Shown here one piece after another: positions 1-64,000 of a stretch of DNA of 64,000 nucleotides. The notes beneath the pieces were generated by a model. That model was not told where the DNA came from and did no database searches. It saw only the letters and a program-made list of their open reading frames with translations. Origin of the DNA: Lichenibacterium dinghuense (GTDB lineage: Bacteria > Pseudomonadota > Alphaproteobacteria > Rhizobiales > Beijerinckiaceae); assembly GCF_021730615.1 (NCBI RefSeq), contig NZ_JAJLMN010000001.1:868001-932000 (forward strand), read 5' to 3'. Position numbers and translations under genes: made by a program. Position 1 is the stretch's first letter. The number at the start of each line of letters is the position of its first letter.

Positions 1-1
1 G

Positions 2-22
2 CGTCAACAGAAAACGTTGACG
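2..22. promoter_or_regulatory. 7-bp perfect inverted repeat upstream of XRE regulator
   Basis: CGTCAAC at 2-8 and GTTGACG at 16-22 form a perfect inverted repeat around a 7-nt A-rich spacer, ending 29 bases before the start of the XRE-family gene. Size and place fit an operator for a small HTH dimer, perhaps autoregulatory. This is inferred from position only. Confidence 0.4.
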
Positions 23-51
23 TGGGCGGCGCGAAACCGTATTAGGCCCGC

Positions 52-318
52 ATGACGATGCCTTCCCCGATCCTGACACCGGAACAGAGCCGAGCGGCCC
101 GTGGATGGCTGGACTGGGGGCAACAGGAGCTTGCCACCGCCGCGAACGTCTCGCTTTCGACGGTTCGAGATTTCGAGAAGGGTCGGCGGGTTCCGATCTC
201 GAATAATCTAGGGGCAATGCGAGCTGCCCTCGAAGGGCGAGGGATCGCTTTCGTTGAAGGCGAAACGACATTGGGCGTCATCGGTCCGAAGCCCGGCGCT
301 GGACCCGCCACGGGCTGA
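52..318 (+). CDS. Small XRE-family HTH transcriptional regulator
   Basis: An 88-residue protein consisting almost entirely of one Cro/C1-type helix-turn-helix. Residues about 8-60 show the pattern: an N-terminal helix (EQSRAARGWLDWGQQELA), then the turn and recognition helix (ANVSLSTVRDFEKGRR). The tail (GIAFVEGE..LGV) is the short strand usual in these one-domain regulators. An in-frame ATG two codons downstream (position 58) is an alternative start. An inverted repeat immediately upstream could be its operator. It sits at the edge of a lower-GC patch with a phage-type P63C gene, so it may belong to a mobile element or its remnant. Family assignment is secure; target genes are unknown. Confidence 0.85.
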   Translation: MTMPSPILTPEQSRAARGWLDWGQQELATAANVSLSTVRDFEKGRRVPISNNLGAMRAALEGRGIAFVEGETTLGVIGPKPGAGPATG

Positions 319-336
319 AATGGTAAAAGACAGCGT

Positions 337-403
337 GGACTAGGAGGGAGTCGAACCCTCGGGGCGTTGGATGGAAAGCCGCACCCCGCTCCGGCTCTAG
401 CCC
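337..403 (-). tRNA. Degenerate tRNA-like element (acceptor and T arm intact)
   Basis: On the minus strand, GGGCTAG (403-397) pairs with CTAGTCC (343-337) as a 7-bp acceptor stem with one G-U pair. Next to it lies a perfect T arm, GAGGG-TTCGACT-CCCTC (360-344). A GCC/GGC D-like stem with a GG-containing loop follows the 5' strand. The whole is only 67 nt: just 17 nt lie between the D-like and T arms where about 22 are expected, and no convincing 5-bp anticodon stem forms. No CCA is encoded (ACG follows the acceptor). It is most likely a tRNA remnant or tRNA mimic left by a phage or integrative element, not a working tRNA. Confidence 0.4.
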
Positions 404-461
404 AGTGCAGAGGCGATCACTCGCCGCTGCGCTTCGCGTCTGACGGATCACTCCACGATGA

Positions 462-496
462 GGCCGCTCGTCCCTGCCAGGGCGAGCGGCCTTTTT
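462..496 (+). terminator. Rho-independent terminator
   Basis: GGCCGCTCG (462-470) pairs with CGAGCGGCC (483-491), with an inner CCCT/AGGG pairing around GCC, followed directly by five T's. It is a textbook hairpin. No plus-strand gene ends just before it except the XRE gene at 318; the tRNA-like element lies between on the other strand. Confidence 0.75.
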
Positions 497-572
497 CGTT
501 CGGCACAGTCAGCATACCTTGCATCTCGCATCGTGCAAGCGCATTATGCTCGCATAATCGGAGTATGCAAGC

Positions 573-1628
573 ATGGCTGACAACGGTGAGAAGGACGAAG
601 TCAGGGTCGAGGCCGGCAAAGCACGATGGAGGGGAGTCACGAAAACGGACCGCTCCGAGGCGGCCAAGAGGGCTGCCGAAGCACGATGGGCTAAACCTAT
701 TGAACTGCCTGAAGATGAGGAAGTCCTCGAGCCGGCACCAACCATGCCCGTGGCGCGGTGGCGGGGGGCGCTGAACATCGTCGGGCTCGAGGTGCCGTGC
801 TACGTCCTCGACAACGGGGAAAAGATCATCGGCAGAACCTCGGCGACCGAGCTTTTGACGGGGATTAAGGGGGGTGGAGCCCTCGAGAAATATCTGGGCG
901 TCAGAGCCCTAGAACCTTTTGTAAACAATGAGTTAGTGCTCGAGAGAATGGTGCCGTTTCGCCTCCCCGGGGTGGAGGGATTGGAGAAAGCTGTTAAAGG
1001 CCTCCCTGCGGATTTGATGATCGAAATCTGCCAAGGCTTCGTCGCCGCTTTGCAGGCCTCCTTAGATCCTGCTTCAACTCATCCAAAGATGACTGATCGT
1101 CAGAGGCAGATGGCGATCAAAGCGAGCATGTTCCTTTCAGCGTGCGCTAAAGTTGGCCTCGAGGCCTTGATAGATGAAGCTACCGGATATCAATACGAGC
1201 GCGCGGAAGATGCTCTGCAGGTCAAGTTGCGTGCTTTCATCGCTGACGAGCTTCGAGCTTGGGAAAAAATGTTCCCTGATGAGCTTTGGGCAGAGTTTGG
1301 CCGTCTCACCGGATGGCAAGGTGCTCTGAAAAGCCGTCCGAAGTGGTGGGGTAAGCTTGTCATTGAACTGATCTATGACACCCTGGACAAGGATGTTGCC
1401 GACTTCCTCAAAAACAACAAGCCGCCGCCCGGTGTTCGTTGGCATCGTCAATTGACAGAGAATATTGGCGTTCGAGCACTTGTCTCTCGCTGCTATGAGG
1501 TGATTGGTATGGCGAAGGACTGTTCGGACATGAGAGAACTGCGGGACAAAGTGGCGAAGCACTATGGGCGCCAAGTTGTGCAGTTTTCCATGGCGCTTCC
1601 CAACCCGAAGGCGGAGGCCGCCCACTGA
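573..1628 (+). CDS. P63C domain-containing protein (phage-associated)
   Basis: A 351-residue protein. The C-terminal third (about residues 245-335; GWQGALKSRPKWWGKLVIE..., then PPGVRWHRQLTENIG) matches the P63C domain, which I know from phage and plasmid proteins of unknown function. The N-terminus carries two copies of a short basic motif, GKARWRGVTKTDR and AEARWAKP, of the kind seen in phage-encoded regulators. Base composition is clearly less GC-rich than the rest of the window and codon use is more relaxed, which suggests transfer. It stands alone on the plus strand; the nearest terminator lies upstream at 462-496. Domain call is confident; molecular function is unknown. Confidence 0.85.
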   Translation: MADNGEKDEVRVEAGKARWRGVTKTDRSEAAKRAAEARWAKPIELPEDEEVLEPAPTMPVARWRGALNIVGLEVPCYVLDNGEKIIGRTSATELLTGIKGGGALEKYLGVRALEPFVNNELVLERMVPFRLPGVEGLEKAVKGLPADLMIEICQGFVAALQASLDPASTHPKMTDRQRQMAIKASMFLSACAKVGLEALIDEATGYQYERAEDALQVKLRAFIADELRAWEKMFPDELWAEFGRLTGWQGALKSRPKWWGKLVIELIYDTLDKDVADFLKNNKPPPGVRWHRQLTENIGVRALVSRCYEVIGMAKDCSDMRELRDKVAKHYGRQVVQFSMALPNPKAEAAH

Positions 1629-1821
1629 GGCGACCTTCTCATTTTCGGGTCTGCCGCACCCCGAGCGGGTTCAGCCTCGGCCGCCCGTGCTCCCAGTCGC
1701 CGCGCTGGGGTGACATTTCGAGCGTCGGGGCGTGGGCCGGCGACAGCCCACAACGCGAAACAGGCGGAGCCTTTCGACTCTGCCCGCCCCATCAGTTCTT
1801 CCGCTTTCGGCCAGGCGTCTA

Positions 1822-2121
1822 CTACCGTAACGACCGTTTGAATGTCGGCAGGTCGGGCGAGGCACAGAGCGCAGCCAGTGCCGCCTCACCATCGGCTCGG
1901 GCCAGGGCTTGGCTCGGGAACGGCTCGGCGCCGCGCTGGAGCACCAAGCCTCCGAACCGGCGCAACTCCCATGTGTAGGTTTGAGCGCCGGCCGAGATGA
2001 TAAACAGCTCGGGCAGGCCGAACGTATCGGGCGCCGATGCGGCCTTCGCTGCTCTGGCCGCCTGCGCGGCGATGCGAGCTGCCTCGGTAAAATAGCGCCT
2101 CGGCTTATCGAACGACGACAT
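1822..2121 (-). CDS. Hypothetical small protein
   Basis: A 99-residue reading frame with a good ribosome-binding site (GAGGGGGA about 5 bases before the ATG at 2121). The N-terminal 30 residues are an Ala/Lys/Arg-rich helix; the middle (FGLPELFIISAGAQTYTWELRRFGG) looks like a beta hairpin. I do not recognise a family. It is in the accessory patch with the P63C and XRE genes. The purine-rich leader and protein-like composition favour a real gene over a chance frame. Confidence 0.55.
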   Translation of the reverse strand: MSSFDKPRRYFTEAARIAAQAARAAKAASAPDTFGLPELFIISAGAQTYTWELRRFGGLVLQRGAEPFPSQALARADGEAALAALCASPDLPTFKRSLR

Positions 2122-2307
2122 GGATTCCCCCTCGTATCGAGAGGAAATTCAGAAAGCGCCCGCCCGGCCGAGCGAAAAAACCTATGAGGGGTATGCAAGG
2201 AAATTATATGTTTTTGCTGCACCGCAGCGGAACCCACAGTGGAAAACGCCGTTTTGTTGATGCACTCTCGGGTGCGGCCCTTCTTGGGCGTTTCCTCCCT
2301 AGACTTG

Positions 2308-2340
2308 AGCCGCTCGCCAGGAGGTTGAGCGGCTTTTTTT
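2308..2340 (+). terminator. Rho-independent terminator
   Basis: AGCCGCTC (2308-2315) pairs with GAGCGGCT (2327-2334) around an 11-nt loop, followed by a run of seven T's to 2340. Its stem sequence closely resembles the terminator at 462-491. No plus-strand gene is evident immediately upstream, so it may be a leftover of a deleted gene or terminate an unannotated RNA. Confidence 0.7.
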
Positions 2341-2356
2341 GTGCTAAAGCGAACGC

Positions 2357-2623
2357 ATGACGCCCTTGCTGACCATGACCGCAGCCGAATGCGCGAAGCT
2401 TCTTGACGCCTCGATGCGATCCACTGCGCCAGAGGCCTATGCCAGAGGGGTCCATGGCGCCTTCCTCGTCGTTGGACGGGAAAGCGACGCCCTCATAGCC
2501 GCTATGATCGCTGAGCTTCATCACTCAGGAGAGATTGAGTTCCTGATGCGCCTACGGGCCGAATGGGTCGGTCAAGGGGGGCTGTTCAACCTCCCCTGTA
2601 CTTATCGACGTAGTTCAGGATGA
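2357..2623 (+). CDS. Hypothetical small protein
   Basis: A possible 88-residue protein beginning 17 bases after a terminator. It is predicted helical (AAECAKLLDASM, ESDALIAAMIAELHHSGEIEFLMRLRAEW). No family is recognised and no convincing ribosome-binding site precedes the ATG. Its 3' end overlaps the opposite-strand gene at 2586-2813 by about 38 bases, so at most one of the two tails is likely to be correct. Confidence 0.35.
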   Translation: MTPLLTMTAAECAKLLDASMRSTAPEAYARGVHGAFLVVGRESDALIAAMIAELHHSGEIEFLMRLRAEWVGQGGLFNLPCTYRRSSG

Positions 2624-2813
2624 TGTGCCCCGATGCGTCGACCACTCTGAACCCGTCCGGCCTGGGATCGCCCTTGACCGTGCGGGCCGCGCCGAGCGCC
2701 ACGGCGGGCGCACCCGTGTAGGCGATCAGGCTACCGCGCTCGACCCGGTGAACCGTGATAGCGATCTCGCCGAGGCCGGGCCGGAGGGCGTAGAAGGTGA
2801 CGGTGTAGGTCAT
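2586..2813 (-). CDS. Hypothetical small beta-rich protein
   Basis: 75 residues from ATG 2813 (MTYTVTFYALRPG...), or 88 from an in-frame GTG at 2852. Alternating polar/apolar strands (TYTVTFYAL, EIAITVHRV, SLIAYTG) and an end like GFRVVDASGHIILNYV suggest a small beta-sandwich or barrel. I know no named family. Neither start has a clear Shine-Dalgarno. It marks the right edge of the accessory patch before the respiratory-type genes. Confidence 0.4.
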   Translation of the reverse strand: MTYTVTFYALRPGLGEIAITVHRVERGSLIAYTGAPAVALGAARTVKGDPRPDGFRVVDASGHIILNYVDKYRGG

Positions 2814-3045
2814 GGCCGGTGTGAACGCCGCGAAGGCCGCAAGCGATCCCACAAGAGAGTCGAGCGGAGCTGGCCCGGGCTAACCCCTTGTTCCAGCTGT
2901 CAGGTGAGGCAGCTACATAGCACCGCGACGCTTGAGGATCGCCGACCGTGGCGAAACTGAACCTGTGTTCGGCACCTCCCTCCCGGCTCGTATGGCCATC
3001 GAGAGAAGTCCGCCGTCCGAATTTCCACTCGCGAGACACACGGCC

Positions 3046-3720
3046 ATGAGCGCAACTGTGATCGCCGCGCCTGCACCTCGCGCCCGCCGTCTTCACCCCT
3101 GGCCGGTGCGCGCCATGCATTGGCTCAACGCCGTGGCCATGATCGCGATGATCGGCTCGGGCTGGGGCATCTACGACGACGCTGTCGTGTTCCACTTCGT
3201 CTACTTCTGGGACGGCTTGAAGCTCGGCTCCTGGGCGGCCCAGAGCCTGCTGTATCACTTCGCCTTTATGTGGCTGCTGTTGATCAACGGCGCCGTCTAC
3301 CTCGTCTACGGCTTCGCCACGGGCCGCTTCCGCGAGCGCCTCCTGCCGATCCGCCCGGCCGAGATCGTCGAAACCGTGCGCGACACCCTGCACCTGCGCA
3401 TCGCCCACGAGGACCTCACGGTCTACAACGCCGTTCAGAAGTTCCTCTACATCATCGTGATCCTCGCCGGCATCGCTCAGGTCGTGACGGGCCTGGCGCT
3501 GTGGAAGCCCACGCAATTTTCGGGGCTGATCGCGTTGTTCGGCGGCTTCCAGGGCGCGCGGGTCGCTCATTTCGCGGGCATGGCTGTCATCGTCGGCTTC
3601 CTCACCGTCCACGTCGCTCTGGCGCTGCTCGTGCCGCGCACGCTCGTGGCGATGGTGGCCGGCGGTCCGCGCGTCCCGCCGCGCCGCGACGCGGCGGGGC
3701 CGGCGGAGGTCGCCCGATGA
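3046..3720 (+). CDS. Cytochrome b561-type membrane subunit
   Basis: A 224-residue membrane protein with four or more hydrophobic helices: NAVAMIAMIGSGWGIYDD, FAFMWLLLINGAVYLVYG, FLYIIVILAGIAQVVTG and FAGMAVIVGFLTVHVALAL. Candidate haem-ligand histidines are in RAMHWLNA, YHFAFMW, ARVAHFAG and TVHVAL. This is the pattern of the cytochrome b561/thiosulfate-reductase-type b subunit that carries electrons between the quinone pool and a periplasmic partner. The stop overlaps the start of the molybdopterin oxidoreductase gene (ATGA), so the two are translationally coupled and presumably form a complex. I chose ATG 3046 because upstream in-frame starts (2932, 2992) add an unprotein-like basic extension. 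Confidence 0.85.
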   Translation: MSATVIAAPAPRARRLHPWPVRAMHWLNAVAMIAMIGSGWGIYDDAVVFHFVYFWDGLKLGSWAAQSLLYHFAFMWLLLINGAVYLVYGFATGRFRERLLPIRPAEIVETVRDTLHLRIAHEDLTVYNAVQKFLYIIVILAGIAQVVTGLALWKPTQFSGLIALFGGFQGARVAHFAGMAVIVGFLTVHVALALLVPRTLVAMVAGGPRVPPRRDAAGPAEVAR

Positions 3721-4490
3721 AGTCGCCCTTCCGCCCCGCCAGCCTGCCAAACCCGGCGATCCTCGACGACCACCGCGGCGCGATCCGAACTCTCGAGCGC
3801 CGTGGCCTGCTCCGGGGCGGCCTCTCGCTCGGCGCCCTGACGATGCTGACGGGCTGTGACGTCGCCCAGCCGGACTCCGTGCAGAGTGGCCTGCTCCGCA
3901 TGTCCGCGTTCAACGATTGGGTCCAGGCACGTCTCTTCGACCCGAACAAGCTCGCGCCGGAGTTCCCCGCCTCGCTCGCCCTGCGGCCGCCGCGGTTCAA
4001 CGCCTACTACGACATCGAGAAGGTGAAGCCGGTCGACGGCGAGACCTGGCGTCTCGAACTCGCGGGGTTGATCGCCGACAAACGCCCCTGGACGCTGCGG
4101 GACATCGCCGCCCTGCCGCGGCGCGAGATCGTGATCCGCCACGTCTGCGTCGAGGGGTGGAGCTACATCGGACAATGGTCCGGCGTGCCGCTCCGGGCCT
4201 TCCTGGAGCGGGTCGGCGCCGACCTCAGCGCCAGATACGTCGCGTTCAAGACCGCGGACGACTATCCGAGCAGCATCGACATGGCCAGCGCGCTCCATCC
4301 CCAGACGCTGCTGGCGACGAGTTACGGCGGAGACGCGCTGGCGGACCCCTTCGGCTTCCCGCTCCGCCTGCGCACGGCGGTGAAGCTCGGCTTCAAGAAT
4401 CCCAAGTGGATCACGGCGATCGAGGTTTCCAACACCTACACGGGCGGCTACTGGGAAAAACTCGGCTTCAACTGGTTCGCGGGCCTTTGA
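3717..4490 (+). CDS. Sulfite-oxidase-fold molybdopterin-dependent oxidoreductase
   Basis: A 257-residue exported molybdoenzyme. The N-terminus has an RRGLLRGG Tat-like motif, a hydrophobic stretch and LTGC at residues 44-47, which would allow lipidation at Cys47. The catalytic domain shows the sulfite-oxidase/MsrP-type core, with the cofactor-binding Cys in RHVCVEGW (Cys144), then GVPLRAFLERVG and a C-terminal GFKNPKWITAIEV. It lies between its likely electron partner (cytochrome b561, overlapping ATGA) and a small exported protein whose TTG start overlaps its stop (TTGA). The substrate is unknown; sequence alone does not separate sulfite, methionine sulfoxide or other roles. Confidence 0.85.
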   Translation: MKSPFRPASLPNPAILDDHRGAIRTLERRGLLRGGLSLGALTMLTGCDVAQPDSVQSGLLRMSAFNDWVQARLFDPNKLAPEFPASLALRPPRFNAYYDIEKVKPVDGETWRLELAGLIADKRPWTLRDIAALPRREIVIRHVCVEGWSYIGQWSGVPLRAFLERVGADLSARYVAFKTADDYPSSIDMASALHPQTLLATSYGGDALADPFGFPLRLRTAVKLGFKNPKWITAIEVSNTYTGGYWEKLGFNWFAGL

Positions 4491-5008
4491 GGAGGCTCCC
4501 GATCGCCGCCTGTCTGCTGGCCGCAGTCATCGCCCTGCCGGCGCGCGCGCAGAACCCGGGCCCCTCGCCGCTGCCCGAGAACATGCCGCCGCCGGGCGGC
4601 ATGTCCGGAGCGCAGATGGCGGCCCGCTCGGATCGCCGCTTCCCCCAACCCGTCCGCGTCGGCGCCCTCGTCGGGCGGGAACTGCTGTCCCCCTACGAGT
4701 GGCAGCCCGTCCTCGGCCGCATCGCAGCGGTCGTGCGCCGCGGCGACGGCTCGCTCGACGTGGTCGTGCACCTCGATGGCCGGCTCGGGCTGGACTGGCT
4801 CGGCCTCGGCTGGGTCGACTGGTGGGGCTTCGGCTCGCGGCGGGTGAGCGTGCCCGTCGACGCGGTCGCGTTGCTCGGGGAATATGTCGGCCTGATGGAC
4901 CTCACGTCCGAGCGCCTGCGCGCGCTGCCGGATTTCGCGCCGGCCTCCACGGTCGATCTGAAACCCGACGAGACGATCCGCGTCGGCCTCGTGCCACCGT
5001 TCCATTGA
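4487..5008 (+). CDS. Exported PRC-barrel-like protein
   Basis: Starts at TTG 4487, whose last two bases overlap the preceding stop, with GAGGAGG just inside the junction. The 173-residue product has a clear signal peptide (RRLPIAACLLAAVIALPARA) and a Pro-rich linker. A beta-rich domain follows, with VGRELLSPYEWQPVLGRIAAVVR and RRVSVPVDAVALLGEYVGLMDL, resembling PRC-barrel proteins. As third gene of a coupled trio with a b561 cytochrome and a periplasmic molybdoenzyme it may be an accessory or structural partner. That role is inferred from context only. Confidence 0.7.
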   Translation: MRRLPIAACLLAAVIALPARAQNPGPSPLPENMPPPGGMSGAQMAARSDRRFPQPVRVGALVGRELLSPYEWQPVLGRIAAVVRRGDGSLDVVVHLDGRLGLDWLGLGWVDWWGFGSRRVSVPVDAVALLGEYVGLMDLTSERLRALPDFAPASTVDLKPDETIRVGLVPPFH

Positions 5009-5040
5009 ACGCCGGAAGCACCACGGGCGGAGCGCTGTGC

Positions 5041-5763
5041 TTGGTGCGGGACGCCACATGCGCGGTGGCCGTCATGGCCAAGGCGCCCAGGGCCGGCCTG
5101 TCGAAGACGCGGCTGTGCCCGCCGCTCGCGCCCGATCAGGCCGCGGCCCTGAGTGCCGCCTTCCTGCGCGACACCACCGACAACCTGTTCGCCGCCGCGC
5201 GCGAAGCGCCAATCAGCCCCTACGCCGCCTATGCGCCGGCGGGGAGCGAGGGGATCGTGAAGCTCCACCTCGCGCCCGGCACTGCGCTCGTCCTCGCCGA
5301 CGGGACCGCGCCGGCGCCGCCCGGCGTCGAGGGATTCGGTCGCTGCCTGTTTCAGGCGCTCGAAGGCCTGCTGGCCCGCGGCCACGCGGCGGCCTGCGTG
5401 CTCAGCTCCGACGTCCCGACCCTGCCGACCCGCCTCCTGATCGACGCGGCCCGCCTGCTGCTGGAGCCGGGCGAGCGCGGCGTGCTCGGCCCCTGCGACG
5501 ACGGCGGCTATTACCTGCTCGGCCTGAAGCGCGCCCACGCGCGCCTGTTCGCGGACATCGCCTGGAGCACCGACGCCGTCGCCGGGACGACGCGGCGTCG
5601 GGCGGCCGAGATCGGCCTCGACCTCGTCGAGATCGAGGCTTGGTACGACGTGGACGACGCGGCCGCGCTGGGGCGGATGTGCGCCGAGGCGCACGGCTAC
5701 GGCGCGCCGGCGACGCGCGCGGCCCTGAGCCGGCTCGGCATCCCCGACAGCGTGCCGGCATGA
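5041..5763 (+). CDS. DUF2064/TIGR04282-type nucleotidyl/glycosyl transferase
   Basis: About 240 residues. Near the N-terminus is AVMAKAPRAGLSKTRLCPPL, the signature of the DUF2064 family (radical-SAM/selenodomain-associated transferase 1, GT-A-like fold). The middle has SSDVPTLPTRLL and LGPCDDGGYYLLGL, the conserved nucleotide-binding and DDGG segments. Members often sit next to radical SAM enzymes, as here. Start is uncertain between TTG 5041 (GCGGAG about 7 bases upstream) and GTG 5044; neither changes the domain. It leads a compact set with an aminotransferase, a membrane protein and a radical SAM/SPASM protein. Confidence 0.8.
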   Translation: MVRDATCAVAVMAKAPRAGLSKTRLCPPLAPDQAAALSAAFLRDTTDNLFAAAREAPISPYAAYAPAGSEGIVKLHLAPGTALVLADGTAPAPPGVEGFGRCLFQALEGLLARGHAAACVLSSDVPTLPTRLLIDAARLLLEPGERGVLGPCDDGGYYLLGLKRAHARLFADIAWSTDAVAGTTRRRAAEIGLDLVEIEAWYDVDDAAALGRMCAEAHGYGAPATRAALSRLGIPDSVPA

Positions 5764-5818
5764 GGGCCCGTCCTGCCCGGCGGCTTCCCGCGACGCGCCG
5801 CCCCGTGCACCGCCGCCT

Positions 5819-7048
5819 TTGGGCGACCGCGAACCCGATCATCCCGGCGTGAGCGGGCCCGCGGACACCGGCGAAGCCGCCGCCCGGGCCAGCTCCGCCG
5901 GGGGATCCTTCCCGCTCGCGGCCTTTCTGTCCCGCTGGGCCGATTGTGCGGTCCAGGACCTCGCGGCCTCCGACTCGCAGACGCTGCCCCTGTCGACGCT
6001 GCTGCGCTACGCCGGGGCCGAGGATCTGCGGCGCTGGCACGGCGTCGGCCTCGGCTACGCCGACCCGCGCGGCGCGCCCTGGCTCCGCTCCGCGATCGCG
6101 GGGCGCTATGAGGCGCTCGGCACCAGCGGCGTCCTGGCCTGCAACGGCGCTCAGGAGGCGATGGCCTGCGTGCTGCGCGCCGCCCTCCGGCCGGACGACC
6201 ACGCGATCGTGGTCGTGCCGATCTACGGCCCGTCCGAACTCGCCGTCACGAGCCTCTGCGCGACCAGCGGCGTCGCGCTCGACCCCGACCGCAGTTGGTC
6301 GCTGGACCTCCACCGCGTCGCGGCCGCGATCCGCCCGAACACCCGGCTTGTGCTGGCGAACTTCCCCAACAGCCCGACCGGCGCCTCGCTCGATCGGGCG
6401 GCGCTCGACGGCCTCGTCGCCCTGTGCCGGCGGCACGGGCTGTGGCTCGTCAACGACGAGGTGTATGGCAGGACCGACGCCCGGGGGGGCGCCGCTCCGG
6501 TGGTGGACCGCTACGAGCGGGGGGTATCGGTCGACGGCCTGTCGAAGGGGTTCGGGCTGCCGGGTCTGCGCGTCGGCTGGGCGGCGTGCCGCGACGAGGG
6601 CCTGCTCGACCGAGCCATGGCGCAGAAGAGCCTGTTGTCGAGCTGCCTGTCCGGCCCGAGCGAGGTGCTGGCCCACATCGCCCTCGGGATGGAAGGCCGC
6701 ATCACGGCGCTGTCGCGGTCGATCGGGCGGCGCAACCACCGCCGGCTGCGGGCGCTGCTCGACCGCTTTCCGGACCTGTTCGAGGCGGACGCCCCGGCCA
6801 ACCTCGCCTTCGCGTTTCCGCGCTTCCGCGGCGCCGGCGGGGCCGTGCGCTTCGCCGAGGCGCTGGCGCGGCAGGCCGGCCTGCTCGTGCCGCCCTCCAC
6901 CCTGTGGCGTTCGCCCTTGGCGCAAGTCCCGGACGACCGCCTGCGCATCGGCCTCGGCCGGCTGGGCAGCGGCCCGGCGCTGGCGGCCCTTGAGGCTCAC
7001 CTGATCCGGTCGGCCCCGTCGCGGGGAGGCGCCGCATGCACGGGGTGA
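5819..7048 (+). CDS. PLP-dependent class I/II aminotransferase
   Basis: A fold-type I aminotransferase of 409 residues from TTG 5819 (399 from GTG 5849). The ligand elements are in order: NGAQEAM, the PNSPTG loop, NDEVYGR, then DGLSKGFGLPGLRVGW, where the Lys (about residue 243) should form the Schiff base with PLP. The C-terminal small domain follows (VPPSTLW..DDRLRIGLGR). It overlaps the next gene by 13 bases, indicating coupling. Together with the DUF2064 transferase and radical SAM protein it may act on an amino sugar or modified amino acid; the substrate cannot be read from sequence. Confidence 0.85.
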   Translation: MGDREPDHPGVSGPADTGEAAARASSAGGSFPLAAFLSRWADCAVQDLAASDSQTLPLSTLLRYAGAEDLRRWHGVGLGYADPRGAPWLRSAIAGRYEALGTSGVLACNGAQEAMACVLRAALRPDDHAIVVVPIYGPSELAVTSLCATSGVALDPDRSWSLDLHRVAAAIRPNTRLVLANFPNSPTGASLDRAALDGLVALCRRHGLWLVNDEVYGRTDARGGAAPVVDRYERGVSVDGLSKGFGLPGLRVGWAACRDEGLLDRAMAQKSLLSSCLSGPSEVLAHIALGMEGRITALSRSIGRRNHRRLRALLDRFPDLFEADAPANLAFAFPRFRGAGGAVRFAEALARQAGLLVPPSTLWRSPLAQVPDDRLRIGLGRLGSGPALAALEAHLIRSAPSRGGAACTG

Positions 7049-7617
7049 GCGCCGTTGCGTCCCGCTCCCGCACATGCGGGGCCACGGTGGCGCTCGTAGC
7101 GGTGCTGGTGCTGGTCGCGCTCTGCACGTTCGGCACCGCCGTCGGCCGGGCGCGCAGCGACCTCCTGTTCTACGGCTGCGCCTTCGCACAGGCAGGGCTC
7201 GCCCTCGCCGCCGCCGCGCTGGCGGCTCGCAGCCCGGCCCGCATGGCCCTGCCAAGCATCATCGCCGTGGCGGTCGCCGCCGGGGCCGCGCTGCTCGCGC
7301 TGAGCCTGTGGACGCGGCGGCGGGGCGAGGCGTCGCTGCCCGCGTCGCTCGGCGGCACGGCCCTGCTGGTCGTGGTGTTCCTGCTGCTGCTCACGCCCGT
7401 ATTCCCCTGGTATTTCCTGCTGGCGCTGCCGTTCACGGCGCTGCTCGGCCTGTGGAGTCCCTTCGCGCTCTCGACGGGCAGCTTCCTGGTCTACGGCTTC
7501 AACGCCGACGCGCCGGCGTTCCTCCTCCGGTGGTCTTTCCTGATGGCTCTCGTGCTCCTCGCCGCGGCACGGGACGCCTGGTGCTGGCGCGGCATGGACG
7601 GGGTTCCCGATGCTTGA
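7036..7617 (+). CDS. Short integral membrane protein, possible GT-C glycosyltransferase remnant
   Basis: 193 residues with about six hydrophobic helices. The C-terminal half (LLLTPVFPWYFLLALPFTALLGLW...) strongly recalls the end of polytopic GT87/mannosyltransferase-like (GT-C) proteins, where an S/TP-x-FPWYFLW-like motif is typical. The segment before it (LLFYGCAFAQAGLALAAAALAAR) resembles an early part of such proteins. Those enzymes are usually 400-500 residues, so this gene may have lost its middle. It overlaps its neighbours on both sides (13 bases upstream, 8 downstream), so the deletion, if real, was in frame and the operon was kept. Confidence 0.6.
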   Translation: MHGVSAVASRSRTCGATVALVAVLVLVALCTFGTAVGRARSDLLFYGCAFAQAGLALAAAALAARSPARMALPSIIAVAVAAGAALLALSLWTRRRGEASLPASLGGTALLVVVFLLLLTPVFPWYFLLALPFTALLGLWSPFALSTGSFLVYGFNADAPAFLLRWSFLMALVLLAAARDAWCWRGMDGVPDA

Positions 7618-8716
7618 CGAAGCCCGGGCCGGCGACGCCACCGCGGCGCTCGCCGATGCGGCGCCCCCACCCGCCGTCGATCCCCGCCGCTACCACGAGG
7701 CCGCCGACCCGCAGCGCTCGCCCGTGGCGGCGCGCCCGCCCGTCTGCCTCTACCTGGAGGTGACGAACCGCTGCAACCTGCTCTGCACCACCTGCCCGCG
7801 CACCTACGTCGAGCTTGAGCCGCCGGCCGACCTGTCGTGGGACCTGTTCACCCACATCGTCGACCAGATCCCGGACCTCAAGCGTGCGGTCCTGCACGGC
7901 GTCGGCGAGCCGATGCTGGTCAAGGATCTGCCGAAGATGGTGCGCCACCTGAAGGACCGCGGCACCACCGTGCTGTTCAACACCAACGGCACGGTGCTGA
8001 ACGAGCGCAACGGCCGCGCCCTCGTGGACGCCGGTCTCGACGAGCTGCGCGTGTCGCTCGACGCCTCGACGCGCGAAAACTACCTCGCGGTGCGCGGCGT
8101 CGACTATTTCGAGCGCATCCTGAAGAACGTCGCCCGCTTCCGCGCCATGCAGGAGCGCGAAGGCTTCGCCCGGCCCCGCGTCTCGGCCTGGCTCACGGGC
8201 CTCAAGGAGACCGTCGCCGAGCTGCCGGCCTTCGTGCGCCTCGCCGCCGACATCGGCGTGCGCGAGGTCTACCTCCAGCGCCTCGTCTACTTCGACGAGG
8301 GGGCGGTCGGCCTCGCGCGGCCCGACCAGGCGCTGTTCGAGAGCCTCGCCGCCGGCGAGGCCGAGCACATCGCCGAGGCCGAGCGCGTGGCGTCCCGGCT
8401 CGGCCTCGTCTTCTCGGCCTCGGGGGCCGCCTCCGAGCCGGGCCTGAGCCTCGAGCGCAAGGCGGACAGCAACCCGTGGTCGCTGTGCGGGCGGCCCTGG
8501 ACCGTGATGTATTTCACCGCCAACGGTCGGGCGCTGCCCTGCTGCATCGCGCCCTTCGCGCAGGCCGGCTACGAGAACTACACGCTCGGCGACGCCACGC
8601 AGGAAACGCTGCGCGAGATCTGGAACGGCGCCCGCTACCGCGACTTCCGGGCCGCGCTCCAGTCCGACCGGCCGCCGACCGCCTGCGCGAACTGCGGCCT
8701 GCGCTGGAGCCTGTAG
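7610..8716 (+). CDS. Radical SAM/SPASM domain protein
   Basis: A 368-residue radical SAM enzyme. The CxxxCxxC cluster motif is at Cys55, Cys59 and Cys62 (RCNLLCTTC). Barrel segments include LHGVGEP and FNTNG followed by DELRVSLDAS. A C-terminal SPASM-type region has Cys in LCGRPW, LPCCIAPF and ACANCGLRW, enough for an auxiliary [4Fe-4S] cluster. Family members modify peptides, sugars or cofactors; no precursor peptide gene is visible nearby. It is the last of four tightly spaced genes with a DUF2064 transferase, an aminotransferase and a membrane protein, so a shared pathway is likely though undefined. Confidence 0.9.
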   Translation: MLDEARAGDATAALADAAPPPAVDPRRYHEAADPQRSPVAARPPVCLYLEVTNRCNLLCTTCPRTYVELEPPADLSWDLFTHIVDQIPDLKRAVLHGVGEPMLVKDLPKMVRHLKDRGTTVLFNTNGTVLNERNGRALVDAGLDELRVSLDASTRENYLAVRGVDYFERILKNVARFRAMQEREGFARPRVSAWLTGLKETVAELPAFVRLAADIGVREVYLQRLVYFDEGAVGLARPDQALFESLAAGEAEHIAEAERVASRLGLVFSASGAASEPGLSLERKADSNPWSLCGRPWTVMYFTANGRALPCCIAPFAQAGYENYTLGDATQETLREIWNGARYRDFRAALQSDRPPTACANCGLRWSL

Positions 8717-8929
8717 GGCCTTGCGGGCCGGGGGCGCCGAGGGCGTCGTGTCGGTCGTCGTGCCCTGCCTCGTGCTGGTCCGCACCGTGCTGCACCTCGC
8801 CGCAGCGCTTCGGAGTCCCCGTGGCTGAGCGGCGCACGGCGCGGGCGGCGGCACGCTGCGGAGATCGGATCCCCGTCCGACGGTGCCGGGTCGCACCACA
8901 AGCCACCGCGCCGAGATGCAGGCAACGAC

Positions 8930-9748
8930 ATGCTTCAAGCCGTCATGCATCCCGAGACCGTCTACCGCTACTCGATCTGGGCCGTCGCCCTGTCCCTGGG
9001 GGGCTGCGGCGTCGGGGCGGCGCTGCTCATCGGCGTGGCGATGGAGCGCGTCCTGCCGGCGAGCACGCGCCAGCGCGACAACGCCCTCACGGCGGCGATC
9101 CTGTCCATCGTGGGGCTGACGTTCGGCGTGCTGCTCGCCTTCGTGGCGATGCTGGCCTGGGAAAGGTTCGACGCGGCGGAGACGGCCGCGAGCCACGAGG
9201 CGGCTCTCCTCTTGGACCTGGGCAAGGTCGCCGCCGCCATGCCCGACCCCGAGCGGACGCATCTGCTCGGCAGCCTCGCCGCATATGCGCGGGCTGTGCG
9301 CGAGCTGGAATGGCCCGACCAGGCGGAAGGCCGCGCGGTTCCGGCCGGCAGCCCACCGCTCGATCGCGCCGACGCCGTCGTGATCGGGATGCATCCCCAG
9401 GACATCGGCACGGGCAATCTCCAGGCCGCACTGATCGCCGGGCTCACCCGGCTTCGCGACGCGCGAAACGAGCGCCGAGCCGCCGCCGAGTCGCAGTTCC
9501 CGCCCGTGATCTGGGTCGTCGTGGTCGCCGGCGGCGCCGCGACCCTGATGTGCGCCGCCTTGCTCGGTACGGCCAGCCTGCGGCTGCACCTCGCACTGAC
9601 CTCGCTGCTGTCGCTGTCGGGCGTCCTGGTGCTCGTGATGATCGTGGCCCTCGGACACCCGTTCCAGGGCGACCTCCGCGTCACTCCCAAAGCTTTCACC
9701 GAGGTCGAAGACGCCATAGGCGCCCCACTTCGGGAGGCGCCGCCCTGA
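8930..9748 (+). CDS. DUF4239-like (bestrophin-like) membrane protein
   Basis: 272 residues with two hydrophobic helices near the N-terminus (WAVALSLGGCGVGAALLIGVAM and AAILSIVGLTFGVLLAFVAMLAW). A charged soluble stretch (about 75-185) follows, then two helices near the C-terminus (VIWVVVVAGGAATLMCAALLG and LLSLSGVLVLVMIVALG). This 2+2 arrangement with a central ER-rich domain and a final HPFQGDLRV motif matches DUF4239 proteins, sometimes called bestrophin-like. Function is unknown. It stands apart: 213 bases from the radical SAM gene and 122 from the downstream hydrolase. Confidence 0.75.
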   Translation: MLQAVMHPETVYRYSIWAVALSLGGCGVGAALLIGVAMERVLPASTRQRDNALTAAILSIVGLTFGVLLAFVAMLAWERFDAAETAASHEAALLLDLGKVAAAMPDPERTHLLGSLAAYARAVRELEWPDQAEGRAVPAGSPPLDRADAVVIGMHPQDIGTGNLQAALIAGLTRLRDARNERRAAAESQFPPVIWVVVVAGGAATLMCAALLGTASLRLHLALTSLLSLSGVLVLVMIVALGHPFQGDLRVTPKAFTEVEDAIGAPLREAPP

Positions 9749-9870
9749 ACCCTTCCGGCGAACGAGAGGCCGTCTCCCGGAATCGCCCGCTGCCTGGACG
9801 GGCCGAAGCGTCCGAAACTGACCTCACCGACCAGCCAGGCTGGTGCACCCCGGATCCGGAGGATCGAAAG

Positions 9871-10731
9871 ATGACCGTTCGCTACAACACCATCGACGTC
9901 GACGGCCTCGATGTCTTCTACCGGTCCGCCGGCGATCCGGGCGCCCCGGCCGTGCTGCTGCTGCACGGCTTCCCGAGCGCCAGCCACATGTTCCGCGACC
10001 TGATCCCGGAGCTGGCCGCCACGCATCACGTGGTCGCCCCGGACCTGCCCGGCTTCGGCCTGACGGAGCGGCCCACGCGCGGCGCCTTCGCCTACACGTT
10101 CGAGGCCATCGCGAAGGTGGTCGGCCGCTTCACCGAAGTGCTCGGCTTGAAGAGGTTCGCGATCTACGTCTTCGATTATGGTGTCCCCACCGGCTTCCGC
10201 CTGGCGCTGGCCCATCCCGACCGTATCACCGCGATCGTGTCCCAGAACGGCAACGCTTACGCGGAGGGCCTCAGCGAGGGTTGGAACCCGATCCGGCGGT
10301 ACTGGGAGAACGAGACCGATGAGAACCGCGAAGCGCTGCGCGGCCTGCTGAGTGCGGACTCGATCCGCTGGCAGTACGAGCACGGCGTGCCGGACACGTC
10401 CAGGGTGTCGCCGGACGGCTGGACGCTCGACGCGCACTACACGCAGCGCCCCGGCGTCGACGACATCCAGCTCGACCTGTTCCTCGACTACAGGAGCAAC
10501 GTCGCCATGTATCCGGATTTCCAGCGCTATCTCCGAGAGCGTGCACCCAAGCTGTTGGCCATCTGGGGCCGGAACGATCCCTTCTTCATCTCTCCGGGCG
10601 CGGAAGCCTTCAAGCGCGACGTCCCGGACGCCGAGGTTCGCTTGCTCGACACCGGCCACTTCGCCCTGGAAACCCACGCCCGCGAGATCGGTGCTGCCGT
10701 CCGCGACTTCCTCGGCCGCCATCCGGGCTGA
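9871..10731 (+). CDS. Alpha/beta hydrolase, haloalkane dehalogenase/epoxide hydrolase type
   Basis: 286 residues, with ATG 9871 preceded by GGAGG. The oxyanion region LLLHGFPSASHMFRDL is followed by the nucleophile elbow IYVFDYGVP. There the nucleophile is Asp102, not Ser, as in haloalkane dehalogenases and epoxide hydrolases. The charge-relay Asp is in WGRNDPFF and the His in DTGHFALE. It is cytosolic, with no signal peptide. A close paralogue with a signal peptide lies two genes on (11245-12198), and an NTF2-like gene sits between them. The real substrate is unknown; halide release or ester/epoxide hydrolysis are both open. Confidence 0.85.
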   Translation: MTVRYNTIDVDGLDVFYRSAGDPGAPAVLLLHGFPSASHMFRDLIPELAATHHVVAPDLPGFGLTERPTRGAFAYTFEAIAKVVGRFTEVLGLKRFAIYVFDYGVPTGFRLALAHPDRITAIVSQNGNAYAEGLSEGWNPIRRYWENETDENREALRGLLSADSIRWQYEHGVPDTSRVSPDGWTLDAHYTQRPGVDDIQLDLFLDYRSNVAMYPDFQRYLRERAPKLLAIWGRNDPFFISPGAEAFKRDVPDAEVRLLDTGHFALETHAREIGAAVRDFLGRHPG

Positions 10732-10793
10732 TCCCGAACCGATCGCTGCCGGGCCCCGTCGCGCCACCCGATCCCTTCCCAACGAGGCCGACC

Positions 10794-11177
10794 ATGACCC
10801 CCACTGACGTCGTCCGCACCTTCTACGATCGGCTCGCCGCCGGAGACGCGCCCAGCGCCCTCGGCCTCATGGCACCCGACATCGAGTGGATCACCATGTG
10901 GCACTACAAGGTCGAAGGCCGGGGGCCCGCCGCGGTCGCAAAGGGTCTGTTCGGGCCCCTGATGGCCGAGTGGGCCAGCTTCTCGCTGGCGCCCAGCACG
11001 TTCATCGCCGAGGGCGGGACCGTGGTGTCGCTCGGCGCCTTCCGGGGCGTTCATGGCGCCACCGGCAAAGCCGCCGAGGCGCCCTACGCCCACGTCTGGA
11101 CGGTGAATGACGGCAGGATCGTCCGCTTCCGCCAGTACATCGACACGCTGGCGGTCGCTGAAGCGCGGCGCGCGTGA
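10794..11177 (+). CDS. NTF2-like/SnoaL-family small protein
   Basis: 127 residues with the SnoaL pattern: the opening TPTDVVRTFYDRLAAGDAPSALGLMAPDIEWI, a central sheet (STFIAEGGTVVSLGAFRG), and the closing YAHVWTVNDGRIVRFRQYIDT. These cone-shaped alpha+beta barrels bind or isomerise small hydrophobic molecules. It sits 62 bases after one alpha/beta hydrolase and 67 before its secreted paralogue, so the three probably share an operon and a substrate class. No catalytic residues can be assigned. Confidence 0.85.
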   Translation: MTPTDVVRTFYDRLAAGDAPSALGLMAPDIEWITMWHYKVEGRGPAAVAKGLFGPLMAEWASFSLAPSTFIAEGGTVVSLGAFRGVHGATGKAAEAPYAHVWTVNDGRIVRFRQYIDTLAVAEARRA

Positions 11178-11244
11178 CCAGCCGCGGTCGACCGCGCCGA
11201 AGCCCGCACGGTTGCCCGAGGTGTTCATCATCGAGGAATGAACC

Positions 11245-12198
11245 ATGACCTACGGAAAGATCGGGGCCGCGCTCGCCGGGGCGGCCGCATTCGTGGCTTC
11301 GGCTGCGATGGCGGGGCCGCTGCCCTCGACCACCGCGACCACCACCTACCACCGCGCCCAGGTCGACGGGGTCGGCGTCTTCTATCGGGAAGCCGGCCCG
11401 AAGGACGCGCCGACGATCGTGCTGCTCCACGGCTTCCCGTCATCCTCGCGCGGGTACGACAAGCTGATCCCGGTGTTGGCGACGCGCTATCACCTGATCG
11501 CCCCGGATTTTCCGGGCTTCGGCCAGAGCGACGCGCCGCCGCCGTCGGCCTATGCCTACACATTCGACCACTTGGCGCAGACCACGGACCTCCTCCTGGA
11601 AGCCCTGCACCTCGACCGGTACAGCCTGTACATCTTCGACTACGGCGCGCCGGTGGGCATGCGGCTGGCGCTGGCCCACCCCGAGCGCCTGCAGGCGCTG
11701 ATCAGCCAGAACGGCAACGTGTATCGGGAGGGGCTCGGCGCCAAATGGGCCAGGATCGCCGAATACTGGGCGGATCCGTCCGCCCATCCGGAGGTGCTCG
11801 ACGCCTTCCTGTCGCCGGAAGCGACCGAACAACGCCACACCGCCGGCACCTCGCACCCGGAGCGCTACGACCCCGACACCTGGACCGACGAGATCGCGCG
11901 TCTGTCGAGGCCCGGCCAGCGCGAGATCCAGGCGGCGCTGCTCCATGACTACAGGACCAACGTCGCGGCCTACCCCGCCTGGCAGGCGTGGCTCCGGCAG
12001 CACCGGCCGCCGACCCTCGTGGCCTGGGGTGCCAACGACCCGTCCTTCGTGGCCGCGGGGGCGACGGCCTTCCGCGCCGACCTGCCGGACGCGGAGGTCC
12101 ACCTGCTGGACGCCGGCCATTTCGCGCTGGACGAGAAGAACGACGAGATCGCCGCGCTGATCCTGCCCTTCATGGCCGAGCATGTGCCCTCGCCGTAG
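11245..12198 (+). CDS. Exported alpha/beta hydrolase, Asp-nucleophile type
   Basis: 317 residues. An N-terminal signal peptide (KIGAALAGAAAFVASAAMAGP) directs the enzyme to the periplasm. The body is a close paralogue of the product at 9871-10731. It has LLHGFPSSSRGYDKLIP, the elbow YIFDYGAPVGMRLALAHPERL with Asp as nucleophile, ISQNGNVYREGL, WGANDPSF and DAGHFALDEKN. The pair looks like a tandem duplication in which one copy gained export. An LysR gene follows on the same strand and may regulate the set. Confidence 0.85.
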   Translation: MTYGKIGAALAGAAAFVASAAMAGPLPSTTATTTYHRAQVDGVGVFYREAGPKDAPTIVLLHGFPSSSRGYDKLIPVLATRYHLIAPDFPGFGQSDAPPPSAYAYTFDHLAQTTDLLLEALHLDRYSLYIFDYGAPVGMRLALAHPERLQALISQNGNVYREGLGAKWARIAEYWADPSAHPEVLDAFLSPEATEQRHTAGTSHPERYDPDTWTDEIARLSRPGQREIQAALLHDYRTNVAAYPAWQAWLRQHRPPTLVAWGANDPSFVAAGATAFRADLPDAEVHLLDAGHFALDEKNDEIAALILPFMAEHVPSP

Positions 12199-12320
12199 CG
12201 GCCTCCGGGCTCGCCGGCGACGGGGCGGGGCGCCGCGCGGGTTCGACGCGAAAGGACGCGTGGCGCCGCCCCGAGACCCGCTTAGGATCGCGGCCCGCGA
12301 GGCCCACCCCTGGAACGCCG

Positions 12321-13226
12321 ATGGACCGACTGGACGCGATGCAGGTGCTGCTCACGGCGGTGGAGTGCGGCAGCCTGTCCAAGGCGAGCCGCAGGCTCGG
12401 CCAGCCGCTCGCCACCGTGAGCCGCAAGGTGTCCGATCTCGAAGACCACCTGAGGGCGGAGCTCCTGATCCGCTCGTCACGGGGCCTGGAACTGACGCCC
12501 GCCGGCCGGACCTACATCGCGGCGGCCCGCACCGTGTTGGAGCAACTGCACGAGGCCGAGCGGGCCGCCGCGGGCGAGTACGTCGAACCCAAGGGCGACC
12601 TCGTCGTCACTGCGCCGGTGATGTTCGGCCGGCTCCACGTCCTGCCCGTGGTCACCGCCTTCCTGGCGGCGTTCCGGGAGGTGTCGGTCGCGCTGATGTT
12701 GACGGACCGCGTGACCTATTTCCTCGACGATCAGGTCGACGTGGCCCTCCGCATCGGCGACCTGCCCGACAGCGGCCTGATCGCGACCCGCCTCGGCGCG
12801 GTCCGCCGGGTGACCTGCGCGAGCCCGGCCTACCTCGCCTCGCGCGCGGCGCCGGTCACCCCGCAGGACCTCGTCGGCCACGACATGATCTCGTTCGGGA
12901 GCGTGTCGTTTCCCACGACTTGGCGCTACTCCTCGAACGGCAAGGAGGTGGCCGTGCCCTTCAGATCGCGCTTGAGCGTCAGCACCGTCGAAGCGGCGAT
13001 CGACGCGGGCGTCGCCGGCGCGGGGTTGATTCGGACCCTGTCCTACCAAGTCGTCGACCCTGTGCGCGACGGCCGCCTGCGGCTTCTCCTGGAAGGGTTC
13101 GAGCCCGCGCCCCGGCCGGTGCACATCGTCTACGACAAGCGGAACCGCCTGCCGCTCAAGCTGCGCGCCTTCGTGGATTTCGCCGTTCCCCGACTGCGCG
13201 AGCGCTTGTCGGCGGTGCAGATCTGA
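12321..13226 (+). CDS. LysR-family transcriptional regulator
   Basis: 301 residues from ATG 12321. The N-terminal winged helix (MDRLDAMQVLLTAVECGSLS, then ATVSRKVSDLEDHL and LLIRSSRGLELTPAG) is typical LysR; an effector domain covers residues about 90-295. It lies 122 bases downstream of the exported hydrolase and on the same strand, which is less usual than the divergent arrangement of many LysR genes. It is similar in style to regulators of ester and aromatic metabolism, but the effector is not predictable. Confidence 0.9.
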   Translation: MDRLDAMQVLLTAVECGSLSKASRRLGQPLATVSRKVSDLEDHLRAELLIRSSRGLELTPAGRTYIAAARTVLEQLHEAERAAAGEYVEPKGDLVVTAPVMFGRLHVLPVVTAFLAAFREVSVALMLTDRVTYFLDDQVDVALRIGDLPDSGLIATRLGAVRRVTCASPAYLASRAAPVTPQDLVGHDMISFGSVSFPTTWRYSSNGKEVAVPFRSRLSVSTVEAAIDAGVAGAGLIRTLSYQVVDPVRDGRLRLLLEGFEPAPRPVHIVYDKRNRLPLKLRAFVDFAVPRLRERLSAVQI

Positions 13227-13667
13227 CACAGCCTCGGAAGTAGCGGGATATCGGCTCGTCACCCGAGCTCATCCGGTCAAGGTGATCCGGGTCCCGGGTG
13301 CAGATCTCTCAAAGCTTGGCGTCCACTGCAACGATCCGCAGGCATACACCAGGTCGGTCGATATCCCACGACCGACGAAGGCTCCTCCGCGCGTCTGGTT
13401 CGGACCGCGATGAACAAAGGCGATGTCGAGAGATCATGAGAGTGTGTAAGGGCTGTCTTCGACAACGCATCGACTCGCCATGCTGCTCTGTTTCGAGATC
13501 CGTTGCGGGAGCTTAGTACAAAGGTTGCGTGTCTCGTAAGTTTTCCAGCCGCCGAGCGCGTCCTCTCGATACGACACTCCAGCATCATCGCGCGCGAATT
13601 GATCTGGATCACCCTTCACACGTCTCGCGCTCGCCTCGTCAGTGGAACACGCATGGAGCAGGCTTCG
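13227..13667. other. 441-bp gene-free stretch with an 8-bp inverted repeat
   Basis: Between the LysR and AraC genes no frame looks like protein and composition is lower in GC than around it. GTCGGTCG (13353-13360) and CGACCGAC (13369-13376) form a perfect inverted repeat around 8 bases, suitable for a dimeric regulator, but no promoter hexamers stand out. It could be control DNA for the AraC-family gene or a decayed sequence near the IS remnant. Confidence 0.35.
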
Positions 13668-14642
13668 ATGTCCATGAGCACTCTCCAGGCGATCCTCGCC
13701 ACCATGTCGGTCCAGGTCCACGCCTTCGCGTTCTGCGAGATCCAGAACGGGTGGCGGTTGGAGAAGCGAGGGGTGCCGGACGCCCTGATCGTGCATTACA
13801 TCCTGGCCGGCTCCGGCACGATCCAGGCCGGCGACCGACCACCTGTGGCCTTCGGGCCGCACAGCATCGTCATCCCGCCCCGCAATCTCGCGCATACGAT
13901 CGGCTTCGCGGACGCCTCGCGAATGCTGCCCGCGGCGGACGGGCTCGGCCTCCTCCCGAACGGCCTCCTCCGCATCACGGCGGGCGATGGAAGCCGCGAC
14001 ATCCTGCTGGCCTGCGGCGCCATCACGGCCCGCTATGCCGGCGCGCTCGGCCTGTTCGACCGGCTGCAGGACGCCGTCGTCGGCGACCTTTCGGCGAGCA
14101 AGCACCTGCGGCACGCCTTCTCGTTCATGGTCGAGGAGTTGGCCGAACCCGGTCTCGGGACGGCAGACGTGACGGGGGCGCTGATGAAGCGTTGTCTGGT
14201 CTTCTTCCTGCGGCTGCACCTGCAGGACCAGGGGATGTACTCCCCTCTGTTCCGCGCCCTGCGTGATCCGCGCCTCGCCGGCGCCGTCGCGGCCATCGTC
14301 GACGCGCCCGCCGCGCCGCACACGGTGGAAAGCCTCGCGGCCCTTTGCGGCATGAGCCGCACCGCATTCGCCGAGCGCTTCTCCGACACGTTCGGCGAGG
14401 GGCCGATCGCCTTCCTCCAGCGCGCGAGGCTGCGCCTCGCAGCCCAGGTGCTGGTAACCTCCCCGATGCCCGTGAAGGTGATCGCCGCGAGCGTGGGCTA
14501 CGCCAGCCGAAGCCACTTCTCCCACGCGTTCAGGGCCGCCTACGGCATCGACCCGACGGCCTTTCGCCGCCGTCGCGCCGAGGCGGACCTCGATCTCGAG
14601 CCGCTCGACGCGGTGAACCACCCCGTGTCGCCCGGAGGCTAA
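13668..14642 (+). CDS. AraC-family transcriptional regulator with cupin sensor
   Basis: 324 residues. The N-terminal half is an AraC-type cupin sensor (VQVHAFAFCEIQNGWRLEKRG, YILAGSGTIQAGDRP, PHSIVIPPRNLAH). The C-terminal 100 residues are a double HTH: LAALCGMSRTAFAERFSDTFGEGPIAFLQRARL, then VKVIAASVGYASRSHFSHAFRAAYGIDPTAFRRR. ATG 13668 is chosen for the GGAG nine bases upstream; ATG 13653 is also in frame. It is a single gene next to an IS256 fragment. Ligand and targets are unknown. Confidence 0.9.
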   Translation: MSMSTLQAILATMSVQVHAFAFCEIQNGWRLEKRGVPDALIVHYILAGSGTIQAGDRPPVAFGPHSIVIPPRNLAHTIGFADASRMLPAADGLGLLPNGLLRITAGDGSRDILLACGAITARYAGALGLFDRLQDAVVGDLSASKHLRHAFSFMVEELAEPGLGTADVTGALMKRCLVFFLRLHLQDQGMYSPLFRALRDPRLAGAVAAIVDAPAAPHTVESLAALCGMSRTAFAERFSDTFGEGPIAFLQRARLRLAAQVLVTSPMPVKVIAASVGYASRSHFSHAFRAAYGIDPTAFRRRRAEADLDLEPLDAVNHPVSPGG

Positions 14643-14815
14643 TCGGCTTGGGAGGCACGCTGTCCTGAGCGATGCGCCGCCTTCGAGGGGTAGATTCCAC
14701 GGAAGTGGCGGGATTTTGGAGTTGGGTCGGTGGGCGGAGCCCGCCGCCTCCTGGGTGGCCACCGTGCCTCTGGCTAGGATCGGGTTGCGACGCTCGATAT
14801 CGACCGGAGAACACG

Positions 14816-15650
14816 ATGATCGACGACACCATGCCACTGTTGGACGCGCTGCTGAAGCGCGGTGGGGGCGATTCCATGAAGAGCCTGGCCGAGGAGGTGT
14901 TGGCGCGGCTGATGGCTTTCGACGTCGAGGGCCAGATCGGCGCGGGGTGCTTCGAGCGCAGCGAGGCGCGCACCACGCAACGCAACGGCTACCGGCCGCG
15001 CGCCTTCGACACGCGTCTGAGCACGCTGGAGCTGAAGATCCCGAAGCTGCGCAAGGGCTCGTACTTTCCGGCGTTCCTTGAGCCGCGCCGCACGACCGAG
15101 CAGGCGCTGGTGGCCGTGATCCCGGAGGCGTGGATCAAGGGCGTGTCGACCCGCAAGGGGGACGACCTCGTGCAGGAAGGGCTCTCATCGCGGCAGGCCG
15201 CGATGGGTACCCTCCATGGGAATCGAGGGCCTCTCGAAGAGCCAGGTATCGGAGGTGTGTGCCGGCATCGACGGTCGGGTGAACTCCTTTCTGGAGCGGC
15301 CGATCGAGGGCGAATGGACGTACCTGAGGCTGGATGCGACGGACCTGAAGGTGCGCGAGGACGGACGCGTGGTGTCGATCGCCGCCATGATCGCGACCGG
15401 GGTGAACACCGACGGCCGGCGCGAAATCCTGGGGCTCGGCCTGCGTCCGTCCGAGGCGGCCGTGTTCTGGCTCGACTTCCCGCGCGGCCTGGAGCGGCGC
15501 GGCTTCAAGGGCGTCAAGCTCGTCATCTCGGACGCGCACGAGGGCTTGAAGGCCGCCATCGCCCAGGTGTTCAAGGCGACATGGCCGAGGTGCCGCGTGC
15601 ATTTCCTGAGCAACGCCTTGGCTTATGTGCCGAAGGCACAGCACGCCCTC
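14816..15650 (+). pseudogene. IS256-family transposase, frameshifted and truncated
   Basis: From ATG 14816 one frame encodes the N-terminal part (LLDALLKRGGGDSMKSLAEEVL...QRNGYRPR...LKIPKLRKGSYFPAFLEPRR...STRKGDDLVQ). After codons for DDLVQ (about 15178) comes an extra stretch of about 40 bases, and the protein resumes in another frame at MGIEGLSKSQVSEVCAGID. Conserved DDE residues are seen in LRLDATDLKVRE and VISDAHEGLKAA. Similarity ends after NALAYVPKAQ near 15642, so the last catalytic Glu and about 40% of the protein are missing. No matching terminal inverted repeats were found by eye. The copy cannot move on its own. Confidence 0.85.
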
Positions 15651-15803
15651 GACGTTCCGCCTTCCGAGTTCGCGGCCGGGCGCGCGCCCGCACCGGCGCC
15701 CTGACGCCGCGCCCGGCCGGCAGCGGGGGAACTCATCCCCACCTCATTCGCGGCGCGCAGGGTCGCCCGCGACCGGGCCCCGGCCCTGCGGAGACGACGG
15801 AAC

Positions 15804-16052
15804 ATGAAGATCGCCCCCATCGCGCTGTGGTGCGCCGCGCTGCTGTCGACCGCGCTCCTCGCCGCGACGCCCGCCGCGGCGAAGCAGAAGGTCGACCGGG
15901 CGCGGGCCGAGGCCGAGCGGGCCTGCTACCTCGACGCCAAGACGCTCTGCCCGGACGCCATGCCGGACGAGGCCAAGGTCACCGCCTGCTTCACCGCCAA
16001 GCGGACGCAGCTCAGCCCGGCCTGCGGCGCCATCTTCGACAAGGGGATCTGA
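15804..16052 (+). CDS. Small secreted Cys-rich (GLG1-repeat-like) protein
   Basis: 82 residues: a signal peptide (IAPIALWCAALLSTALLAATPAAA) and one short domain with four Cys (ACYLDAKTLCP, VTACFTAKRTQLSPAC). The spacing resembles a single Golgi-apparatus-protein-1-type Cys-rich repeat found in small alphaproteobacterial exported proteins. Two disulfides in the periplasm are likely. GGAGA lies before the ATG. Function is unknown. Confidence 0.7.
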   Translation: MKIAPIALWCAALLSTALLAATPAAAKQKVDRARAEAERACYLDAKTLCPDAMPDEAKVTACFTAKRTQLSPACGAIFDKGI

Positions 16053-16214
16053 GCGGCGCGCGGCCGCTCCGATCCCGGGCGGGCCGACCGCCGGCCTGTC
16101 CTTCGACGAGGAGTGGGCCGCCCGGCGTCTCATCCCTGCAACGCCGGCCGGCGACCCGGTGCAGTCCCCCCCGGCCCGCATTCCCCCGGGCGCACTTCGC
16201 CGCAGGATGGGCGC

Positions 16215-17639
16215 ATGGACCGCCGAACCCCATCACCGAGCCTCGGCGCCGCCCTCGCCCTGGCGCTCGCGGCGGGCGCCGCCCTCGCGGGGACGGCGGC
16301 CGCGGCGGAGGCGCCGGACCAGCCGCCGTCGTCGCGGGCACGGCGGAGCGGCCCGGCCCGGACGGAGCGCCAGCATGCCGCCGCCCGACCTTCCGCAGCG
16401 CGCCCCGAGCCCGTGCCGTCTCAGGGCGGGACGGCGGGGCCCTTCCCCGGCCTGCCCGCCTTCGCGCTCGGCCTGCCGACGGTCGGCACGGCGACGCTCG
16501 ACTCCAAGGGCCTCGGGCTGAGGTCCGACACGAGCGACGCGGTGTTCCACATCGGCGGCCGGCTGCACTACGACTTCGGCACGGCGAACCTCGACCCAAA
16601 GCAGACCTTCCGCGCCCTGTCGGCGGACGGCTCCGTGCGGCGGGCCTGGTTCGAGGCGAGCCTGAAGCTCGACGACGTGCTCGTGGCCTTCCAGTACGAC
16701 CTCGCCTCGGCGACGCGGCCGGTCGACGACGCCTACCTGTCGTATCGCCCGTTCGGCGGCTTCCACGTGGTGGCGGGCAACTTCAAGGAGCCGTTCAGCC
16801 TCGAACAGCTCGAAAGCAACAACACCACGCTCTTCGCCGAGCGCTCGCTGCTCGACACGTTCTCGCCGCAGCGCGACGTCGGCCTCGGCTTCGGCGGCAA
16901 CGGCGAGCGCTGGACGCTGATGGGCGGCGCCTTCGGCGGCACGCCGGTCGCGACCGGCATCGGCCGCTTCGGCGTCGCCGGCACGGCGCGCGCCACCTAC
17001 GCGCCGGTGCTCGACGCCGTGCAGGTGCTGCATCTCGGCGTCGCGGGCTCCTACCGCGCGCTCGACCGGGGCGGCACGGCGCTGGCCTTCAACGACAAGC
17101 CCGAGGACTTCCTGTTCAACAGGTCGCTGATCGCGACCGGCGCGATCCGGAACGCCGACGCGGTCGGCCGCCTCGGCCTCGAGGGCGCCTACCAGTACGG
17201 CTCCGTGCGGCTGCAGAGCGAAGTTGCGCTCACGGCCGTGTCGGGCGCCGGCGCGGCGGACCGGACGTTCCAGGCCGGCTACGCCGAGCTCGGCTGGGTG
17301 CTGAACGGCCCCGGCCGCAGGTATCGCGTGGAGGCGCCCGGCGCCTCCGAATACGCGGTCTTCGAGGGCGTCGACGTCCCCGAGGAGCGGCGCGTGTCGC
17401 GCGGCGGCGTGGGGGTGTTCGAGGTCGCGGCGCGCGTCAGCGCCATCGACCTGCGCTCGGGCCCGGTGCGCGGCGGCGCCGAGCGGGACGGCTCGGTGGG
17501 GGTCAACTGGTATCCGGACGCGAACCTGCGCCTGACGGTCGACTACGTCCACGCGCGGGCCGATCCGTCGGCGGCCTCGGTCACGGGCCGGCGCGTCGAC
17601 AGCGACCAGTTGATCGGGCGGGCGCAGGTCTATTGGTAG
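16215..17639 (+). CDS. OprP/OprO-type outer-membrane porin
   Basis: 474 residues from ATG 16215: a signal peptide ending in GTAAAAEA, a Pro/Ala-rich linker, then an all-beta outer-membrane barrel. Marks of the phosphate-selective porin O/P family are DAVFHIGGRLHYDFG, VRRAWFEASLKLDDVLVAFQYDLA, FHVVAGNFKEPFSLEQLESNN and RDVGLGFGG, and the C-terminus ends in an aromatic residue (AQVYW), as barrels need for assembly. Whether it prefers phosphate or pyrophosphate cannot be said. An upstream in-frame start (16113) would bury the signal peptide and is rejected. Confidence 0.85.
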   Translation: MDRRTPSPSLGAALALALAAGAALAGTAAAAEAPDQPPSSRARRSGPARTERQHAAARPSAARPEPVPSQGGTAGPFPGLPAFALGLPTVGTATLDSKGLGLRSDTSDAVFHIGGRLHYDFGTANLDPKQTFRALSADGSVRRAWFEASLKLDDVLVAFQYDLASATRPVDDAYLSYRPFGGFHVVAGNFKEPFSLEQLESNNTTLFAERSLLDTFSPQRDVGLGFGGNGERWTLMGGAFGGTPVATGIGRFGVAGTARATYAPVLDAVQVLHLGVAGSYRALDRGGTALAFNDKPEDFLFNRSLIATGAIRNADAVGRLGLEGAYQYGSVRLQSEVALTAVSGAGAADRTFQAGYAELGWVLNGPGRRYRVEAPGASEYAVFEGVDVPEERRVSRGGVGVFEVAARVSAIDLRSGPVRGGAERDGSVGVNWYPDANLRLTVDYVHARADPSAASVTGRRVDSDQLIGRAQVYW

Positions 17640-17671
17640 CGCGGCGGCATTGCACCGCCTAAGCTGCCGCC

Positions 17672-19255
17672 ATGGCGCTCTTCGAACTCCTCATCGCCCT
17701 GCTGCTCGGAGGCGCGGTGCTGACCGCGCTCGCGAACCGCATCGGCGCGCCCTATCCGGTGCTGCTGGCGCTGGCCGGCACGGCGCTGGCGGTGTCGCCC
17801 ATCTACGTGCCGGGGATCCGGCTCGAGCCCGACCTCGCTCTCACCCTGTTCGTGGCGCCGGTGATCCTGGACGCGGCCTTCGACGCCTCGCCGCGCGACC
17901 TGCGCGAGAACTGGGTCCCGGTGACGGGCCTCGTGCTGGTCGCCGTGGCGCTCACCATCACGGCGGTGGCCCTCGTGGCGCGGTGGCTCGTGCCCGGCAT
18001 GCCCTGGTCGGTCGCGGTGGCGCTCGGCGCCGTGGTGTCGCCGCCCGACCCCGTCTCGGCCACCGCCATCCTGGGCCGCCTGTCGCCGCCCCGCCGGCTC
18101 GTGGTAATCCTGGAAGGCGAGGGCCTGCTCAACGACGTCAGCGCGCTGCTGGTCTACCGCCTGGCCGTGGCGGCGGCGGTCGGCACGGAGCTGACGGCCG
18201 GCCACGCCGTGCCGCTGTTCCTGCTGAACTCGCTGGGCTCCGTCGCGCTCGGCTGGGCCCTGGCCCGGCTCTACATCCTGCTCGCCGGCCGCATCGCCGA
18301 CCTCGCCATCTCGGTGGTGACGCAGTTCGTCGCCACCTTCGCGGTCTGGATCGTGGCCGAGAAGCTCGAAGTCTCGACCGTGCTGACCATGGTGGTCTAC
18401 GCGCTGGTGCTGGCCCACCGCACGTCGAGCGTCCAGAAGGCGGAGGTGCGCCGCGGCTCCTTCGCGGTCTGGGAGGTGGCGGTCTACGTGCTGAACGCGC
18501 TGGCCTTCATCCTGATCGGCCTGCAGCTCCAGGACATCGGCGACGCCATCCCCGGCGGCGTCACGCGCTACGTCGGCTTCGGCCTCGCCATCCTGGCCAC
18601 CGTGATCGCCGTGCGCCTCGCCTGGACGTTCACCTACAACGCGCTGGTGCGCCTCATCGAGCGGTTCACCCTGCCGCCCGAGCAGCGCACGCCGGCGCTC
18701 CGCTCCTACAAGAGCGCGCTGGTGGTGGGCTGGTGCGGCATGCGCGGGCTGCTCACGCTCGCGACCGCCCTCGCGCTGCCGTTCGACGGCGCCCTCGGCA
18801 ACGCCGAGCACCGCGACCTCGTGATCGTCGCGGCCTTCTCGGTGGTGCTCGGCACGCTGGTGATCCAGGGCCTCACGCTCGGGCCGCTGCTCGCCTGGCT
18901 CGGGCTCGACGACGACGGCCGCGGCGAGCGCGAGCGCGCCGCCGCCCGCCAGGAGGCGACGCGCGCCGCCATCCGCTCGCTCGACGGCGTCGACGAGCCC
19001 GAGGCCGCCATCCTGCGCAAGGAATATTCGGTGGTGCTGCAGGACGAGGCCATGCGCCACCTGCGCCCCCGGATGTTTGGCAAGCTCCGCATGGCCGCCA
19101 TCGCGGCGGAGCGCGAAACCCTGCTGCGGATGCGGCGCGACCACGCCATCGGCGAGGACGCCTTCCGGGACGTCGAGGAGGAGCTCGACTGGGCCGAGGG
19201 CAACGCCCGGCGCCGCGGCCGCGCTCTCCCGGCACCGGAGGAGGAACGGCGATGA
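17672..19255 (+). CDS. Na+/H+ antiporter, CPA1/NhaP type
   Basis: 527 residues with about twelve transmembrane helices and a charged cytoplasmic tail (about residues 415-527, rich in Glu/Arg). Conserved transport segments include SPPDPVSATAILGRL and LEGEGLLNDVSALLVYRL, in which the acidic residues of the ion site lie, and VGWCGMRGLLTLATALALP. It probably exchanges cytoplasmic Na+ or K+ for H+ across the inner membrane for pH and salt homeostasis. The stop overlaps the start of the following acetyltransferase (ATGA), so the two are co-translated. Confidence 0.9.
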   Translation: MALFELLIALLLGGAVLTALANRIGAPYPVLLALAGTALAVSPIYVPGIRLEPDLALTLFVAPVILDAAFDASPRDLRENWVPVTGLVLVAVALTITAVALVARWLVPGMPWSVAVALGAVVSPPDPVSATAILGRLSPPRRLVVILEGEGLLNDVSALLVYRLAVAAAVGTELTAGHAVPLFLLNSLGSVALGWALARLYILLAGRIADLAISVVTQFVATFAVWIVAEKLEVSTVLTMVVYALVLAHRTSSVQKAEVRRGSFAVWEVAVYVLNALAFILIGLQLQDIGDAIPGGVTRYVGFGLAILATVIAVRLAWTFTYNALVRLIERFTLPPEQRTPALRSYKSALVVGWCGMRGLLTLATALALPFDGALGNAEHRDLVIVAAFSVVLGTLVIQGLTLGPLLAWLGLDDDGRGERERAAARQEATRAAIRSLDGVDEPEAAILRKEYSVVLQDEAMRHLRPRMFGKLRMAAIAAERETLLRMRRDHAIGEDAFRDVEEELDWAEGNARRRGRALPAPEEERR

Positions 19256-19749
19256 CGATCGTGGTCCGGGACGCGCGGGACGAGGACCTGCCGCAGATCC
19301 TCGCCATCCACAACCACGTGGTCGCGACCTCGACGGCGCATTACAACGCCCACCCGGCCGACCTCGCCGACCGGCGCGCCCTGGTCGCGGGGCGGCGGGC
19401 CGCGGGCCTGCCGTTCCTCGTGGCGGCCGAGGGCGACGCCGTCGCGGGCTACGCCTCCTTCGGCCCGTTCCGCCCGCAGGACGGCTTCGCCGCGACGGTG
19501 GAGCACATGATCTACGTGGCGCCCGCCTTCCAGCGCCGCGGCGTGGCGGGGCAACTGATGCCGGCGCTGGAGGCGCGGGCGCGGGCACTCGGCGTCCACG
19601 TCATGCTGGGCGCCATCGACGCCGAGAACGCGCCCTCGGTCGCGCTGCACGAGCGGCACGGCTTCGTCCGCGTCGGGCTGATGCCCCAGGCCGCGCGCAA
19701 GTTCGGCCGCTGGCTAGACCTCCTGTGGATGCAGAAGACGCTGGGCTGA
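19252..19749 (+). CDS. GNAT N-acetyltransferase (phosphinothricin acetyltransferase-like)
   Basis: 165 residues, with start ATG 19252 just after GGAGGAGGAAC and overlapping the antiporter stop. The sequence fits the Pat/MddA branch of GNAT enzymes: IVVRDARDEDLPQILAIHNHVV, AGYASFGPFRPQDGF, VEHMIYVAPAFQRRGVAGQLM (acetyl-CoA loop) and NAPSVALHERHGFVRVG. Members acetylate small amines such as phosphinothricin or methionine sulfoximine; the substrate here is open. The 3' end stops 7 bases short of convergent mtaB. Confidence 0.9.
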   Translation: MTIVVRDARDEDLPQILAIHNHVVATSTAHYNAHPADLADRRALVAGRRAAGLPFLVAAEGDAVAGYASFGPFRPQDGFAATVEHMIYVAPAFQRRGVAGQLMPALEARARALGVHVMLGAIDAENAPSVALHERHGFVRVGLMPQAARKFGRWLDLLWMQKTLG

Positions 19750-19756
19750 GGGGTCG

Positions 19757-20974
19757 TCACGGGCCGGCGAGCAGCTCCCGCCCGTCGTGGCCCGCGATGT
19801 CCACCTCGGCGATGCGCCCCGGCTCCACGCCCTCGCCGAGCCGCACGGGGGAGAAATCCTCCATCCGCCCCCGGCCGCCGCGCTCGGCCAGCACGGCAGC
19901 GCGCGTGCCGGCGTGGCGGTCGAGGTGGCGCGCCAGCGCGGCCTCGCCCGCGGCCCGCAGCGCCGCGGCCCGCGCCCGCACGGCGTCGCCCGGCACGGCC
20001 GGCATGCGGGCCGCGGGCGTGCCGGGCCGGGCCGAGAAGGGGAAGACGTGGAGGAATGCGATCCCGCAGTCCGCGACCAGCGCCAGCGACTCCGCGGCGT
20101 GGGCGTCGGTCTCGGTCGGGAAGCCGGCGATCAGGTCGGCGCCGAGGGCGATGCCGGGCCGCAGCCGCCGCACCGCCTCGCAGAACGCCACCGCCTCGGC
20201 GCGGCCGTGGCGGCGCTTCATGCGCTTCAGGACGAGGTCGGAGCCGTGCTGCAGGGAGAGGTGCAGGTGCGGCATGAAGCGGGTCTCGTCCGCCACCACG
20301 TCGAGGAGGTCCCGGTCGGCCTCGACGCAGTCGATGGAGGACAGGCGCAGGCGCTTCAACTCCGGCACCTCGCGCAGGACGCGCTTCAGCAGCGCCCCGA
20401 GGCGGAGGCCGTCCGCGTCGTAGGAGGTGACGTCGACGCCGGTCAGCACAGCCTCGGCGGCGCCGGCCGCGACGAGGCCGCGCACCTCCGCGACGACCCG
20501 CTCGGGCGCGCGCGAGCGCGACGCGCCGCGCCCGAAGGGGATCACGCAGAAGGTGCAGCGGTGGTCGCAGCCGTTCTGGATCTCGACGAAGCCGCGCGTG
20601 TGTCCGCCCGCGGCGCCGGGCCCGAAGACCGGCGGGGCAGCGGGGGCGGGCGCGTGGCCGGGCCGCGCCCAGGCGGCGGGATCGGCCTTGCCGGCGTTGG
20701 GGAGCACGCGCGAGATCTCGGGCATGGCGCGCAGCGCGGCGTCGACCTCGGCGGCGCAGCCCGTCAGCACGATCGGCGCGCCCGGCCGGGTCCGCGCGGC
20801 GCGGCGCACCGCCTGCCGGGCCTGGCGCACGGCCTCCGAGGTCACGGCGCAGGAGTTGACGATCGTGAGGTCGGCGTGGCCGGCCGCGAGCGCCGCGGCC
20901 CGCATGGCCTCGGATTCGACGATGTTGAGCCGGCACCCGAAGGTGACGACCGCGACGCCGCCCGGCCCGCTCAC
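19757..20974 (-). CDS. mtaB: tRNA ms2t6A37 methylthiotransferase MtaB
   Basis: 405 residues. It adds a methylthio group to t6A37 in tRNAs reading ANN codons. The UPF0004 domain begins VAVVTFGCRLNIVESEAM and carries further cluster Cys in VNSCAVTSE and VLTGCAAEVD. The radical SAM motif is GCDHRCTFCVIPFGRG. SSIDC, HLSLQHGSDLVLKRMKRRH and FPTETD are typical. The short final domain has the TRAM-like end expected. The start is GTG 20974, whose bases overlap the dapF stop (GTGA), so it is the second gene of a dapF-mtaB operon. Confidence 0.93.
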   Translation of the reverse strand: MSGPGGVAVVTFGCRLNIVESEAMRAAALAAGHADLTIVNSCAVTSEAVRQARQAVRRAARTRPGAPIVLTGCAAEVDAALRAMPEISRVLPNAGKADPAAWARPGHAPAPAAPPVFGPGAAGGHTRGFVEIQNGCDHRCTFCVIPFGRGASRSRAPERVVAEVRGLVAAGAAEAVLTGVDVTSYDADGLRLGALLKRVLREVPELKRLRLSSIDCVEADRDLLDVVADETRFMPHLHLSLQHGSDLVLKRMKRRHGRAEAVAFCEAVRRLRPGIALGADLIAGFPTETDAHAAESLALVADCGIAFLHVFPFSARPGTPAARMPAVPGDAVRARAAALRAAGEAALARHLDRHAGTRAAVLAERGGRGRMEDFSPVRLGEGVEPGRIAEVDIAGHDGRELLAGP

Positions 20975-21813
20975 CACGGGGCCGTGCCGCCCGTCGCGGG
21001 GTCGAGGCGGCCGCGGTGCTCCAGCTCCACGGGGCCGGTCATCAGCACGGGGCCGCCGGCGCTCCAGTCGATCGCGAGCTCGCCGCCCGGCAGCAGCACG
21101 CGGGCGCGCCGGCCGGTGAGCCCGCGCAGGGCCGCGGCCGCCACCGTGGCGCAGGCCGCCGAGCCGCAGGCCAGCGTGGCGCCGGCGCCGCGCTCCCACA
21201 CCCTGAGCCGGATCTCCCCCGGCCCCCGCACCTCGGCGAAGGACACGTTGGCGCGGTCCGGGAACATGGGGTGGTGCTCGAAGCGGGGGCCGACCGCGGC
21301 GAGGTCGATCGCCTCAGCGTCCGGCACGAAGAAGACGGCGTGCGGGTTGCCCATGCTGACGGCGGCCGGCCGCTCCAGCCCCGCGTCCTGGAGCGCGTCG
21401 CCGAGGTCGAGGTTGAGCGTGTCGGCCGCCTCCCGCAGCGGGATGTCGCGCCAACCGAAGCGCGGCGGCCCCATGTCGACCGTGAAACGCAGCGGCCCGT
21501 CGCGCCGGCACGACACGCGGGTGCCGTCGACGTCGAGCACCACCGCGTCGCCGCCGCCCGTCTCGGCCACGAACCAGGCGACGCAGCGCGAGCCGTTGCC
21601 GCAGGCGCCGGCGCGCGACCCGTCCGTGTTGAAGATCCGCACCGCGATGGCGCCCTCGTCGGGGCCGTCCGACAGCGCCATGAGCTGGTCGAAGGCGAGC
21701 GGCCCGCGGCACAGGGCGCGGGCGGTGTCGCCCGTGAGGGCCGGAGGGGCGCCGCGCTCGTCCACCACCAGGATGGAATTGCCGGCCCCGTTCATCTTGG
21801 CATAGCGGAGCAT
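20971..21813 (-). CDS. dapF: Diaminopimelate epimerase
   Basis: 280 residues. DapF converts LL- to meso-diaminopimelate for lysine and peptidoglycan synthesis. The opening YAKMNGAGNSILVVDERG is typical, and the two catalytic Cys are visible in GACGNGSRC and TLACGSAAC. SMGNPHAVFF, FEHHPMFPDRANVSF and LPGGEL complete the family pattern. It is cytosolic and first in an operon with mtaB, with which it overlaps by GTGA. Confidence 0.95.
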   Translation of the reverse strand: MLRYAKMNGAGNSILVVDERGAPPALTGDTARALCRGPLAFDQLMALSDGPDEGAIAVRIFNTDGSRAGACGNGSRCVAWFVAETGGGDAVVLDVDGTRVSCRRDGPLRFTVDMGPPRFGWRDIPLREAADTLNLDLGDALQDAGLERPAAVSMGNPHAVFFVPDAEAIDLAAVGPRFEHHPMFPDRANVSFAEVRGPGEIRLRVWERGAGATLACGSAACATVAAAALRGLTGRRARVLLPGGELAIDWSAGGPVLMTGPVELEHRGRLDPATGGTAPW

Positions 21814-22009
21814 GGGCGAGAGGTGGCACGGGCCGGGGGCCGCGACAACCCCGGCGCCGGATCCGCGGATGTCGGGCGGGCGGTGTGGACCTCGTGACCG
21901 GACGCAGGCTCTGGACGCTCGTCATCCCGGGTCGTTCGCGCCTGCGGCGCTCGGCCCGGGGCGACACGGGGGGCGCGGTGTTCGGCGGCCGGAGACCGGA
22001 CCGCCGACG

Positions 22010-22507
22010 TCAGTCCGTCATCACCAGCGCCCAGTAGGTCTTGTAGCGCGTGCCCGGCGCCGCGGCGGCCGCGATGCCGATGCGGCGGATGGGGCGGTAG
22101 AGCAGGTTGGCGTCGTGGCCCGGCGAATGCTGCCAGCCGAGGAGCGCGCGCTCGAAGCTCGGATAGCCGGCCGACACGTTCTCGGCCTCGGCGCCGCGCT
22201 TGATCCCTTCCGCCGCCACGCGTGCGCCGAGCTCGCCCGCCAGCGTGTGGCTCAGCGTGTCGGCCCGCGCCATGGCGTCGGCCTGGCGCTGCGCCACGCG
22301 GTTGAGCGCGGGGTCGACCTCGACGGCGCCGAGCCCGTGCGCCGAGCGGTAGAGCGCGATGGCGCGCCGGGCCGCCTCGACGTCGACCGGCAGGGGACCG
22401 GCGCCGACGACCCGCGGCGCCCCTTCGGGCGCGGGCAGGGTGGAGCAGCCGGCCAGCGCGATGGCGGCCAGCGCCGGCGCGCCCGCGCGGAGGACTCGCC
22501 TCAGCAC
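22010..22507 (-). CDS. CAP/SCP-domain lipoprotein
   Basis: 165 residues from GTG 22507. A lipoprotein signal (LAAIALAGCS) is followed by a CAP (SCP/PR1) domain: YRSAHGLGAVEVDPALNRVAQRQADAMA, LSHTLAGE, AENVSAGYPSFERALLGWQHSPGHDANLL and YWALVMTD. The conserved His and Glu residues of the CAP cavity are present (SHT, AEN, SPGH). It starts 10 bases after the stop of the GyrI-like gene, suggesting an operon. The role in the periplasm is unknown. Confidence 0.88.
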   Translation of the reverse strand: MLRRVLRAGAPALAAIALAGCSTLPAPEGAPRVVGAGPLPVDVEAARRAIALYRSAHGLGAVEVDPALNRVAQRQADAMARADTLSHTLAGELGARVAAEGIKRGAEAENVSAGYPSFERALLGWQHSPGHDANLLYRPIRRIGIAAAAAPGTRYKTYWALVMTD

Positions 22508-22517
22508 CGCCGCGACG

Positions 22518-23255
22518 TCACTTCAGGAAGACGTAGATGTCGACCTCGAGCGAGTTGTCGTCCGAACTCTTGGTGCGGTTGAGGTATTCCTCGGCGAACA
22601 TGTTCTTGGCTTCGAGGCCCTTCTCGTCGAGGTAGGCCGTGATGGCCTCGTAGGTGGAGTCGATGTCGTCGTAGGCGCTGCGGTGCTGGAACTTCATCAC
22701 CTTGCCGCCGGGCGACAGGCCGAAGGACTCGTCCGCCGGCATGTCGGCGGGCTTGGCGCCGGGGTCGGCCGCCACCGGCACCATGGCGGTGTATTTGAAG
22801 CCGGCGTCGTCGGTCTCGGTGAAGACCGCCATGGGATGGCCGGTCGGCTGGATCTTGTCCTTGGCGAGCTGCTCGTTGAGCTTGGTGAAGCTGTCGTTGA
22901 GCGACTTGAAGCCGTCGTCCCAGGTCGACTGGCCGCTGATCTGCACCACGGGGTGGGGCTGCAGCGTCAGGGTCTGGCTGATGGAATTGTCGCCCGGCGC
23001 CGCGGGCGCGGCGGCGCTGGCGTCGGGCGCGGAAGGGGCGGGGGCGGTCGGCGCCGGGGTGGCGGGCGCGTCCGCGGGCGGCGGAGCCGGCGTCGCGGGG
23101 GCGGGCGTCGCCGGAGCCGCGGGGACGGCCGGCGCCGGGGCGGTGGTCTGCGCCGGCGTGGTCTGCGCGCGGGCACCCGTCGCCGCGAGCCCGCCCGCCA
23201 CCGCCGCGGTCAGGGCCAGCCGGCCGAAGCAGCGAAGGAATCCGTTGAAAGCCAT
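22518..23255 (-). CDS. Exported GyrI-like effector-binding domain protein
   Basis: 245 residues from ATG 23255 (264 from 23312). A signal peptide (LALTAAVAGGLAATGARA) is followed by a low-complexity Ala/Pro/Thr linker of about 60 residues. The C-terminal domain of about 140 residues has the AraC-effector/GyrI-like pattern (VVQISGQSTWDDGFKSLNDSF, MAVFTETDDAGFKYTAMVPV, GKVMKFQHRSAYDDIDSTYEAITAYL, NSLEVDIYVFL). Export of this fold is common in alphaproteobacteria; the ligand is unknown. It is followed at 10 bases by the CAP lipoprotein. Confidence 0.85.
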   Translation of the reverse strand: MAFNGFLRCFGRLALTAAVAGGLAATGARAQTTPAQTTAPAPAVPAAPATPAPATPAPPPADAPATPAPTAPAPSAPDASAAAPAAPGDNSISQTLTLQPHPVVQISGQSTWDDGFKSLNDSFTKLNEQLAKDKIQPTGHPMAVFTETDDAGFKYTAMVPVAADPGAKPADMPADESFGLSPGGKVMKFQHRSAYDDIDSTYEAITAYLDEKGLEAKNMFAEEYLNRTKSSDDNSLEVDIYVFLK

Positions 23256-23369
23256 TCTGCTGTGTCCCGAGAAGGAGCCGCGGCGATCCCGCGGCGACGC
23301 GCTCCGGCGCATCTTATCCGACGGATGGGCCGGAATGGGAACAGGCTAACGGCAAGCTCAAGCGCCCGC

Positions 23370-23987
23370 TCAGGCGCCGAGCCCGCCCCTGCGCCGGATG
23401 AAGTCGATGACCGTGTCGACGCCGTCGCCCGACTTCATGTTGGAGAAGACGTAGGGCTTGCCGCGCCGCATCCGCTCCGTGTCGCGCTCCATGACGTCGA
23501 GCGAGGCACCGACCAGGGGCGCGAGGTCGGTCTTGTTGATGACGAGCAGGTCCGACCGGGTGATGCCGGGGCCGCCCTTGCGGGGGATCTTCTCGCCCCC
23601 CGACACGTCGATCACGTAGACGGTGAGGTCGGCGAGCTCCGGCGAGAAGGTGGCGGCGAGGTTGTCGCCGCCCGACTCGATCAGGATCAGGTCGAGGTCC
23701 GGGAAGCGCCGGTTGAGGTCGTCCACGGCCGCGAGGTTGATCGAGCAGTCCTCGCGGATGGCCGTGTGGGGGCAGCCGCCGGTCTCGACGCCGAGGATGC
23801 GGTCGAGCGGGAGCGCCTCGGCGCGCGCCAGGATCTCGGCGTCCTCCTTTGTGTAGATGTCGTTGGTGATGGCGGCGATGCCGTGGTGGTCGCGCAGCCG
23901 CTTGCAGAGCTGCTCCATCAGCGCCGTCTTGCCGGAGCCGACGGGTCCGCCGATGCCGACCCGGAGGGGCCCGTTTCTGGAGCTCAT
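23370..23987 (-). CDS. ureG: Urease accessory GTPase UreG
   Basis: 205 residues. UreG hydrolyses GTP to drive nickel delivery to apo-urease. The P-loop is [18 protein letters not shown], the metal-binding CPH is in [15 protein letters not shown], and [29 protein letters not shown] and NKTDLAP (guanine specificity) are intact. It is last in a minus-strand operon ureE-ureF-ureG with 4-base overlaps. No urease subunit gene or ureD is in the window, so the partners must be elsewhere. Confidence 0.95.
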
Positions 23988-24664
23988 GAGCGGAACAGCC
24001 TCGAATACAGGGTCTCGTGCCGCAGCGCGGCGACGTCCGACCTTAGGGCACAGGCGCCGAGGTCGTCGAGCGTGGAGGCGGCCGCGAAGGCCCCGAGCCG
24101 CCGCGCCTCGGGCAGCAGCGCCGCCGTGACGCGCTGCCCGTCGGTCTGGCCGATGGGGCCGAGCCGCACCGCCGCGGAGACGAGGTTGCCGACGACGCCG
24201 AGCGCCAGGGCCTCGAGGCTCGCGCGGAGCGGCAGGCCCGCCGTTCCGGCCGCGGCCCCGAAGGCGACCGGATAGGCGACGTCCTCGCCGCGGGGCAGGG
24301 CGGGACAGTGGGCCTCCGGCCAGGAGGCGCGGATCGCGTCCGCGAAGGCCCGGCCGGTGCCGCCCGTCTCCAGCCGCCGCTCGCGCGACGGTGCCAGCGC
24401 GAGCGCGAGGTCGTTCAGCTCGGCGAGGGCGCCGGCGTCACCGGCGGGCGCGCGGCGCCAGGCTTCGGCGGCCAGCACGGCGTCCTGCCGGGCCGAGCCG
24501 TGGCGCAGGAGGTCGCCGAGCCAGGCCTCGACGCTTGCCGCGTCCTGCACCAGGCCCTCGTCGACCGCGCTCTCCAGCCCGTGGGAATACGCGAAGGCGC
24601 CGACCGGGAAGGCCGGAGACAGCCAGGCGAAGAGCTGCAGCGGCGACGGATCGGGCCCGGTCAA
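23984..24664 (-). CDS. ureF: Urease accessory protein UreF
   Basis: 226 residues. UreF joins UreD and UreG in the activation complex. It is all-helical with the family start [34 protein letters not shown]-type motifs are replaced by [15 protein letters not shown], and the end [14 protein letters not shown] is typical. The start is TTG 24664, overlapping the ureE stop, and the stop overlaps the ureG ATG. The family call is firm. Confidence 0.93.
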
Positions 24665-25281
24665 TGGTCGTGCTTGTGCCCGTGCCCGTGGTGCTCGTGA
24701 CCGTGATCGTGGTCGTGTTTGTGGCCCTTGCCGTGGTCGTGCTTGTGGTCGTGATCGTGTTTATGGTCGTGGCCGTGCTTGCGGGCGTGCTTCGCCCCTT
24801 CGGGGCCGTCGCCGTGCTTGTGGTGGTCCACGGTGCCGTGCGCCGCGCCCGCGTAGGCGCCGCCCTCGGGGTCGAAGGGCGCCTCGATCGCCACCACGCT
24901 CGCGCCGAGCCCGCGCAGCATGTCCTCGACGACGTGGTCGCCGCGCAGCCGCAGCGCGTTGCTCATCACCTGCGCGGACAGGTGGCGGTTGCCGATGTGC
25001 CAGGCGAGGCGCACGAGGTCGCCCGGCGTGCGCCCGCGCACCTCGATCAGCGGCTCGGCCGCGGCCACCACCTCGACCACGCGCCCGTCGTCCAGCGCGA
25101 GCCCGTCGCCGCCGCGCAGGGCCACGGCCTCGTCGAGGTCGAGCAGGAAGTCGAGGCCGCCGGTGCCTCTCATCGAGATGCGGCGGCGGTGCCGGTCGTC
25201 GAAGTCGAGCACCACGGCGTCGGCGACGGCGGTGCCCTCGGGCCAGTGGCCGCGGGGCAGGACTCGGGTTGCGCGGATCAA
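24661..25281 (-). CDS. ureE: Urease nickel metallochaperone UreE with His-rich tail
   Basis: 206 residues from TTG 25281. The N-terminal domain ([42 protein letters not shown]) and the metal-binding domain ([38 protein letters not shown]) match UreE. The last 60 residues are a Ni-binding tail with about two dozen His in HDHK/HDHG units. The DNA there (24664-24840) is repetitive, which may favour length changes. First gene of ureEFG, coupled by a TTGA overlap. Confidence 0.95.
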
Positions 25282-25321
25282 GGGGGCGTCCTCGGAGAAC
25301 TGATGGGCGGATGGGGTGTCG

Positions 25322-25810
25322 TCAGCGGCGCGCTTCGCGGTCCGGCTCGACGGGGAAGAAGTCGAGGTCCAGCGCTTCGGCGAGCGAGAAGGGCGGATCG
25401 GGCGGGAACAGCGTGAAGTCCATGCCGGTCTCCTTCGCGGCGTCGAGCCGCCCCGACAGGTAGCTGTCGGCGAAAACCTCCTGCGGATAAGCCCGCAAGC
25501 TCGGCGCCCTCCGGATGACCCTGGCGATGCGGCGGCGCTGTTCGAGGAGGGTCGCTTCCCAGCTTCTGGTGCGGCTCCCCGGCTGGTACTTCCACTTGAG
25601 GAGATGCGCGAGCAGCACGGCCAAGCGGCTCTCGATCTCGTCGCGATAGGAGTTCCCCACCCCCTCCACCTCCTCGACCAGATGGACGATGTCGAGCTCC
25701 CCCAGGCGCCCCTCGCGCAGCAGCCGCGCTTGGCGCTCCGACCAGAGGACGAAGTCGGCCTCGTAGGAGGCCTCCGAGACGTCGTCGGGCGGGGCTGCGG
25801 CTTGCTGCAT
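25322..25810 (-). CDS. DUF29 domain protein
   Basis: 162 residues beginning [20 protein letters not shown]. The DUF29 pattern is plain: [58 protein letters not shown] (split across residues about 15-70), then [14 protein letters not shown] and [18 protein letters not shown]. These are small helical proteins of unknown function, common in alphaproteobacteria and cyanobacteria. It lies 40 bases upstream of ureE on the same strand, so it could share transcription with it. Confidence 0.88.
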
Positions 25811-25836
25811 CGGATGCAGGGCTCCTGTGCGGTCGA

Positions 25837-26133
25837 TTACAGCACTTCGACGCGCTCGGGATGCACTACCTCGACCTTGCGGTCGACGAGGTAGTCCGCC
25901 GACACACGGCGCCATTCCCGGAGGTGCGGCGTGTCGAAATGCGCCGACAGGGCCTCGCGCGACGCCCAGCGCTCGACGAAAAGGAACTCGTTCGGCTCCG
26001 TGATGCTGCTCGTGAGGTCGTAGGACAGGCAGCCCTCCTCCTTGATCGTGTGGGCGATCACGCTGCGCGCGTCCTCCAGGAAGCTGGCGCGCTTCTCGGG
26101 ATGGATGTGGAGGGTCGCGATCACGACGATCAT
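25837..26133 (-). CDS. Antibiotic biosynthesis monooxygenase (ABM)-domain protein
   Basis: 98 residues: IVVIATLHIHPEKRASFLEDA, EEGCLSYDLTSSITEPNEFLFVERW and SAHFDTPHLREW form the ferredoxin-like dimeric ABM/YgiN pattern. Members act as cofactor-free quinol monooxygenases or haem degraders; the specific role is unknown. The start at ATG 26133 is set by the family's N-terminal strand. It lies 26 bases upstream of the DUF29 gene. Confidence 0.88.
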   Translation of the reverse strand: MIVVIATLHIHPEKRASFLEDARSVIAHTIKEEGCLSYDLTSSITEPNEFLFVERWASREALSAHFDTPHLREWRRVSADYLVDRKVEVVHPERVEVL

Positions 26134-26314
26134 GGGCGGTGTCCTTCCTGGTCCGGCCCGTCCGGCGGCGCTCGGGCACGGCCGGCAGGGTGCCCGGATG
26201 TAACGCCCGAGCCCGGCCTTCGGCAACTGCCCGGAGCCGGGCCGCTTTGTGCCGCCCGCCCGAGCAGCTAAGGGGAGGCGCGCCGGATCATCGGCGGCGG
26301 ACGACAGGCGGGCG

Positions 26315-28744
26315 ATGCACGGCGACGGAACGGGCGCGGGGTCGAACACGGGATCGCGCGGCGCGCTGGGCTCCGCCCTGCGGGGCGCGGCGGTCCTGGC
26401 CGCCGTGGCGGCCGTCGCCGCCGCGGCGCTGCTGTCCGTGCTGCGCCCGCTGTCCCTCGCCATGCCGGGCAGCGGCCTCGACCCGTCCTGGATCGCGGTG
26501 CTGGGCGAGGCCGCGGTGCGGCACGCCCGCTGGGGCGTCGACCTCGCCTTCACCTACGGCCCCGCATCCGCGCTGGTGACGCGCTACTTCACCGACGGCT
26601 ATCTCGCGTCGGCCCTGCCGTTCCTCGTCGGGGTCGCGCTGGTCGACGCCCTGGCGCTGGTGTGTCTCGCGCGGGCCGCCGCGGCGGGGCGGCGCTTCGG
26701 CGGAGCCTTGATCGCCGTCGCGGTCGCGGCGGAGGTGGCGGCCCTCGCGGCGGAGCTGGCGCTCGACCAGGACAGCTTCTACTTCGCGCTAGCGCTCGCC
26801 CTGCTGCTGCTCGACCTCGTGCGCCGGCCGGGGCAGCGGCTGCCGCTCGCGGCCGTGCTGCTCGGCGCGGCGCTGCTCGGCGCGGCGGGGCTGGCCAAGA
26901 CGAGCTACGGCGTCGTCGCCCTGGGCGTCTTCGCCGTCGCCGATGCGCGGCGGCTCCTGGAGCTGCGGCGGCCGCCCGTGCTGGTGCCGGTCGCGCTCGC
27001 CGCGGCGCTCGCGGCCTTCCTGGCCTGCGGGCAGCGGCCCGGCGACCTGCCGGCCTACCTCGACCTGCAGGGCCAGGTGGCGGCGGGCTACGGCGAGGCC
27101 ATGTATCTGCCGCCCGGCCGCTGGGAGCTCGGGCTGTTCCTGTGCTGCGCCGCCGGGCTCATCGCCGTGGCGGGGATCGCGGGCACCCCCGGGCGGTGGG
27201 GCCGGGTCGCCGCCGCGCTCGGCACCGCCTTCGTGCTCGCCCTGTCGGTCAAGGCCGGCTTCGTGCGGGCCGACACGCACACGCAGATCGCGTGGTCCCT
27301 GCTCGGCCTCGCGGGCGTCGCGGTCGCGGTCGGGCTCGTGCTGCCGCGCTCCGCCGGAGGCGCCGCCCTGCTCGGCGCGTGCTCGCTCGCCGTGCTCTGG
27401 GTCGTGGGGCCGCTGTTCTTCCTGGCCGCCACGGAGCGCGCGCCCCGCCTCGCCGCGCTGCCCGAGGTGTATCGCGACATGGGCGCCGTGCTCCGCGCGG
27501 AGCGGGGCGCCTGGGCGGGTTTCCTGCGCGACCCGTCGGCCTTCGCCGCCGCGGCCCGCGCCGCGAAGGCGGCCGCCTGGGCCGGCATCCGCGACGCCCA
27601 GCCCCTGCCGCCCCTCGCCGGCAGCGTCGACATGCTGCCCTCCGATCAGAGCGCGCTGCTCGCGAACGGGCTCGACTATCGCCCGCGCCCGAGCTTCCAG
27701 GACTACTCGACCTACAGCGCGGGACTGATCGGCGCCAACGCCGCCTTCTACGCCGGCCCCCGCGCGCCGGACTGGGTGATCTTCGACGCGGGGGCGCTCG
27801 ACGACCGCCATCCCAACACGACGGAAGGCGCGCTGTGGCCCGATCTCCTGCGCCGCTACGAGCCGCAGCGCCGCGTCGGCCCCGGGATCGCCCTGCGCCG
27901 GCGGCCCCTGCCGCTGCCCGACGTGCTCGGGGACGCGATCCCGCGCGACGCGAAGCTCGGCGCGCGCGTCGCCGTGCCGGTGCCCGGCCCGGTCTTCGCC
28001 CGCGTGACGGTGCAGAAGACGCTCCTCGGGCGCCTCGCCTCCGCCCTGTTCCGCCCGCCGGCGCTGAGCCTGCAACTGACGCTCGCCGACGGCGGCGAGC
28101 GGACGTACCGCTTCGTCCCCGCCATCGCGGCGGCCGGCTTCCTGCTGTCGCCGCTCGTCGAGGACGCCGACGGCTTCGCCGACCTCGCCTTCGGCCACGG
28201 CGCGGAGGCCGGGGCGGGCGAGGTCAAGGCCTTGACGGTGGGCGGCTCGCCCTGGACGCGCTTCTTCTACGATCCCGACGTCGAGATCGCCTTCTACCCC
28301 GTCGCGGTCGCGGCTGCGCCGCCGAGCGCCGAAGCAGCGCCGCTGGCCGCCGAACTCGCCCACGCCCAAGCGTGGCGAAAGCTGGCCCGCGCGATCGACG
28401 CCGGCGCGCCGATGGACGGCGACCGGCTGTCCGTGCCGGCCCCGACCGCGCTGACGGTGCCGGTCGCGGGGGCGCGCCGCCTCCGGGTCGCGTTCGGCAT
28501 CGCGGACGGGGCCTGGACCGACGGAAAGACGCAGGGCGTGTGCTTCGCCCTCCGCGCGTCGCCCGGCGCGGCGCCGCTGTGGCGGCGATGCCTCGAGCCC
28601 CGGACGGTGGCGGCCGACCGCGGGCCGCAGTCGGCCGAGATCGCGCTTCCGCCGGGCCTCGCCACCGTCACGGCCGAGACCGACTGCGTCGCGGACTGCT
28701 CGTGGGGCTGGTCCTACTGGAGCGACATCGCGTCCGCCGAATGA
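26315..28744 (+). CDS. Large polytopic membrane protein with C-terminal extracytoplasmic domain
   Basis: 809 residues from ATG 26315. Residues about 20-400 contain ten or more hydrophobic helices separated by short loops, with acidic residues after the first helix (SGLDPSWIAVLGEAAVRH...GVDLAFTYGP). This is the topology of GT-C-type glycosyltransferases, whose acidic site sits in the first outer loop. Residues 400-809 are soluble and beta-rich, with two Cys pairs (GVCFAL..RRCLEP, TDCVADCSWGW). I recognise no named family. Two methyltransferases with glycan-enzyme marks follow, so a role in cell-surface polysaccharide synthesis is plausible, not proven. Confidence 0.7.
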   Translation: MHGDGTGAGSNTGSRGALGSALRGAAVLAAVAAVAAAALLSVLRPLSLAMPGSGLDPSWIAVLGEAAVRHARWGVDLAFTYGPASALVTRYFTDGYLASALPFLVGVALVDALALVCLARAAAAGRRFGGALIAVAVAAEVAALAAELALDQDSFYFALALALLLLDLVRRPGQRLPLAAVLLGAALLGAAGLAKTSYGVVALGVFAVADARRLLELRRPPVLVPVALAAALAAFLACGQRPGDLPAYLDLQGQVAAGYGEAMYLPPGRWELGLFLCCAAGLIAVAGIAGTPGRWGRVAAALGTAFVLALSVKAGFVRADTHTQIAWSLLGLAGVAVAVGLVLPRSAGGAALLGACSLAVLWVVGPLFFLAATERAPRLAALPEVYRDMGAVLRAERGAWAGFLRDPSAFAAAARAAKAAAWAGIRDAQPLPPLAGSVDMLPSDQSALLANGLDYRPRPSFQDYSTYSAGLIGANAAFYAGPRAPDWVIFDAGALDDRHPNTTEGALWPDLLRRYEPQRRVGPGIALRRRPLPLPDVLGDAIPRDAKLGARVAVPVPGPVFARVTVQKTLLGRLASALFRPPALSLQLTLADGGERTYRFVPAIAAAGFLLSPLVEDADGFADLAFGHGAEAGAGEVKALTVGGSPWTRFFYDPDVEIAFYPVAVAAAPPSAEAAPLAAELAHAQAWRKLARAIDAGAPMDGDRLSVPAPTALTVPVAGARRLRVAFGIADGAWTDGKTQGVCFALRASPGAAPLWRRCLEPRTVAADRGPQSAEIALPPGLATVTAETDCVADCSWGWSYWSDIASAE

Positions 28745-28847
28745 GGCGGCCGATCGGGAGGGGCCCCCTCCAGGGCCGACGCGGGCCGGATTGGCAGGGC
28801 CGGCGGGGTGATCTAATCCTCCCGTCGTGGTTCACCCTGGGGCCGAG

Positions 28848-29783
28848 ATGGATCTGAGACCCGCGCCGCTCGACCTCGCCGCGGCGGAGCCGCACCTGCC
28901 CGCCCCTCTGCGGCCCATCGCCCGCCGGCTCGACCTCCGGCTGGCCCGCCGCGATGGCATGGAGTCCGACGACGTCCACTACCTGTCGGTCGGCGCTTCC
29001 GCGCTCAACGTCATCCGGGTGGCCCTGTCCCTGGCGGGGCTGCCGGAGCCCGGCCGCGTGCTCGACTTCGGCTCGGGCGCCGGCCGGGTCACCCGCTGGC
29101 TCCGGGCCGCCTATCCCGACGCGGTCCTCGCCTGCTGCGACCTGCGCCCGCAGGACGTGGCCTTCTGCCGGGACCTTCTCGGGGTGGAAGCCTGGGCGTC
29201 CAGCGCCGACATCGAGGCGATCGCGTTCCGCGGCCCCCACGACCTGATCTGGATGGGCTCCGTCCTCACGCACCTCGACGAGGACGGGACGCGCCGCCTC
29301 GTGGACCGGGCCATGGCGGCGTTGAATCCGGGCGGCCTGCTGGTCGCGAGCACCAGCGGGCGCGCGGCGCGCGCCGTGCAGGACCACGACGGCTCCTACC
29401 TGGAGGGGGACGGGTGGCCGTCGGTCAAGCGCGGCTACGACGAGGGCGGGTACGGCTACGTCGACTATCCGGCCGGGGAAGGGTTCGCACCCGGATACGG
29501 GATCTCGCTGTCGAGCCCGGCTTGGCTGACGAGGCTCGCGACGGCCTCCCCCGGCCGGCGCCTCGTCATGCTGGCCGAGGGCGTGTGGGACGGCAACGGC
29601 GACGTCGTCGCCCTGCAGGTCGCCCCGGAGTTCGCCCGGGACCGGGATGTGCCCGGCCCGGAGGCGCGCGAGGCCGCGCGGCTGCGGGACCGGGTCGCGG
29701 GCCTCGAAGGCTCGACCTCCTGGCGCGTGACGGCGCCGATGCGGCGGATCGCGGCCGCGATCAAGGGGCCGGACCGGGGCTGA
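28848..29783 (+). CDS. Class I SAM-dependent methyltransferase, glycan-type
   Basis: 311 residues from ATG 28848. The SAM-binding motif is VLDFGSGAGRVTRWL, followed by VLACCDLRPQDVAFC, DLIWMGSVLTHLDEDG and LNPGGLLVAST. The C-terminus ends in GLEGSTSWRVTAPMRRIAAA, the short helix that closes many surface-polysaccharide glycosyltransferases and methyltransferases. It follows the large membrane protein at about 100 bases and converges with another methyltransferase on the opposite strand, so a shared surface glycan role is likely. Substrate unknown. Confidence 0.85.
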   Translation: MDLRPAPLDLAAAEPHLPAPLRPIARRLDLRLARRDGMESDDVHYLSVGASALNVIRVALSLAGLPEPGRVLDFGSGAGRVTRWLRAAYPDAVLACCDLRPQDVAFCRDLLGVEAWASSADIEAIAFRGPHDLIWMGSVLTHLDEDGTRRLVDRAMAALNPGGLLVASTSGRAARAVQDHDGSYLEGDGWPSVKRGYDEGGYGYVDYPAGEGFAPGYGISLSSPAWLTRLATASPGRRLVMLAEGVWDGNGDVVALQVAPEFARDRDVPGPEAREAARLRDRVAGLEGSTSWRVTAPMRRIAAAIKGPDRG

Positions 29784-29804
29784 GGCCGCGCCCGGCGCGT
29801 CCGC

Positions 29805-31391
29805 TCAACCCGCCGACGCGCGGAGCGGGATCGACAGGCGGTGGCGCAGCCCGGCCGCGTCCTCCGCCGTCACGTCGAGGCAGGCCCGCGCGGTGCCGGA
29901 ATCCGCGGGGAGATCGCCGGTGTCGAAGCGCAGGACGAAGCTGCGCGACAGCAGCTCGGCCCGCTTCGGATGCGGGGCCGGCGCCGACCATTCCAGCGCG
30001 ACCGGCAGGGGGTGGCCGTCCACCGACGCCTCGATGCGCTCGGCGCCGCGGCGCATGGCGATGAAGCCCCGCACCTCGGCGGCGCCCGGCGCGACCTCCA
30101 GGCCGTAGCTGTCGAGGTAGGGTTTCGACGGATCGAACCGCTGCTCGATCATGCCGAAGGCGTCGGGGTGGAAGTCCTGACGCGTGCCCACCTCGACGAT
30201 GCGGCCCGCGGCCTGCCCGTCCGCCCGCATCGGCGCGCCGGGCACGGGCTTCCGCATCACGGCCAGCGTGTCGTAGTCGAGGAAGCCGTTCGGCGCGATG
30301 AAGTCGATGTCGAAGATCGCGCCCCAGTAGCGCTGGACCCATTCGGGCGTCAGGAACAGCATGGGGCCGCCCATGCTCCACGGGTTGAAGGGGTTCGCCA
30401 GCACCATGCCGCGGTTGGCCGCGAAGGGCTCCGCGAGCTGGTCCTCGTACGAGTTCTGGCCCGGGAAGGTCAGGATGAAGGTGCCGCCCGGCTTCAGGAT
30501 GCGGCGCAGCTCCACGGCGAGCTGGTGCCAGTCGTCGTAGACCTGGCTGAACACCCCGACCGCGTAGACGAGGTCGAAGGAGTTGTCCTCGAAGGGCAGC
30601 GAGGGGGCCGGGCTGATCCGGTAGAAGCGGAACGGCGGCGACAGCTGCTCGGTGAGCCAGCGGATGCTGGGCCCGTCGATGTCGCAGCCCCAGAACTCGC
30701 AGCGGCGCGCCTCCTCGGTGAAGTAGCGGATCACGCGGCCGATGCCGCAGCCGTAGTCGAGGCAGCGCTTGCCGGCGAAGTCGAATCCTTCCGGCAGGCA
30801 GCGCAGGAGCGTGTCGTGCACGCCGCGGCCGACGACGGCCATGTGGTCGAGGTCGGGGGAGCCGATCCGCGCCGAGAGCGGCTGGGGCGGGGCCGGACGT
30901 CCGTCGGGGGCGGGCGGGGCCGCGGGCCCGAGCGGGAAGTCGACGCGGCTCACGGCGTAGCGGTGCCCGACCGAGAAGGGCAGGAGGCCGGCCCGGCTGG
31001 CGACCGCGAAGCTGTCGAAGGCCTGGCCCGCGTCGATGGCCTTGGGGCTGCGGCCCGAGGCCCGCCCGACGCGCAGGTAGTGCAGCAGGGGGTTCACGCC
31101 GGCCATGCCGGCCTCGGTGCATTCCCCGATGTACCATTGCCAGTCGAAGTCCGGGCCGGGGTCGCGGCCCTCGGCGGCGCCGACGCTGAGGTAGTGCACC
31201 GCCGGGTCCATGCCGGAGGCGGCGACGTCCGGGTAGCGGGCGAGGTAGAAACCCGCGTCGAACAGGCCGCTCGCCCGCAGTTCGGCGGCGTCGCGCTCCT
31301 GCGCGGTCGGACCGGGCGGCGCGGCGGGCACCGCGGGCTCGGAATGGCCCGCGGCCCCGCGCAGCGCCCGCTTCAAGCGTGTCCCCACCAT
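29805..31391 (-). CDS. SAM-dependent methyltransferase with glycosyltransferase-type N-terminal repeats
   Basis: 528 residues, with GAGGGA before ATG 31391. Residues about 38-115 carry two copies of a motif typical of alphaproteobacterial glycosyltransferases: FDAGFYLARYPDVAASGMDP-AVHYLSVGAAEGRDPG and, more diverged, WYIGECTEAGMAGVNPLLHYLRVGRASGRSP. The methyltransferase core follows (CLDYGCGIGRVIRYF, CEFWGCDIDGPSI, FDLVYAVGVFSQVYDDW, ILKPGGTFILTFPG). The last 150 residues include a beta-rich domain (LEVAPGAAEVRGFIAMRRG). It probably modifies a surface glycan. Confidence 0.85.
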   Translation of the reverse strand: MVGTRLKRALRGAAGHSEPAVPAAPPGPTAQERDAAELRASGLFDAGFYLARYPDVAASGMDPAVHYLSVGAAEGRDPGPDFDWQWYIGECTEAGMAGVNPLLHYLRVGRASGRSPKAIDAGQAFDSFAVASRAGLLPFSVGHRYAVSRVDFPLGPAAPPAPDGRPAPPQPLSARIGSPDLDHMAVVGRGVHDTLLRCLPEGFDFAGKRCLDYGCGIGRVIRYFTEEARRCEFWGCDIDGPSIRWLTEQLSPPFRFYRISPAPSLPFEDNSFDLVYAVGVFSQVYDDWHQLAVELRRILKPGGTFILTFPGQNSYEDQLAEPFAANRGMVLANPFNPWSMGGPMLFLTPEWVQRYWGAIFDIDFIAPNGFLDYDTLAVMRKPVPGAPMRADGQAAGRIVEVGTRQDFHPDAFGMIEQRFDPSKPYLDSYGLEVAPGAAEVRGFIAMRRGAERIEASVDGHPLPVALEWSAPAPHPKRAELLSRSFVLRFDTGDLPADSGTARACLDVTAEDAAGLRHRLSIPLRASAG

Positions 31392-31464
31392 CGTTCCCTC
31401 GCTCCGTGATGCGGTCCCGGCGGGCCGCGCGTCGCCGGCAGGGGCGACCCGCGGCCGGCGCCGG

Positions 31465-32154
31465 TCATCGGAAGGTGAAATCCAGCACCAGATCGCCCCT
31501 GAGTCCCGGTGCCGCCCCGGCCGCCGCGCCCGCCTGCGGGCTCGCGGCCGGGGCGGTGACGAACCGGATCACCCGCCCGCCGGCCGCGTTCGACGCCCCG
31601 ATCAGCGACGGATGCTCGCCCAGCAGCCGCGCCGACAGCACCGATGCCCCGAGCTCGCCGTAGCGGTCGGGCGCCAGCGGCGCCCCGGGCGGGGCGGCTT
31701 CGAGCCGGACGCCGACGTCCAGCGCGTCGAGGTCGAGCCGCGCGAAGGCGGAGCAGCCGGGGTCGTCGCTGCGCGGCGCCGTCACGCAGGCGGTCGCGTC
31801 GGCCAGGGCCGCGCCGAGCCGGCCCACCGCCGTCCCCTCCACCGCGGGCAGGCCGGACGCGTCGGCGGCGAGCACGTCCTGCAGCGGCAGCAGCACGGCG
31901 CCGTGCGCGGCGTCGGCCGCGGCGGCGAGGCCCCCGGCGCGCAGGCGGCCGGCCAGCGCGTCCAGGAAGGCGGCGATATCGGCGCGGCGCCGGGCCGCGT
32001 CCCGCTTGGCGGCCTCGCTGGCGACGGACTGGTCCGACACCTGCTGGAAGTACACCTGCGCGGCCACGAGGATCAGCAGCACGAACAGGACGCCGACCAC
32101 CATGTCGAAGAAGGGCCGGAAGTCGATCTCGTCGTCTGCCCCGGACACGCCCAC
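31465..32154 (-). CDS. MotB/ZorB-like membrane-anchored protein
   Basis: 229 residues from GTG 32154 (or GTG 32148). Near the N-terminus EIDFRPFFDMVVGVLFVLLILVAAQ is a single transmembrane helix with an Asp at its start, the position of the proton-carrying Asp in MotB/ExbD/ZorB. A helical linker (about 40-85) and a periplasmic domain with one Cys pair (ACVTAPRSDDPGCSAF) follow, ending in VIRFVTAP...DLVLDFTFR. The second half only loosely recalls an OmpA-like peptidoglycan-binding domain. It starts 2 bases after the stop of the MotA-like gene, so the two form an ion-channel pair. Confidence 0.65.
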   Translation of the reverse strand: MGVSGADDEIDFRPFFDMVVGVLFVLLILVAAQVYFQQVSDQSVASEAAKRDAARRRADIAAFLDALAGRLRAGGLAAAADAAHGAVLLPLQDVLAADASGLPAVEGTAVGRLGAALADATACVTAPRSDDPGCSAFARLDLDALDVGVRLEAAPPGAPLAPDRYGELGASVLSARLLGEHPSLIGASNAAGGRVIRFVTAPAASPQAGAAAGAAPGLRGDLVLDFTFR

Positions 32155-32155
32155 C

Positions 32156-33136
32156 TCAGGCGCCCGTCCGCGCGGGGGCCGGCTCGGCGACCTCGCGGCC
32201 CGCGCCGCGCCGCTCGGGCCCTTCGCGCTCGGCGAGGAGCCTGACGTCGCGCGCGAGGTCGGCGACGCTGGCCAGCAGGGCGTCGAAGCGGCGGAGCAGG
32301 TCGGCGGGCGCGAGGGCGGGCGCGCCGCCGGCTTCGGCGACCCCGGTCCGCTCGCGCCACAGGGCGAGGTAGCCCTCGATGCGGGTGAGCGCCCGCCCGC
32401 GCTCGCGGCGCACGGCCGCCGCGCCCTGCCGGGCGCAGAGCGTGATCAGGAAGGCGCTGATGAGCGCGGCCACGCTGGTGAGGAACTTGAAGGAGGCGGC
32501 GTTGAGCAGCTCCACGATGGCGCGCTTGGCCTGCTCGGCGTCGCCCGAGCGGAAGCCCTTCGATGCGAAATAGAGCGCCACCACGAGGCCGACGAAGGTG
32601 AAGATGAGGCCGACCGAGGTGAAGTAGCCGGGCAGGCTGCGCATCAGGTCGTCGGGCTCGGCCGCGTCGCTCGGCTCGGCGGCGACGAAGCTGGAGAAGG
32701 GGCGCCCCGGCACGCCGCGCCCGCGCAGCGCGTCGGCCTGGAACGCCGCCCAGGCGGCCACGAAGGTGCCGTGCCGCTGCAGCAGCAGGCCGAGCGCGCC
32801 GCGGGCCTCGGCCCAGGCGGCCGGCGTCGCGGCCCCGGCCACCCGCGGCTCGGGCAGGTCGTTGACCCGGGCGCGCACGCGGCGCAGGGCGCCCAGGGCG
32901 GGCCGGAGCACGGCCACCTGATAGACCGCGCAGGCGGCGAGGCCGGCCAGGAAGATCAGAAGCGCGGCGCAATACACGAAGGCGGGGTTGTTGATGAGCT
33001 CGACCAGCGGCACCAGCACGGGCCGCGCCAGGCCGAGCACGGCGAGGGCCAGCGAGGCCTGGATCGCGCCGGAGCTCAGCACCGCGTAGGCCAAACACGC
33101 CGCGACCGCGAACCCCAGCGCCAAACCTGCCCTCAT
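32156..33136 (-). CDS. MotA/TolQ/ExbB-like proton-channel protein (ZorA-like)
   Basis: 326 residues from ATG 33136, chosen for the GGAGCGGG about 6 bases upstream. Two N-terminal helices (LALGFAVAACLAYAVLSSG, AALLIFLAGLAACAVYQVAV) and a cytoplasmic stretch are followed by LPGYFTSVGLIFTFVGLVVALYFASKGF and LLNAASFKFLTSVAALISAFLITL. These are the two pore helices of the MotA/TolQ/ExbB superfamily in the form typical of ZorA (GLIFTFVGLV, SFKFLTSVAAL). A short C-terminal helical tail follows; ZorA of defence systems has a longer one. No zorC, zorD or zorE gene is near. Confidence 0.75.
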   Translation of the reverse strand: MRAGLALGFAVAACLAYAVLSSGAIQASLALAVLGLARPVLVPLVELINNPAFVYCAALLIFLAGLAACAVYQVAVLRPALGALRRVRARVNDLPEPRVAGAATPAAWAEARGALGLLLQRHGTFVAAWAAFQADALRGRGVPGRPFSSFVAAEPSDAAEPDDLMRSLPGYFTSVGLIFTFVGLVVALYFASKGFRSGDAEQAKRAIVELLNAASFKFLTSVAALISAFLITLCARQGAAAVRRERGRALTRIEGYLALWRERTGVAEAGGAPALAPADLLRRFDALLASVADLARDVRLLAEREGPERRGAGREVAEPAPARTGA

Positions 33137-33299
33137 CGCGTCCCGCTCCAACTCCGTCGGCCCGATCGCCCACCCGGCTTGTAAGGGCATCGCCGGTCGG
33201 CCGGAAGGTGGCGCCGGGTGAAATGTGCCGTGGCGGTCCACGCGGCGCGTGTGGGGCGGGCCGATCAGACCGGCGCGGGACCGGCGGGGGAGCGGCGCC

Positions 33300-33920
33300 T
33301 CAGCGCGGCCGCATCATCACAAACTTCTCCGCTTCCGTGACCCTGAAGTAGTCGCCGGGCCCGCCGCCGCGCAGGATCGGCCCGGCCAGCGCCGTCTGGT
33401 ACACGCCGTCGCGGATCAGCGCCCGGTCGATGTGGACGGCCACGACCTCGCCGAACACCATCCAGCTGTCGACCTCGCGGCCCGCGGCGGTCTTGAGGCG
33501 CAGGATCTCCGACACCTTGCACTCGAACGAGACCGGGCTTTCGGCGACGCGCGGCGCCCCGATCAGGCGCGACGGCGCGGGGGTGAGCCGCGCGAGGTCG
33601 AACTCGTCGACGCCGGCCTCGACGGCGGCGCAGGAGGCGTTCATGGCCTCGGCCAGCGCGAAGGTGGACAGGTTCCAGCCGAACTCGCCCGTCGCCTCGG
33701 CGTTGCGGAGGCTGTCCTTGCGGCCCACCGAGCAGAAGCCAACGATCGGGGGCACGTAGTTGAAGGCGTTGAAGAAGCTGTAGGGGGCGAGGTTGCGCCG
33801 CCCGTCCCCGTCCACCGTGGAGATCCAGCCGATGGGGCGCGGGCCCACGATGCTGTTGAACGGGTCGTGGGCGAGGCCGTGGCCCTTGGCGGGCTCGTAG
33901 AAGTGCATGTCGTGGGCCAT
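33300..33920 (-). CDS. Flavin reductase-family (FMN-binding split-barrel) protein
   Basis: 206 residues. The family signature is clear: DPFNSIVGPRPIGWISTVDGDGRRNLAPYSFFNAFNYVPPIVGFCSVGRKDSLRN, seen over residues about 18-75. It is followed by ATGEFGWNLSTFALAEAMN and FECKVSEILRLK. These proteins bind FMN and either reduce it or act on small substrates. It is monocistronic, separated from the MotA-like gene by about 160 bases and from the secreted protein by 66. The exact reaction is unknown. Confidence 0.9.
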   Translation of the reverse strand: MAHDMHFYEPAKGHGLAHDPFNSIVGPRPIGWISTVDGDGRRNLAPYSFFNAFNYVPPIVGFCSVGRKDSLRNAEATGEFGWNLSTFALAEAMNASCAAVEAGVDEFDLARLTPAPSRLIGAPRVAESPVSFECKVSEILRLKTAAGREVDSWMVFGEVVAVHIDRALIRDGVYQTALAGPILRGGGPGDYFRVTEAEKFVMMRPR

Positions 33921-33986
33921 GGGGGTCGCCTCGGTCGGGGGTCGGCCCGTGCCTACCCCATCCCCGCCCCGCAGGGCAAAGGGCCG

Positions 33987-34391
33987 TCACGGCACGACGT
34001 CGACGTCCACCGTGATGTGGGAGGTGCCGCGGAGGATGCGCTCCGCCATGATCTCGCCGCCCACCTCCAGCACGAAGCGGTCGGGGCCGACGTAGCCCTT
34101 CTGCGAGGCGTAGCCCCAGCTCGTCAGGCCCTGCGTCCCGGCGCGCCCGTGCGCGGCCTGCTCCGAGATGGCGAGGTGGTTGACCCCGCCGGCGCTGACG
34201 GTGCGGCCGCGGCCGCCCTGGGTGAAGGGCACGCCGCACACGGCCCCGCTCTTCACCACCATGCGGGTCGAGCCGTCGGAGCCGAAGAACAGCTGGTAGG
34301 GGGTGACCTGGCAGTTGGCCGCGAAGGCCGGCGCGGCGGCGGACGACAGCGCGGCGACGAGCGCGAGGCGGGACAGGGTCAAGGCGGGCAC
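33987..34391 (-). CDS. Secreted hypothetical protein
   Basis: 134 residues with a signal peptide ([20 protein letters not shown]) and a small beta-rich domain. Two Cys ([18 protein letters not shown]) could form a disulfide. The end, [18 protein letters not shown], is strand-like. No named family is recognised. It diverges from clpB across about 250 bases. Confidence 0.65.
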
Positions 34392-34642
34392 CGTTCCGAT
34401 CGGGGTGTGACCTCATCGCCCAACAACTGCGGGGCGGCGAAGTTGCTGCGATCGACCGATTTTTCCACTCTGGAGGTGCTCCGACGGAAAGTGTGACTTT
34501 TTTATCGCAATCGGCCGGGCGAGCCTGGACGCCGCCTCGCTCCGCACCCACATCGGGGTCATGCCGGCCGCCGCAACGGGGCCGGGCTTTGTCGGACGAC
34601 CCGCGCCGCTCCGGGGCCGGGTCGCCATGGAGGCGTAAACCC

Positions 34643-37282
<2,640 letters not shown>

Positions 37283-37418
37283 CGGGCGGGGGGCGGCGGC
37301 TGGACCTCGTCCGGCCGCATCCGGTCCGCCCCCCTCCACCACGAGCGGCATGGTCGAGGGGACCGACCGGGCGTGTCCCCTCGGATTCGATCTCACGAGG
37401 TCGTATCTCTCATCCGCC

Positions 37419-37530
37419 CTCATCCTGTGCCGGCCCGCAGGGCCGTGTCGAAGGACGCAGGAGCGGGCAGTCGCTGCGGAGGGCGCCTGGGTCCTTCGAC
37501 ACGGGGCCCTTGGCCCCGGCTCAGGATGAG
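37419..37530. repeat. Palindromic interspersed repeat, copy 1
   Basis: CTCATCCTG (37419-37427) and CAGGATGAG (37522-37530) are exact inverted ends. Inside, CGTGTCGAAGGAC and GTCCTTCGACACG form a second exact inverted pair, with GGGCC-rich segments between. The RNA would fold into a long hairpin. Copy 2 (43599-43714) shares the same ends and arms. It lies in the clpB-dhaL intergenic region, downstream of both convergent genes, and may act as a transcription terminator or be a small miniature element. Confidence 0.8.
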
Positions 37531-37590
37531 AGGGGTCGAGAAGACAGGTCGAGGGAACCCTCGCCGTTGGTCCCATCGCCCTCCCTGGCA

Positions 37591-38220
37591 TCACAAGCCT
37601 TCCGCCAGCACCCTCAGAATGATCGCCGCCGAGGCCGCGCCCGGGTCGACGTGGCCGAGCGCGCGCTCGCCGAGCCGCGACGCCCGGCCCTTGGTGGCCG
37701 CCATCGCCTTCGTGGCTTCGGCGCCGGCCGCCGCCGCCTCCGCCGCGGCGCGCAGGCAGGCCTGGAGGTCCGAGCCCGCCGCGGCGGCGCGCTCCGCCGC
37801 CGCGGCGGCCGGCGCCCAGGCGTCGAGCATGGTCTTCTCGCCGGGCTGGGCCTTGCCGCGGTCGGCGACGCCCTTCGCCATCGCGGCGAGCGCGCCCACA
37901 ACGTCGTCGCGGCCGAGCGCCGCCCGGCCCTTCACGGCCGCCGCGGCGCGCAGGAAGGCCGTGGCGTAGAGCGGGCCCGTGGAAGCCCCGACCGCGTCGA
38001 GGAAGCTCCGGGCCGCCGCGGCGAAGACGCCGGCGGGGTCGGCGGGCGGGCTCGCCTCCAGGGCGCGCGACACGGCCGCGAAGCCCAGCGCCATGCCGAT
38101 GCCGTGGTCGGCGTCGCCGATCACCCCGTCGAGCCGGCACAGCTCGCCCTTCTCGGCCTCGATCGCGTCCCGCACGGCGCCGAGCGCCCGCACGAGGTCG
38201 CCCGCGGTGATCTCCCTCAT
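37591..38220 (-). CDS. dhaL: Dihydroxyacetone/tetrulose kinase, DhaL-type ATP-binding subunit
   Basis: 209 residues from ATG 38220, preceded by GAGGCAGGG. The all-helical DhaL barrel binds Mg-ADP/ATP with its Asp motif in GVIGDADHGIGMALGF. GASTGPLYATAFLRAA, GEKTMLDAWAP and KGRASRLGERALGHVDPGAASAA are typical. With DhaK it would phosphorylate dihydroxyacetone or a related ketose such as erythrulose. It starts 11 bases after the dhaK stop in the same operon. No DhaM phosphotransferase is present, so ATP is probably the direct donor. Confidence 0.9.
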   Translation of the reverse strand: MREITAGDLVRALGAVRDAIEAEKGELCRLDGVIGDADHGIGMALGFAAVSRALEASPPADPAGVFAAAARSFLDAVGASTGPLYATAFLRAAAAVKGRAALGRDDVVGALAAMAKGVADRGKAQPGEKTMLDAWAPAAAAAERAAAAGSDLQACLRAAAEAAAAGAEATKAMAATKGRASRLGERALGHVDPGAASAAIILRVLAEGL

Positions 38221-38231
38221 GGCGCCCTGCC

Positions 38232-39236
38232 TCACACCCGGAACTGCGCGGCGTCGGCCGGGCGGTCGAGCAGCGGGGTCAGCTCGTCGTCAAGCCACAT
38301 CAGCGTGATCGAGGCGCCCGCCATCTCCAGCGAGGTGCAGAAGGCGCCGACCCAGCTCCGGTGCACCGCGACGCCCCGCGCGTCGAGCCGCTGCTTCACC
38401 CGGCGCTGCAGCACGTAAAGCTCCATCATGGAGGTCGAGCCGAGCGAGTTCACCATCACGGCCACGCTGTCCCCGGCCTTCGCGCCGCATTCGGCGAAGA
38501 TGCGGTCGAGCATGTCGTCCGCCACGGCGTCGGCGGGCCGCAGCGGCGCGCGCAGGACGCCGGGCTCGCCGTGGATGCCCATGCCGACCTCCATCTCGCC
38601 CTCGCCGATCTCGAAGTTCGGCGTCAGCGTCTGCGGGAGCGAGCAGGGGGACAGCGCCACGCCCACCGTGAAGGTGCGCGCGTTCGCGCGGCGCGTCAGG
38701 CGCTCGACCTCGGCGAGCGGCAGCATGGCGTCGGCGGCGGCCCCCGCCACCTTGAACACGAAGGCGTTGCCGGCGACGCCGCGCCGCTCGGCCTCGCGGC
38801 CCTGCGGTGCCGAGGCGACGTCGTCTGTCGTCACCACGGTGCGGACCTCGATGCCGTCGAGCTCGGCCAGCTCGACCGCCATGTCGAAGTTCATGCAGTC
38901 GCCGGCGTAGTTGCCGTAGAGGTAGAGCACGCCGGCGCCGCCGTCGGCCGCGCGGGTCGCGGCGAGGATCGGATCGGGCGGCGGGGACGCGAAGACGTTG
39001 CCGACCGCCACCGCGTCGGCGAGGCCGCGGCCCACCAGCCCCGCGAAGGTCGGCTCGTGGCCCGAGCCGCCGCCGACCACGATGCCCACCTTGCCAGGGC
39101 GCGGCCCGTCGGCCGCCACCAGGGCGCGGCGGTGGCCCTCGGCCCGGCGCAGGTGGCGCGGATGCGCGGCCAGCATGCCCTCGACCATCTCGTCCACGAC
39201 GGCGTCGGGTTCGTTGATCAGCTTCTTGGTCGTCAT
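38232..39236 (-). CDS. dhaK: Dihydroxyacetone/tetrulose kinase, DhaK-type substrate-binding subunit
   Basis: 334 residues from ATG 39236. The substrate-binding half of a Dak-type kinase: KKLINEPDAVVDEMVEGMLAAHP, GIVVGGGSGHEPTFAGLVG, VLYLYGNYAGDCMNFDMA, VGVALSPCSLPQT, GMGIHGEPGV and VNSLGSTSMMELYVLQRRV. In the segment SPCSLPQT I recall classical DhaK carrying the His that binds the ketone; here it is Ser, so the substrate may differ. Divergent from the SorC-type regulator across 160 bases, it probably belongs to the same polyol pathway as the kinase and dehydrogenase genes to its right. Confidence 0.88.
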   Translation of the reverse strand: MTTKKLINEPDAVVDEMVEGMLAAHPRHLRRAEGHRRALVAADGPRPGKVGIVVGGGSGHEPTFAGLVGRGLADAVAVGNVFASPPPDPILAATRAADGGAGVLYLYGNYAGDCMNFDMAVELAELDGIEVRTVVTTDDVASAPQGREAERRGVAGNAFVFKVAGAAADAMLPLAEVERLTRRANARTFTVGVALSPCSLPQTLTPNFEIGEGEMEVGMGIHGEPGVLRAPLRPADAVADDMLDRIFAECGAKAGDSVAVMVNSLGSTSMMELYVLQRRVKQRLDARGVAVHRSWVGAFCTSLEMAGASITLMWLDDELTPLLDRPADAAQFRV

Positions 39237-39396
39237 GATGCCCTCCCGTGGTGCGAGATCAGCACGGGGCGCCGGCGGCGTCGAGCCCGGCGCCGGGGAG
39301 CGGCCGCGCCCACGCCGGATCGAGAAGGCGCTTGACGGCCGGTCCGCGTCGTGAAAGTTTTTACACAACGAGAATGATTTTTCAGGGTGGGACCGA
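39237..39396. promoter_or_regulatory. Divergent control region between dhaK and the SorC-type regulator
   Basis: 160 bases between divergent genes. The right part (39352-39384) is much more AT-rich than the surroundings (GTGAAAGTTTTTACACAACG...) and is bounded by TGAAA (39352-39356) and TTTCA (39380-39384) in inverted order. TTGACG at 39332-39337 could be a -35. The regulator at 39397 is the obvious candidate to bind here. Exact promoters could not be fixed. Confidence 0.45.
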
Positions 39397-40377
39397 GTGA
39401 GCCGCGCGCAGGAGCCCCCTTTCCTCGCAGAGGACGACGCCAGCCTGGCGGCGCGGGCCGCGTGGCTGCACCACGTCGGGCGGCTGACGCAGAGCGAGGT
39501 CGCCACCCGGCTCAACGTGCCCAACGTCAAGGCCCACCGCCTGATCGCCCGCGCGGGCCGCGAGGGCATGGTGCGGGTCTTCGTCGACGGCGAGATCGCC
39601 CGCTGCGTGCAGCTGGAGCAGCAGCTCTGCCGGGCCTACGGCCTCGCCTTCTGCGAGGTGGCGCCCAACCTCGACGACGAGCCGATGCCGCTGCGCGCGC
39701 TCGGCGTGCTCGGTGCCCGCTACCTCCGCCTCGTCTGCGAGCGGGGCACCGATCCGGTGATCGGCCTCGGCAACGGCCGCACGCTCGCGGCCTGCGTCGA
39801 GCACCTGCCGCGGGTCGACGCGGGGCGCATCAAGTTCGTGTCGCAGCTCGGCGGCTTCTCGCGCCGCTTCGCCGCGAACCCGTTCGACGTGATCAACCGC
39901 ATCGCCGAGCGCACGGGCGCCGAGGCCTACGTGCTGCCCGTGCCCTTCGCGCTGAACTCGCCCGAGGACCGCGCCGTGCTGATGGCGCAGCGCGGCGTCG
40001 AGGAGGTGTTTGCCCTCGCCCGCGGCGCCTCGCTGCGCTTCACCGGCATCGGCACCGTGGACGGGCACGCGGCCTCGCTCGGCATGTCCGGCATGATCGA
40101 GCCGGAGGAGTTCGACGAGGCGGCGCGGGCCGGAGGCCGCGGCGAGATCCTCGGCCACTTCTTCGACGAGGCCGGCCGCTGGGTCGAGACGGACCTGTCC
40201 GGCCGCATCGCCGCGATGGGGCCGGACGACCTCCGGAGCGGCAAGCTCGTCGCCGTGGCGGGCGGCGCCGGCAAGCCGGCCGCGATCCGGGCCGTGCTGT
40301 CGAGCGGGCTGCTGCACGGCCTCCTGACCGACGAGAGCACCGCCGCGGCGCTGCTGGGACCGCAGTTCAAGCTTTGA
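39397..40377 (+). CDS. SorC/DeoR-type sugar-binding regulator (EryD-like)
   Basis: 326 residues from GTG 39397 (GGTGGGA upstream). An N-terminal HTH (RAAWLHHVGRLTQSEVATRLNVPNVKAHRLIARA) is joined to a SorC-type sugar-phosphate-binding domain (DPVIGLGNGRTLAACVEHLPR, RIKFVSQLGGFSRR, GTVDGHAASLGMSGMI, VAVAGGAGKPAAIRAVLSSGLLHGLLTDESTAAALL). The arrangement before eryA/eryB-like genes matches EryD, the erythritol-operon repressor of Brucella and rhizobia. It is separated from eryA by 91 bases that contain a 14-codon ORF. The inducer is probably a tetrose or polyol phosphate. Confidence 0.85.
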   Translation: MSRAQEPPFLAEDDASLAARAAWLHHVGRLTQSEVATRLNVPNVKAHRLIARAGREGMVRVFVDGEIARCVQLEQQLCRAYGLAFCEVAPNLDDEPMPLRALGVLGARYLRLVCERGTDPVIGLGNGRTLAACVEHLPRVDAGRIKFVSQLGGFSRRFAANPFDVINRIAERTGAEAYVLPVPFALNSPEDRAVLMAQRGVEEVFALARGASLRFTGIGTVDGHAASLGMSGMIEPEEFDEAARAGGRGEILGHFFDEAGRWVETDLSGRIAAMGPDDLRSGKLVAVAGGAGKPAAIRAVLSSGLLHGLLTDESTAAALLGPQFKL

Positions 40378-40427
40378 AGCCCGCGCGAGGGCGGAACGCC
40401 CCGCGACACCGAGGGAGGGAGATCGGA

Positions 40428-40472
40428 ATGAGCAAACGCACCGCCCCCTCGCGCCGGGAGGCCCGCCGGTGA
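40428..40472 (+). CDS. 14-codon upstream ORF coupled to the kinase gene
   Basis: ATG 40428 is preceded by GAGGGAGGGAGATCGG, the best ribosome-binding site of the operon. The frame encodes MSKRTAPSRREARR and ends in TGA 40470-40472, overlapping the GTG start of the kinase gene (GTGA). It contains five Arg codons in 14, two of them at its end. It may load ribosomes for the kinase or attenuate it; a protein role is unlikely. Confidence 0.5.
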   Translation: MSKRTAPSRREARR

Positions 40473-42070
40473 CGCGCGACCTCGTCGTCGGCGTCGACGC
40501 CGGCACCTCCGTCATCAAGTCGATCGCCTTCACGCTCGCGGGCGAGCAGGTGGGCGTGTGCGCCCGCCCCAACCGCTACGCCACGGTCGAGGGCGCCGGC
40601 GCCGAGCAGGACATGGCGGCCACCTGGGCCGACGCGGCCGCGACGCTGCGCGGCCTCGCCGCCGAAGTGCCGGACCTCGCGTCCCGCGTCGCCGCGATCG
40701 GCGTCACGGCGCAGGGCGACGGAACCTGGCTGGTGGACGCGGAGGGCGAGCCCGCCGGCCCGGCGCTGATCTGGCTCGACGCCCGCGCGGCCGGGGTCAA
40801 CGAGGCGCTGCGCGCGTCCCCGGCCGGGCGCCGCCACTTCGAGAGCACCGGCTCGGGCCTCGCGGCCTGCCAGATGGGCCCGCAGCTCCTGTGGCTGGAG
40901 CGGCACCGGCCGGACGTGATGGCCCGCGCCGCGACCGCCTTCCACCTCAAGGACTGGCTCTACTTCAAGCTCACCGGCATCCGCGCCGCCGACCCGTCCG
41001 AGGGCGTCCACTCCTTCGGCGACTTCCGCACGATGGACTACGCCCCGGCGCTGCTCGACGAACTCGGGCTCGGCGCGCGGCGCGGGCTGCTGCCGCCGGT
41101 GGTGGACGGCGCCGGCCGCGCCGGGCGCATGAGCCGCGCCGCCGCGGCGGAGGTCGGCCTCGGCGAAGGGCTGCCGATCGTGCTCGGGCCCATCGACATC
41201 GTGGCGACCGGCCTCGGCGCCGGGCTCTACGACCCCGAGCGCGACACGGGCTGCACGATCGTCGGCTCGACCGGCATGCACATGCGCATCGCCCGCTCGG
41301 CGGCCGCCGTCCGGCTCAACCGGGAAAGCACCGGCTACACGCTGGCCTTCCCGGTGCCGGGCACCTTCGCCCAGCTCCAGAGCAACATGGCCTCGACGCT
41401 CAACATCGACTGGCTGGTCGACCTCGCGCGCGGCGTGCTGCGCCAGCACGGCGTCGAGAAGAGCCGCACCGACATCTTCCTCGACCTCGACGACCACGTG
41501 CTGCGGGCCGAGGCCGGCGCGATCCTGTACCACCCCTACATCTCGGAGGCGGGCGAGCGCGGCCCCTTCGTGGACGCCGCGGCGCGCGCCGCCTTCCACG
41601 GCCTGTCGGCCCGCCACAGCTTCAACGACCTGATGCGGGCCGTCTACGAGGGCCTCGGCTTCGCGGCGCGCGACTGCTACGCCGCCATGGGCTCCGTCCC
41701 GTCCGAGGTGCGCGTCACCGGCGGCGCGGCGCGCTCGAAGGCGCTGCGCATGATCCTGGGCGCCGCGCTCGGCACCCGCATCCGCACCTCGACGCGCGAG
41801 GAGGCGGGCGCCGCCGGGGCCGCCATGGTGGCGGCCGTGTCGACCGGCCTCGTCCCCGACATGGAGAGCTGCATCGCGCGCTGGGTCGACCCGACCCTCG
41901 GCGATGCGCAGGAGCCCGACGCCGCCCTCGCGCACCGCTACGACCGGCTATTCCCCGCCTACGTGGCGGCCCGCCAGGCGGCCCCGCCGGTGTGGCGGGC
42001 GATGCTGGCCGCCAGGGGCGGCGGGGACGCGCGGGATGACGAAGCGAGCCTGAAGGAGAGCGCGCCATGA
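40469..42070 (+). CDS. eryA: FGGY-family polyol kinase, erythritol kinase-like
   Basis: 533 residues from GTG 40469 (GGGAGG upstream). ATP-dependent phosphorylation of a polyol, probably erythritol. The ATPase motif is VVGVDAGTSVIKSIAF, and WLDARAAGVNEALRASPAGR, FHLKDWLYFKLTGIRAADPSEGVHSFGDFRT, LGPIDIVATGLGAGLYD and VTGGAARSKALRMILGAALG follow. These agree with EryA as I remember it better than with glycerol kinase. The stop overlaps the start of the dehydrogenase gene (ATGA). Glycerol or another polyol remains possible; assay needed to fix specificity. Confidence 0.8.
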   Translation: MTRDLVVGVDAGTSVIKSIAFTLAGEQVGVCARPNRYATVEGAGAEQDMAATWADAAATLRGLAAEVPDLASRVAAIGVTAQGDGTWLVDAEGEPAGPALIWLDARAAGVNEALRASPAGRRHFESTGSGLAACQMGPQLLWLERHRPDVMARAATAFHLKDWLYFKLTGIRAADPSEGVHSFGDFRTMDYAPALLDELGLGARRGLLPPVVDGAGRAGRMSRAAAAEVGLGEGLPIVLGPIDIVATGLGAGLYDPERDTGCTIVGSTGMHMRIARSAAAVRLNRESTGYTLAFPVPGTFAQLQSNMASTLNIDWLVDLARGVLRQHGVEKSRTDIFLDLDDHVLRAEAGAILYHPYISEAGERGPFVDAAARAAFHGLSARHSFNDLMRAVYEGLGFAARDCYAAMGSVPSEVRVTGGAARSKALRMILGAALGTRIRTSTREEAGAAGAAMVAAVSTGLVPDMESCIARWVDPTLGDAQEPDAALAHRYDRLFPAYVAARQAAPPVWRAMLAARGGGDARDDEASLKESAP

Positions 42071-43569
42071 CGGACCACGGGATCGTCGACCTCGCCATCA
42101 TCGGCGGGGGCGTCAACGGCGCCGGCATCGCGCGCGACGCCTCGGGCCGCGGCCTCAAGGTGCTGCTGTGCGAGAAGGGCGACCTCGCCGAGGGCACGAG
42201 CTCGCGCTCGGGCAAGCTCGTGCACGGGGGCCTGCGCTACCTCGAATATTACGAGTTCCGCCTCGTGCGCGAGGCGCTGATCGAGCGCGAGGTGCTGCTG
42301 CGCGCGGCGCCCCACATCATCTGGCCGATGCGCTTCGTGCTGCCGCACTCGCCCGAGCAGCGCCCGGCCTGGATGGTGCGGGCGGGCCTGTTCCTCTACG
42401 ACCACCTCGGCGGCCGCAAGATGCTGCCCGGCTCGCGCAAGCTCGACCTGCGCTCGGCGCCGGAAGGGCGCGCGATCAGCAAGGATTACACGACGGCCTT
42501 CGAATACAGCGACTGCTGGGTCGACGACGCGCGGCTGGTGGTGCTGAACGCCCTGGATGCCAAGCAGCGCGGCGCGACGGTGCTCACCCGCACGGCCGCC
42601 GTCTCGGCGCGGCGCGGCGACGACGGGCTGTGGCTCGTCACCATGAAGGGCGCCGACGGCACGGAAAGCCGCGTGAGGGCGCGGGCGCTGGTCAACTCGG
42701 CCGGCCCCTGGGTCGAGGACGTGGTCGGCCGCGTCGCGGGCCGCAACACGTCCTACAAGGTGCGGCTCGTGAAGGGCTCGCACATCGTCGTGCCGAAGTT
42801 CTGGGACGGCCCGCAGGCCTACCTGTTCCAGAACGACGACAAGCGGGTGATCTTCGTCAACCCCTACGAGGGCAACCTGTGCCTCATCGGCACGACCGAC
42901 ATCCCGTATACCGGCGACCCGAAGGACGTCGCCATCGACCAGAACGAGATCGACTACCTGCTGCGCGTCGTGAACCGCTACGCGGCGAAGCCGCTGAAGC
43001 AGAGCGACATCGTCCACTCCTTCTCGGGGGTGCGGCCGCTCTACGACAACAACGCGGACGCCAACGCCTCCGCGGTGACGCGCGACTACGTGTTCGAGGT
43101 GGACGATCCCGAGGGCCAGCCGCCGCTGCTCTCGGTGTTCGGCGGCAAGATCACCACCTTCCGCAAGCTCGCCGAACACGCGCTCGACCGGCTGACCAAG
43201 ACCTTCCCGCAGATGGGCCGCGCCTGGACGGCCGACGCGACGCTGCCGGGCGGCGACCTGCCGGACGCCGACTTTCCGGCCTTCCTGTCGGCCCTGCGCG
43301 CCGAGTACCCCTGGCTGCCCGCCGACCTCGCCGAGCACTATGCCCACCTCTACGGCACGCGCGCGCGTGCGCTGCTCGGCGACGCGAAGGGCCTGGACGC
43401 GCTCGGCCCCCACCACGGGGCGCTGCTCTACGGGCGCGAGGTCGAGTTCCTGCGCGACACCGAATGGGCGCTGACCCCCGCCGACGTGCTGACCCGCCGC
43501 ACCAAGCACGGCCTGCACATGAGCGCGGGCGAGCGCCTCGCCTTCGAGCGCACCATGGAGGCGGCGTGA
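42067..43569 (+). CDS. eryB: GlpD-family FAD dehydrogenase, erythritol-phosphate/glycerol-3-phosphate type
   Basis: 500 residues. FAD-binding DLAIIGGGVNGAGIARDASGRG, then SSRSGKLVHGGLRYLEYYEFRLVREALIEREVLLRAAPHI, typical of GlpD. VKGSHIVVPKFW, LIGTTDIPYTGDP and SGVRPLYDN (substrate pocket) and FGGKITTFRKLAEHAL are intact. It would oxidise the phosphate made by the upstream kinase and pass electrons to quinone at the inner membrane. Coupled to the kinase by ATGA. The choice between EryB and GlpD rests on neighbours only. Confidence 0.82.
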   Translation: MTDHGIVDLAIIGGGVNGAGIARDASGRGLKVLLCEKGDLAEGTSSRSGKLVHGGLRYLEYYEFRLVREALIEREVLLRAAPHIIWPMRFVLPHSPEQRPAWMVRAGLFLYDHLGGRKMLPGSRKLDLRSAPEGRAISKDYTTAFEYSDCWVDDARLVVLNALDAKQRGATVLTRTAAVSARRGDDGLWLVTMKGADGTESRVRARALVNSAGPWVEDVVGRVAGRNTSYKVRLVKGSHIVVPKFWDGPQAYLFQNDDKRVIFVNPYEGNLCLIGTTDIPYTGDPKDVAIDQNEIDYLLRVVNRYAAKPLKQSDIVHSFSGVRPLYDNNADANASAVTRDYVFEVDDPEGQPPLLSVFGGKITTFRKLAEHALDRLTKTFPQMGRAWTADATLPGGDLPDADFPAFLSALRAEYPWLPADLAEHYAHLYGTRARALLGDAKGLDALGPHHGALLYGREVEFLRDTEWALTPADVLTRRTKHGLHMSAGERLAFERTMEAA

Positions 43570-43598
43570 GCGCGGAGATCGAGCTGACGTCACCCTCC

Positions 43599-43714
43599 CT
43601 CATCCTGAGCAGGGTCCGGAGGACCCGTGTCGAAGGACGTACGAGCGGGCCGCTGCTGCGCGGAGAGCGCCTGCGTCCTTCGACACGGGGCCTCCGGCCC
43701 CTGCTCAGGATGAG
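43599..43714. repeat. Palindromic interspersed repeat, copy 2
   Basis: Ends CTCATCCTG (43599-43607) and CAGGATGAG (43706-43714) are exact inverted copies. The inner arms CGTGTCGAAGGACG and CGTCCTTCGACACG are also perfect. Ends and arms match copy 1 at 37419-37530; the centre differs. It sits inside the operon between the dehydrogenase and DUF2291 genes, where the hairpin could terminate or moderate transcription into the transporter genes. Confidence 0.8.
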
Positions 43715-43765
43715 GACGGATGAGAGCATACGAGGCTCAAACGACGGACTGAGAAAGCGCATCCC

Positions 43766-44419
43766 ATGAGCACCCTCACCCCCGCCGCCCCGCGGCGCGA
43801 CAAGGCCCGGACCCGCGCGGCGGTGGCCGGGGCCGTCGCGGCCGCACTCGTCCTCGCCATGGCGCTCGACACCAAGTGGGTGAAGAGCGGCGGCGCGGCC
43901 GACGTCGCGCCCGGCACCTTCTCGCCCCTCGCCTACGGCCAGAAGACGTTCCCGATCGTGCAGAAGGCGATCCTCGGCCGCGCCGTGCCGGCGCCCGCGC
44001 TGGCGGCCGCCATCGCCAAGGACCCGGCCGCCGCCGCCAAGCAGTACGGCGTCCCGTCGGGCGTCGGCGTGGAATATCCCGTGTCCTTCACCGGCACGCT
44101 CGGCGACGGCGACTTCGGCAACTACGACGTGCACGTCGACGGCATGCCGGACACACCCAAGGTCGCGCTGCAGACCGGCCCCGCCATCATGGGCACGGAC
44201 CTGCGCGACGCGACCGGGACGATCGAGTTCGGCCAGTTCACCAACCAGATCGACTATCAGAACGCCGGCTCGGCGCTGAACAAGGAGATGAAGAAGCAGG
44301 TCCTGTCCCGGCTCGACACCTCCGACCTCAAGGGCAAGACCGTGTCGGTCGTGGGCGTGTTCCAGCTCACCGATCCCGCCAAGTGGCTCGTCACCCCCGT
44401 GTCGCTGGAGGTGAAGTGA
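43766..44419 (+). CDS. DUF2291 membrane-anchored lipoprotein-like protein
   Basis: 217 residues. An N-terminal helix (AAVAGAVAAALVLAMALDTKWV) anchors an extracytoplasmic domain with GTFSPLAYGQKTFPIVQ, YPVSFTGTLGDGDFGNYDVHVDGMP and the closing GVFQLTDPAKWLVTPVSLEVK. DUF2291 proteins accompany ribose-type ABC importers of polyol operons in rhizobia and may help substrate uptake. The stop shares one base with the ATP-binding gene start. Exact function unknown. Confidence 0.85.
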   Translation: MSTLTPAAPRRDKARTRAAVAGAVAAALVLAMALDTKWVKSGGAADVAPGTFSPLAYGQKTFPIVQKAILGRAVPAPALAAAIAKDPAAAAKQYGVPSGVGVEYPVSFTGTLGDGDFGNYDVHVDGMPDTPKVALQTGPAIMGTDLRDATGTIEFGQFTNQIDYQNAGSALNKEMKKQVLSRLDTSDLKGKTVSVVGVFQLTDPAKWLVTPVSLEVK

Positions 44420-45975
44420 TGGCGGCCGCCGCCCCGGCGCCAGCCGGCGCGTCCGGCGAGGTGGTGCTCACGGCCCGCGACGTCGCGAAATCCTACGGCG
44501 CCGTGCACGCGCTGAAGGGCGTCGCCTTCGACGTCCGCGCCGGCAAGGTGACGACGCTGTTCGGCGAGAACGGCGCCGGCAAGTCGACGCTGATGAAGAT
44601 CCTGTCGGGCGTCATCAGGCCGACCTCCGGCACGGTGGAGCTCCGCGGCGAGCCCGTGGTCTTCGCCTCCTCGTCGGACGCGCGGGACCGCGGCATCTCC
44701 ATCATCCACCAGGAGCTGAGCCTCGCGCCCAACCTGTCCGTGCGCGACAACATCTTCATGGGCCGCGAGATCGCGGGACCCTCCGGCATCGACTACGCCG
44801 AGGAGGCGCGCCAAGCGAGCGCCCTGATGGCGGAGCTCGAGGAGGACATCGACCCGATGACGCCGGTCGAGGACCTGCGCCTCGGCCAGCAGCAGATCGT
44901 CGAGATCGCCCGCGCGCTGTCGGTGAAGTCGCGCATCCTCATCATGGACGAGCCGACGTCCGCCTTGAGTGCGTCAGAGGTCGAGGTGCTGTTCAAGGTC
45001 ATCCGCGACCTCACGAGCCGCGGCGTCGCCATCGTGTACATCTCCCACCACCTCGAGGAGGCGCTGGAGATCACCGACCATGCTGTGGTGCTGCGCGACG
45101 GCGCCATGACGGCCAAGGCCGACAGGGCCGACATCGACCTCGAGTGGATCGTGCGCAACATGGTGGGCGAGGGCTTCGACCTCGGCTCGCCGCCGGCCGG
45201 CTACCCGTTCGGCGAGGTCGCGCTGTCGGTGCGGGGCGTCAGCGTCGCCGACAGGGCCGGCCACGGCGCCCTCGTGGTGGACGACCTGTCGCTCGACGTG
45301 AGGGCCGGCGAGATCGTGTGCATCTACGGCCTGATGGGGGCGGGGCGCACGGAGCTGCTCGAAACCGTCTTCGGCCGCGTGCCCAAGGTCGCGGGCGAGG
45401 TGTGGCTCGAAGGGCGGGAGATCTCCGGCCTCACCATCGCCGAGCGCATCGCGGACGGGCTCGCCCTCGTGCCGGAGGACCGGCAGCGCGACGGCCTCGT
45501 GCAGACCATGTCGGTCGGCGAGAACCTGTCGCTGGCCTCGATCGCCGCCTTCGCCAGGCGCCTGTTCCTGTCGCGCCCCGCCGAGCGCCGCGTCGTCGAC
45601 GCGTCGATCCGCGCCGTCACGGTGAAGACGGCCGGCCCCGGCGCGCCCATCGGCTCGCTGTCGGGCGGCAACCAGCAGAAGGTGGTGATCGGCAAGATGC
45701 TGGGCACCCACCCGCGCGTCATCATGCTCGACGAGCCGTCCCGCGGCATCGACATCGGCGCCAAGGCGGAGGTGTTCCGCATCCTCGCCGAGCGCGCGAA
45801 GGCCGGCCTCGCCGTGGTGTTCTCGACCTCGGAGGTGTCCGAGTGCCTGTCGATCGCCCACCGGGTCGTCGTGATGAGCCGCGGCCGCATCGCGGCCGAG
45901 TTCGGCCGGACCGGCGGCCGCGCCGTCACCAAGGAACAGATCATGGCCGCCTCCGGCGAAGCCGTGACGGCCTGA
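44419..45975 (+). CDS. Sugar/polyol ABC transporter ATP-binding protein (RbsA type)
   Basis: 518 residues with two fused ABC domains. The first has GENGAGKSTLMKIL and DEPTSAL. The second has the degenerate P-loop GLMGAGRTE usual in RbsA-type proteins, then LSGGNQQKVVIGKML and DEPSRGID. It energises import with the permease and binding protein encoded next. Start ATG 44419 overlaps the DUF2291 stop by one base. Peripheral on the inner membrane. Confidence 0.93.
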   Translation: MAAAAPAPAGASGEVVLTARDVAKSYGAVHALKGVAFDVRAGKVTTLFGENGAGKSTLMKILSGVIRPTSGTVELRGEPVVFASSSDARDRGISIIHQELSLAPNLSVRDNIFMGREIAGPSGIDYAEEARQASALMAELEEDIDPMTPVEDLRLGQQQIVEIARALSVKSRILIMDEPTSALSASEVEVLFKVIRDLTSRGVAIVYISHHLEEALEITDHAVVLRDGAMTAKADRADIDLEWIVRNMVGEGFDLGSPPAGYPFGEVALSVRGVSVADRAGHGALVVDDLSLDVRAGEIVCIYGLMGAGRTELLETVFGRVPKVAGEVWLEGREISGLTIAERIADGLALVPEDRQRDGLVQTMSVGENLSLASIAAFARRLFLSRPAERRVVDASIRAVTVKTAGPGAPIGSLSGGNQQKVVIGKMLGTHPRVIMLDEPSRGIDIGAKAEVFRILAERAKAGLAVVFSTSEVSECLSIAHRVVVMSRGRIAAEFGRTGGRAVTKEQIMAASGEAVTA

Positions 45976-45999
45976 CAAGACGCCCGGAGGGAGCGACCC

Positions 46000-47115
46000 A
46001 TGACCCAAGCCAGCCCATCCCTGGACCGCTCCCGCCCCGCCGCGGCGGCGCCGGGCTTCGACATCGGACGCGTGCTGCTGGAAGGCCGCGCCTATTTCGC
46101 GCTTGTCGCGATCGTGGTCGTCTTCTCGGTCCTGTCCCCCTACTACCTGTCGGTGTCGAACCTCCTGACCATGTCGTCGCACGTGGCGCTGTTCGCCATC
46201 CTGGCGATCGGCATGCTGCTGGTGATCCTCAACGGCGGCATCGACCTGTCGATCGGCTCGACGCTGGGCCTGTCGGGCGTGGTGGCCGGCGCGCTGATGC
46301 AGGGCGTGCCCCTCGGCCCGCTCGGGGTTACGGCATATCCGCCCGTGTGGGTCGTCGCGGTGCTGTGCTGCCTCCTCGGCGCCGCCATCGGCCTCGTCAA
46401 CGGCGTGCTGATCGCCCGCTTCCGGGTGCCGGCCTTCGTCGCGACCCTCGGCGTGATGTACATGGTGCGCGGCGTCGCGCTGCTGATGACCAACGGCCTC
46501 ACCTACAACAACCTCGGCGGCCAGCCCGCCCTCGGCAACACGGGCTTTGACTGGCTCGGCTTCAACCGCATCGGCGGCGTGCCGATCGGCATCCTGGTGA
46601 TGGTGGTGATCGCGCTGATCGGCAGCCTGGTGCTGACCCGCACGCCCTTCGGGCGCTGGCTCTACGCCTCGGGCGGCAACGAGCGCGCGGCCGAGCTGTC
46701 GGGCGTGCCGGTGAAGGCCGTGCAGCTTTCCGTCTACATGATGTCGGGCGTCTGCGCCGCCGTCGCGGGGCTGATCCTGTCCTCGCAGCTCACCTCGGCG
46801 GGCCCCACCGCCGGCACCACCTACGAGCTCACCGCCATCGCGGCCGTCGTCATCGGCGGCGCGGCGCTGACGGGCGGGCGCGGCAACGTGCGCGGCACGC
46901 TGCTCGGCGCCTTCGTGATCGGCTTCCTGTCGGACGGCCTCGTGATCATCGGCATCTCGTCCTACTGGCAGACGGTGTTCACCGGCGCCGTGATCGTGCT
47001 CGCCGTGCTGCTCAACGCCGTCCAGTACCGCGGCCGCGCCAAGGCCCCCGCCAAGCCGGCGGGCGGCACGCCGGCCCCGACGGGCCACACCCCTTCCCCG
47101 CGACCCGCGGCGTGA
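46000..47115 (+). CDS. Sugar/polyol ABC transporter permease (RbsC type)
   Basis: 371 residues with about ten transmembrane helices: AYFALVAIVVVFSVLSPYYL, FAILAIGMLLVILNGGIDLSIGSTLGLSG, VARFRVPAFVATLGVMY-like IARFRVPAFVATLG, and the EAA-like region RWLYASGGNERAAELSGVPVKAVQ. AAVVIGGAALTGGRGNVRGTLLGAFVIG is the conserved C-terminal half. It follows the ATPase by 24 bases. Confidence 0.93.
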   Translation: MTQASPSLDRSRPAAAAPGFDIGRVLLEGRAYFALVAIVVVFSVLSPYYLSVSNLLTMSSHVALFAILAIGMLLVILNGGIDLSIGSTLGLSGVVAGALMQGVPLGPLGVTAYPPVWVVAVLCCLLGAAIGLVNGVLIARFRVPAFVATLGVMYMVRGVALLMTNGLTYNNLGGQPALGNTGFDWLGFNRIGGVPIGILVMVVIALIGSLVLTRTPFGRWLYASGGNERAAELSGVPVKAVQLSVYMMSGVCAAVAGLILSSQLTSAGPTAGTTYELTAIAAVVIGGAALTGGRGNVRGTLLGAFVIGFLSDGLVIIGISSYWQTVFTGAVIVLAVLLNAVQYRGRAKAPAKPAGGTPAPTGHTPSPRPAA

Positions 47116-47119
47116 GGCG

Positions 47120-47140
47120 CCGCCGGGCCTGACCCGGCGG
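47120..47140 (+). promoter_or_regulatory. Intercistronic hairpin between permease and binding-protein genes
   Basis: CCGCCGGG (47120-47127) pairs perfectly with CCCGGCGG (47133-47140) around CCTGA. GGCCGC...GCGGCC further on (47147-47175) may form a second stem. Such hairpins between permease and binding-protein genes often slow 3' decay or partly stop transcription so that the binding protein is made in excess; that role is inferred. Confidence 0.5.
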
Positions 47141-47199
47141 GGATCCGGCCGCCCGCGATCCGGGGTGCGGCCGCATATACAACCTGAAGGAGAGGAAAC

Positions 47200-48162
47200 A
47201 TGTCCATCAAGGCGAAGCTTCTGGCCGTCACGGCCCTCGCGGCGGCGCTGGCCGCCCCGGCCCTGACCGCGACGGCCGCCCAGGCGGCCGGCGGCCTGAT
47301 GACGATCATCGTCAACGACCCCGCGAACCCCTACTGGCTCACCGAGGGCAACGTCGCCGCGGCCGAGGCCAAGAAGCTCGGCTACGAGGCCAACGTCGGG
47401 GCCTCCAAGGGCGACACCAACACCGAATCGAACCTGATCGACACGGCCATCACCAACAAGTCGGTGGCGATCATCCTCGACCCCGCGAACGCGTCGGGCT
47501 CGGTCGGCGCCGTGAAGAAGGCCGTCGCGGCCGGCATCCCGGTGATCCTGGTCAACGCCGAGATCAACCAGGAGGGCCTCGCCAAGGCGCAGCTCGTGTC
47601 CAACAACGCGCAGGGCGCGGCGCTCGGCGCGCAGCAGTTCGTCAAGGACGTCGGCCAGAAGGGCGACTACGTCGAGCTGCTCGGCTCCCCCTCGGACAAC
47701 AACGCCGCCACCCGCTCCAACGGCTTCGCGACGGTGCTCGACCAGTACGACAACCTCCACAAGGTCGGCCAGCAGGTCGGCAACTGGGACCGCACCCAGG
47801 GCCACGACAAGATGCAGAACCTGCTGCAGGCCCACCCCGGCATCATCGGCGTGATCTCGGGCAACGACGAGATGGCGCTCGGCGCCATCGCGGCGCTGAA
47901 GGAGGCCGGCAAGCTGTCGTCGGTCAAGGTCGGCGGCTTCGACGGCTCGCCGGACGCGGTCGCGGCCATCAAGGCGGGCGAGCTGCAATATTCGGTGCTG
48001 CAGCCCGTGGCGACCTTCGCCGCCAAGGCGGTGGACGAGGCCGACAGCTTCATCAAGACGGGCAAGACCGGCGCCCCCCAGGAGAAGCAACTGTTCGACT
48101 GCGTGCTCATCACCAAGGCCAACGCGGACAAGATGACGGCGCCCTTCACGATGGCGAAGTGA
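47200..48162 (+). CDS. Periplasmic sugar/polyol-binding protein (RbsB type)
   Basis: 320 residues, with AAGGAGAGG before ATG 47200. Signal peptide (LLAVTALAAALAAPALTATAAQAA). The mature part has the type I periplasmic-binding fold: MTIIVNDPANPYWLTEGNVAAAEA, TAITNKSVAIILDPANASG, GIPVILVNAEINQEG, IIGVISGNDEMALGAIAALKEAG and VGGFDGSPDAVAAIKAGEL. It probably captures the polyol used by the eryAB-type enzymes. The usual operon position is last, as here. Confidence 0.93.
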   Translation: MSIKAKLLAVTALAAALAAPALTATAAQAAGGLMTIIVNDPANPYWLTEGNVAAAEAKKLGYEANVGASKGDTNTESNLIDTAITNKSVAIILDPANASGSVGAVKKAVAAGIPVILVNAEINQEGLAKAQLVSNNAQGAALGAQQFVKDVGQKGDYVELLGSPSDNNAATRSNGFATVLDQYDNLHKVGQQVGNWDRTQGHDKMQNLLQAHPGIIGVISGNDEMALGAIAALKEAGKLSSVKVGGFDGSPDAVAAIKAGELQYSVLQPVATFAAKAVDEADSFIKTGKTGAPQEKQLFDCVLITKANADKMTAPFTMAK

Positions 48163-48168
48163 CGCCGG

Positions 48169-48192
48169 GGCCGCACCCGCCCGGGTGCGGCC
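48169..48192 (+). terminator. Strong GC hairpin at operon end
   Basis: GGCCGCACCC (48169-48178) pairs perfectly with GGGTGCGGCC (48183-48192) around a 4-base loop, beginning 7 bases after the binding-protein stop. No T run follows (TCTCC), so it may serve as a 3' stabiliser or a weak terminator of the polyol operon. Confidence 0.6.
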
Positions 48193-48290
48193 TCTCCGCG
48201 GGGCGCGGGCGTCGGCGCCGCGGGCGTTGCCCCGCCGTCGGCCCGGGCCCATAAGCCGCGGGCGCGCCGGGCCAGCCATCCCGGCCATCC

Positions 48291-49112
48291 GTGAGCGACG
48301 CCATGACCGGAATGACGCCGTCCCAGCTTCGGGGCGCCTCGGACGCCCTCCACGCGGCCTGGCGCGACGGGCGCCACATGGACGCGCTGCCTGCCGGATT
48401 CCGCCCCGGCTCGCGCGCCGACGGCTACGCCGTGCAGGCCCTGAGCGAGGGGTGGAGCGCGCATCCGCTGCGCGGGTGGAAGATCGCGGCCACCAGCGAG
48501 GCGGGCCAGCGCCACATCAACGTCGACGGACCCCTGGCGGGCCGCCTGCTGGCCGAGCGGGTGTTCCCCGAAGGCCGAAAGGTCGCGCTCGGCCGCAACC
48601 GCATGCGGGTGGCCGAGGTGGAGTTCGTGTTCCGCATGGGCCGCAGCCTGCCGCCGCGGGACGAGCCCTATCGCGCCGACGAGATCCTGGACGCGGTCGC
48701 GGCCCTGCACCTCGGCATCGAGGTCCCCGACTCGCGCTACCTCGACTTCGTGTCGACCGGCGCCGCGCAGCTCATCGCCGACAACGCCTGCGCGGACCGG
48801 TTCGTGCTCGGGCCGGAGGTGCCGGGCGACTGGCGCGCTATCGACCTCGCCGGCCACGCCGTGCAGGGCCGCGTCGACGCCGGCCCCGGGGCCGGCGCCG
48901 TCCACGACGGGTGCGGCGCCGATGTGCTCGGCGACCCGCGCGTCGCCCTCGCCTGGATCGTGGGTGAGCTCGGCCGACACGGCACGACGCTCGGCGCGGG
49001 GCAGATCGTGACGACCGGCACCTGCGTGGTGCCGGTGCCGATCGCACCCGGCGACGCCGTCACGGGCGACTACGGGTGCCTCGGCGCGCTCACGGTCCGC
49101 TTCGCGGCCTGA
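48291..49112 (+). CDS. 2-keto-4-pentenoate hydratase-family protein
   Basis: 273 residues from GTG 48291 (an in-frame ATG four codons on). Family marks: ADGYAVQALSEGWSAHPLRGWKIAATSEAGQRHINVDGPLAG spread over residues about 40-85, then VEFVFRMGRSLPPR, ALHLGIEVPDSRYLDF, and IVTTGTCVVPVPIAPGDAVTGDY. Acidic residues of the metal site are visible (VAEVEFVF). These enzymes hydrate or decarboxylate 2-oxo dienoates from aromatic breakdown, but isolated copies often serve other pathways. Substrate unknown; next gene is an SDR. Confidence 0.85.
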   Translation: MSDAMTGMTPSQLRGASDALHAAWRDGRHMDALPAGFRPGSRADGYAVQALSEGWSAHPLRGWKIAATSEAGQRHINVDGPLAGRLLAERVFPEGRKVALGRNRMRVAEVEFVFRMGRSLPPRDEPYRADEILDAVAALHLGIEVPDSRYLDFVSTGAAQLIADNACADRFVLGPEVPGDWRAIDLAGHAVQGRVDAGPGAGAVHDGCGADVLGDPRVALAWIVGELGRHGTTLGAGQIVTTGTCVVPVPIAPGDAVTGDYGCLGALTVRFAA

Positions 49113-49225
49113 GGCTGACGGGCGCCGGCGCGGCCGGATCGATTTAGCGGTTTGCCCCCGCCGCGCGCGCGGCCATCATGCGCGAGAGTGGGCGCGGAGA
49201 TCGCCCCCGAGCGGGCGAGGGCATC

Positions 49226-50143
49226 ATGCGGGACGAAGCGGCGCCGGAAGGTCGGGGCGACGGCCATGCTGGACGTCTCCGGACAGCGGAGCCGCCATCG
49301 ACCGGCCCGCTGGAGCCCGCCACCGCCGCGTCATCCGAGATCCCGCCCGGCCACGGGCGCCTCAAGGACCGCGTCGTCCTGGTGTTCGGCGCCGGCAGCG
49401 TCGGGGAAGGCTGGGGCAACGGCAAGGCCGCGGCCGTGGCCCATGCCCGCGAAGGCGCCGTCGTGGTCGCGGTGGACCGCGAGCGCGCCGCCGCGAATGC
49501 CACCGCCGACATCGTCGCGGAGCTCGGGGGCCGCTGCTCCGCCCACGCGGCCGACGTCACGGATTCGGGCAGCATCGCGACCGTGGTGGCCGAGGCCCTG
49601 GAGGCCCACGGGCGCATCGACGTGCTCCACAACAACGTCGGCGCCACGGTGATGGGCGGCCCCGTCGAACTCACCGAGGACCAGTGGGACGGCGCGATGG
49701 ACGTGAACCTGCGCAGCGCCTTCCTGACCTGCAAGCACGTGCTGCCGGCCATGCTGGCCCGCGGCCGGGGCGCCATCGTCAACATCTCGTCGGTGGCGGC
49801 GATCCGCTACACGGGCTACCCCTACGCGGCCTATTACGCCGCCAAGGCGGGCCTGAACCAGTTCACCGTGGGGCTGGCGGTGCAGTATGCCCGGCAGGGC
49901 ATCCGGGCCAACGCCATCATGCCGGGCCTGATGAACACGCCGTTGATCTACCGGCAGATCGGCGGCCAATATGCCGACATGGAGGCCATGGTGCGGGCGC
50001 GGCACGAGGCGTCCCCGATGGGCCGCATGGGCACGGGCTGGGACATCGCCAGGGCGGCCGTGTTCCTGGCCTCGGACGAGGCCGCCTACATCACCGGCGT
50101 CTGCCTGCCCGTCGACGGCGGCCTCACCTGCAGGAGCGCCTGA
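49226..50143 (+). CDS. Short-chain dehydrogenase/reductase (SDR)
   Basis: 305 residues from ATG 49226 (GCGAGGG upstream; an ATG at 49178 is also in frame). After a 45-residue basic, Pro-rich leader the Rossmann fold begins at DRVVLVFGAGSVGEGWGNGKAAAVA, an altered form of the usual TGxxxGIG. VLHNNVGATVMGG, the Ser of NISSVAAIRYTG, and YYAAKAG give the catalytic Asn-Ser-Tyr-Lys set. IRANAIMPGLMNTPL and ITGVCLPVDGGLT close the domain. NAD(P)-linked alcohol oxidation is expected; substrate unknown. Confidence 0.88.
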   Translation: MRDEAAPEGRGDGHAGRLRTAEPPSTGPLEPATAASSEIPPGHGRLKDRVVLVFGAGSVGEGWGNGKAAAVAHAREGAVVVAVDRERAAANATADIVAELGGRCSAHAADVTDSGSIATVVAEALEAHGRIDVLHNNVGATVMGGPVELTEDQWDGAMDVNLRSAFLTCKHVLPAMLARGRGAIVNISSVAAIRYTGYPYAAYYAAKAGLNQFTVGLAVQYARQGIRANAIMPGLMNTPLIYRQIGGQYADMEAMVRARHEASPMGRMGTGWDIARAAVFLASDEAAYITGVCLPVDGGLTCRSA

Positions 50144-50236
50144 CATGGACCGCGCGACCGCCTCACCTCCGGACGGGCGAGCCTTCGCGACGCCGCGCGC
50201 CTGCCCCCCGGCACCCGGAACCGGAAAACGTCGTCC

Positions 50237-53200
50237 ATGACCGGGCGGCTCACGCGCAACCACACCGCGACCGCCTCCTGGACCGCCAAGGACGAGCGCC
50301 GGAGGAGGGTCTGCCTGCGTGCCGAGGCGGGCGCGCGGCTCGCCGACCTGGGACGGCCTTGGCTGCGGCTCGGAGCGGACGCGGCAGACGGAGACCGGAC
50401 CTCGATCGTCCTGCCGTCCACCGCGGTCGAGAGCCCCCTCAGGATGGTGGAGGCGCAGGGCGGGGCTTCGCTGCGCGCCTATATCGCGGGCCGGCCGACG
50501 GTCGACCTCGCCGCCACCATCGGCATCGCTCGCGCGATCACGCGCGAACTGGCGGCGGTCCACGCCTGCCACGTGCTCCATGGCAACGTGTCGGTCGACA
50601 CGATCCTGGTCGATCCCGCGACGGCGAAGGTCGCGATCGTCGCCTTCGACGACGCGGTCAAGCTCGCGCCGGGCGAAAGCCTCGACCTTTCCGCGGCGGC
50701 TCGGATCCCGGCTCCGCTCGCGCAGACGCCGGAGATGGCGGGACGCTCGGCCCAGCCCGTCGACCACCGGACCGACCTCTACGCCCTGGGCAGCGTCCTC
50801 TATCACCTGTTCACGGGACGCCCCCCGTTCGAGGTCGAGGACCCGGTCGCCCTGGCCCACGCCCACCTCGCGAAATGGCCGCCTCCGCCGCACGAGGTCG
50901 CGGACCTGCCGTCGGTCGTCTCCGCCATCGTCATGGCGAACCTGAAGAAGCAGCCCGACGAACGGTATCAGCGCGCCCTCAACCTGATCGTCGACCTGGA
51001 CATCTGCCTGCAGGCCCTCGAGGCCGGCCCGGAGATCGCCGCGTTCCCCCTTCGCCTTCGGCCCCTGCAGGCGGCCCTGGCGCACGGCGACTTCCTGTAC
51101 GGGCGGGACACGCAGCACGTCCGGCTCGACAAAGCGCTGGCGGCCGCCAAGGCGGGCCGGCCACAGACCGTGATCGTCGCCGGTGCCGCGGGGGCGGGGA
51201 AATCCGTCCTCTGCCGGCGCTTCGCCCACGGGGTCGTGGCCGCGGGTGGCCTGACCGGGCTGGGCAAGTTCGAGCAGTTCGGCGCGAGCTCGCCCTATCT
51301 CGGCCTCGTCCGGTGCTTCGAGGACCTCATCGGCGGCCTGATGCGCGGGCGCGAGGAGACCGCGGAACGGGTCGCCCGTGAGATCAGCTCCAAGCTGCGC
51401 GGCAACCTCGGGGCCCTCGCCGCCCTGCTCCCCAGCCTGAGGGCGCTGGTGGGGGCGGCCGTCCCCGACGAGCCGCTGGTCGGCACCGGGGCCCGCGACC
51501 GGCTCGCGCAATGTTTCCTCGGCCTGCTCGACGCCGTGGCCTCCCCGGAGCGCCCGGTCGTGCTCTTCCTCGACGACCTCCAATGGGCCGACAGCGCGTC
51601 GCTCGACATCCTCGGCAAGATCTCCGCCTCTCTGGCCGGAAGCGTCGTCCTCGTCGGGACCAGCAGGACGGGGCGGGACGAGGCGGCGGGGCTGGACGGC
51701 GCCGTCGCGGCGCTGGCGGTGCGGGACGAGCCGCCGGTCCGGCTGGACCTGATCCCGCTCAACCGGAGCGACGTCGAGGACCTCATGCTCGGGGTCTTCG
51801 GGCCGCGCCGCTTCCTGGTCGAGGCCGCGGCGGTGGTCTACGCCAAGACGCTCGGCAGCCCGCTGTTCGTGTGCCAATTCCTCCAGGGCCTCGACGAGGA
51901 TCTCGTGCTCGATCCGTCCGGGGTCTGGGACTTCGCCGCGGTCGCGGCCGTCCCCGGCGCCGAGGACGTGGTCGCCTTTCTGTCCGCCCGCATCAGCTCG
52001 CTCGACGACCTGTCGCGCGCCATCCTGGCCACCGCGTCCTGCTTCGGCATGTCGTTCCACCAGGCGGGCCTGCGAGCCCTGATCGACGTGCCCGACCTCG
52101 TGCTGACCGATCGCCTGGCCGCGCTGGTCGTCCAGGGCTTCTTCCTGCGGTTCCACGGCGGCTTCCTGTTCGCGCACGACCGCGTGCGGGAGGCGGCGTA
52201 CCGATCGGTCGCCGACCGCGACGCGGTCCACCGCCGCATCGGGCAGGCCCTTCTGGCCGAGCACGCGGACGGCGGGCTGGCCGGCGCCGCCTTCGCGATC
52301 GCCCGCCACCTCCGGGCGGCGGGCGACCTGTCGGCGGTGCCGGGGCTCGAAGAGCGCTACATCGAGGTCGCGTTTCTCGCCGCGCAGCGCGCCCACGGGG
52401 CCGCGGCCTTCGATCTGGCGCGGTCCTACGCCGAAACGGTGCTGGCCGACGCGGGCCGGTGGGCGAGCCACTACGACACGATGGCGCTGGCCGTGATCCT
52501 GAGGGCCGACAGCATCGCGTCCGGCCAGGACCGGGACCACCGCGACTTCGACCGCGAATGCGACGTAGCCGGCGCCCGCCTGCGCACCGACGAGCACAGG
52601 CTCCGCCTGGCCCTCGTCCGGGTGGTGTCGCTCCACGCCCGCTCGCGCTGCCTGGAAGCGCTGGAGGTGGGCCTCGACGCCCTCAGGATCGTCGGCATCG
52701 ACCTCCCGGCCGACCCGCAGGCGCAGGCCGCGGCGCTCAGCGACGAGTTCATCGCCTTCCGGCGCGCCATGGCGGGCCGGCCGCCCGGCGACCTCGTCGC
52801 CCTTCCGGCGCTCGGCGACCCCTGCGTCGCGATCGCCATGCAGATCCTGTTCCGGTTGGCGCCGAACGCGAACGAGACCATGAAGCCGGAGCTGTTCGCG
52901 CTCATGGCCCTGCGCAACGTCAACCTCATGCTCGTCCATGGCCGGGACGGCTTCGCGTCCGGGATCCTCATGACGCTGGCCCTCGCCCTCGCCCGGCATC
53001 CCGAGGAGGCCGGGCTCGCCGAAAGCTTCGCGCAGGCCGCGATGGACCTCGACGGTCGGGAGGGGGGCCGCACCCCCGCCAGCGTGAGCTTCATCTACAC
53101 CTACTTCTTCAGCCACTGGCGGCATCCCCTGGAGATGTCGCTGCCGTCGAACCTCGACGGCATGCAGGCCGGCTTCGCCATGGGCGACCACCAGTTCGGC

Positions 53201-56164
53201 TCGTTCCACGCGGCCGCCTACGTGATCCACCTCGCCGGCGTCGGCGCCCCGCTCCGGGAGGTCGTCCGGGCCGGCCGCGACCACGACCACCTGATCGCGG
53301 GGCGCACCCGCGTTTCCCTGTTCCACTGCCGGCTCGAAGTCGCCTTCGCGGAAGCGCTGCTCGGCATGACGGCTTCGCCGACCCGCCTGCGCAAGGAGGG
53401 CCCGACGACGCTCGACGACGTGCTCCGCGAGGCGGGAAACCTCGACCACGGGGAGCGCGGCTTCTTCCTCGCCCGCCACCTCCAGCTCGCCTACCTCTTC
53501 GGCGCGCTCGACGACGCGGCCGCGCTGGCGGCCGCACTGACCGCATTGATGCCGGCGGTCGCCGGCAACTTCGTCGAGGCCGACATCGTGACCTTCGCCC
53601 TCCTGACCGCGCTTGCGGCCGGGCGGCGTCCCGAGTCCTTCGACGGCGACCTCGCCCGCCTCGAAGGCTGGGCCCGGCGCAACCCGAGCAACTTCGCCTG
53701 CCGGCACGCCCTGGTGGCGGCCGAAATCGCCGCTCGCGAGGGCCGGCTGGGGGACGCCATCGGCCACTACGCCCGGGCCGTCGGGGACGCCCGGGCGCGC
53801 AACTTCCCGCACTTCGCCGCCCTGGCGAGCGAGAGGGCGGGACGGTTCTTCCTCGGCCTTGGCGACGCGGTGGCGGGGCACGCCCACCTGGCCGAGGCGC
53901 TCCGGTCCTATGCCGGATGGGGCGCCGACGCCAAGACGGCGGCGCTGATCGCCGAGTTCGCCCCCATGCGGGACGGGCCGCCGGCGGGTCGGGCCGGGTT
54001 GGACCTCGGCCGCCCGGCCCTGGAGTTCACGGCCGTCCTCGACGCCGCGCGGGCGATCTCGGCCGAGATCGACATCGACCGGCTCCTCCAGAAGCTGATG
54101 ACCAGCGTCCAGGAGGTGTCTGGCGCCACCTACGGCGCCCTCGTCCTGAACCAGGACGGCCAGCCCTTCGTCGAGATCGTGCTGAGGCACGGCGAGGGCG
54201 TGTCGGTGTCCGACGCGGCGGCCCAGCCGCTCGACCGGAGCCGGCTCGTGCCGCGCAGCGTGATCGCCCGCGTCGAGCGCGACCGCGCGACCCTGGTCCT
54301 GAAGAATGCCGGATCGTCCGAGTTCGCCCGTGACCCGCACATCCGCGACAACGCGGTCGTGTCGGTGCTCTGCGCCCCCCTGGTCGTGCACGGCAAGCTC
54401 GACGGCTTCGTCTACGTCGAGAACAACCTCACCGTCGCGGCCTTCGATCCCCGCTCGGCCCAGGCCATCCAGATGCTCGCCGCCCAGGCCGCCATCGCGC
54501 TCAACAACGCGCGCCTGTTCGGCCTCCTGGACCGCGCGCGCGCCGACCTGTCGGACGCCAACCGCGACCTCGAACACAAGATCGCCGCACGCACGGCCGA
54601 ACTCGCCAACGCCCACGGCCTCGCCCTGGAGAAGGCGGACGAGGCCGACCGCGCGCGGGACGCGGAAAGGCGCGCCAACGACGCCAAGTCGCGCCTCCTC
54701 AGTGTCGTCAGCCACGAGATCAGGACGCCGATGAACGGCATCCTCGGCATGCTGCAACTGCTCGACAGGTCGCGCCTCGAGCCGCGGGAGCACCGCCAGG
54801 TCGACCTCGCCCAGCGGTCCGGCTTCGCGCTCGTGAAGCTCATCGACGGCATCCTCGACCACTGCAAGCTCGAACTCGGCACCGTCGAGGCGGTCGACGA
54901 GACCTTCGACCTCGACGGACTCATCGAAGGCTCGGTCGAGATCTTCCGACCCTCGGCCGAAGCCAAAGGCCTCGACCTCGCCGTGAGCCGCGATGCGCCG
55001 GCCGACGTCCTGCTGCGCGGCGACGCGCAGGGCATCGGCCGGGTCGTCGCGAACCTCGTCGGCAATGCCGTGAAGTTCACCGACCAGGGACGCGTGGCGG
55101 TGACGCTGGATCTCCAGGGGGAGGGAACGGACGTCTCGCTCTTCCTCAGGGTCGAGGACACGGGCATCGGCATCGCCGAGGCCATGCGGGAGCGCATCTT
55201 CGAGGAGTTCGTGCAGGCCGACGCTTCGGTGGCGAGGCGCTACGGCGGCACGGGCCTCGGCCTCGCCATCGCCCGCCAGATCCTCGCCCTGTCGGGCGGC
55301 ACCATCGCGGTCGAGAGCCGGCCGGGCCTCGGCAGCACCTTCGAGGTCCGGGTGCCCGTGGCCCTCGCGCATCGCGGCCCGGAGCCGGCCCCCGCGATCG
55401 AGGCCGGGCGGCCCCTCACCGTCCTCGTCGTCGACGACGACGAGATCAACCGCGAGGTCGCGTCGGGCCTGCTGCGGCGGCTCGGCCACGCGGTGACCTG
55501 CGCAGACGGCTGGTCCGCCGCCGTCGCGGCGGTCCGGACGGAAACCTTCGACGCGGTCGCCCTGGACCTCCACATGCCGGAGGTCGACGGCATCGAGACG
55601 GCGCAGCGCATCCGGCGCGCCCTCGGCGCCCGGCCCTGCCCGTCGATGGTGCTGCTGACGGCCGACGCCACCGAGGCGGTCCGGCAGAGGAGCATCGACG
55701 CAGGCTTCGACGGCGTGCTCCACAAACCGCTGCGCTTCGATGCGCTCGCGGCGGCGCTCGCGGCCCTGCCGCGGGCAGGAGGGGCCGCGCATCCCCCTGC
55801 GCCGCCGCTGCCGGACGTCGACGCCGCGCCCTTCGCCGACCGCTGCGCGCTGCTGGGCATCCCGCAGACCGCGCGGCTCATCCGCCTCTACGACCGTCGG
55901 TCGCGCCAGACCGTCGAGGCGATCCGCCTCGCCGCGGCGGGGCGCGATCGCTCGGCCCTGTCGAAGCTCGCCCACAGGCTGCGCGGGGCGTCGGGCTCGC
56001 TCGACCTGCGCGAGATGGAGGAGCGGGCCAGGGTGTTGGAGACCGCGGCCCCGGCCGACGATGCGGCCCTGGACGCGGCCGTCGCGGCGCTGCGGCCGGC
56101 GCGGCGGCGCGCCGTCGTGGCCGCCCTCCGCGCCGTGCGGGCCCTCAAGGCGCGCGAAGGATGA
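50237..56164 (+). CDS. Giant hybrid histidine kinase (pseudokinase-AAA-GAF-HK-REC-Hpt)
   Basis: 1975 residues, no transmembrane segment, so probably cytosolic. Domains in order: a Ser/Thr-kinase-like region (about 60-260; [38 protein letters not shown]) in which HRD reads HGN, so likely inactive; an AAA ATPase with Walker A GAAGAGKS near 316 and Walker B [10 protein letters not shown] near 442; a long TPR-like helical region (about 550-1240); GAF (about 1262-1420); HisKA with His about 1493 ([10 protein letters not shown]); HATPase ([21 protein letters not shown]); receiver (about 1728-1845, [11 protein letters not shown]); Hpt with His about 1913 ([11 protein letters not shown]). Converges with the response regulator at 56205. 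Confidence 0.93.
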   Translation: [1975 protein letters not shown]

Positions 56165-56204
56165 CGCTTCCGCGCCGGGCGGCGCCTCTGCGCCTCGGTC
56201 TCCC

Positions 56205-56993
56205 TCAGCGGTCGCGGTCGATGGCGAGGCCGAGCCGGTACCCGAACCCGTTCACCGTCACGATCGGCGCTTCCGGTCCCGGCGCGCTCTTCAGCTTGCG
56301 GCGCAGCCGGGCCACGAGGGCGTCCACCGTGCGCTCGCCCACCTCGGTCTCGCGGTTGCTCACCACCTCCACGAGGTAGTCCCGGCTGAGCGGGCGCCCG
56401 TCGGCCTGGACCAGGGCCGCGATCAGGTCGAACTCGCCCCGCGTGAGCCGGATCGGTTCGCCCTCGAGCGTGGTCAGTTCGCGGCGGGTGTTGTCGATGA
56501 GCCAATTCCCGAAGGTCACGACGGAATCGTCCCGCGCGGCCCTGCGATCCATCTGCCGGCGGCGGAGCAGGGCGCGCGTCCGCGCGAGCAGCTCGCGCAG
56601 GTTGACGGGCTTCGACACGTAATCGTCCCCCGCCAGCTCCAGGGCCATGATGCGGTCCGTCTCGCTGCTGTTCTGCGTGACGAAGATGATGCCGACGGCG
56701 CTCGACGCCCGGATGGTGCGCGCGAGGTCCAGGCCGTCGCAGTCGGGCAGCTGGATGTCGATGAAGACGACGTCCGCGGGCCACCGCTTGAGCAGGCGGA
56801 GGGCGGCCTCCCCGGTCTCGGCCTCCGACACCTCGAACGATTGATCGGACATGTAGGTCCCGATCATGGCGCGCGTGACGTCGTCGTCTTCGACCACCAT
56901 CAGGCGCGGGCGGCTCGAGATCTTCTTCAGCCGAATGGTCGGTGCCGCGAACTCGCTCACAAGTTGATAAGTCCCGGCCGGCCGGTCGACCAT
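56205..56993 (-). CDS. OmpR/TorR-like response regulator
   Basis: 262 residues from ATG 56993 (GGATGAG just upstream; ATG 57005 also in frame). The receiver begins RLMVVEDDDVTRAMIGTYM, with the phospho-accepting Asp in VVFIDIQLPDCDG and the Lys in YVSKPVN. The winged helix (ELTTLEGEPIRLTRGEFDLIAALVQ, GRPLSRDYLVEVV, RTVDALVARLRRKL, IVTVNGFGYRLG) is OmpR/PhoB type. The neighbouring 1975-residue kinase, with its receiver and Hpt, is the likely phosphate source. Ten-base repeats like TorR boxes lie in the divergent promoter at 57017-57047. Confidence 0.92.
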   Translation of the reverse strand: MVDRPAGTYQLVSEFAAPTIRLKKISSRPRLMVVEDDDVTRAMIGTYMSDQSFEVSEAETGEAALRLLKRWPADVVFIDIQLPDCDGLDLARTIRASSAVGIIFVTQNSSETDRIMALELAGDDYVSKPVNLRELLARTRALLRRRQMDRRAARDDSVVTFGNWLIDNTRRELTTLEGEPIRLTRGEFDLIAALVQADGRPLSRDYLVEVVSNRETEVGERTVDALVARLRRKLKSAPGPEAPIVTVNGFGYRLGLAIDRDR

Positions 56994-57016
56994 ATGCTCA
57001 TCCATGATGATGACAG

Positions 57017-57047
57017 CGGTTCACATCGGTTTGCATCCGGTTCACGG
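57017..57047. promoter_or_regulatory. Three ten-base direct repeats, putative response-regulator binding sites
   Basis: CGGTTCACAT (57017-57026), CGGTTTGCAT (57027-57036) and CGGTTCACGG (57038-57047) are spaced by one helical turn. A fourth, CGGTTCATCC, is at 57108-57117. OmpR-family regulators bind such tandem decamers, and the sequence recalls the TorR box consensus CTGTTCATAT. A TACTTA -10-like hexamer is 19 bases after the third repeat, so the array would overlap the -35 of the amine oxidase promoter. It is also 24 bases before the regulator's own start. Confidence 0.6.
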
Positions 57048-57066
57048 ATGGTCGGACGTCACATGC

Positions 57067-57072
57067 TACTTA
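57067..57072 (+). promoter_or_regulatory. Possible -10 element of the amine oxidase promoter
   Basis: TACTTA lies where a -10 would be if the operator array overlaps the -35 (17-base spacing puts the -35 at 57044-57049, ACGGAT, a poor match as expected for an activated promoter). It stands in a short AT-richer stretch. Weak evidence on its own. Confidence 0.3.
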
Positions 57073-57147
57073 GCCTGTGCGGAGCCGCTCCGGCCACTGC
57101 TTTTTGACGGTTCATCCCGCCTGTCCGTCGAAGCTCGCGAGTCTTCC

Positions 57148-58722
57148 ATGCTCGACTTGGCCTCGACCTATCCCCACGTGCCCGTCGCGGACATGCTGGC
57201 CCGGATCAGGCGGGACGACGAGGGCAGACCCCGCAAGCACGTCCTCGTCCTCGGCGCCGGCATGGCGGGCCTCGTCGCAGCCCGCGAATTGCAGGCCCTG
57301 GGCCACACCGTCAGGATCGTCGAAGGCAGCGACCGCATCGGCGGCCGCATCCTCACGCACCGCTTCGAGGACGGCAGCTACAATGAACTGGGCGCCATGC
57401 GCGTGCCCGCGTCGCACGACTACACCCGGCACTACATCGCCGCGGCGTCGCTGGACGACAAGCTGATCCCGTTCGTCAACAGCGTCCCCGAGAACTTCCT
57501 CGACCTGCACGGCCGGGTTGTGCGCGCGGACCACGGGCAGGAGGCCATCTACCCGCTCTACGGCCTGCCGGGATCGCCGACGGTGCCCGCGACCGCCTAT
57601 CCGCAGCCGAACGGCGGCGCCATCTTCGCCTGGCTGCTCGGCAACGTCATCGCGACCCTCACGAAGTTCGAGCAGGACAGCCTGTTCAAGGGGGAGCTGA
57701 CGACGGACCGCCTGCGCGCGCTGGACGGCCTGTCGCTCGGCGCCTTCCTGGACGGGATGGTGCCGTCCGAGGTCAAGCGGCTGGTCGGCGCCTACACGAG
57801 CCTCGCGGTCTGGTTCGACAAGGCCGTCACGATGTTCATCCGGGACCAGATCGTCGAGACGGGCAACGGCCTGCAGACCCTGCTCGGCGGCATGGACCAG
57901 CTTCCGCACGCCATCGCGGGCAAGCTGCTGGCGCCCGGCACCGTGGAGCACCGCGCCGAGGTCACGAGGATCGCCGTCAGGCCCGGCGAGCGCGTCGAAG
58001 TTGACCTCCAGACCCCGCAGGGACACCGGCGGGAGGTCGCGGATTTCGTGCTCTGCACCCTGCCGTTCGGCGTCATGCGCCAGCTCGCGCTCGAAGGACT
58101 GAGCTACGAGAAGACCTACGCCATCGGCGAGATGACCTACGCGGCCTCCACGAAGGTCATCCTCGGCTTCAAGCACCGATTCTGGGAAGCACACTACGGC
58201 ATCTACGGCGGATCCTCGGTGTCGGACGGCATCCAGCGCCAGACCTACTATCCGATGGATCACATCGGTTCGCCCGACCGCGTGGAGGATGGGGCGCCCG
58301 TCAGCGTCCACGGCCGCGCGCCCACGCCGAAGCCCGTCGCGCCGCACGACGGGGCCGACCCGTCCCGCCCGGGTGCGCTCCTCGGGGCCTATTGCTGGGG
58401 CGCCGACGCCCTCCGGCTCGGGGCCCTGTCGCCCGAGCGCCGCGCCCACGCGGTGCGGCTCGGCATCTCCCGCTTTCACCCGGAGGTCATGGACGACGCC
58501 GGCTACACCGGCCACGCGTCGATCTGTTGGGCCACGAACAAGTGGTCGGTCGGAGCCTTCGCGTTCCTTCGGCCCGGCCAGCTCGGAAGCCTCTGGGCCG
58601 CCGCCGGCAAGCCGGAGGGATGCCTGTTCTTCGCGGGCGAACACTGCTCCCTCGATCAGGCCTGGATCCAGGGCGCGCTCATCTCGTCGCTGCAGGCGGT
58701 CGACCAGATCGTCAAGGAGTAG
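57148..58722 (+). CDS. Flavin monoamine/L-amino-acid oxidase-family protein
   Basis: 524 residues from ATG 57148. The ADP-binding fold begins VLVLGAGMAGLVAARELQALGHTVRIVEGSDRIGGRI. RVPASHDYTRHYI lies in the substrate domain, and CLFFAGEHCSLDQAWIQGALISSLQAV is the C-terminal FAD-binding motif. The family oxidises amino acids or amines to imines with O2. In-frame starts further left (57004) would put the operator repeats inside the coding region and give an unlikely N-terminus. It is the first gene rightward of the response regulator, its likely activator. No export signal. Confidence 0.88.
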   Translation: MLDLASTYPHVPVADMLARIRRDDEGRPRKHVLVLGAGMAGLVAARELQALGHTVRIVEGSDRIGGRILTHRFEDGSYNELGAMRVPASHDYTRHYIAAASLDDKLIPFVNSVPENFLDLHGRVVRADHGQEAIYPLYGLPGSPTVPATAYPQPNGGAIFAWLLGNVIATLTKFEQDSLFKGELTTDRLRALDGLSLGAFLDGMVPSEVKRLVGAYTSLAVWFDKAVTMFIRDQIVETGNGLQTLLGGMDQLPHAIAGKLLAPGTVEHRAEVTRIAVRPGERVEVDLQTPQGHRREVADFVLCTLPFGVMRQLALEGLSYEKTYAIGEMTYAASTKVILGFKHRFWEAHYGIYGGSSVSDGIQRQTYYPMDHIGSPDRVEDGAPVSVHGRAPTPKPVAPHDGADPSRPGALLGAYCWGADALRLGALSPERRAHAVRLGISRFHPEVMDDAGYTGHASICWATNKWSVGAFAFLRPGQLGSLWAAAGKPEGCLFFAGEHCSLDQAWIQGALISSLQAVDQIVKE

Positions 58723-58914
58723 CGCTGACCAGCGGTCGGGACGGGTCCGGCGGCGGGACGCGGCTGGCGGCGCGGGAGGTGGGGGCGATCGATCCGCGTG
58801 GAACGGCTGTCCGAACCCTCCCGGCTCACACGCGGTCGGGCGAACTCACCTGACCGCGAACTACGATTGGGTTGGAGGACGGGGGCCGTCATGGACATGC
58901 TTTGGGAGGCGGCG

Positions 58915-60513
58915 ATGAGTGAGGACACCGTCGTCGAATGTGCCATCGTCGGCGCCGGCATGTCCGGCCTGTATTCCGCGTGGCGGCTCGCCTCGGCGCT
59001 GCCCGGTGGGGGGCAGGGCGTCCACGTCTTCGAGATGAGCGACAGGGTCGGCGGCCGCCTCGAAGCGATCCGGATGGCGGGGATGCCGCACGTGCCGGCC
59101 GAGCTCGGCGAGATGCGCATCCTGAAAACGCAGCCGATCGTCCGCAGGCTGGTCGACATGCTGGCGCTGCCGACCGTCGACGGCCCGGCGGGCGGCCAGG
59201 ACGACCACGTCTACCTCCGGGGGCGGCACTTCGCGGCGCGCGACTACGCCGACCCGTCGCTGGTCCCCTACGACCTGCGCGACGACGAAGAAGGGCTGTC
59301 CCCGTCGCAGCTCGTCGTCCGCGCCATCGAGGCCGTCGTCCCGGGCGCCTCCGTTCTGACCCCGCAGGCCCTCCGCGCCGCCTGCGAGGCCGCCACGCTG
59401 AACGGCTACCCGCTGCGCCAGCACGGCATCTGGCAGGTGCTCGGCAGCGCGCTCAGCATCGAGGCCTTCAACCTCGTCCTCGCCGGGGGCGGCTTCGACG
59501 CCCTGTCGGCGAACTGGAACGCCGCCGAGGCCGCCTGCCGGTTCATGGCCGAGCGGTCGAGGACGCCGAGCGCCGCCTCCGCGTCCCACCTGAGGGACGG
59601 CTGCGACGCGATCCCGCTCGCGCTGTGGGACCGCTTGGTCGAGAAGGGCGGACGGGTCCACCTGAAGCAGGAGCTGACGGCCTTCCGCCGCGGGCCCGAC
59701 GATTGCTACACCCTGACGTTCCGGAACGCCGACACCGGCCAGGATCGCGAGGTCACGGCCCGGAACCTGATCCTGGCCATGCCCAAGCGCTCGTTGCAGC
59801 GCCTGGCCGAGCGGGCGCCGGCCGGGCAGGGGACGGCCTCCTTCCTGAGCGGAGCCGGCGTCGGCGAGCTGATCGACAGCGTCGAGGGTCACGCGGTGCA
59901 CAGGCTCGCCCTCGCCTATCCCGAGCCCTGGTGGAACAGGTTCGGCCCGACCTCGGGCGACCTCGTGACGGATCTGCCCCTGCGGCGGATGCGCTACCTC
60001 GCGACCGAGGGCGACCAGCCGGGGGCCGATCCGCGCAACCGGAACGCCCTGCTCGTCGCCTCCTACGCGGACGGCCCGTCGGCCCGCTACTGGGACGGCG
60101 TCCGGGCCAGCGGGCCGCGCTTCCTCGGCCTGCCCAACGACTTCGCGCCGCACCATCGCGCGCCGCACGCCGAGGCCCACGCGGTCAGCACGCTGATGGT
60201 CGACGACGTGCACCGGCAGGTCGCCGCGGCCCACGGCCTCGACGACCTGCCCCGCGCCTACGACGCCGCCTTCCGCGACTGGGGCGACGACCCCTTCGGC
60301 GGCGGCTGGCATTCCTGGAAGATCGGCGTGAACGCCGGCGACGTGATGCGCCGGATCATCCGCCCGGTCGACGGCGAGGCGGTCTTCATCTGCGGCGAAG
60401 CCTATTCGACCCACCAGGGCTGGGTCGAGGGCGCCCTGCAGACCGCCGAGACGATGCTGACGCAGCATTTCGGCCTCGCACCGTTGCTCCAGCCGATGGC
60501 GTGGGCGTCGTGA
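58915..60513 (+). CDS. FAD-dependent amine oxidase-like oxidoreductase
   Basis: 532 residues from ATG 58915, set by GGGAGG six bases before (58904-58909). The FAD-binding motif is ECAIVGAGMSGLYSAWRLA, then VFEMSDRVGGRLEAIRM and AELGEMRI. The C-terminus has VFICGEAYSTHQGWVEGALQTAETML, as in amine oxidases. It is distinct from the oxidase at 57148 rather than a recent copy. It follows that gene by 192 bases and overlaps the next by GTGA, so it may act on the same pathway intermediate or an adjacent one. Confidence 0.87.
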   Translation: MSEDTVVECAIVGAGMSGLYSAWRLASALPGGGQGVHVFEMSDRVGGRLEAIRMAGMPHVPAELGEMRILKTQPIVRRLVDMLALPTVDGPAGGQDDHVYLRGRHFAARDYADPSLVPYDLRDDEEGLSPSQLVVRAIEAVVPGASVLTPQALRAACEAATLNGYPLRQHGIWQVLGSALSIEAFNLVLAGGGFDALSANWNAAEAACRFMAERSRTPSAASASHLRDGCDAIPLALWDRLVEKGGRVHLKQELTAFRRGPDDCYTLTFRNADTGQDREVTARNLILAMPKRSLQRLAERAPAGQGTASFLSGAGVGELIDSVEGHAVHRLALAYPEPWWNRFGPTSGDLVTDLPLRRMRYLATEGDQPGADPRNRNALLVASYADGPSARYWDGVRASGPRFLGLPNDFAPHHRAPHAEAHAVSTLMVDDVHRQVAAAHGLDDLPRAYDAAFRDWGDDPFGGGWHSWKIGVNAGDVMRRIIRPVDGEAVFICGEAYSTHQGWVEGALQTAETMLTQHFGLAPLLQPMAWAS

Positions 60514-62345
60514 GTGCGGCGTCCGTCCCGGCCGTGCCGGAATCGGCGCATCCGTCCAAGGTGGCGGACCCGTCGAAGGCGGCCGCGCGCGCCGCGGGGC
60601 CCACGGTCTCCGACATCCTGCTCGACTACCTCGCCCTCGAAGGCGTCACGCACCTGTTCGGGATACCGGGCGGGGGCGTCGCGAACCTCCTCAACGCGCT
60701 GAGGCTGCGCGAGGCGGAGTTCAGCTACGTCATCTGCAAGCAGGAGACCGGCGCCGCATACATGGCAGACGGCTTCCATCGCGTCACCGGCCGGCTCGGC
60801 GTGGTCCTCGTGACCACGGGGCCGGGAGCGCTCAACGCCCTCACGGGCGCCATGAACGCGCAGGCGGACCGTTCCGCCGTGCTGACGATCACGGGGGAGG
60901 TCGCGGAACGGTATTTCGGCAAGGGCTACCTGCAGGCGGGCGCGGACGGCGACCTCGACGTCAACGCGATCTACAAGAACGCCGTCCGCTATTCGGCGCT
61001 GGTGGCCTCGCCCGACAGCTTCGCCACCCTGTTCACGGAAACCCTGAGGGTGTCGCTGTCGACGCCCTTCCAGGCCACCCACATCTCGCTGCCGGTGGAC
61101 GTCTCCAACATGACGCCCACGGACCCGATCGTGATGCCGGCCAGCCCCGAGCGGTACCGGTCCAAGCCCCGCTACGGCGACCGCCCGAAGACCGCGGAGG
61201 CGCTCGACCTGCTGCTGCGGGCGAAGCGGCCCCTGATCATGCTGGGCAACGGCAACCGCTTCGCCCTGCGGGGGGAGAGGCTCGGCCGCCTGCAGGGGCT
61301 CGTCGACACCTTCGCCATCCCGGTCATGACCACGCCGGACGGCAAGGCCCTGTTCCCCGAAGGCCACGCCATGGCGCTCCGCAACTACGGCATGGCGGGC
61401 TGCCCCTGGCCGACGAACTACATGAAGGCGTCCCAGGGCGGCCCGGCCTACGACGCGCTGCTGGTCGTCGGCTCCTCGCTCGGCGAACTCGCCACCAACA
61501 TGTGGGATACGCTGCTGGTCCCGAAGGGCCCCTTCATGCAGGTCGACGCCGACGTCGCGGTCGTGGGCCGGAACTTCCCGGTCGACCTCGGCATCGTGGC
61601 CGACGCCGCGCAGTTCTTCGACGACCTGTTCGAGGCGGCCGAGGGGCGGACGCCCGACGCCGAGGCGGTGGCGGAGCGGCGCGCCGCCGTCGCCCACCTC
61701 AAACGGCGCGTCCCCGAGTGGGACGATCCGGCGAAGCGGGACTCCGACGCCGTCCCGGTGCTGCCCCAGGCGGCGATGCGGGTGGTCAACGAGCTCCTCC
61801 CGAGCGGCAGCCACGTCTTCGTGGACTGCGCCAACTGCGTGGGGTGGTCGCTCAACGACCTCGCCTTCGACCCGCCGACGCAGATGCACCTGTCGCTCGA
61901 CATGGGCCCGCTCGGCTTCGGCGTGTGCGGCGTCATCGGCGGCAAGTTCGGCGCGCCCGACCGCGTCTGCCTCGCCATCGTGGGCGACGGGGCCTTCCTG
62001 ATGCACGGGACCGAGGTATCCACCGCGGCGCGCTACGGGATCGGGGCGATCTGGATCGTGCTCGACAACAACGATCTCGCCATGGTCAGCCAGGGCAACG
62101 CCCACTTCTTCCCCGAGCCCAAGCAGCCGTCGTGGACCGACTATTACGGCCTCGGCCGGCCCGACATCGCCGCGGTCGCGGCGGGGCTCGGCGCCGACAG
62201 CTACCGCGTCAACAGCGCGTCCGGCCTGAGGGACGCGCTGCACAAGGCGATCAAGCGTTCGGATCAGTCGAGGCGGCCGCAGGTGATCGCGCTCGAGATC
62301 GACCGGTCCGAGGTGCCCCCGTACTACGTGCCCGTGCCGACCTGA
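60510..62345 (+). CDS. ThDP-dependent enzyme, acetolactate synthase-like
   Basis: 611 residues from GTG 60510, overlapping the upstream stop (GTGA). N-terminal Pyr domain: ILLDYLALEGVTHLFGIPGGGVANLLNAL and the catalytic Glu in ICKQETGAAYMADGFHRVTG (about Glu79). The central domain is degenerate. The PP domain has the ThDP/Mg motif VGDGAFLMHG...LDNND (GDG near 492, NN near 520). It groups with the acetolactate synthase/benzoylformate decarboxylase superfamily. No regulatory subunit gene follows, so branched-chain synthesis is unlikely; decarboxylation or acyloin coupling of a keto acid fits the neighbouring oxidases. Confidence 0.88.
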   Translation: MSAASVPAVPESAHPSKVADPSKAAARAAGPTVSDILLDYLALEGVTHLFGIPGGGVANLLNALRLREAEFSYVICKQETGAAYMADGFHRVTGRLGVVLVTTGPGALNALTGAMNAQADRSAVLTITGEVAERYFGKGYLQAGADGDLDVNAIYKNAVRYSALVASPDSFATLFTETLRVSLSTPFQATHISLPVDVSNMTPTDPIVMPASPERYRSKPRYGDRPKTAEALDLLLRAKRPLIMLGNGNRFALRGERLGRLQGLVDTFAIPVMTTPDGKALFPEGHAMALRNYGMAGCPWPTNYMKASQGGPAYDALLVVGSSLGELATNMWDTLLVPKGPFMQVDADVAVVGRNFPVDLGIVADAAQFFDDLFEAAEGRTPDAEAVAERRAAVAHLKRRVPEWDDPAKRDSDAVPVLPQAAMRVVNELLPSGSHVFVDCANCVGWSLNDLAFDPPTQMHLSLDMGPLGFGVCGVIGGKFGAPDRVCLAIVGDGAFLMHGTEVSTAARYGIGAIWIVLDNNDLAMVSQGNAHFFPEPKQPSWTDYYGLGRPDIAAVAAGLGADSYRVNSASGLRDALHKAIKRSDQSRRPQVIALEIDRSEVPPYYVPVPT

Positions 62346-62369
62346 TATCGCCGCGACGGGCGGACGAGC

Positions 62370-63404
62370 GTGTCGGACGGGGTGGAGACAGCGACGATGG
62401 GACCCGCGATCACCGGCCTGGGATTCAGCGTCCCGGGCAAGCTGCGCACCAACGACGACCCCGTCTTCGCCTGGATCAAGCAGAACCACCCGGCCTATGC
62501 CGACAGCTTCAAGGGGTTCCGGGACCGGCGCATCCTCGCGGAGGGGAAGGCGCTGTCGGCCCTGATGAGCCGGGCGGCCCTCGCCGCCCTGGCGGACGCC
62601 GGGGTCGCCGCCGACGAGGTCGGCCTGATCCTCGGGCTGGGGTCGGTGGGCCCGCTGACCTCGCCCAACGTCCTCGCCGAGGTGCACCGGGACGTCGGCC
62701 TCCCGCGCGGCTGCCAGATCATCCCGCTCGAGACCGAGCACACCGTCTTCAACGACGCGCTCGTCGTCGCGGACGCCATGCTGCGCTCGCGCCCGGGGCT
62801 GCGCAACGCGCTCGTGGTCTGCGGCTGCGACTGGTCGCGCCACGTCAGCTATCACGAGGCGACCTGCATCGGCGCGGCGGACGGCGCCGGTGCCGCCGTG
62901 GTGTCGCTGACGGACGACCCCTCGTGCTTCCGCGTCGTGGACAGCGCCGTGGAGACCGACACGAGCTTCGTGGGTGCGATGCGCATGGCGGCGCGGGCCA
63001 CGGGGATCGCCGAACCGGCGGCGCCCTACGACCCGACGCTCTACACGACGCCCCTCATGTACTACGGCGAGGAGGCCCAGAAGGCCTTTCAAACCTTCGG
63101 GGTCGGCGTCCCGCCGCGGCTCATCGCCGAACTGCTCGCGCGCAACGCGCTGTCCGCCGCGGAGATCTGCCTCATCGCCCACCAGGCGAGTTCGGTGCTG
63201 ACGGACGCTTGGCTGTCCGCGGTCGGGCCCGGGCAGTTCCTGACCACGATCGAGAGCTACGCCAACATGACGATCGCCTCGGTGCCGGTGACGCTCGCCT
63301 CGCGGTACGGGGAGATCGAGACGTCCCGCCTGGTCCTCCTCACGCTCGGCATGCAGCAGCAGGCGTCGGCCGTGCTGCTCGCGCGAGATCCTCTGCCGTC
63401 GTGA
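62370..63404 (+). CDS. KAS III-fold protein with Cys-to-His change
   Basis: 344 residues, 24 bases after the ThDP enzyme. It has the thiolase fold of 3-oxoacyl-ACP synthase III: DRRILAEGK, a domain repeat and the C-terminal catalytic His in LIAHQASSVL (His271) and Asn in SYANMTIASVPVTL (Asn299). Aligned without gaps from GCQIIPLE to the FabH segment around its active Cys, the Cys position is His124 (ETEHTVFNDAL). Normal acyl-Cys chemistry is therefore not expected. It may catalyse decarboxylation, condensation with a free substrate or acyl transfer. Last gene of the set. Confidence 0.82.
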   Translation: MSDGVETATMGPAITGLGFSVPGKLRTNDDPVFAWIKQNHPAYADSFKGFRDRRILAEGKALSALMSRAALAALADAGVAADEVGLILGLGSVGPLTSPNVLAEVHRDVGLPRGCQIIPLETEHTVFNDALVVADAMLRSRPGLRNALVVCGCDWSRHVSYHEATCIGAADGAGAAVVSLTDDPSCFRVVDSAVETDTSFVGAMRMAARATGIAEPAAPYDPTLYTTPLMYYGEEAQKAFQTFGVGVPPRLIAELLARNALSAAEICLIAHQASSVLTDAWLSAVGPGQFLTTIESYANMTIASVPVTLASRYGEIETSRLVLLTLGMQQQASAVLLARDPLPS

Positions 63405-63408
63405 GCCG

Positions 63409-63789
63409 TCACGCGGCCGGGCGCCGGGCCCAGTGGTCGAAGGCGAGCCTCTGCCGTTCCGCGACGAAGGCCTCGGCGGCGGGACCCGACCAGGGCCCGG
63501 CATAGCCCAGCCGTTCCGGGCGCCCCCCGACCCACCATCCCTGGCCCGGCAGGCCGTCGGCCTTGCGCACGACGAGCACGGCCAGCTCCGGCTCCCCTCG
63601 GGCCCGGGCGGCATCGTCGACGGCGTCCAGGGTCTTGCAGACGGCCCGCATCTTGGGGCGGCTGAAGCGGTGTCCGAGCGCGTCGAGCAGCTCGGAATAG
63701 GTCATCGCCCGCCCTCCGCGCGCCGAGGCGATCAGCACGGCGCGGACGTGGGCGACGTCGGACAGAGGCACGGTCGCGAGATCGTCCAT
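63409..63789 (-). CDS. Hypothetical alphaproteobacterial protein
   Basis: 126 residues from ATG 63789. The first half looks like a small winged helix (DVAHVRAVLIASARGGRAMTYSELLDALGHRFSRPKMRAVCKTLDAVD); the second (ELAVLVVRKADGLPGQGWWVG) is strand-rich and ends in a basic tail. I know no named family. It ends 5 bases from the convergent KAS III-like gene. Confidence 0.7.
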   Translation of the reverse strand: MDDLATVPLSDVAHVRAVLIASARGGRAMTYSELLDALGHRFSRPKMRAVCKTLDAVDDAARARGEPELAVLVVRKADGLPGQGWWVGGRPERLGYAGPWSGPAAEAFVAERQRLAFDHWARRPAA

Positions 63790-64000
63790 CGGCGCTCCTT
63801 CTCCCCGGCGCCTCCCGGACGGGCCCGGAGGCGGCCGCCATCCCGCGCCGCACGGCCCGTCGACAACGCCTCCGGCGGGGCCACGGTGCCGATGGCTGCG
63901 TCGCTTCCCGGCATCGGCGACCCGCGGGACGGCGGCCGGACCTTGCGCGGAAGCGCCGTTGCGGTCACGACACCGGGGAGCAACACGAGCGGGAGCCCTC
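63790..64000. other. Right-end stretch with no supported gene
   Basis: 211 bases upstream of the hypothetical gene. Short frames here lack ribosome-binding sites and protein-like composition. Presumably its promoter region plus the edge of a gene beyond the window; nothing specific seen. Confidence 0.4.

What the first reader, a model, noticed from the sequence alone, without database searches (positions are those of the whole stretch)
57148..63404. Uncharacterised four-gene metabolic cluster: two amine oxidases, ThDP enzyme and KAS III-like protein
Two distinct FAD amine oxidases, an acetolactate-synthase-like ThDP enzyme without a regulatory subunit, and an odd KAS III-fold protein lie in one direction with coupled junctions (GTGA overlap, 24-base gap). 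The set suggests oxidation of an amino acid to a keto acid, ThDP-dependent decarboxylation or acyloin coupling, then a condensation or acyl step. No known pathway with this exact set comes to mind. It has its own two-component system next door.
Basis: partly seen in the sequence, partly recalled or inferred. Interest (0 to 1): 0.75.

Follow-up and report, generated by a model that had tools for sequence, protein, structure and literature searches.

The report
Regulator-linked amino-acid-to-acyloin gene cassette
Three enzyme genes that probably turn amino acids into an unusual small molecule are found together in very unrelated bacteria, each time beside a giant signalling protein, which suggests an undescribed small-molecule pathway that may be a signalling system.

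Summary
They form a conserved cassette, not a chance run. Its core is three genes: amino-acid oxidase AO2, an acetolactate-synthase-like ThDP enzyme and a KAS III-like protein. The trio recurs in Rhizobium jaguaris, Flammeovirga kamogawensis (Bacteroidota) and six species of one unnamed genus, at 31-49% identity and with differing flanks. AO1 was found only here and in Flammeovirga.

All nine KAS proteins lack the catalytic cysteine (Phe or His instead) but keep His and Asn. And in all nine loci a giant AAA_16/helical-repeat regulator lies at the cassette, with differing outputs: histidine kinase-receiver-HPt here, SpoIIE phosphatase in Flammeovirga, cyclase-like elsewhere. The window's regulator is closer to generic kinases than to the other linked ones, so the class seems recruited more than once.

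ThDP plus KAS III-like logic is known from carbazoles and furanolides, so "no known pathway" is only partly right. Best reading: amino acid to keto acid to alpha-hydroxy-beta-keto acid, finished by the Cys-less KAS, under a dedicated regulator. Substrates and product are unknown; a signal role is inference.

The parts
50237..56164 (+). Giant regulator, 1975 aa: kinase-like domain, AAA_16 ATPase, helical-repeat region (about 790-1250), GAF, HisKA/HATPase, receiver, HPt
   Evidence: Pfam; AAA_16 giants lie at the cassette in 9 of 9 loci
56205..57005 (-). OmpR-type response regulator, divergent from AO1; likely phosphorelay partner (inference)
   Evidence: Response_reg and Trans_reg_C
57017..57045 (+). 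Three tandem CGGTT repeats (57017, 57027, 57038) in the regulator/AO1 gap; possible response-regulator site
   Evidence: Only match of the pattern in the window and in the 6.1-Mb genome, reversed control 0; found after looking, so suggestive only
57148..58722 (+). AO1, FAD amine oxidase of L-amino-acid-oxidase type; optional member
   Evidence: Amino_oxidase 195.8 bits; nearest solved chains are LAAOs; 42% to Flammeovirga
58915..60513 (+). AO2, FAD L-amino-acid-oxidase-like protein; core member
   Evidence: Amino_oxidase 94.9 bits; nearest solved chains 8jhe and L-Lys oxidase relatives; in 9 of 9 loci
60510..62345 (+). ThDP-dependent carboligase, GTG start; core member
   Evidence: TPP_enzyme N, M and C; nearest solved chains BbmA and CsmA; in 9 of 9 loci
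62370..63404 (+). KAS III-like protein without catalytic Cys (His124 there), His271 and Asn299 kept; start GTG 62370 or ATG 62397; core member
   Evidence: in 9 of 9 loci

Best explanation
A regulated small-molecule cassette. AO2 (with AO1 where present) oxidises L-amino acids to alpha-keto acids. [quoted passage not shown] The KAS III-like protein, without an acyl-carrying cysteine but with the His/Asn pair that KAS III uses for decarboxylation, acts on that unstable acid, most likely decarboxylating it under stereocontrol to an acyloin. A dedicated intracellular AAA_16/helical-repeat protein controls the genes or responds to the product; here through histidine kinase, receiver and HPt to the OmpR-type regulator at the repeat site before AO1. 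Shown: co-conservation of the genes, loss of the Cys, presence of the regulators. Inferred: every chemical step, the ligand and the direction of regulation.
For: Trio together in 9 loci from at least three distant lineages. ThDP: BbmA 297 bits and CsmA 202 bits against 143 for the first acetohydroxyacid synthase; [quoted passage not shown] Catalytic-type Glu and GDG motifs in 9 of 9. Both oxidases have the GxMR motif of LAAOs and LAAOs as nearest solved chains. KAS: Cys column C in 28 of 28 FabH letters but H or F in 9 of 9 here; His and Asn kept 9 of 9. LAAO + NzsH works in vitro and gives an unstable acid (PMC9822442). Regulator: AAA_16 giants are few (11 matches above 50 bits in seven genomes, one at each cassette); in Flammeovirga it follows AO2 and KAS with gaps of 4 and 3 bases.
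Against: No activity, substrate or product is known. The ThDP product decarboxylates readily by itself, so a decarboxylase would be needed only for control. Rare: 2 of 385 class and 2 of 398 phylum genomes, 0 of 5 other genus members. Gene order differs between the window and the seven similar loci. The window's helical region matches 195 plasmid records (8 over at least 80% of the query), and the window regulator is closer to generic kinases than to the other linked ones. The KAS model is only moderate (pLDDT 67). Six of the nine loci are of one genus.
Confidence: 0.5

Rival explanations
1. The KAS III-like protein is an acyltransferase that works without an acyl-enzyme: it passes an acyl group from acyl-CoA or acyl-ACP to the hydroxyl or enol of the ThDP product, giving an acylated acyloin or a lactone (CybF-, CqsB1- or xenocyloin-like product).
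For: CybF is described as doing decarboxylative O-acylation (PMC13288894, passage) and CqsB1 as joining the acid to 3-hydroxybutyryl-ACP (PMC7466098). Arg151 is kept as R or K in 9 of 9. L054 has an AMP-binding ligase gene beside its regulator.
Against: Cys lost in 9 of 9; Trp32 and Arg36 lost in 9 of 9, Arg249 replaced in 9 of 9 (K in six) (their CoA/ACP roles are recalled). No carrier protein or ligase was seen among the cassette genes. I could not compare with CybF, CqsB1 or XclB/C sequences.
Confidence: 0.3
2. A catabolic route: the oxidases deaminate amino acids, the ThDP enzyme decarboxylates keto acids to aldehydes or recycles them, the KAS-like protein is a lyase or inactive, and the regulator senses nutrients.
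For: Oxidases of this fold serve nutrition in many bacteria (recalled). Some loci sit beside transport and sugar or amine catabolism genes.
Against: The flanks differ between loci and no transporter or dehydrogenase travels with the trio. The ThDP enzyme scores best with carboligases, not decarboxylases. A KAS III fold has no evident place in such a route.
Confidence: 0.12
3. The regulator is linked only by position: giant AAA_16 proteins are shuffled often and sit at these loci without functional tie.
For: In 7 loci the regulator is convergent with KAS, not in its operon; six loci count as about one event; the window type is widespread without the trio.
Against: 9 of 9 loci; few such proteins per genome (150 first-look candidates scored each); at least two dissimilar types linked; same-direction 3-4-base gaps in Flammeovirga.
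Confidence: 0.15

Closest known systems
Carbazole pathways (CqsB7/CqsB3/CqsB1/CqsB2; NzsH/NzsJ/NzsI), PMC7466098, passages
   Same: Amino acid to keto acid, ThDP enzyme to alpha-hydroxy-beta-keto acid, then a KAS III-like enzyme
   Different: There an aminotransferase, not an oxidase, makes the keto acid; a carbazole synthase (CqsB2) and an ACP follow. Neither was seen in the cassettes. Here the KAS has no Cys and a giant regulator is linked
Furanolide pathway (CybE/CybF; homologs in Plesiocystis and Enhygromyxa), PMC8777810, PMC12395478, PMC13288894, passages
   Same: Neighbouring ThDP and KAS III-like genes acting in series
   Different: Cinnamoyl- or coumaroyl-CoA is the third block, with ammonia lyase and CoA ligase in the cyb cluster; none seen in the window set.
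BbmA and CsmA (PDB 8x3x, 8x3z)
   Same: Nearest solved relatives of the ThDP enzyme
   Different: Substrates of the window enzyme unknown; their gene neighbourhoods were not examined
Xenocyloin pathway of Xenorhabdus (XclA ThDP, XclB/C KAS III-like; recalled, only search listings seen)
   Same: ThDP acyloin formation plus KAS III-like proteins
   Different: Not compared; sequences not held
Alpha-hydroxyketone quorum sensing (CqsA/CqsS, LqsA/LqsS), PMC3376566, abstract
   Same: If the product is an acyloin, the same chemical class; synthesis genes beside a sensor
   Different: The synthases there are unrelated (PLP enzymes, recalled) and the sensors trans-membrane; here no clear membrane segment in the 7 of 9 regulators tested
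Hstk-type Ser/Thr-His kinases and sAC-type cyclases (names recalled)
   Same: Domain order of the window regulator and, loosely, of the Rhizobium regulator
   Different: Linked to a biosynthetic trio. The annotated relatives looked at lie beside other genes

Membership tests
[quoted passage not shown]
   motifs in 9 of 9
[quoted passage not shown]
   Nearest solved chains are BbmA and CsmA, but the best NCBIfam match is acetolactate synthase, far below its cut-off (248 against 538 bits); no tree with CybE or CqsB3
[quoted passage not shown]
   Needs assay
KAS III (FabH) and KAS III-like condensing enzymes | Thiolase fold of KAS III type | tested here: met
   (PqsD and FabH best, TM about 0.7, moderate model)
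KAS III (FabH) and KAS III-like condensing enzymes | Cys-His-Asn triad | tested here: not met
   Cys replaced by His (window) or Phe (8) in 9 of 9; His and Asn kept 9 of 9
L-amino-acid oxidase | Amino_oxidase fold family with GxMR arginine | tested here: met
L-amino-acid oxidase | Oxidises L-amino acids | not testable with these tools
   Needs assay; nearest solved chains are LAAOs
Carbazole cluster | Carbazole synthase CqsB2 and dedicated ACP beside the ThDP and KAS genes | tested here: not met
   None among the Pfam-scanned genes of the window set and its neighbours; no such family recurs beside the trio in 8 loci. Not searched genome-wide
Furanolide cluster | CoA ligase and ammonia lyase with CybE/CybF | tested here: not met
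   None in the window set; one AMP-binding ligase beside L054 only. Not searched genome-wide
Alpha-hydroxyketone quorum sensing (Cqs/Lqs) | CqsA/LqsA-type synthase and trans-membrane sensor | tested here: not met
   No such synthase among the cassette genes; no clear membrane segment in 7 of 9 regulators tested (hydropathy only)

The most novel reading that the evidence does not exclude
A horizontally moving, self-contained signalling system: LAAO, ThDP enzyme and a Cys-less KAS make an amino-acid-derived acyloin signal, read inside the cell by an AAA_16/helical-repeat receptor whose output module differs between lineages (phosphorelay, SpoIIE phosphatase, cyclase-like). The Cys-less KAS III would be a new beta-keto acid decarboxylase type.
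Probability: 0.2. Interest if true: 0.85.

Novelty: new variant of a known kind. Interest (0 to 1): 0.6.

Why it matters
If right, it adds an oxidase-fed branch to the ThDP/KAS III natural-product logic, a KAS III subfamily that has dropped its catalytic cysteine, and a case in which enzyme genes of distant phyla are kept beside the same class of large intracellular regulator. It would give a testable handle on what such AAA_16/helical-repeat proteins sense, which as far as I recall is unknown for most of them.

Tried and rejected
Rejected: (a) 'four independent genes': ThDP, AO2 and KAS recur together in 8 other loci. (b) A strict carbazole or furanolide cluster: the needed partners were not seen in the cassettes. 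(c) A helical region unique to this system: profile A6 matched only cassette-bearing genomes in two genera, but tblastn with the window sequence matched 195 plasmid records and one search puts the window regulator nearer to generic kinases; the claim was cut to 'same class of regulator, recruited more than once'. (d) Foreign base composition: 69-73% GC in the cassette, 70-74% in the flank.

Sigma-70 and terminator scan of 56100-63999 in the window: 0 found. KAS profile in 48 genomes of another class: 0 (no positive control there). Fold search of the helical region: one match below E 0.001, a repeat protein. Paper searches gave nothing direct. Oxidase relatives in Nostoc L058, Scytonema L059 and Aureibacter L060 have no annotated ThDP or KAS gene within 9 kb; Embleya L061 carries no annotation and was not read further.

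Literature: searches (open-licence PMC papers only) listed no paper on this gene set; most subscription papers are not held, so 'undescribed' rests on these alone. No paper was read whole: passages of PMC12395478, PMC13307353, PMC7466098, PMC8777810, PMC13288894 and PMC9822442; abstract and outline of PMC3376566; all else listings.

Mended since: gene order (AO2-ThDP-KAS in the window, ThDP-AO2-KAS in seven loci; my notebook entry does not make this difference clear), the regulator's distance (one gene from AO1), which relatives count as unlinked, and which flanking families recur.
Full report
OBSERVATION. The four genes exist as described: AO1 57148-58722, AO2 58915-60513, ThDP 60510-62345, KAS 62370-63404, all on the + strand. 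AO2 and ThDP overlap by GTGA. ThDP and KAS are 24 bases apart if KAS starts at GTG 62370, but 51 if it starts at ATG 62397, the start that aligns with the Flammeovirga protein. AO1 is separated from AO2 by 192 bases. Upstream lie a 1975-aa regulator (50237-56164; kinase-like, AAA_16, GAF, HisKA, HATPase, receiver, HPt) and a response regulator of OmpR type, divergent from AO1 (56205-57005, minus).

CONSERVATION. A single-protein search with KAS in 297 genomes of the order gave, besides the window itself (752 bits), matches of at most 80 bits, which is the level of ordinary FabH. None of the five other genomes of the genus has a match at E <= 1e-20. tblastn of the ThDP enzyme against 72,556 plasmid records gave 9 records at E <= 1e-40, two of them at 47-49% identity. 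These two carry the set: Flammeovirga kamogawensis plasmid p1 (ThDP 49%, AO1 42%, KAS 37%, AO2 33%) and a Rhizobium jaguaris plasmid (ThDP 47%, KAS 37%, AO2 32%). KAS against plasmids gave these two records only at E <= 1e-12. A KAS profile (A1) at E <= 1e-35 matched 2 of 385 genomes of the class (the window's and G551), the same 2 of 398 of the phylum, 2 of 295 of G551's family and 6 of 56 of its genus. The nine-row profile matched 0 of 48 genomes of another class. The six loci of that genus (L048, L049, L054-L057; unnamed, but the L048 stretch is nearest to Aliiroseovarius plasmids) have ThDP 48-49%, AO2 31-32% and KAS 36-39% identity to the window. So ThDP, AO2 and KAS lie together in 9 of 9 loci known here. 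Order: AO2-ThDP-KAS in the window, ThDP-AO2-KAS in Rhizobium and the six; in Flammeovirga two units, ThDP-AO1 on one strand and AO2-KAS-regulator on the other. AO1 was found in 2 of 9 loci (about 20 kb examined per locus). Beside the trio and regulator, the families of ORFs of at least 100 aa that recur are those shared by L048, L049 and L057, one shared by L048, L049 and L056, and one shared by L043 and L054. Twenty flanking proteins scanned belong to mixed families such as TRAP transport, sarcosine oxidase, arabinofuranosidase and glycosyltransferase.

REGULATOR. In 9 of 9 loci an AAA_16 protein of 1306-1975 aa lies at the cassette. In the window one gene (the response regulator) separates it from AO1. 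In Flammeovirga it follows AO2 and KAS in the same direction with gaps of 4 and 3 bases and ends in a SpoIIE phosphatase domain. In Rhizobium and the six it is convergent with KAS: a 4-base overlap in 5, gaps of 7 (L055) and 8 (L043) bases in 2. The Rhizobium protein has a cyclase domain above the Pfam cut-off (26.7 against 21.9 bits). Of three of the six scanned, L054 has a match below the cut-off (13.8 bits) and L048 and L055 have none; two aspartates in cyclase-like motifs are invariant in 7 of 7 (the motif reading is recalled), so I say cyclase-like only. AAA_16 matches above 50 bits number 11 in seven genomes, one at each cassette (G000 1, G551 1, G972 1, G1295 2, G1327 3, G1332 2, G1334 1; 150 first-look candidates scored per genome). 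A profile of the helical-repeat region (A6, built from the nine) matched at E <= 1e-5 in 6 of 56 genomes of that genus, exactly the 6 with KAS and once each at the cassette, and in 1 of 6 of the window's genus; because the genes are neighbours this is one linked gain or loss, not independent proof.

Against a cassette-specific receptor: the window's helical region also matched 195 plasmid records at E <= 1e-5, 8 of them over at least 80% of the query, of which only R. jaguaris is also in the KAS list among the records shown. On the AAA_16-plus-helical core the window regulator scores 192-287 bits with kinases of Azospirillum, Microvirga, Leptolyngbya, Nostoc, Mesorhizobium and Paraburkholderia, but 124 at best with the linked cyclase-like proteins and 102 with Flammeovirga (best pieces). 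Of these six, the annotated neighbourhoods of Microvirga, Mesorhizobium, Leptolyngbya and Azospirillum show no ThDP or KAS gene within about 7 kb; Paraburkholderia is unannotated; Nostoc has an AO2 relative nearby, beyond a transposase. The fair statement is that the same class of regulator has been recruited to the trio more than once, which argues for a functional link but not for a shared ligand pocket. The helical region models as an all-helical array (pLDDT 76.5); its weak structural matches include the quorum sensors NprR and Rap and MalT domain III (E 1.8e-3 and worse). None of the seven linked regulators tested has a clear membrane segment (highest hydropathy 1.92).

OPERATOR. The gap between the starts of the response regulator and AO1 holds CGGTT at 57017, 57027 and 57038, a spacing like that of OmpR/PhoB-type sites (recalled). 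The pattern occurs once in the window with 0 of 100 shuffles matching and once in the whole genome, with 0 for the reversed control; about 0.04 is expected genome-wide from base composition. I chose the pattern after the repeat search, so it is suggestive only. No sigma-70-type site was found in the window stretch. In five of the six loci of the other genus TTGACA precedes ThDP (by eye; not L054), and in L055 a CRP-like gene lies directly upstream.

CHEMISTRY. ThDP enzyme: nearest solved chains BbmA (297 bits) and CsmA (202), then an acetohydroxyacid synthase (143). [quoted passage not shown] that BpmA is BbmA is my reading. AO2: nearest solved chains are an ancestral LAAO (8jhe), 8jt7/8t8a and L-Lys-oxidase relatives. 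AO1: ancestral vertebrate LAAO. Both have the GxMR motif of LAAOs (AO1 by eye; AO2 9 of 9). KAS: a weak FabH/PqsD relative (68 bits at best), with that fold in a moderate model (pLDDT 67). Compared with 29 FabH sequences from the loci, the catalytic Cys column is C in 28 (one gap) and H (window) or F (eight) in the cassette proteins; His and Asn are kept in 9 of 9; Trp32 is W in 28 of 29 FabH and in none of the nine; Arg36 is R in 29 of 29 and F in 9 of 9; Arg249 is R in 29 of 29 and V, V, L or K (six) here; Arg151 is kept as R or K (E. coli numbering and roles recalled). In KAS III the His/Asn pair serves decarboxylation and the Cys acyl transfer (recalled), so a Cys-less KAS with intact His/Asn is predicted to decarboxylate a beta-keto acid, or to transfer without an acyl-enzyme. 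Its substrate would be the ThDP product. Parallels: carbazole CqsB3 then CqsB1 (PMC7466098), furanolide CybE then CybF (PMC8777810, PMC13288894, PMC12395478), and LAAO then NzsH in vitro with a product that loses CO2 easily (PMC9822442).

CONCLUSION. A genuine and, in the genomes sampled, rare cassette that crosses phyla: LAAO, ThDP carboligase and Cys-less KAS III-like protein with an AAA_16/helical-repeat regulator. The pathway logic is a new variant of the known ThDP/KAS III kind. The signalling reading is attractive but unproven.

Noticed in passing
L058 (Nostoc sp. UHCC 0926 plasmid pn3) 8989-19063: An AO2-related oxidase, an ISKra4 transposase, an AAA giant and a response regulator lie in a row; no ThDP or KAS gene is annotated within the stretch. 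Perhaps a broken or alternative arrangement, perhaps chance.
   Followed up: partly
L055 5851-6579: A CRP-like gene (cNMP-binding plus HTH) directly upstream of the ThDP gene, in a locus whose giant regulator is cyclase-like.
   Followed up: partly
L054 4094-5872: An AMP-binding ligase gene lies directly upstream of the regulator gene of this locus, on the other strand; it could supply an acyl-CoA.
   Followed up: no
window 44000-48162: A D-ribose-type sugar ABC transporter set, about 78% identical in DNA to Rhizobium and Paracoccus plasmid sets; not part of the cassette.
   Followed up: no
hits H60 and H62-H65: Plasmids of Staphylococcus aureus and S. pasteuri carry an AO2-related FAD oxidase at 28-30% identity; these records were not in the KAS list.
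   Followed up: no
window 63409-63789, minus strand: A 126-aa open frame ending 4 bases after KAS, convergent with it; no Pfam match.
   Followed up: no
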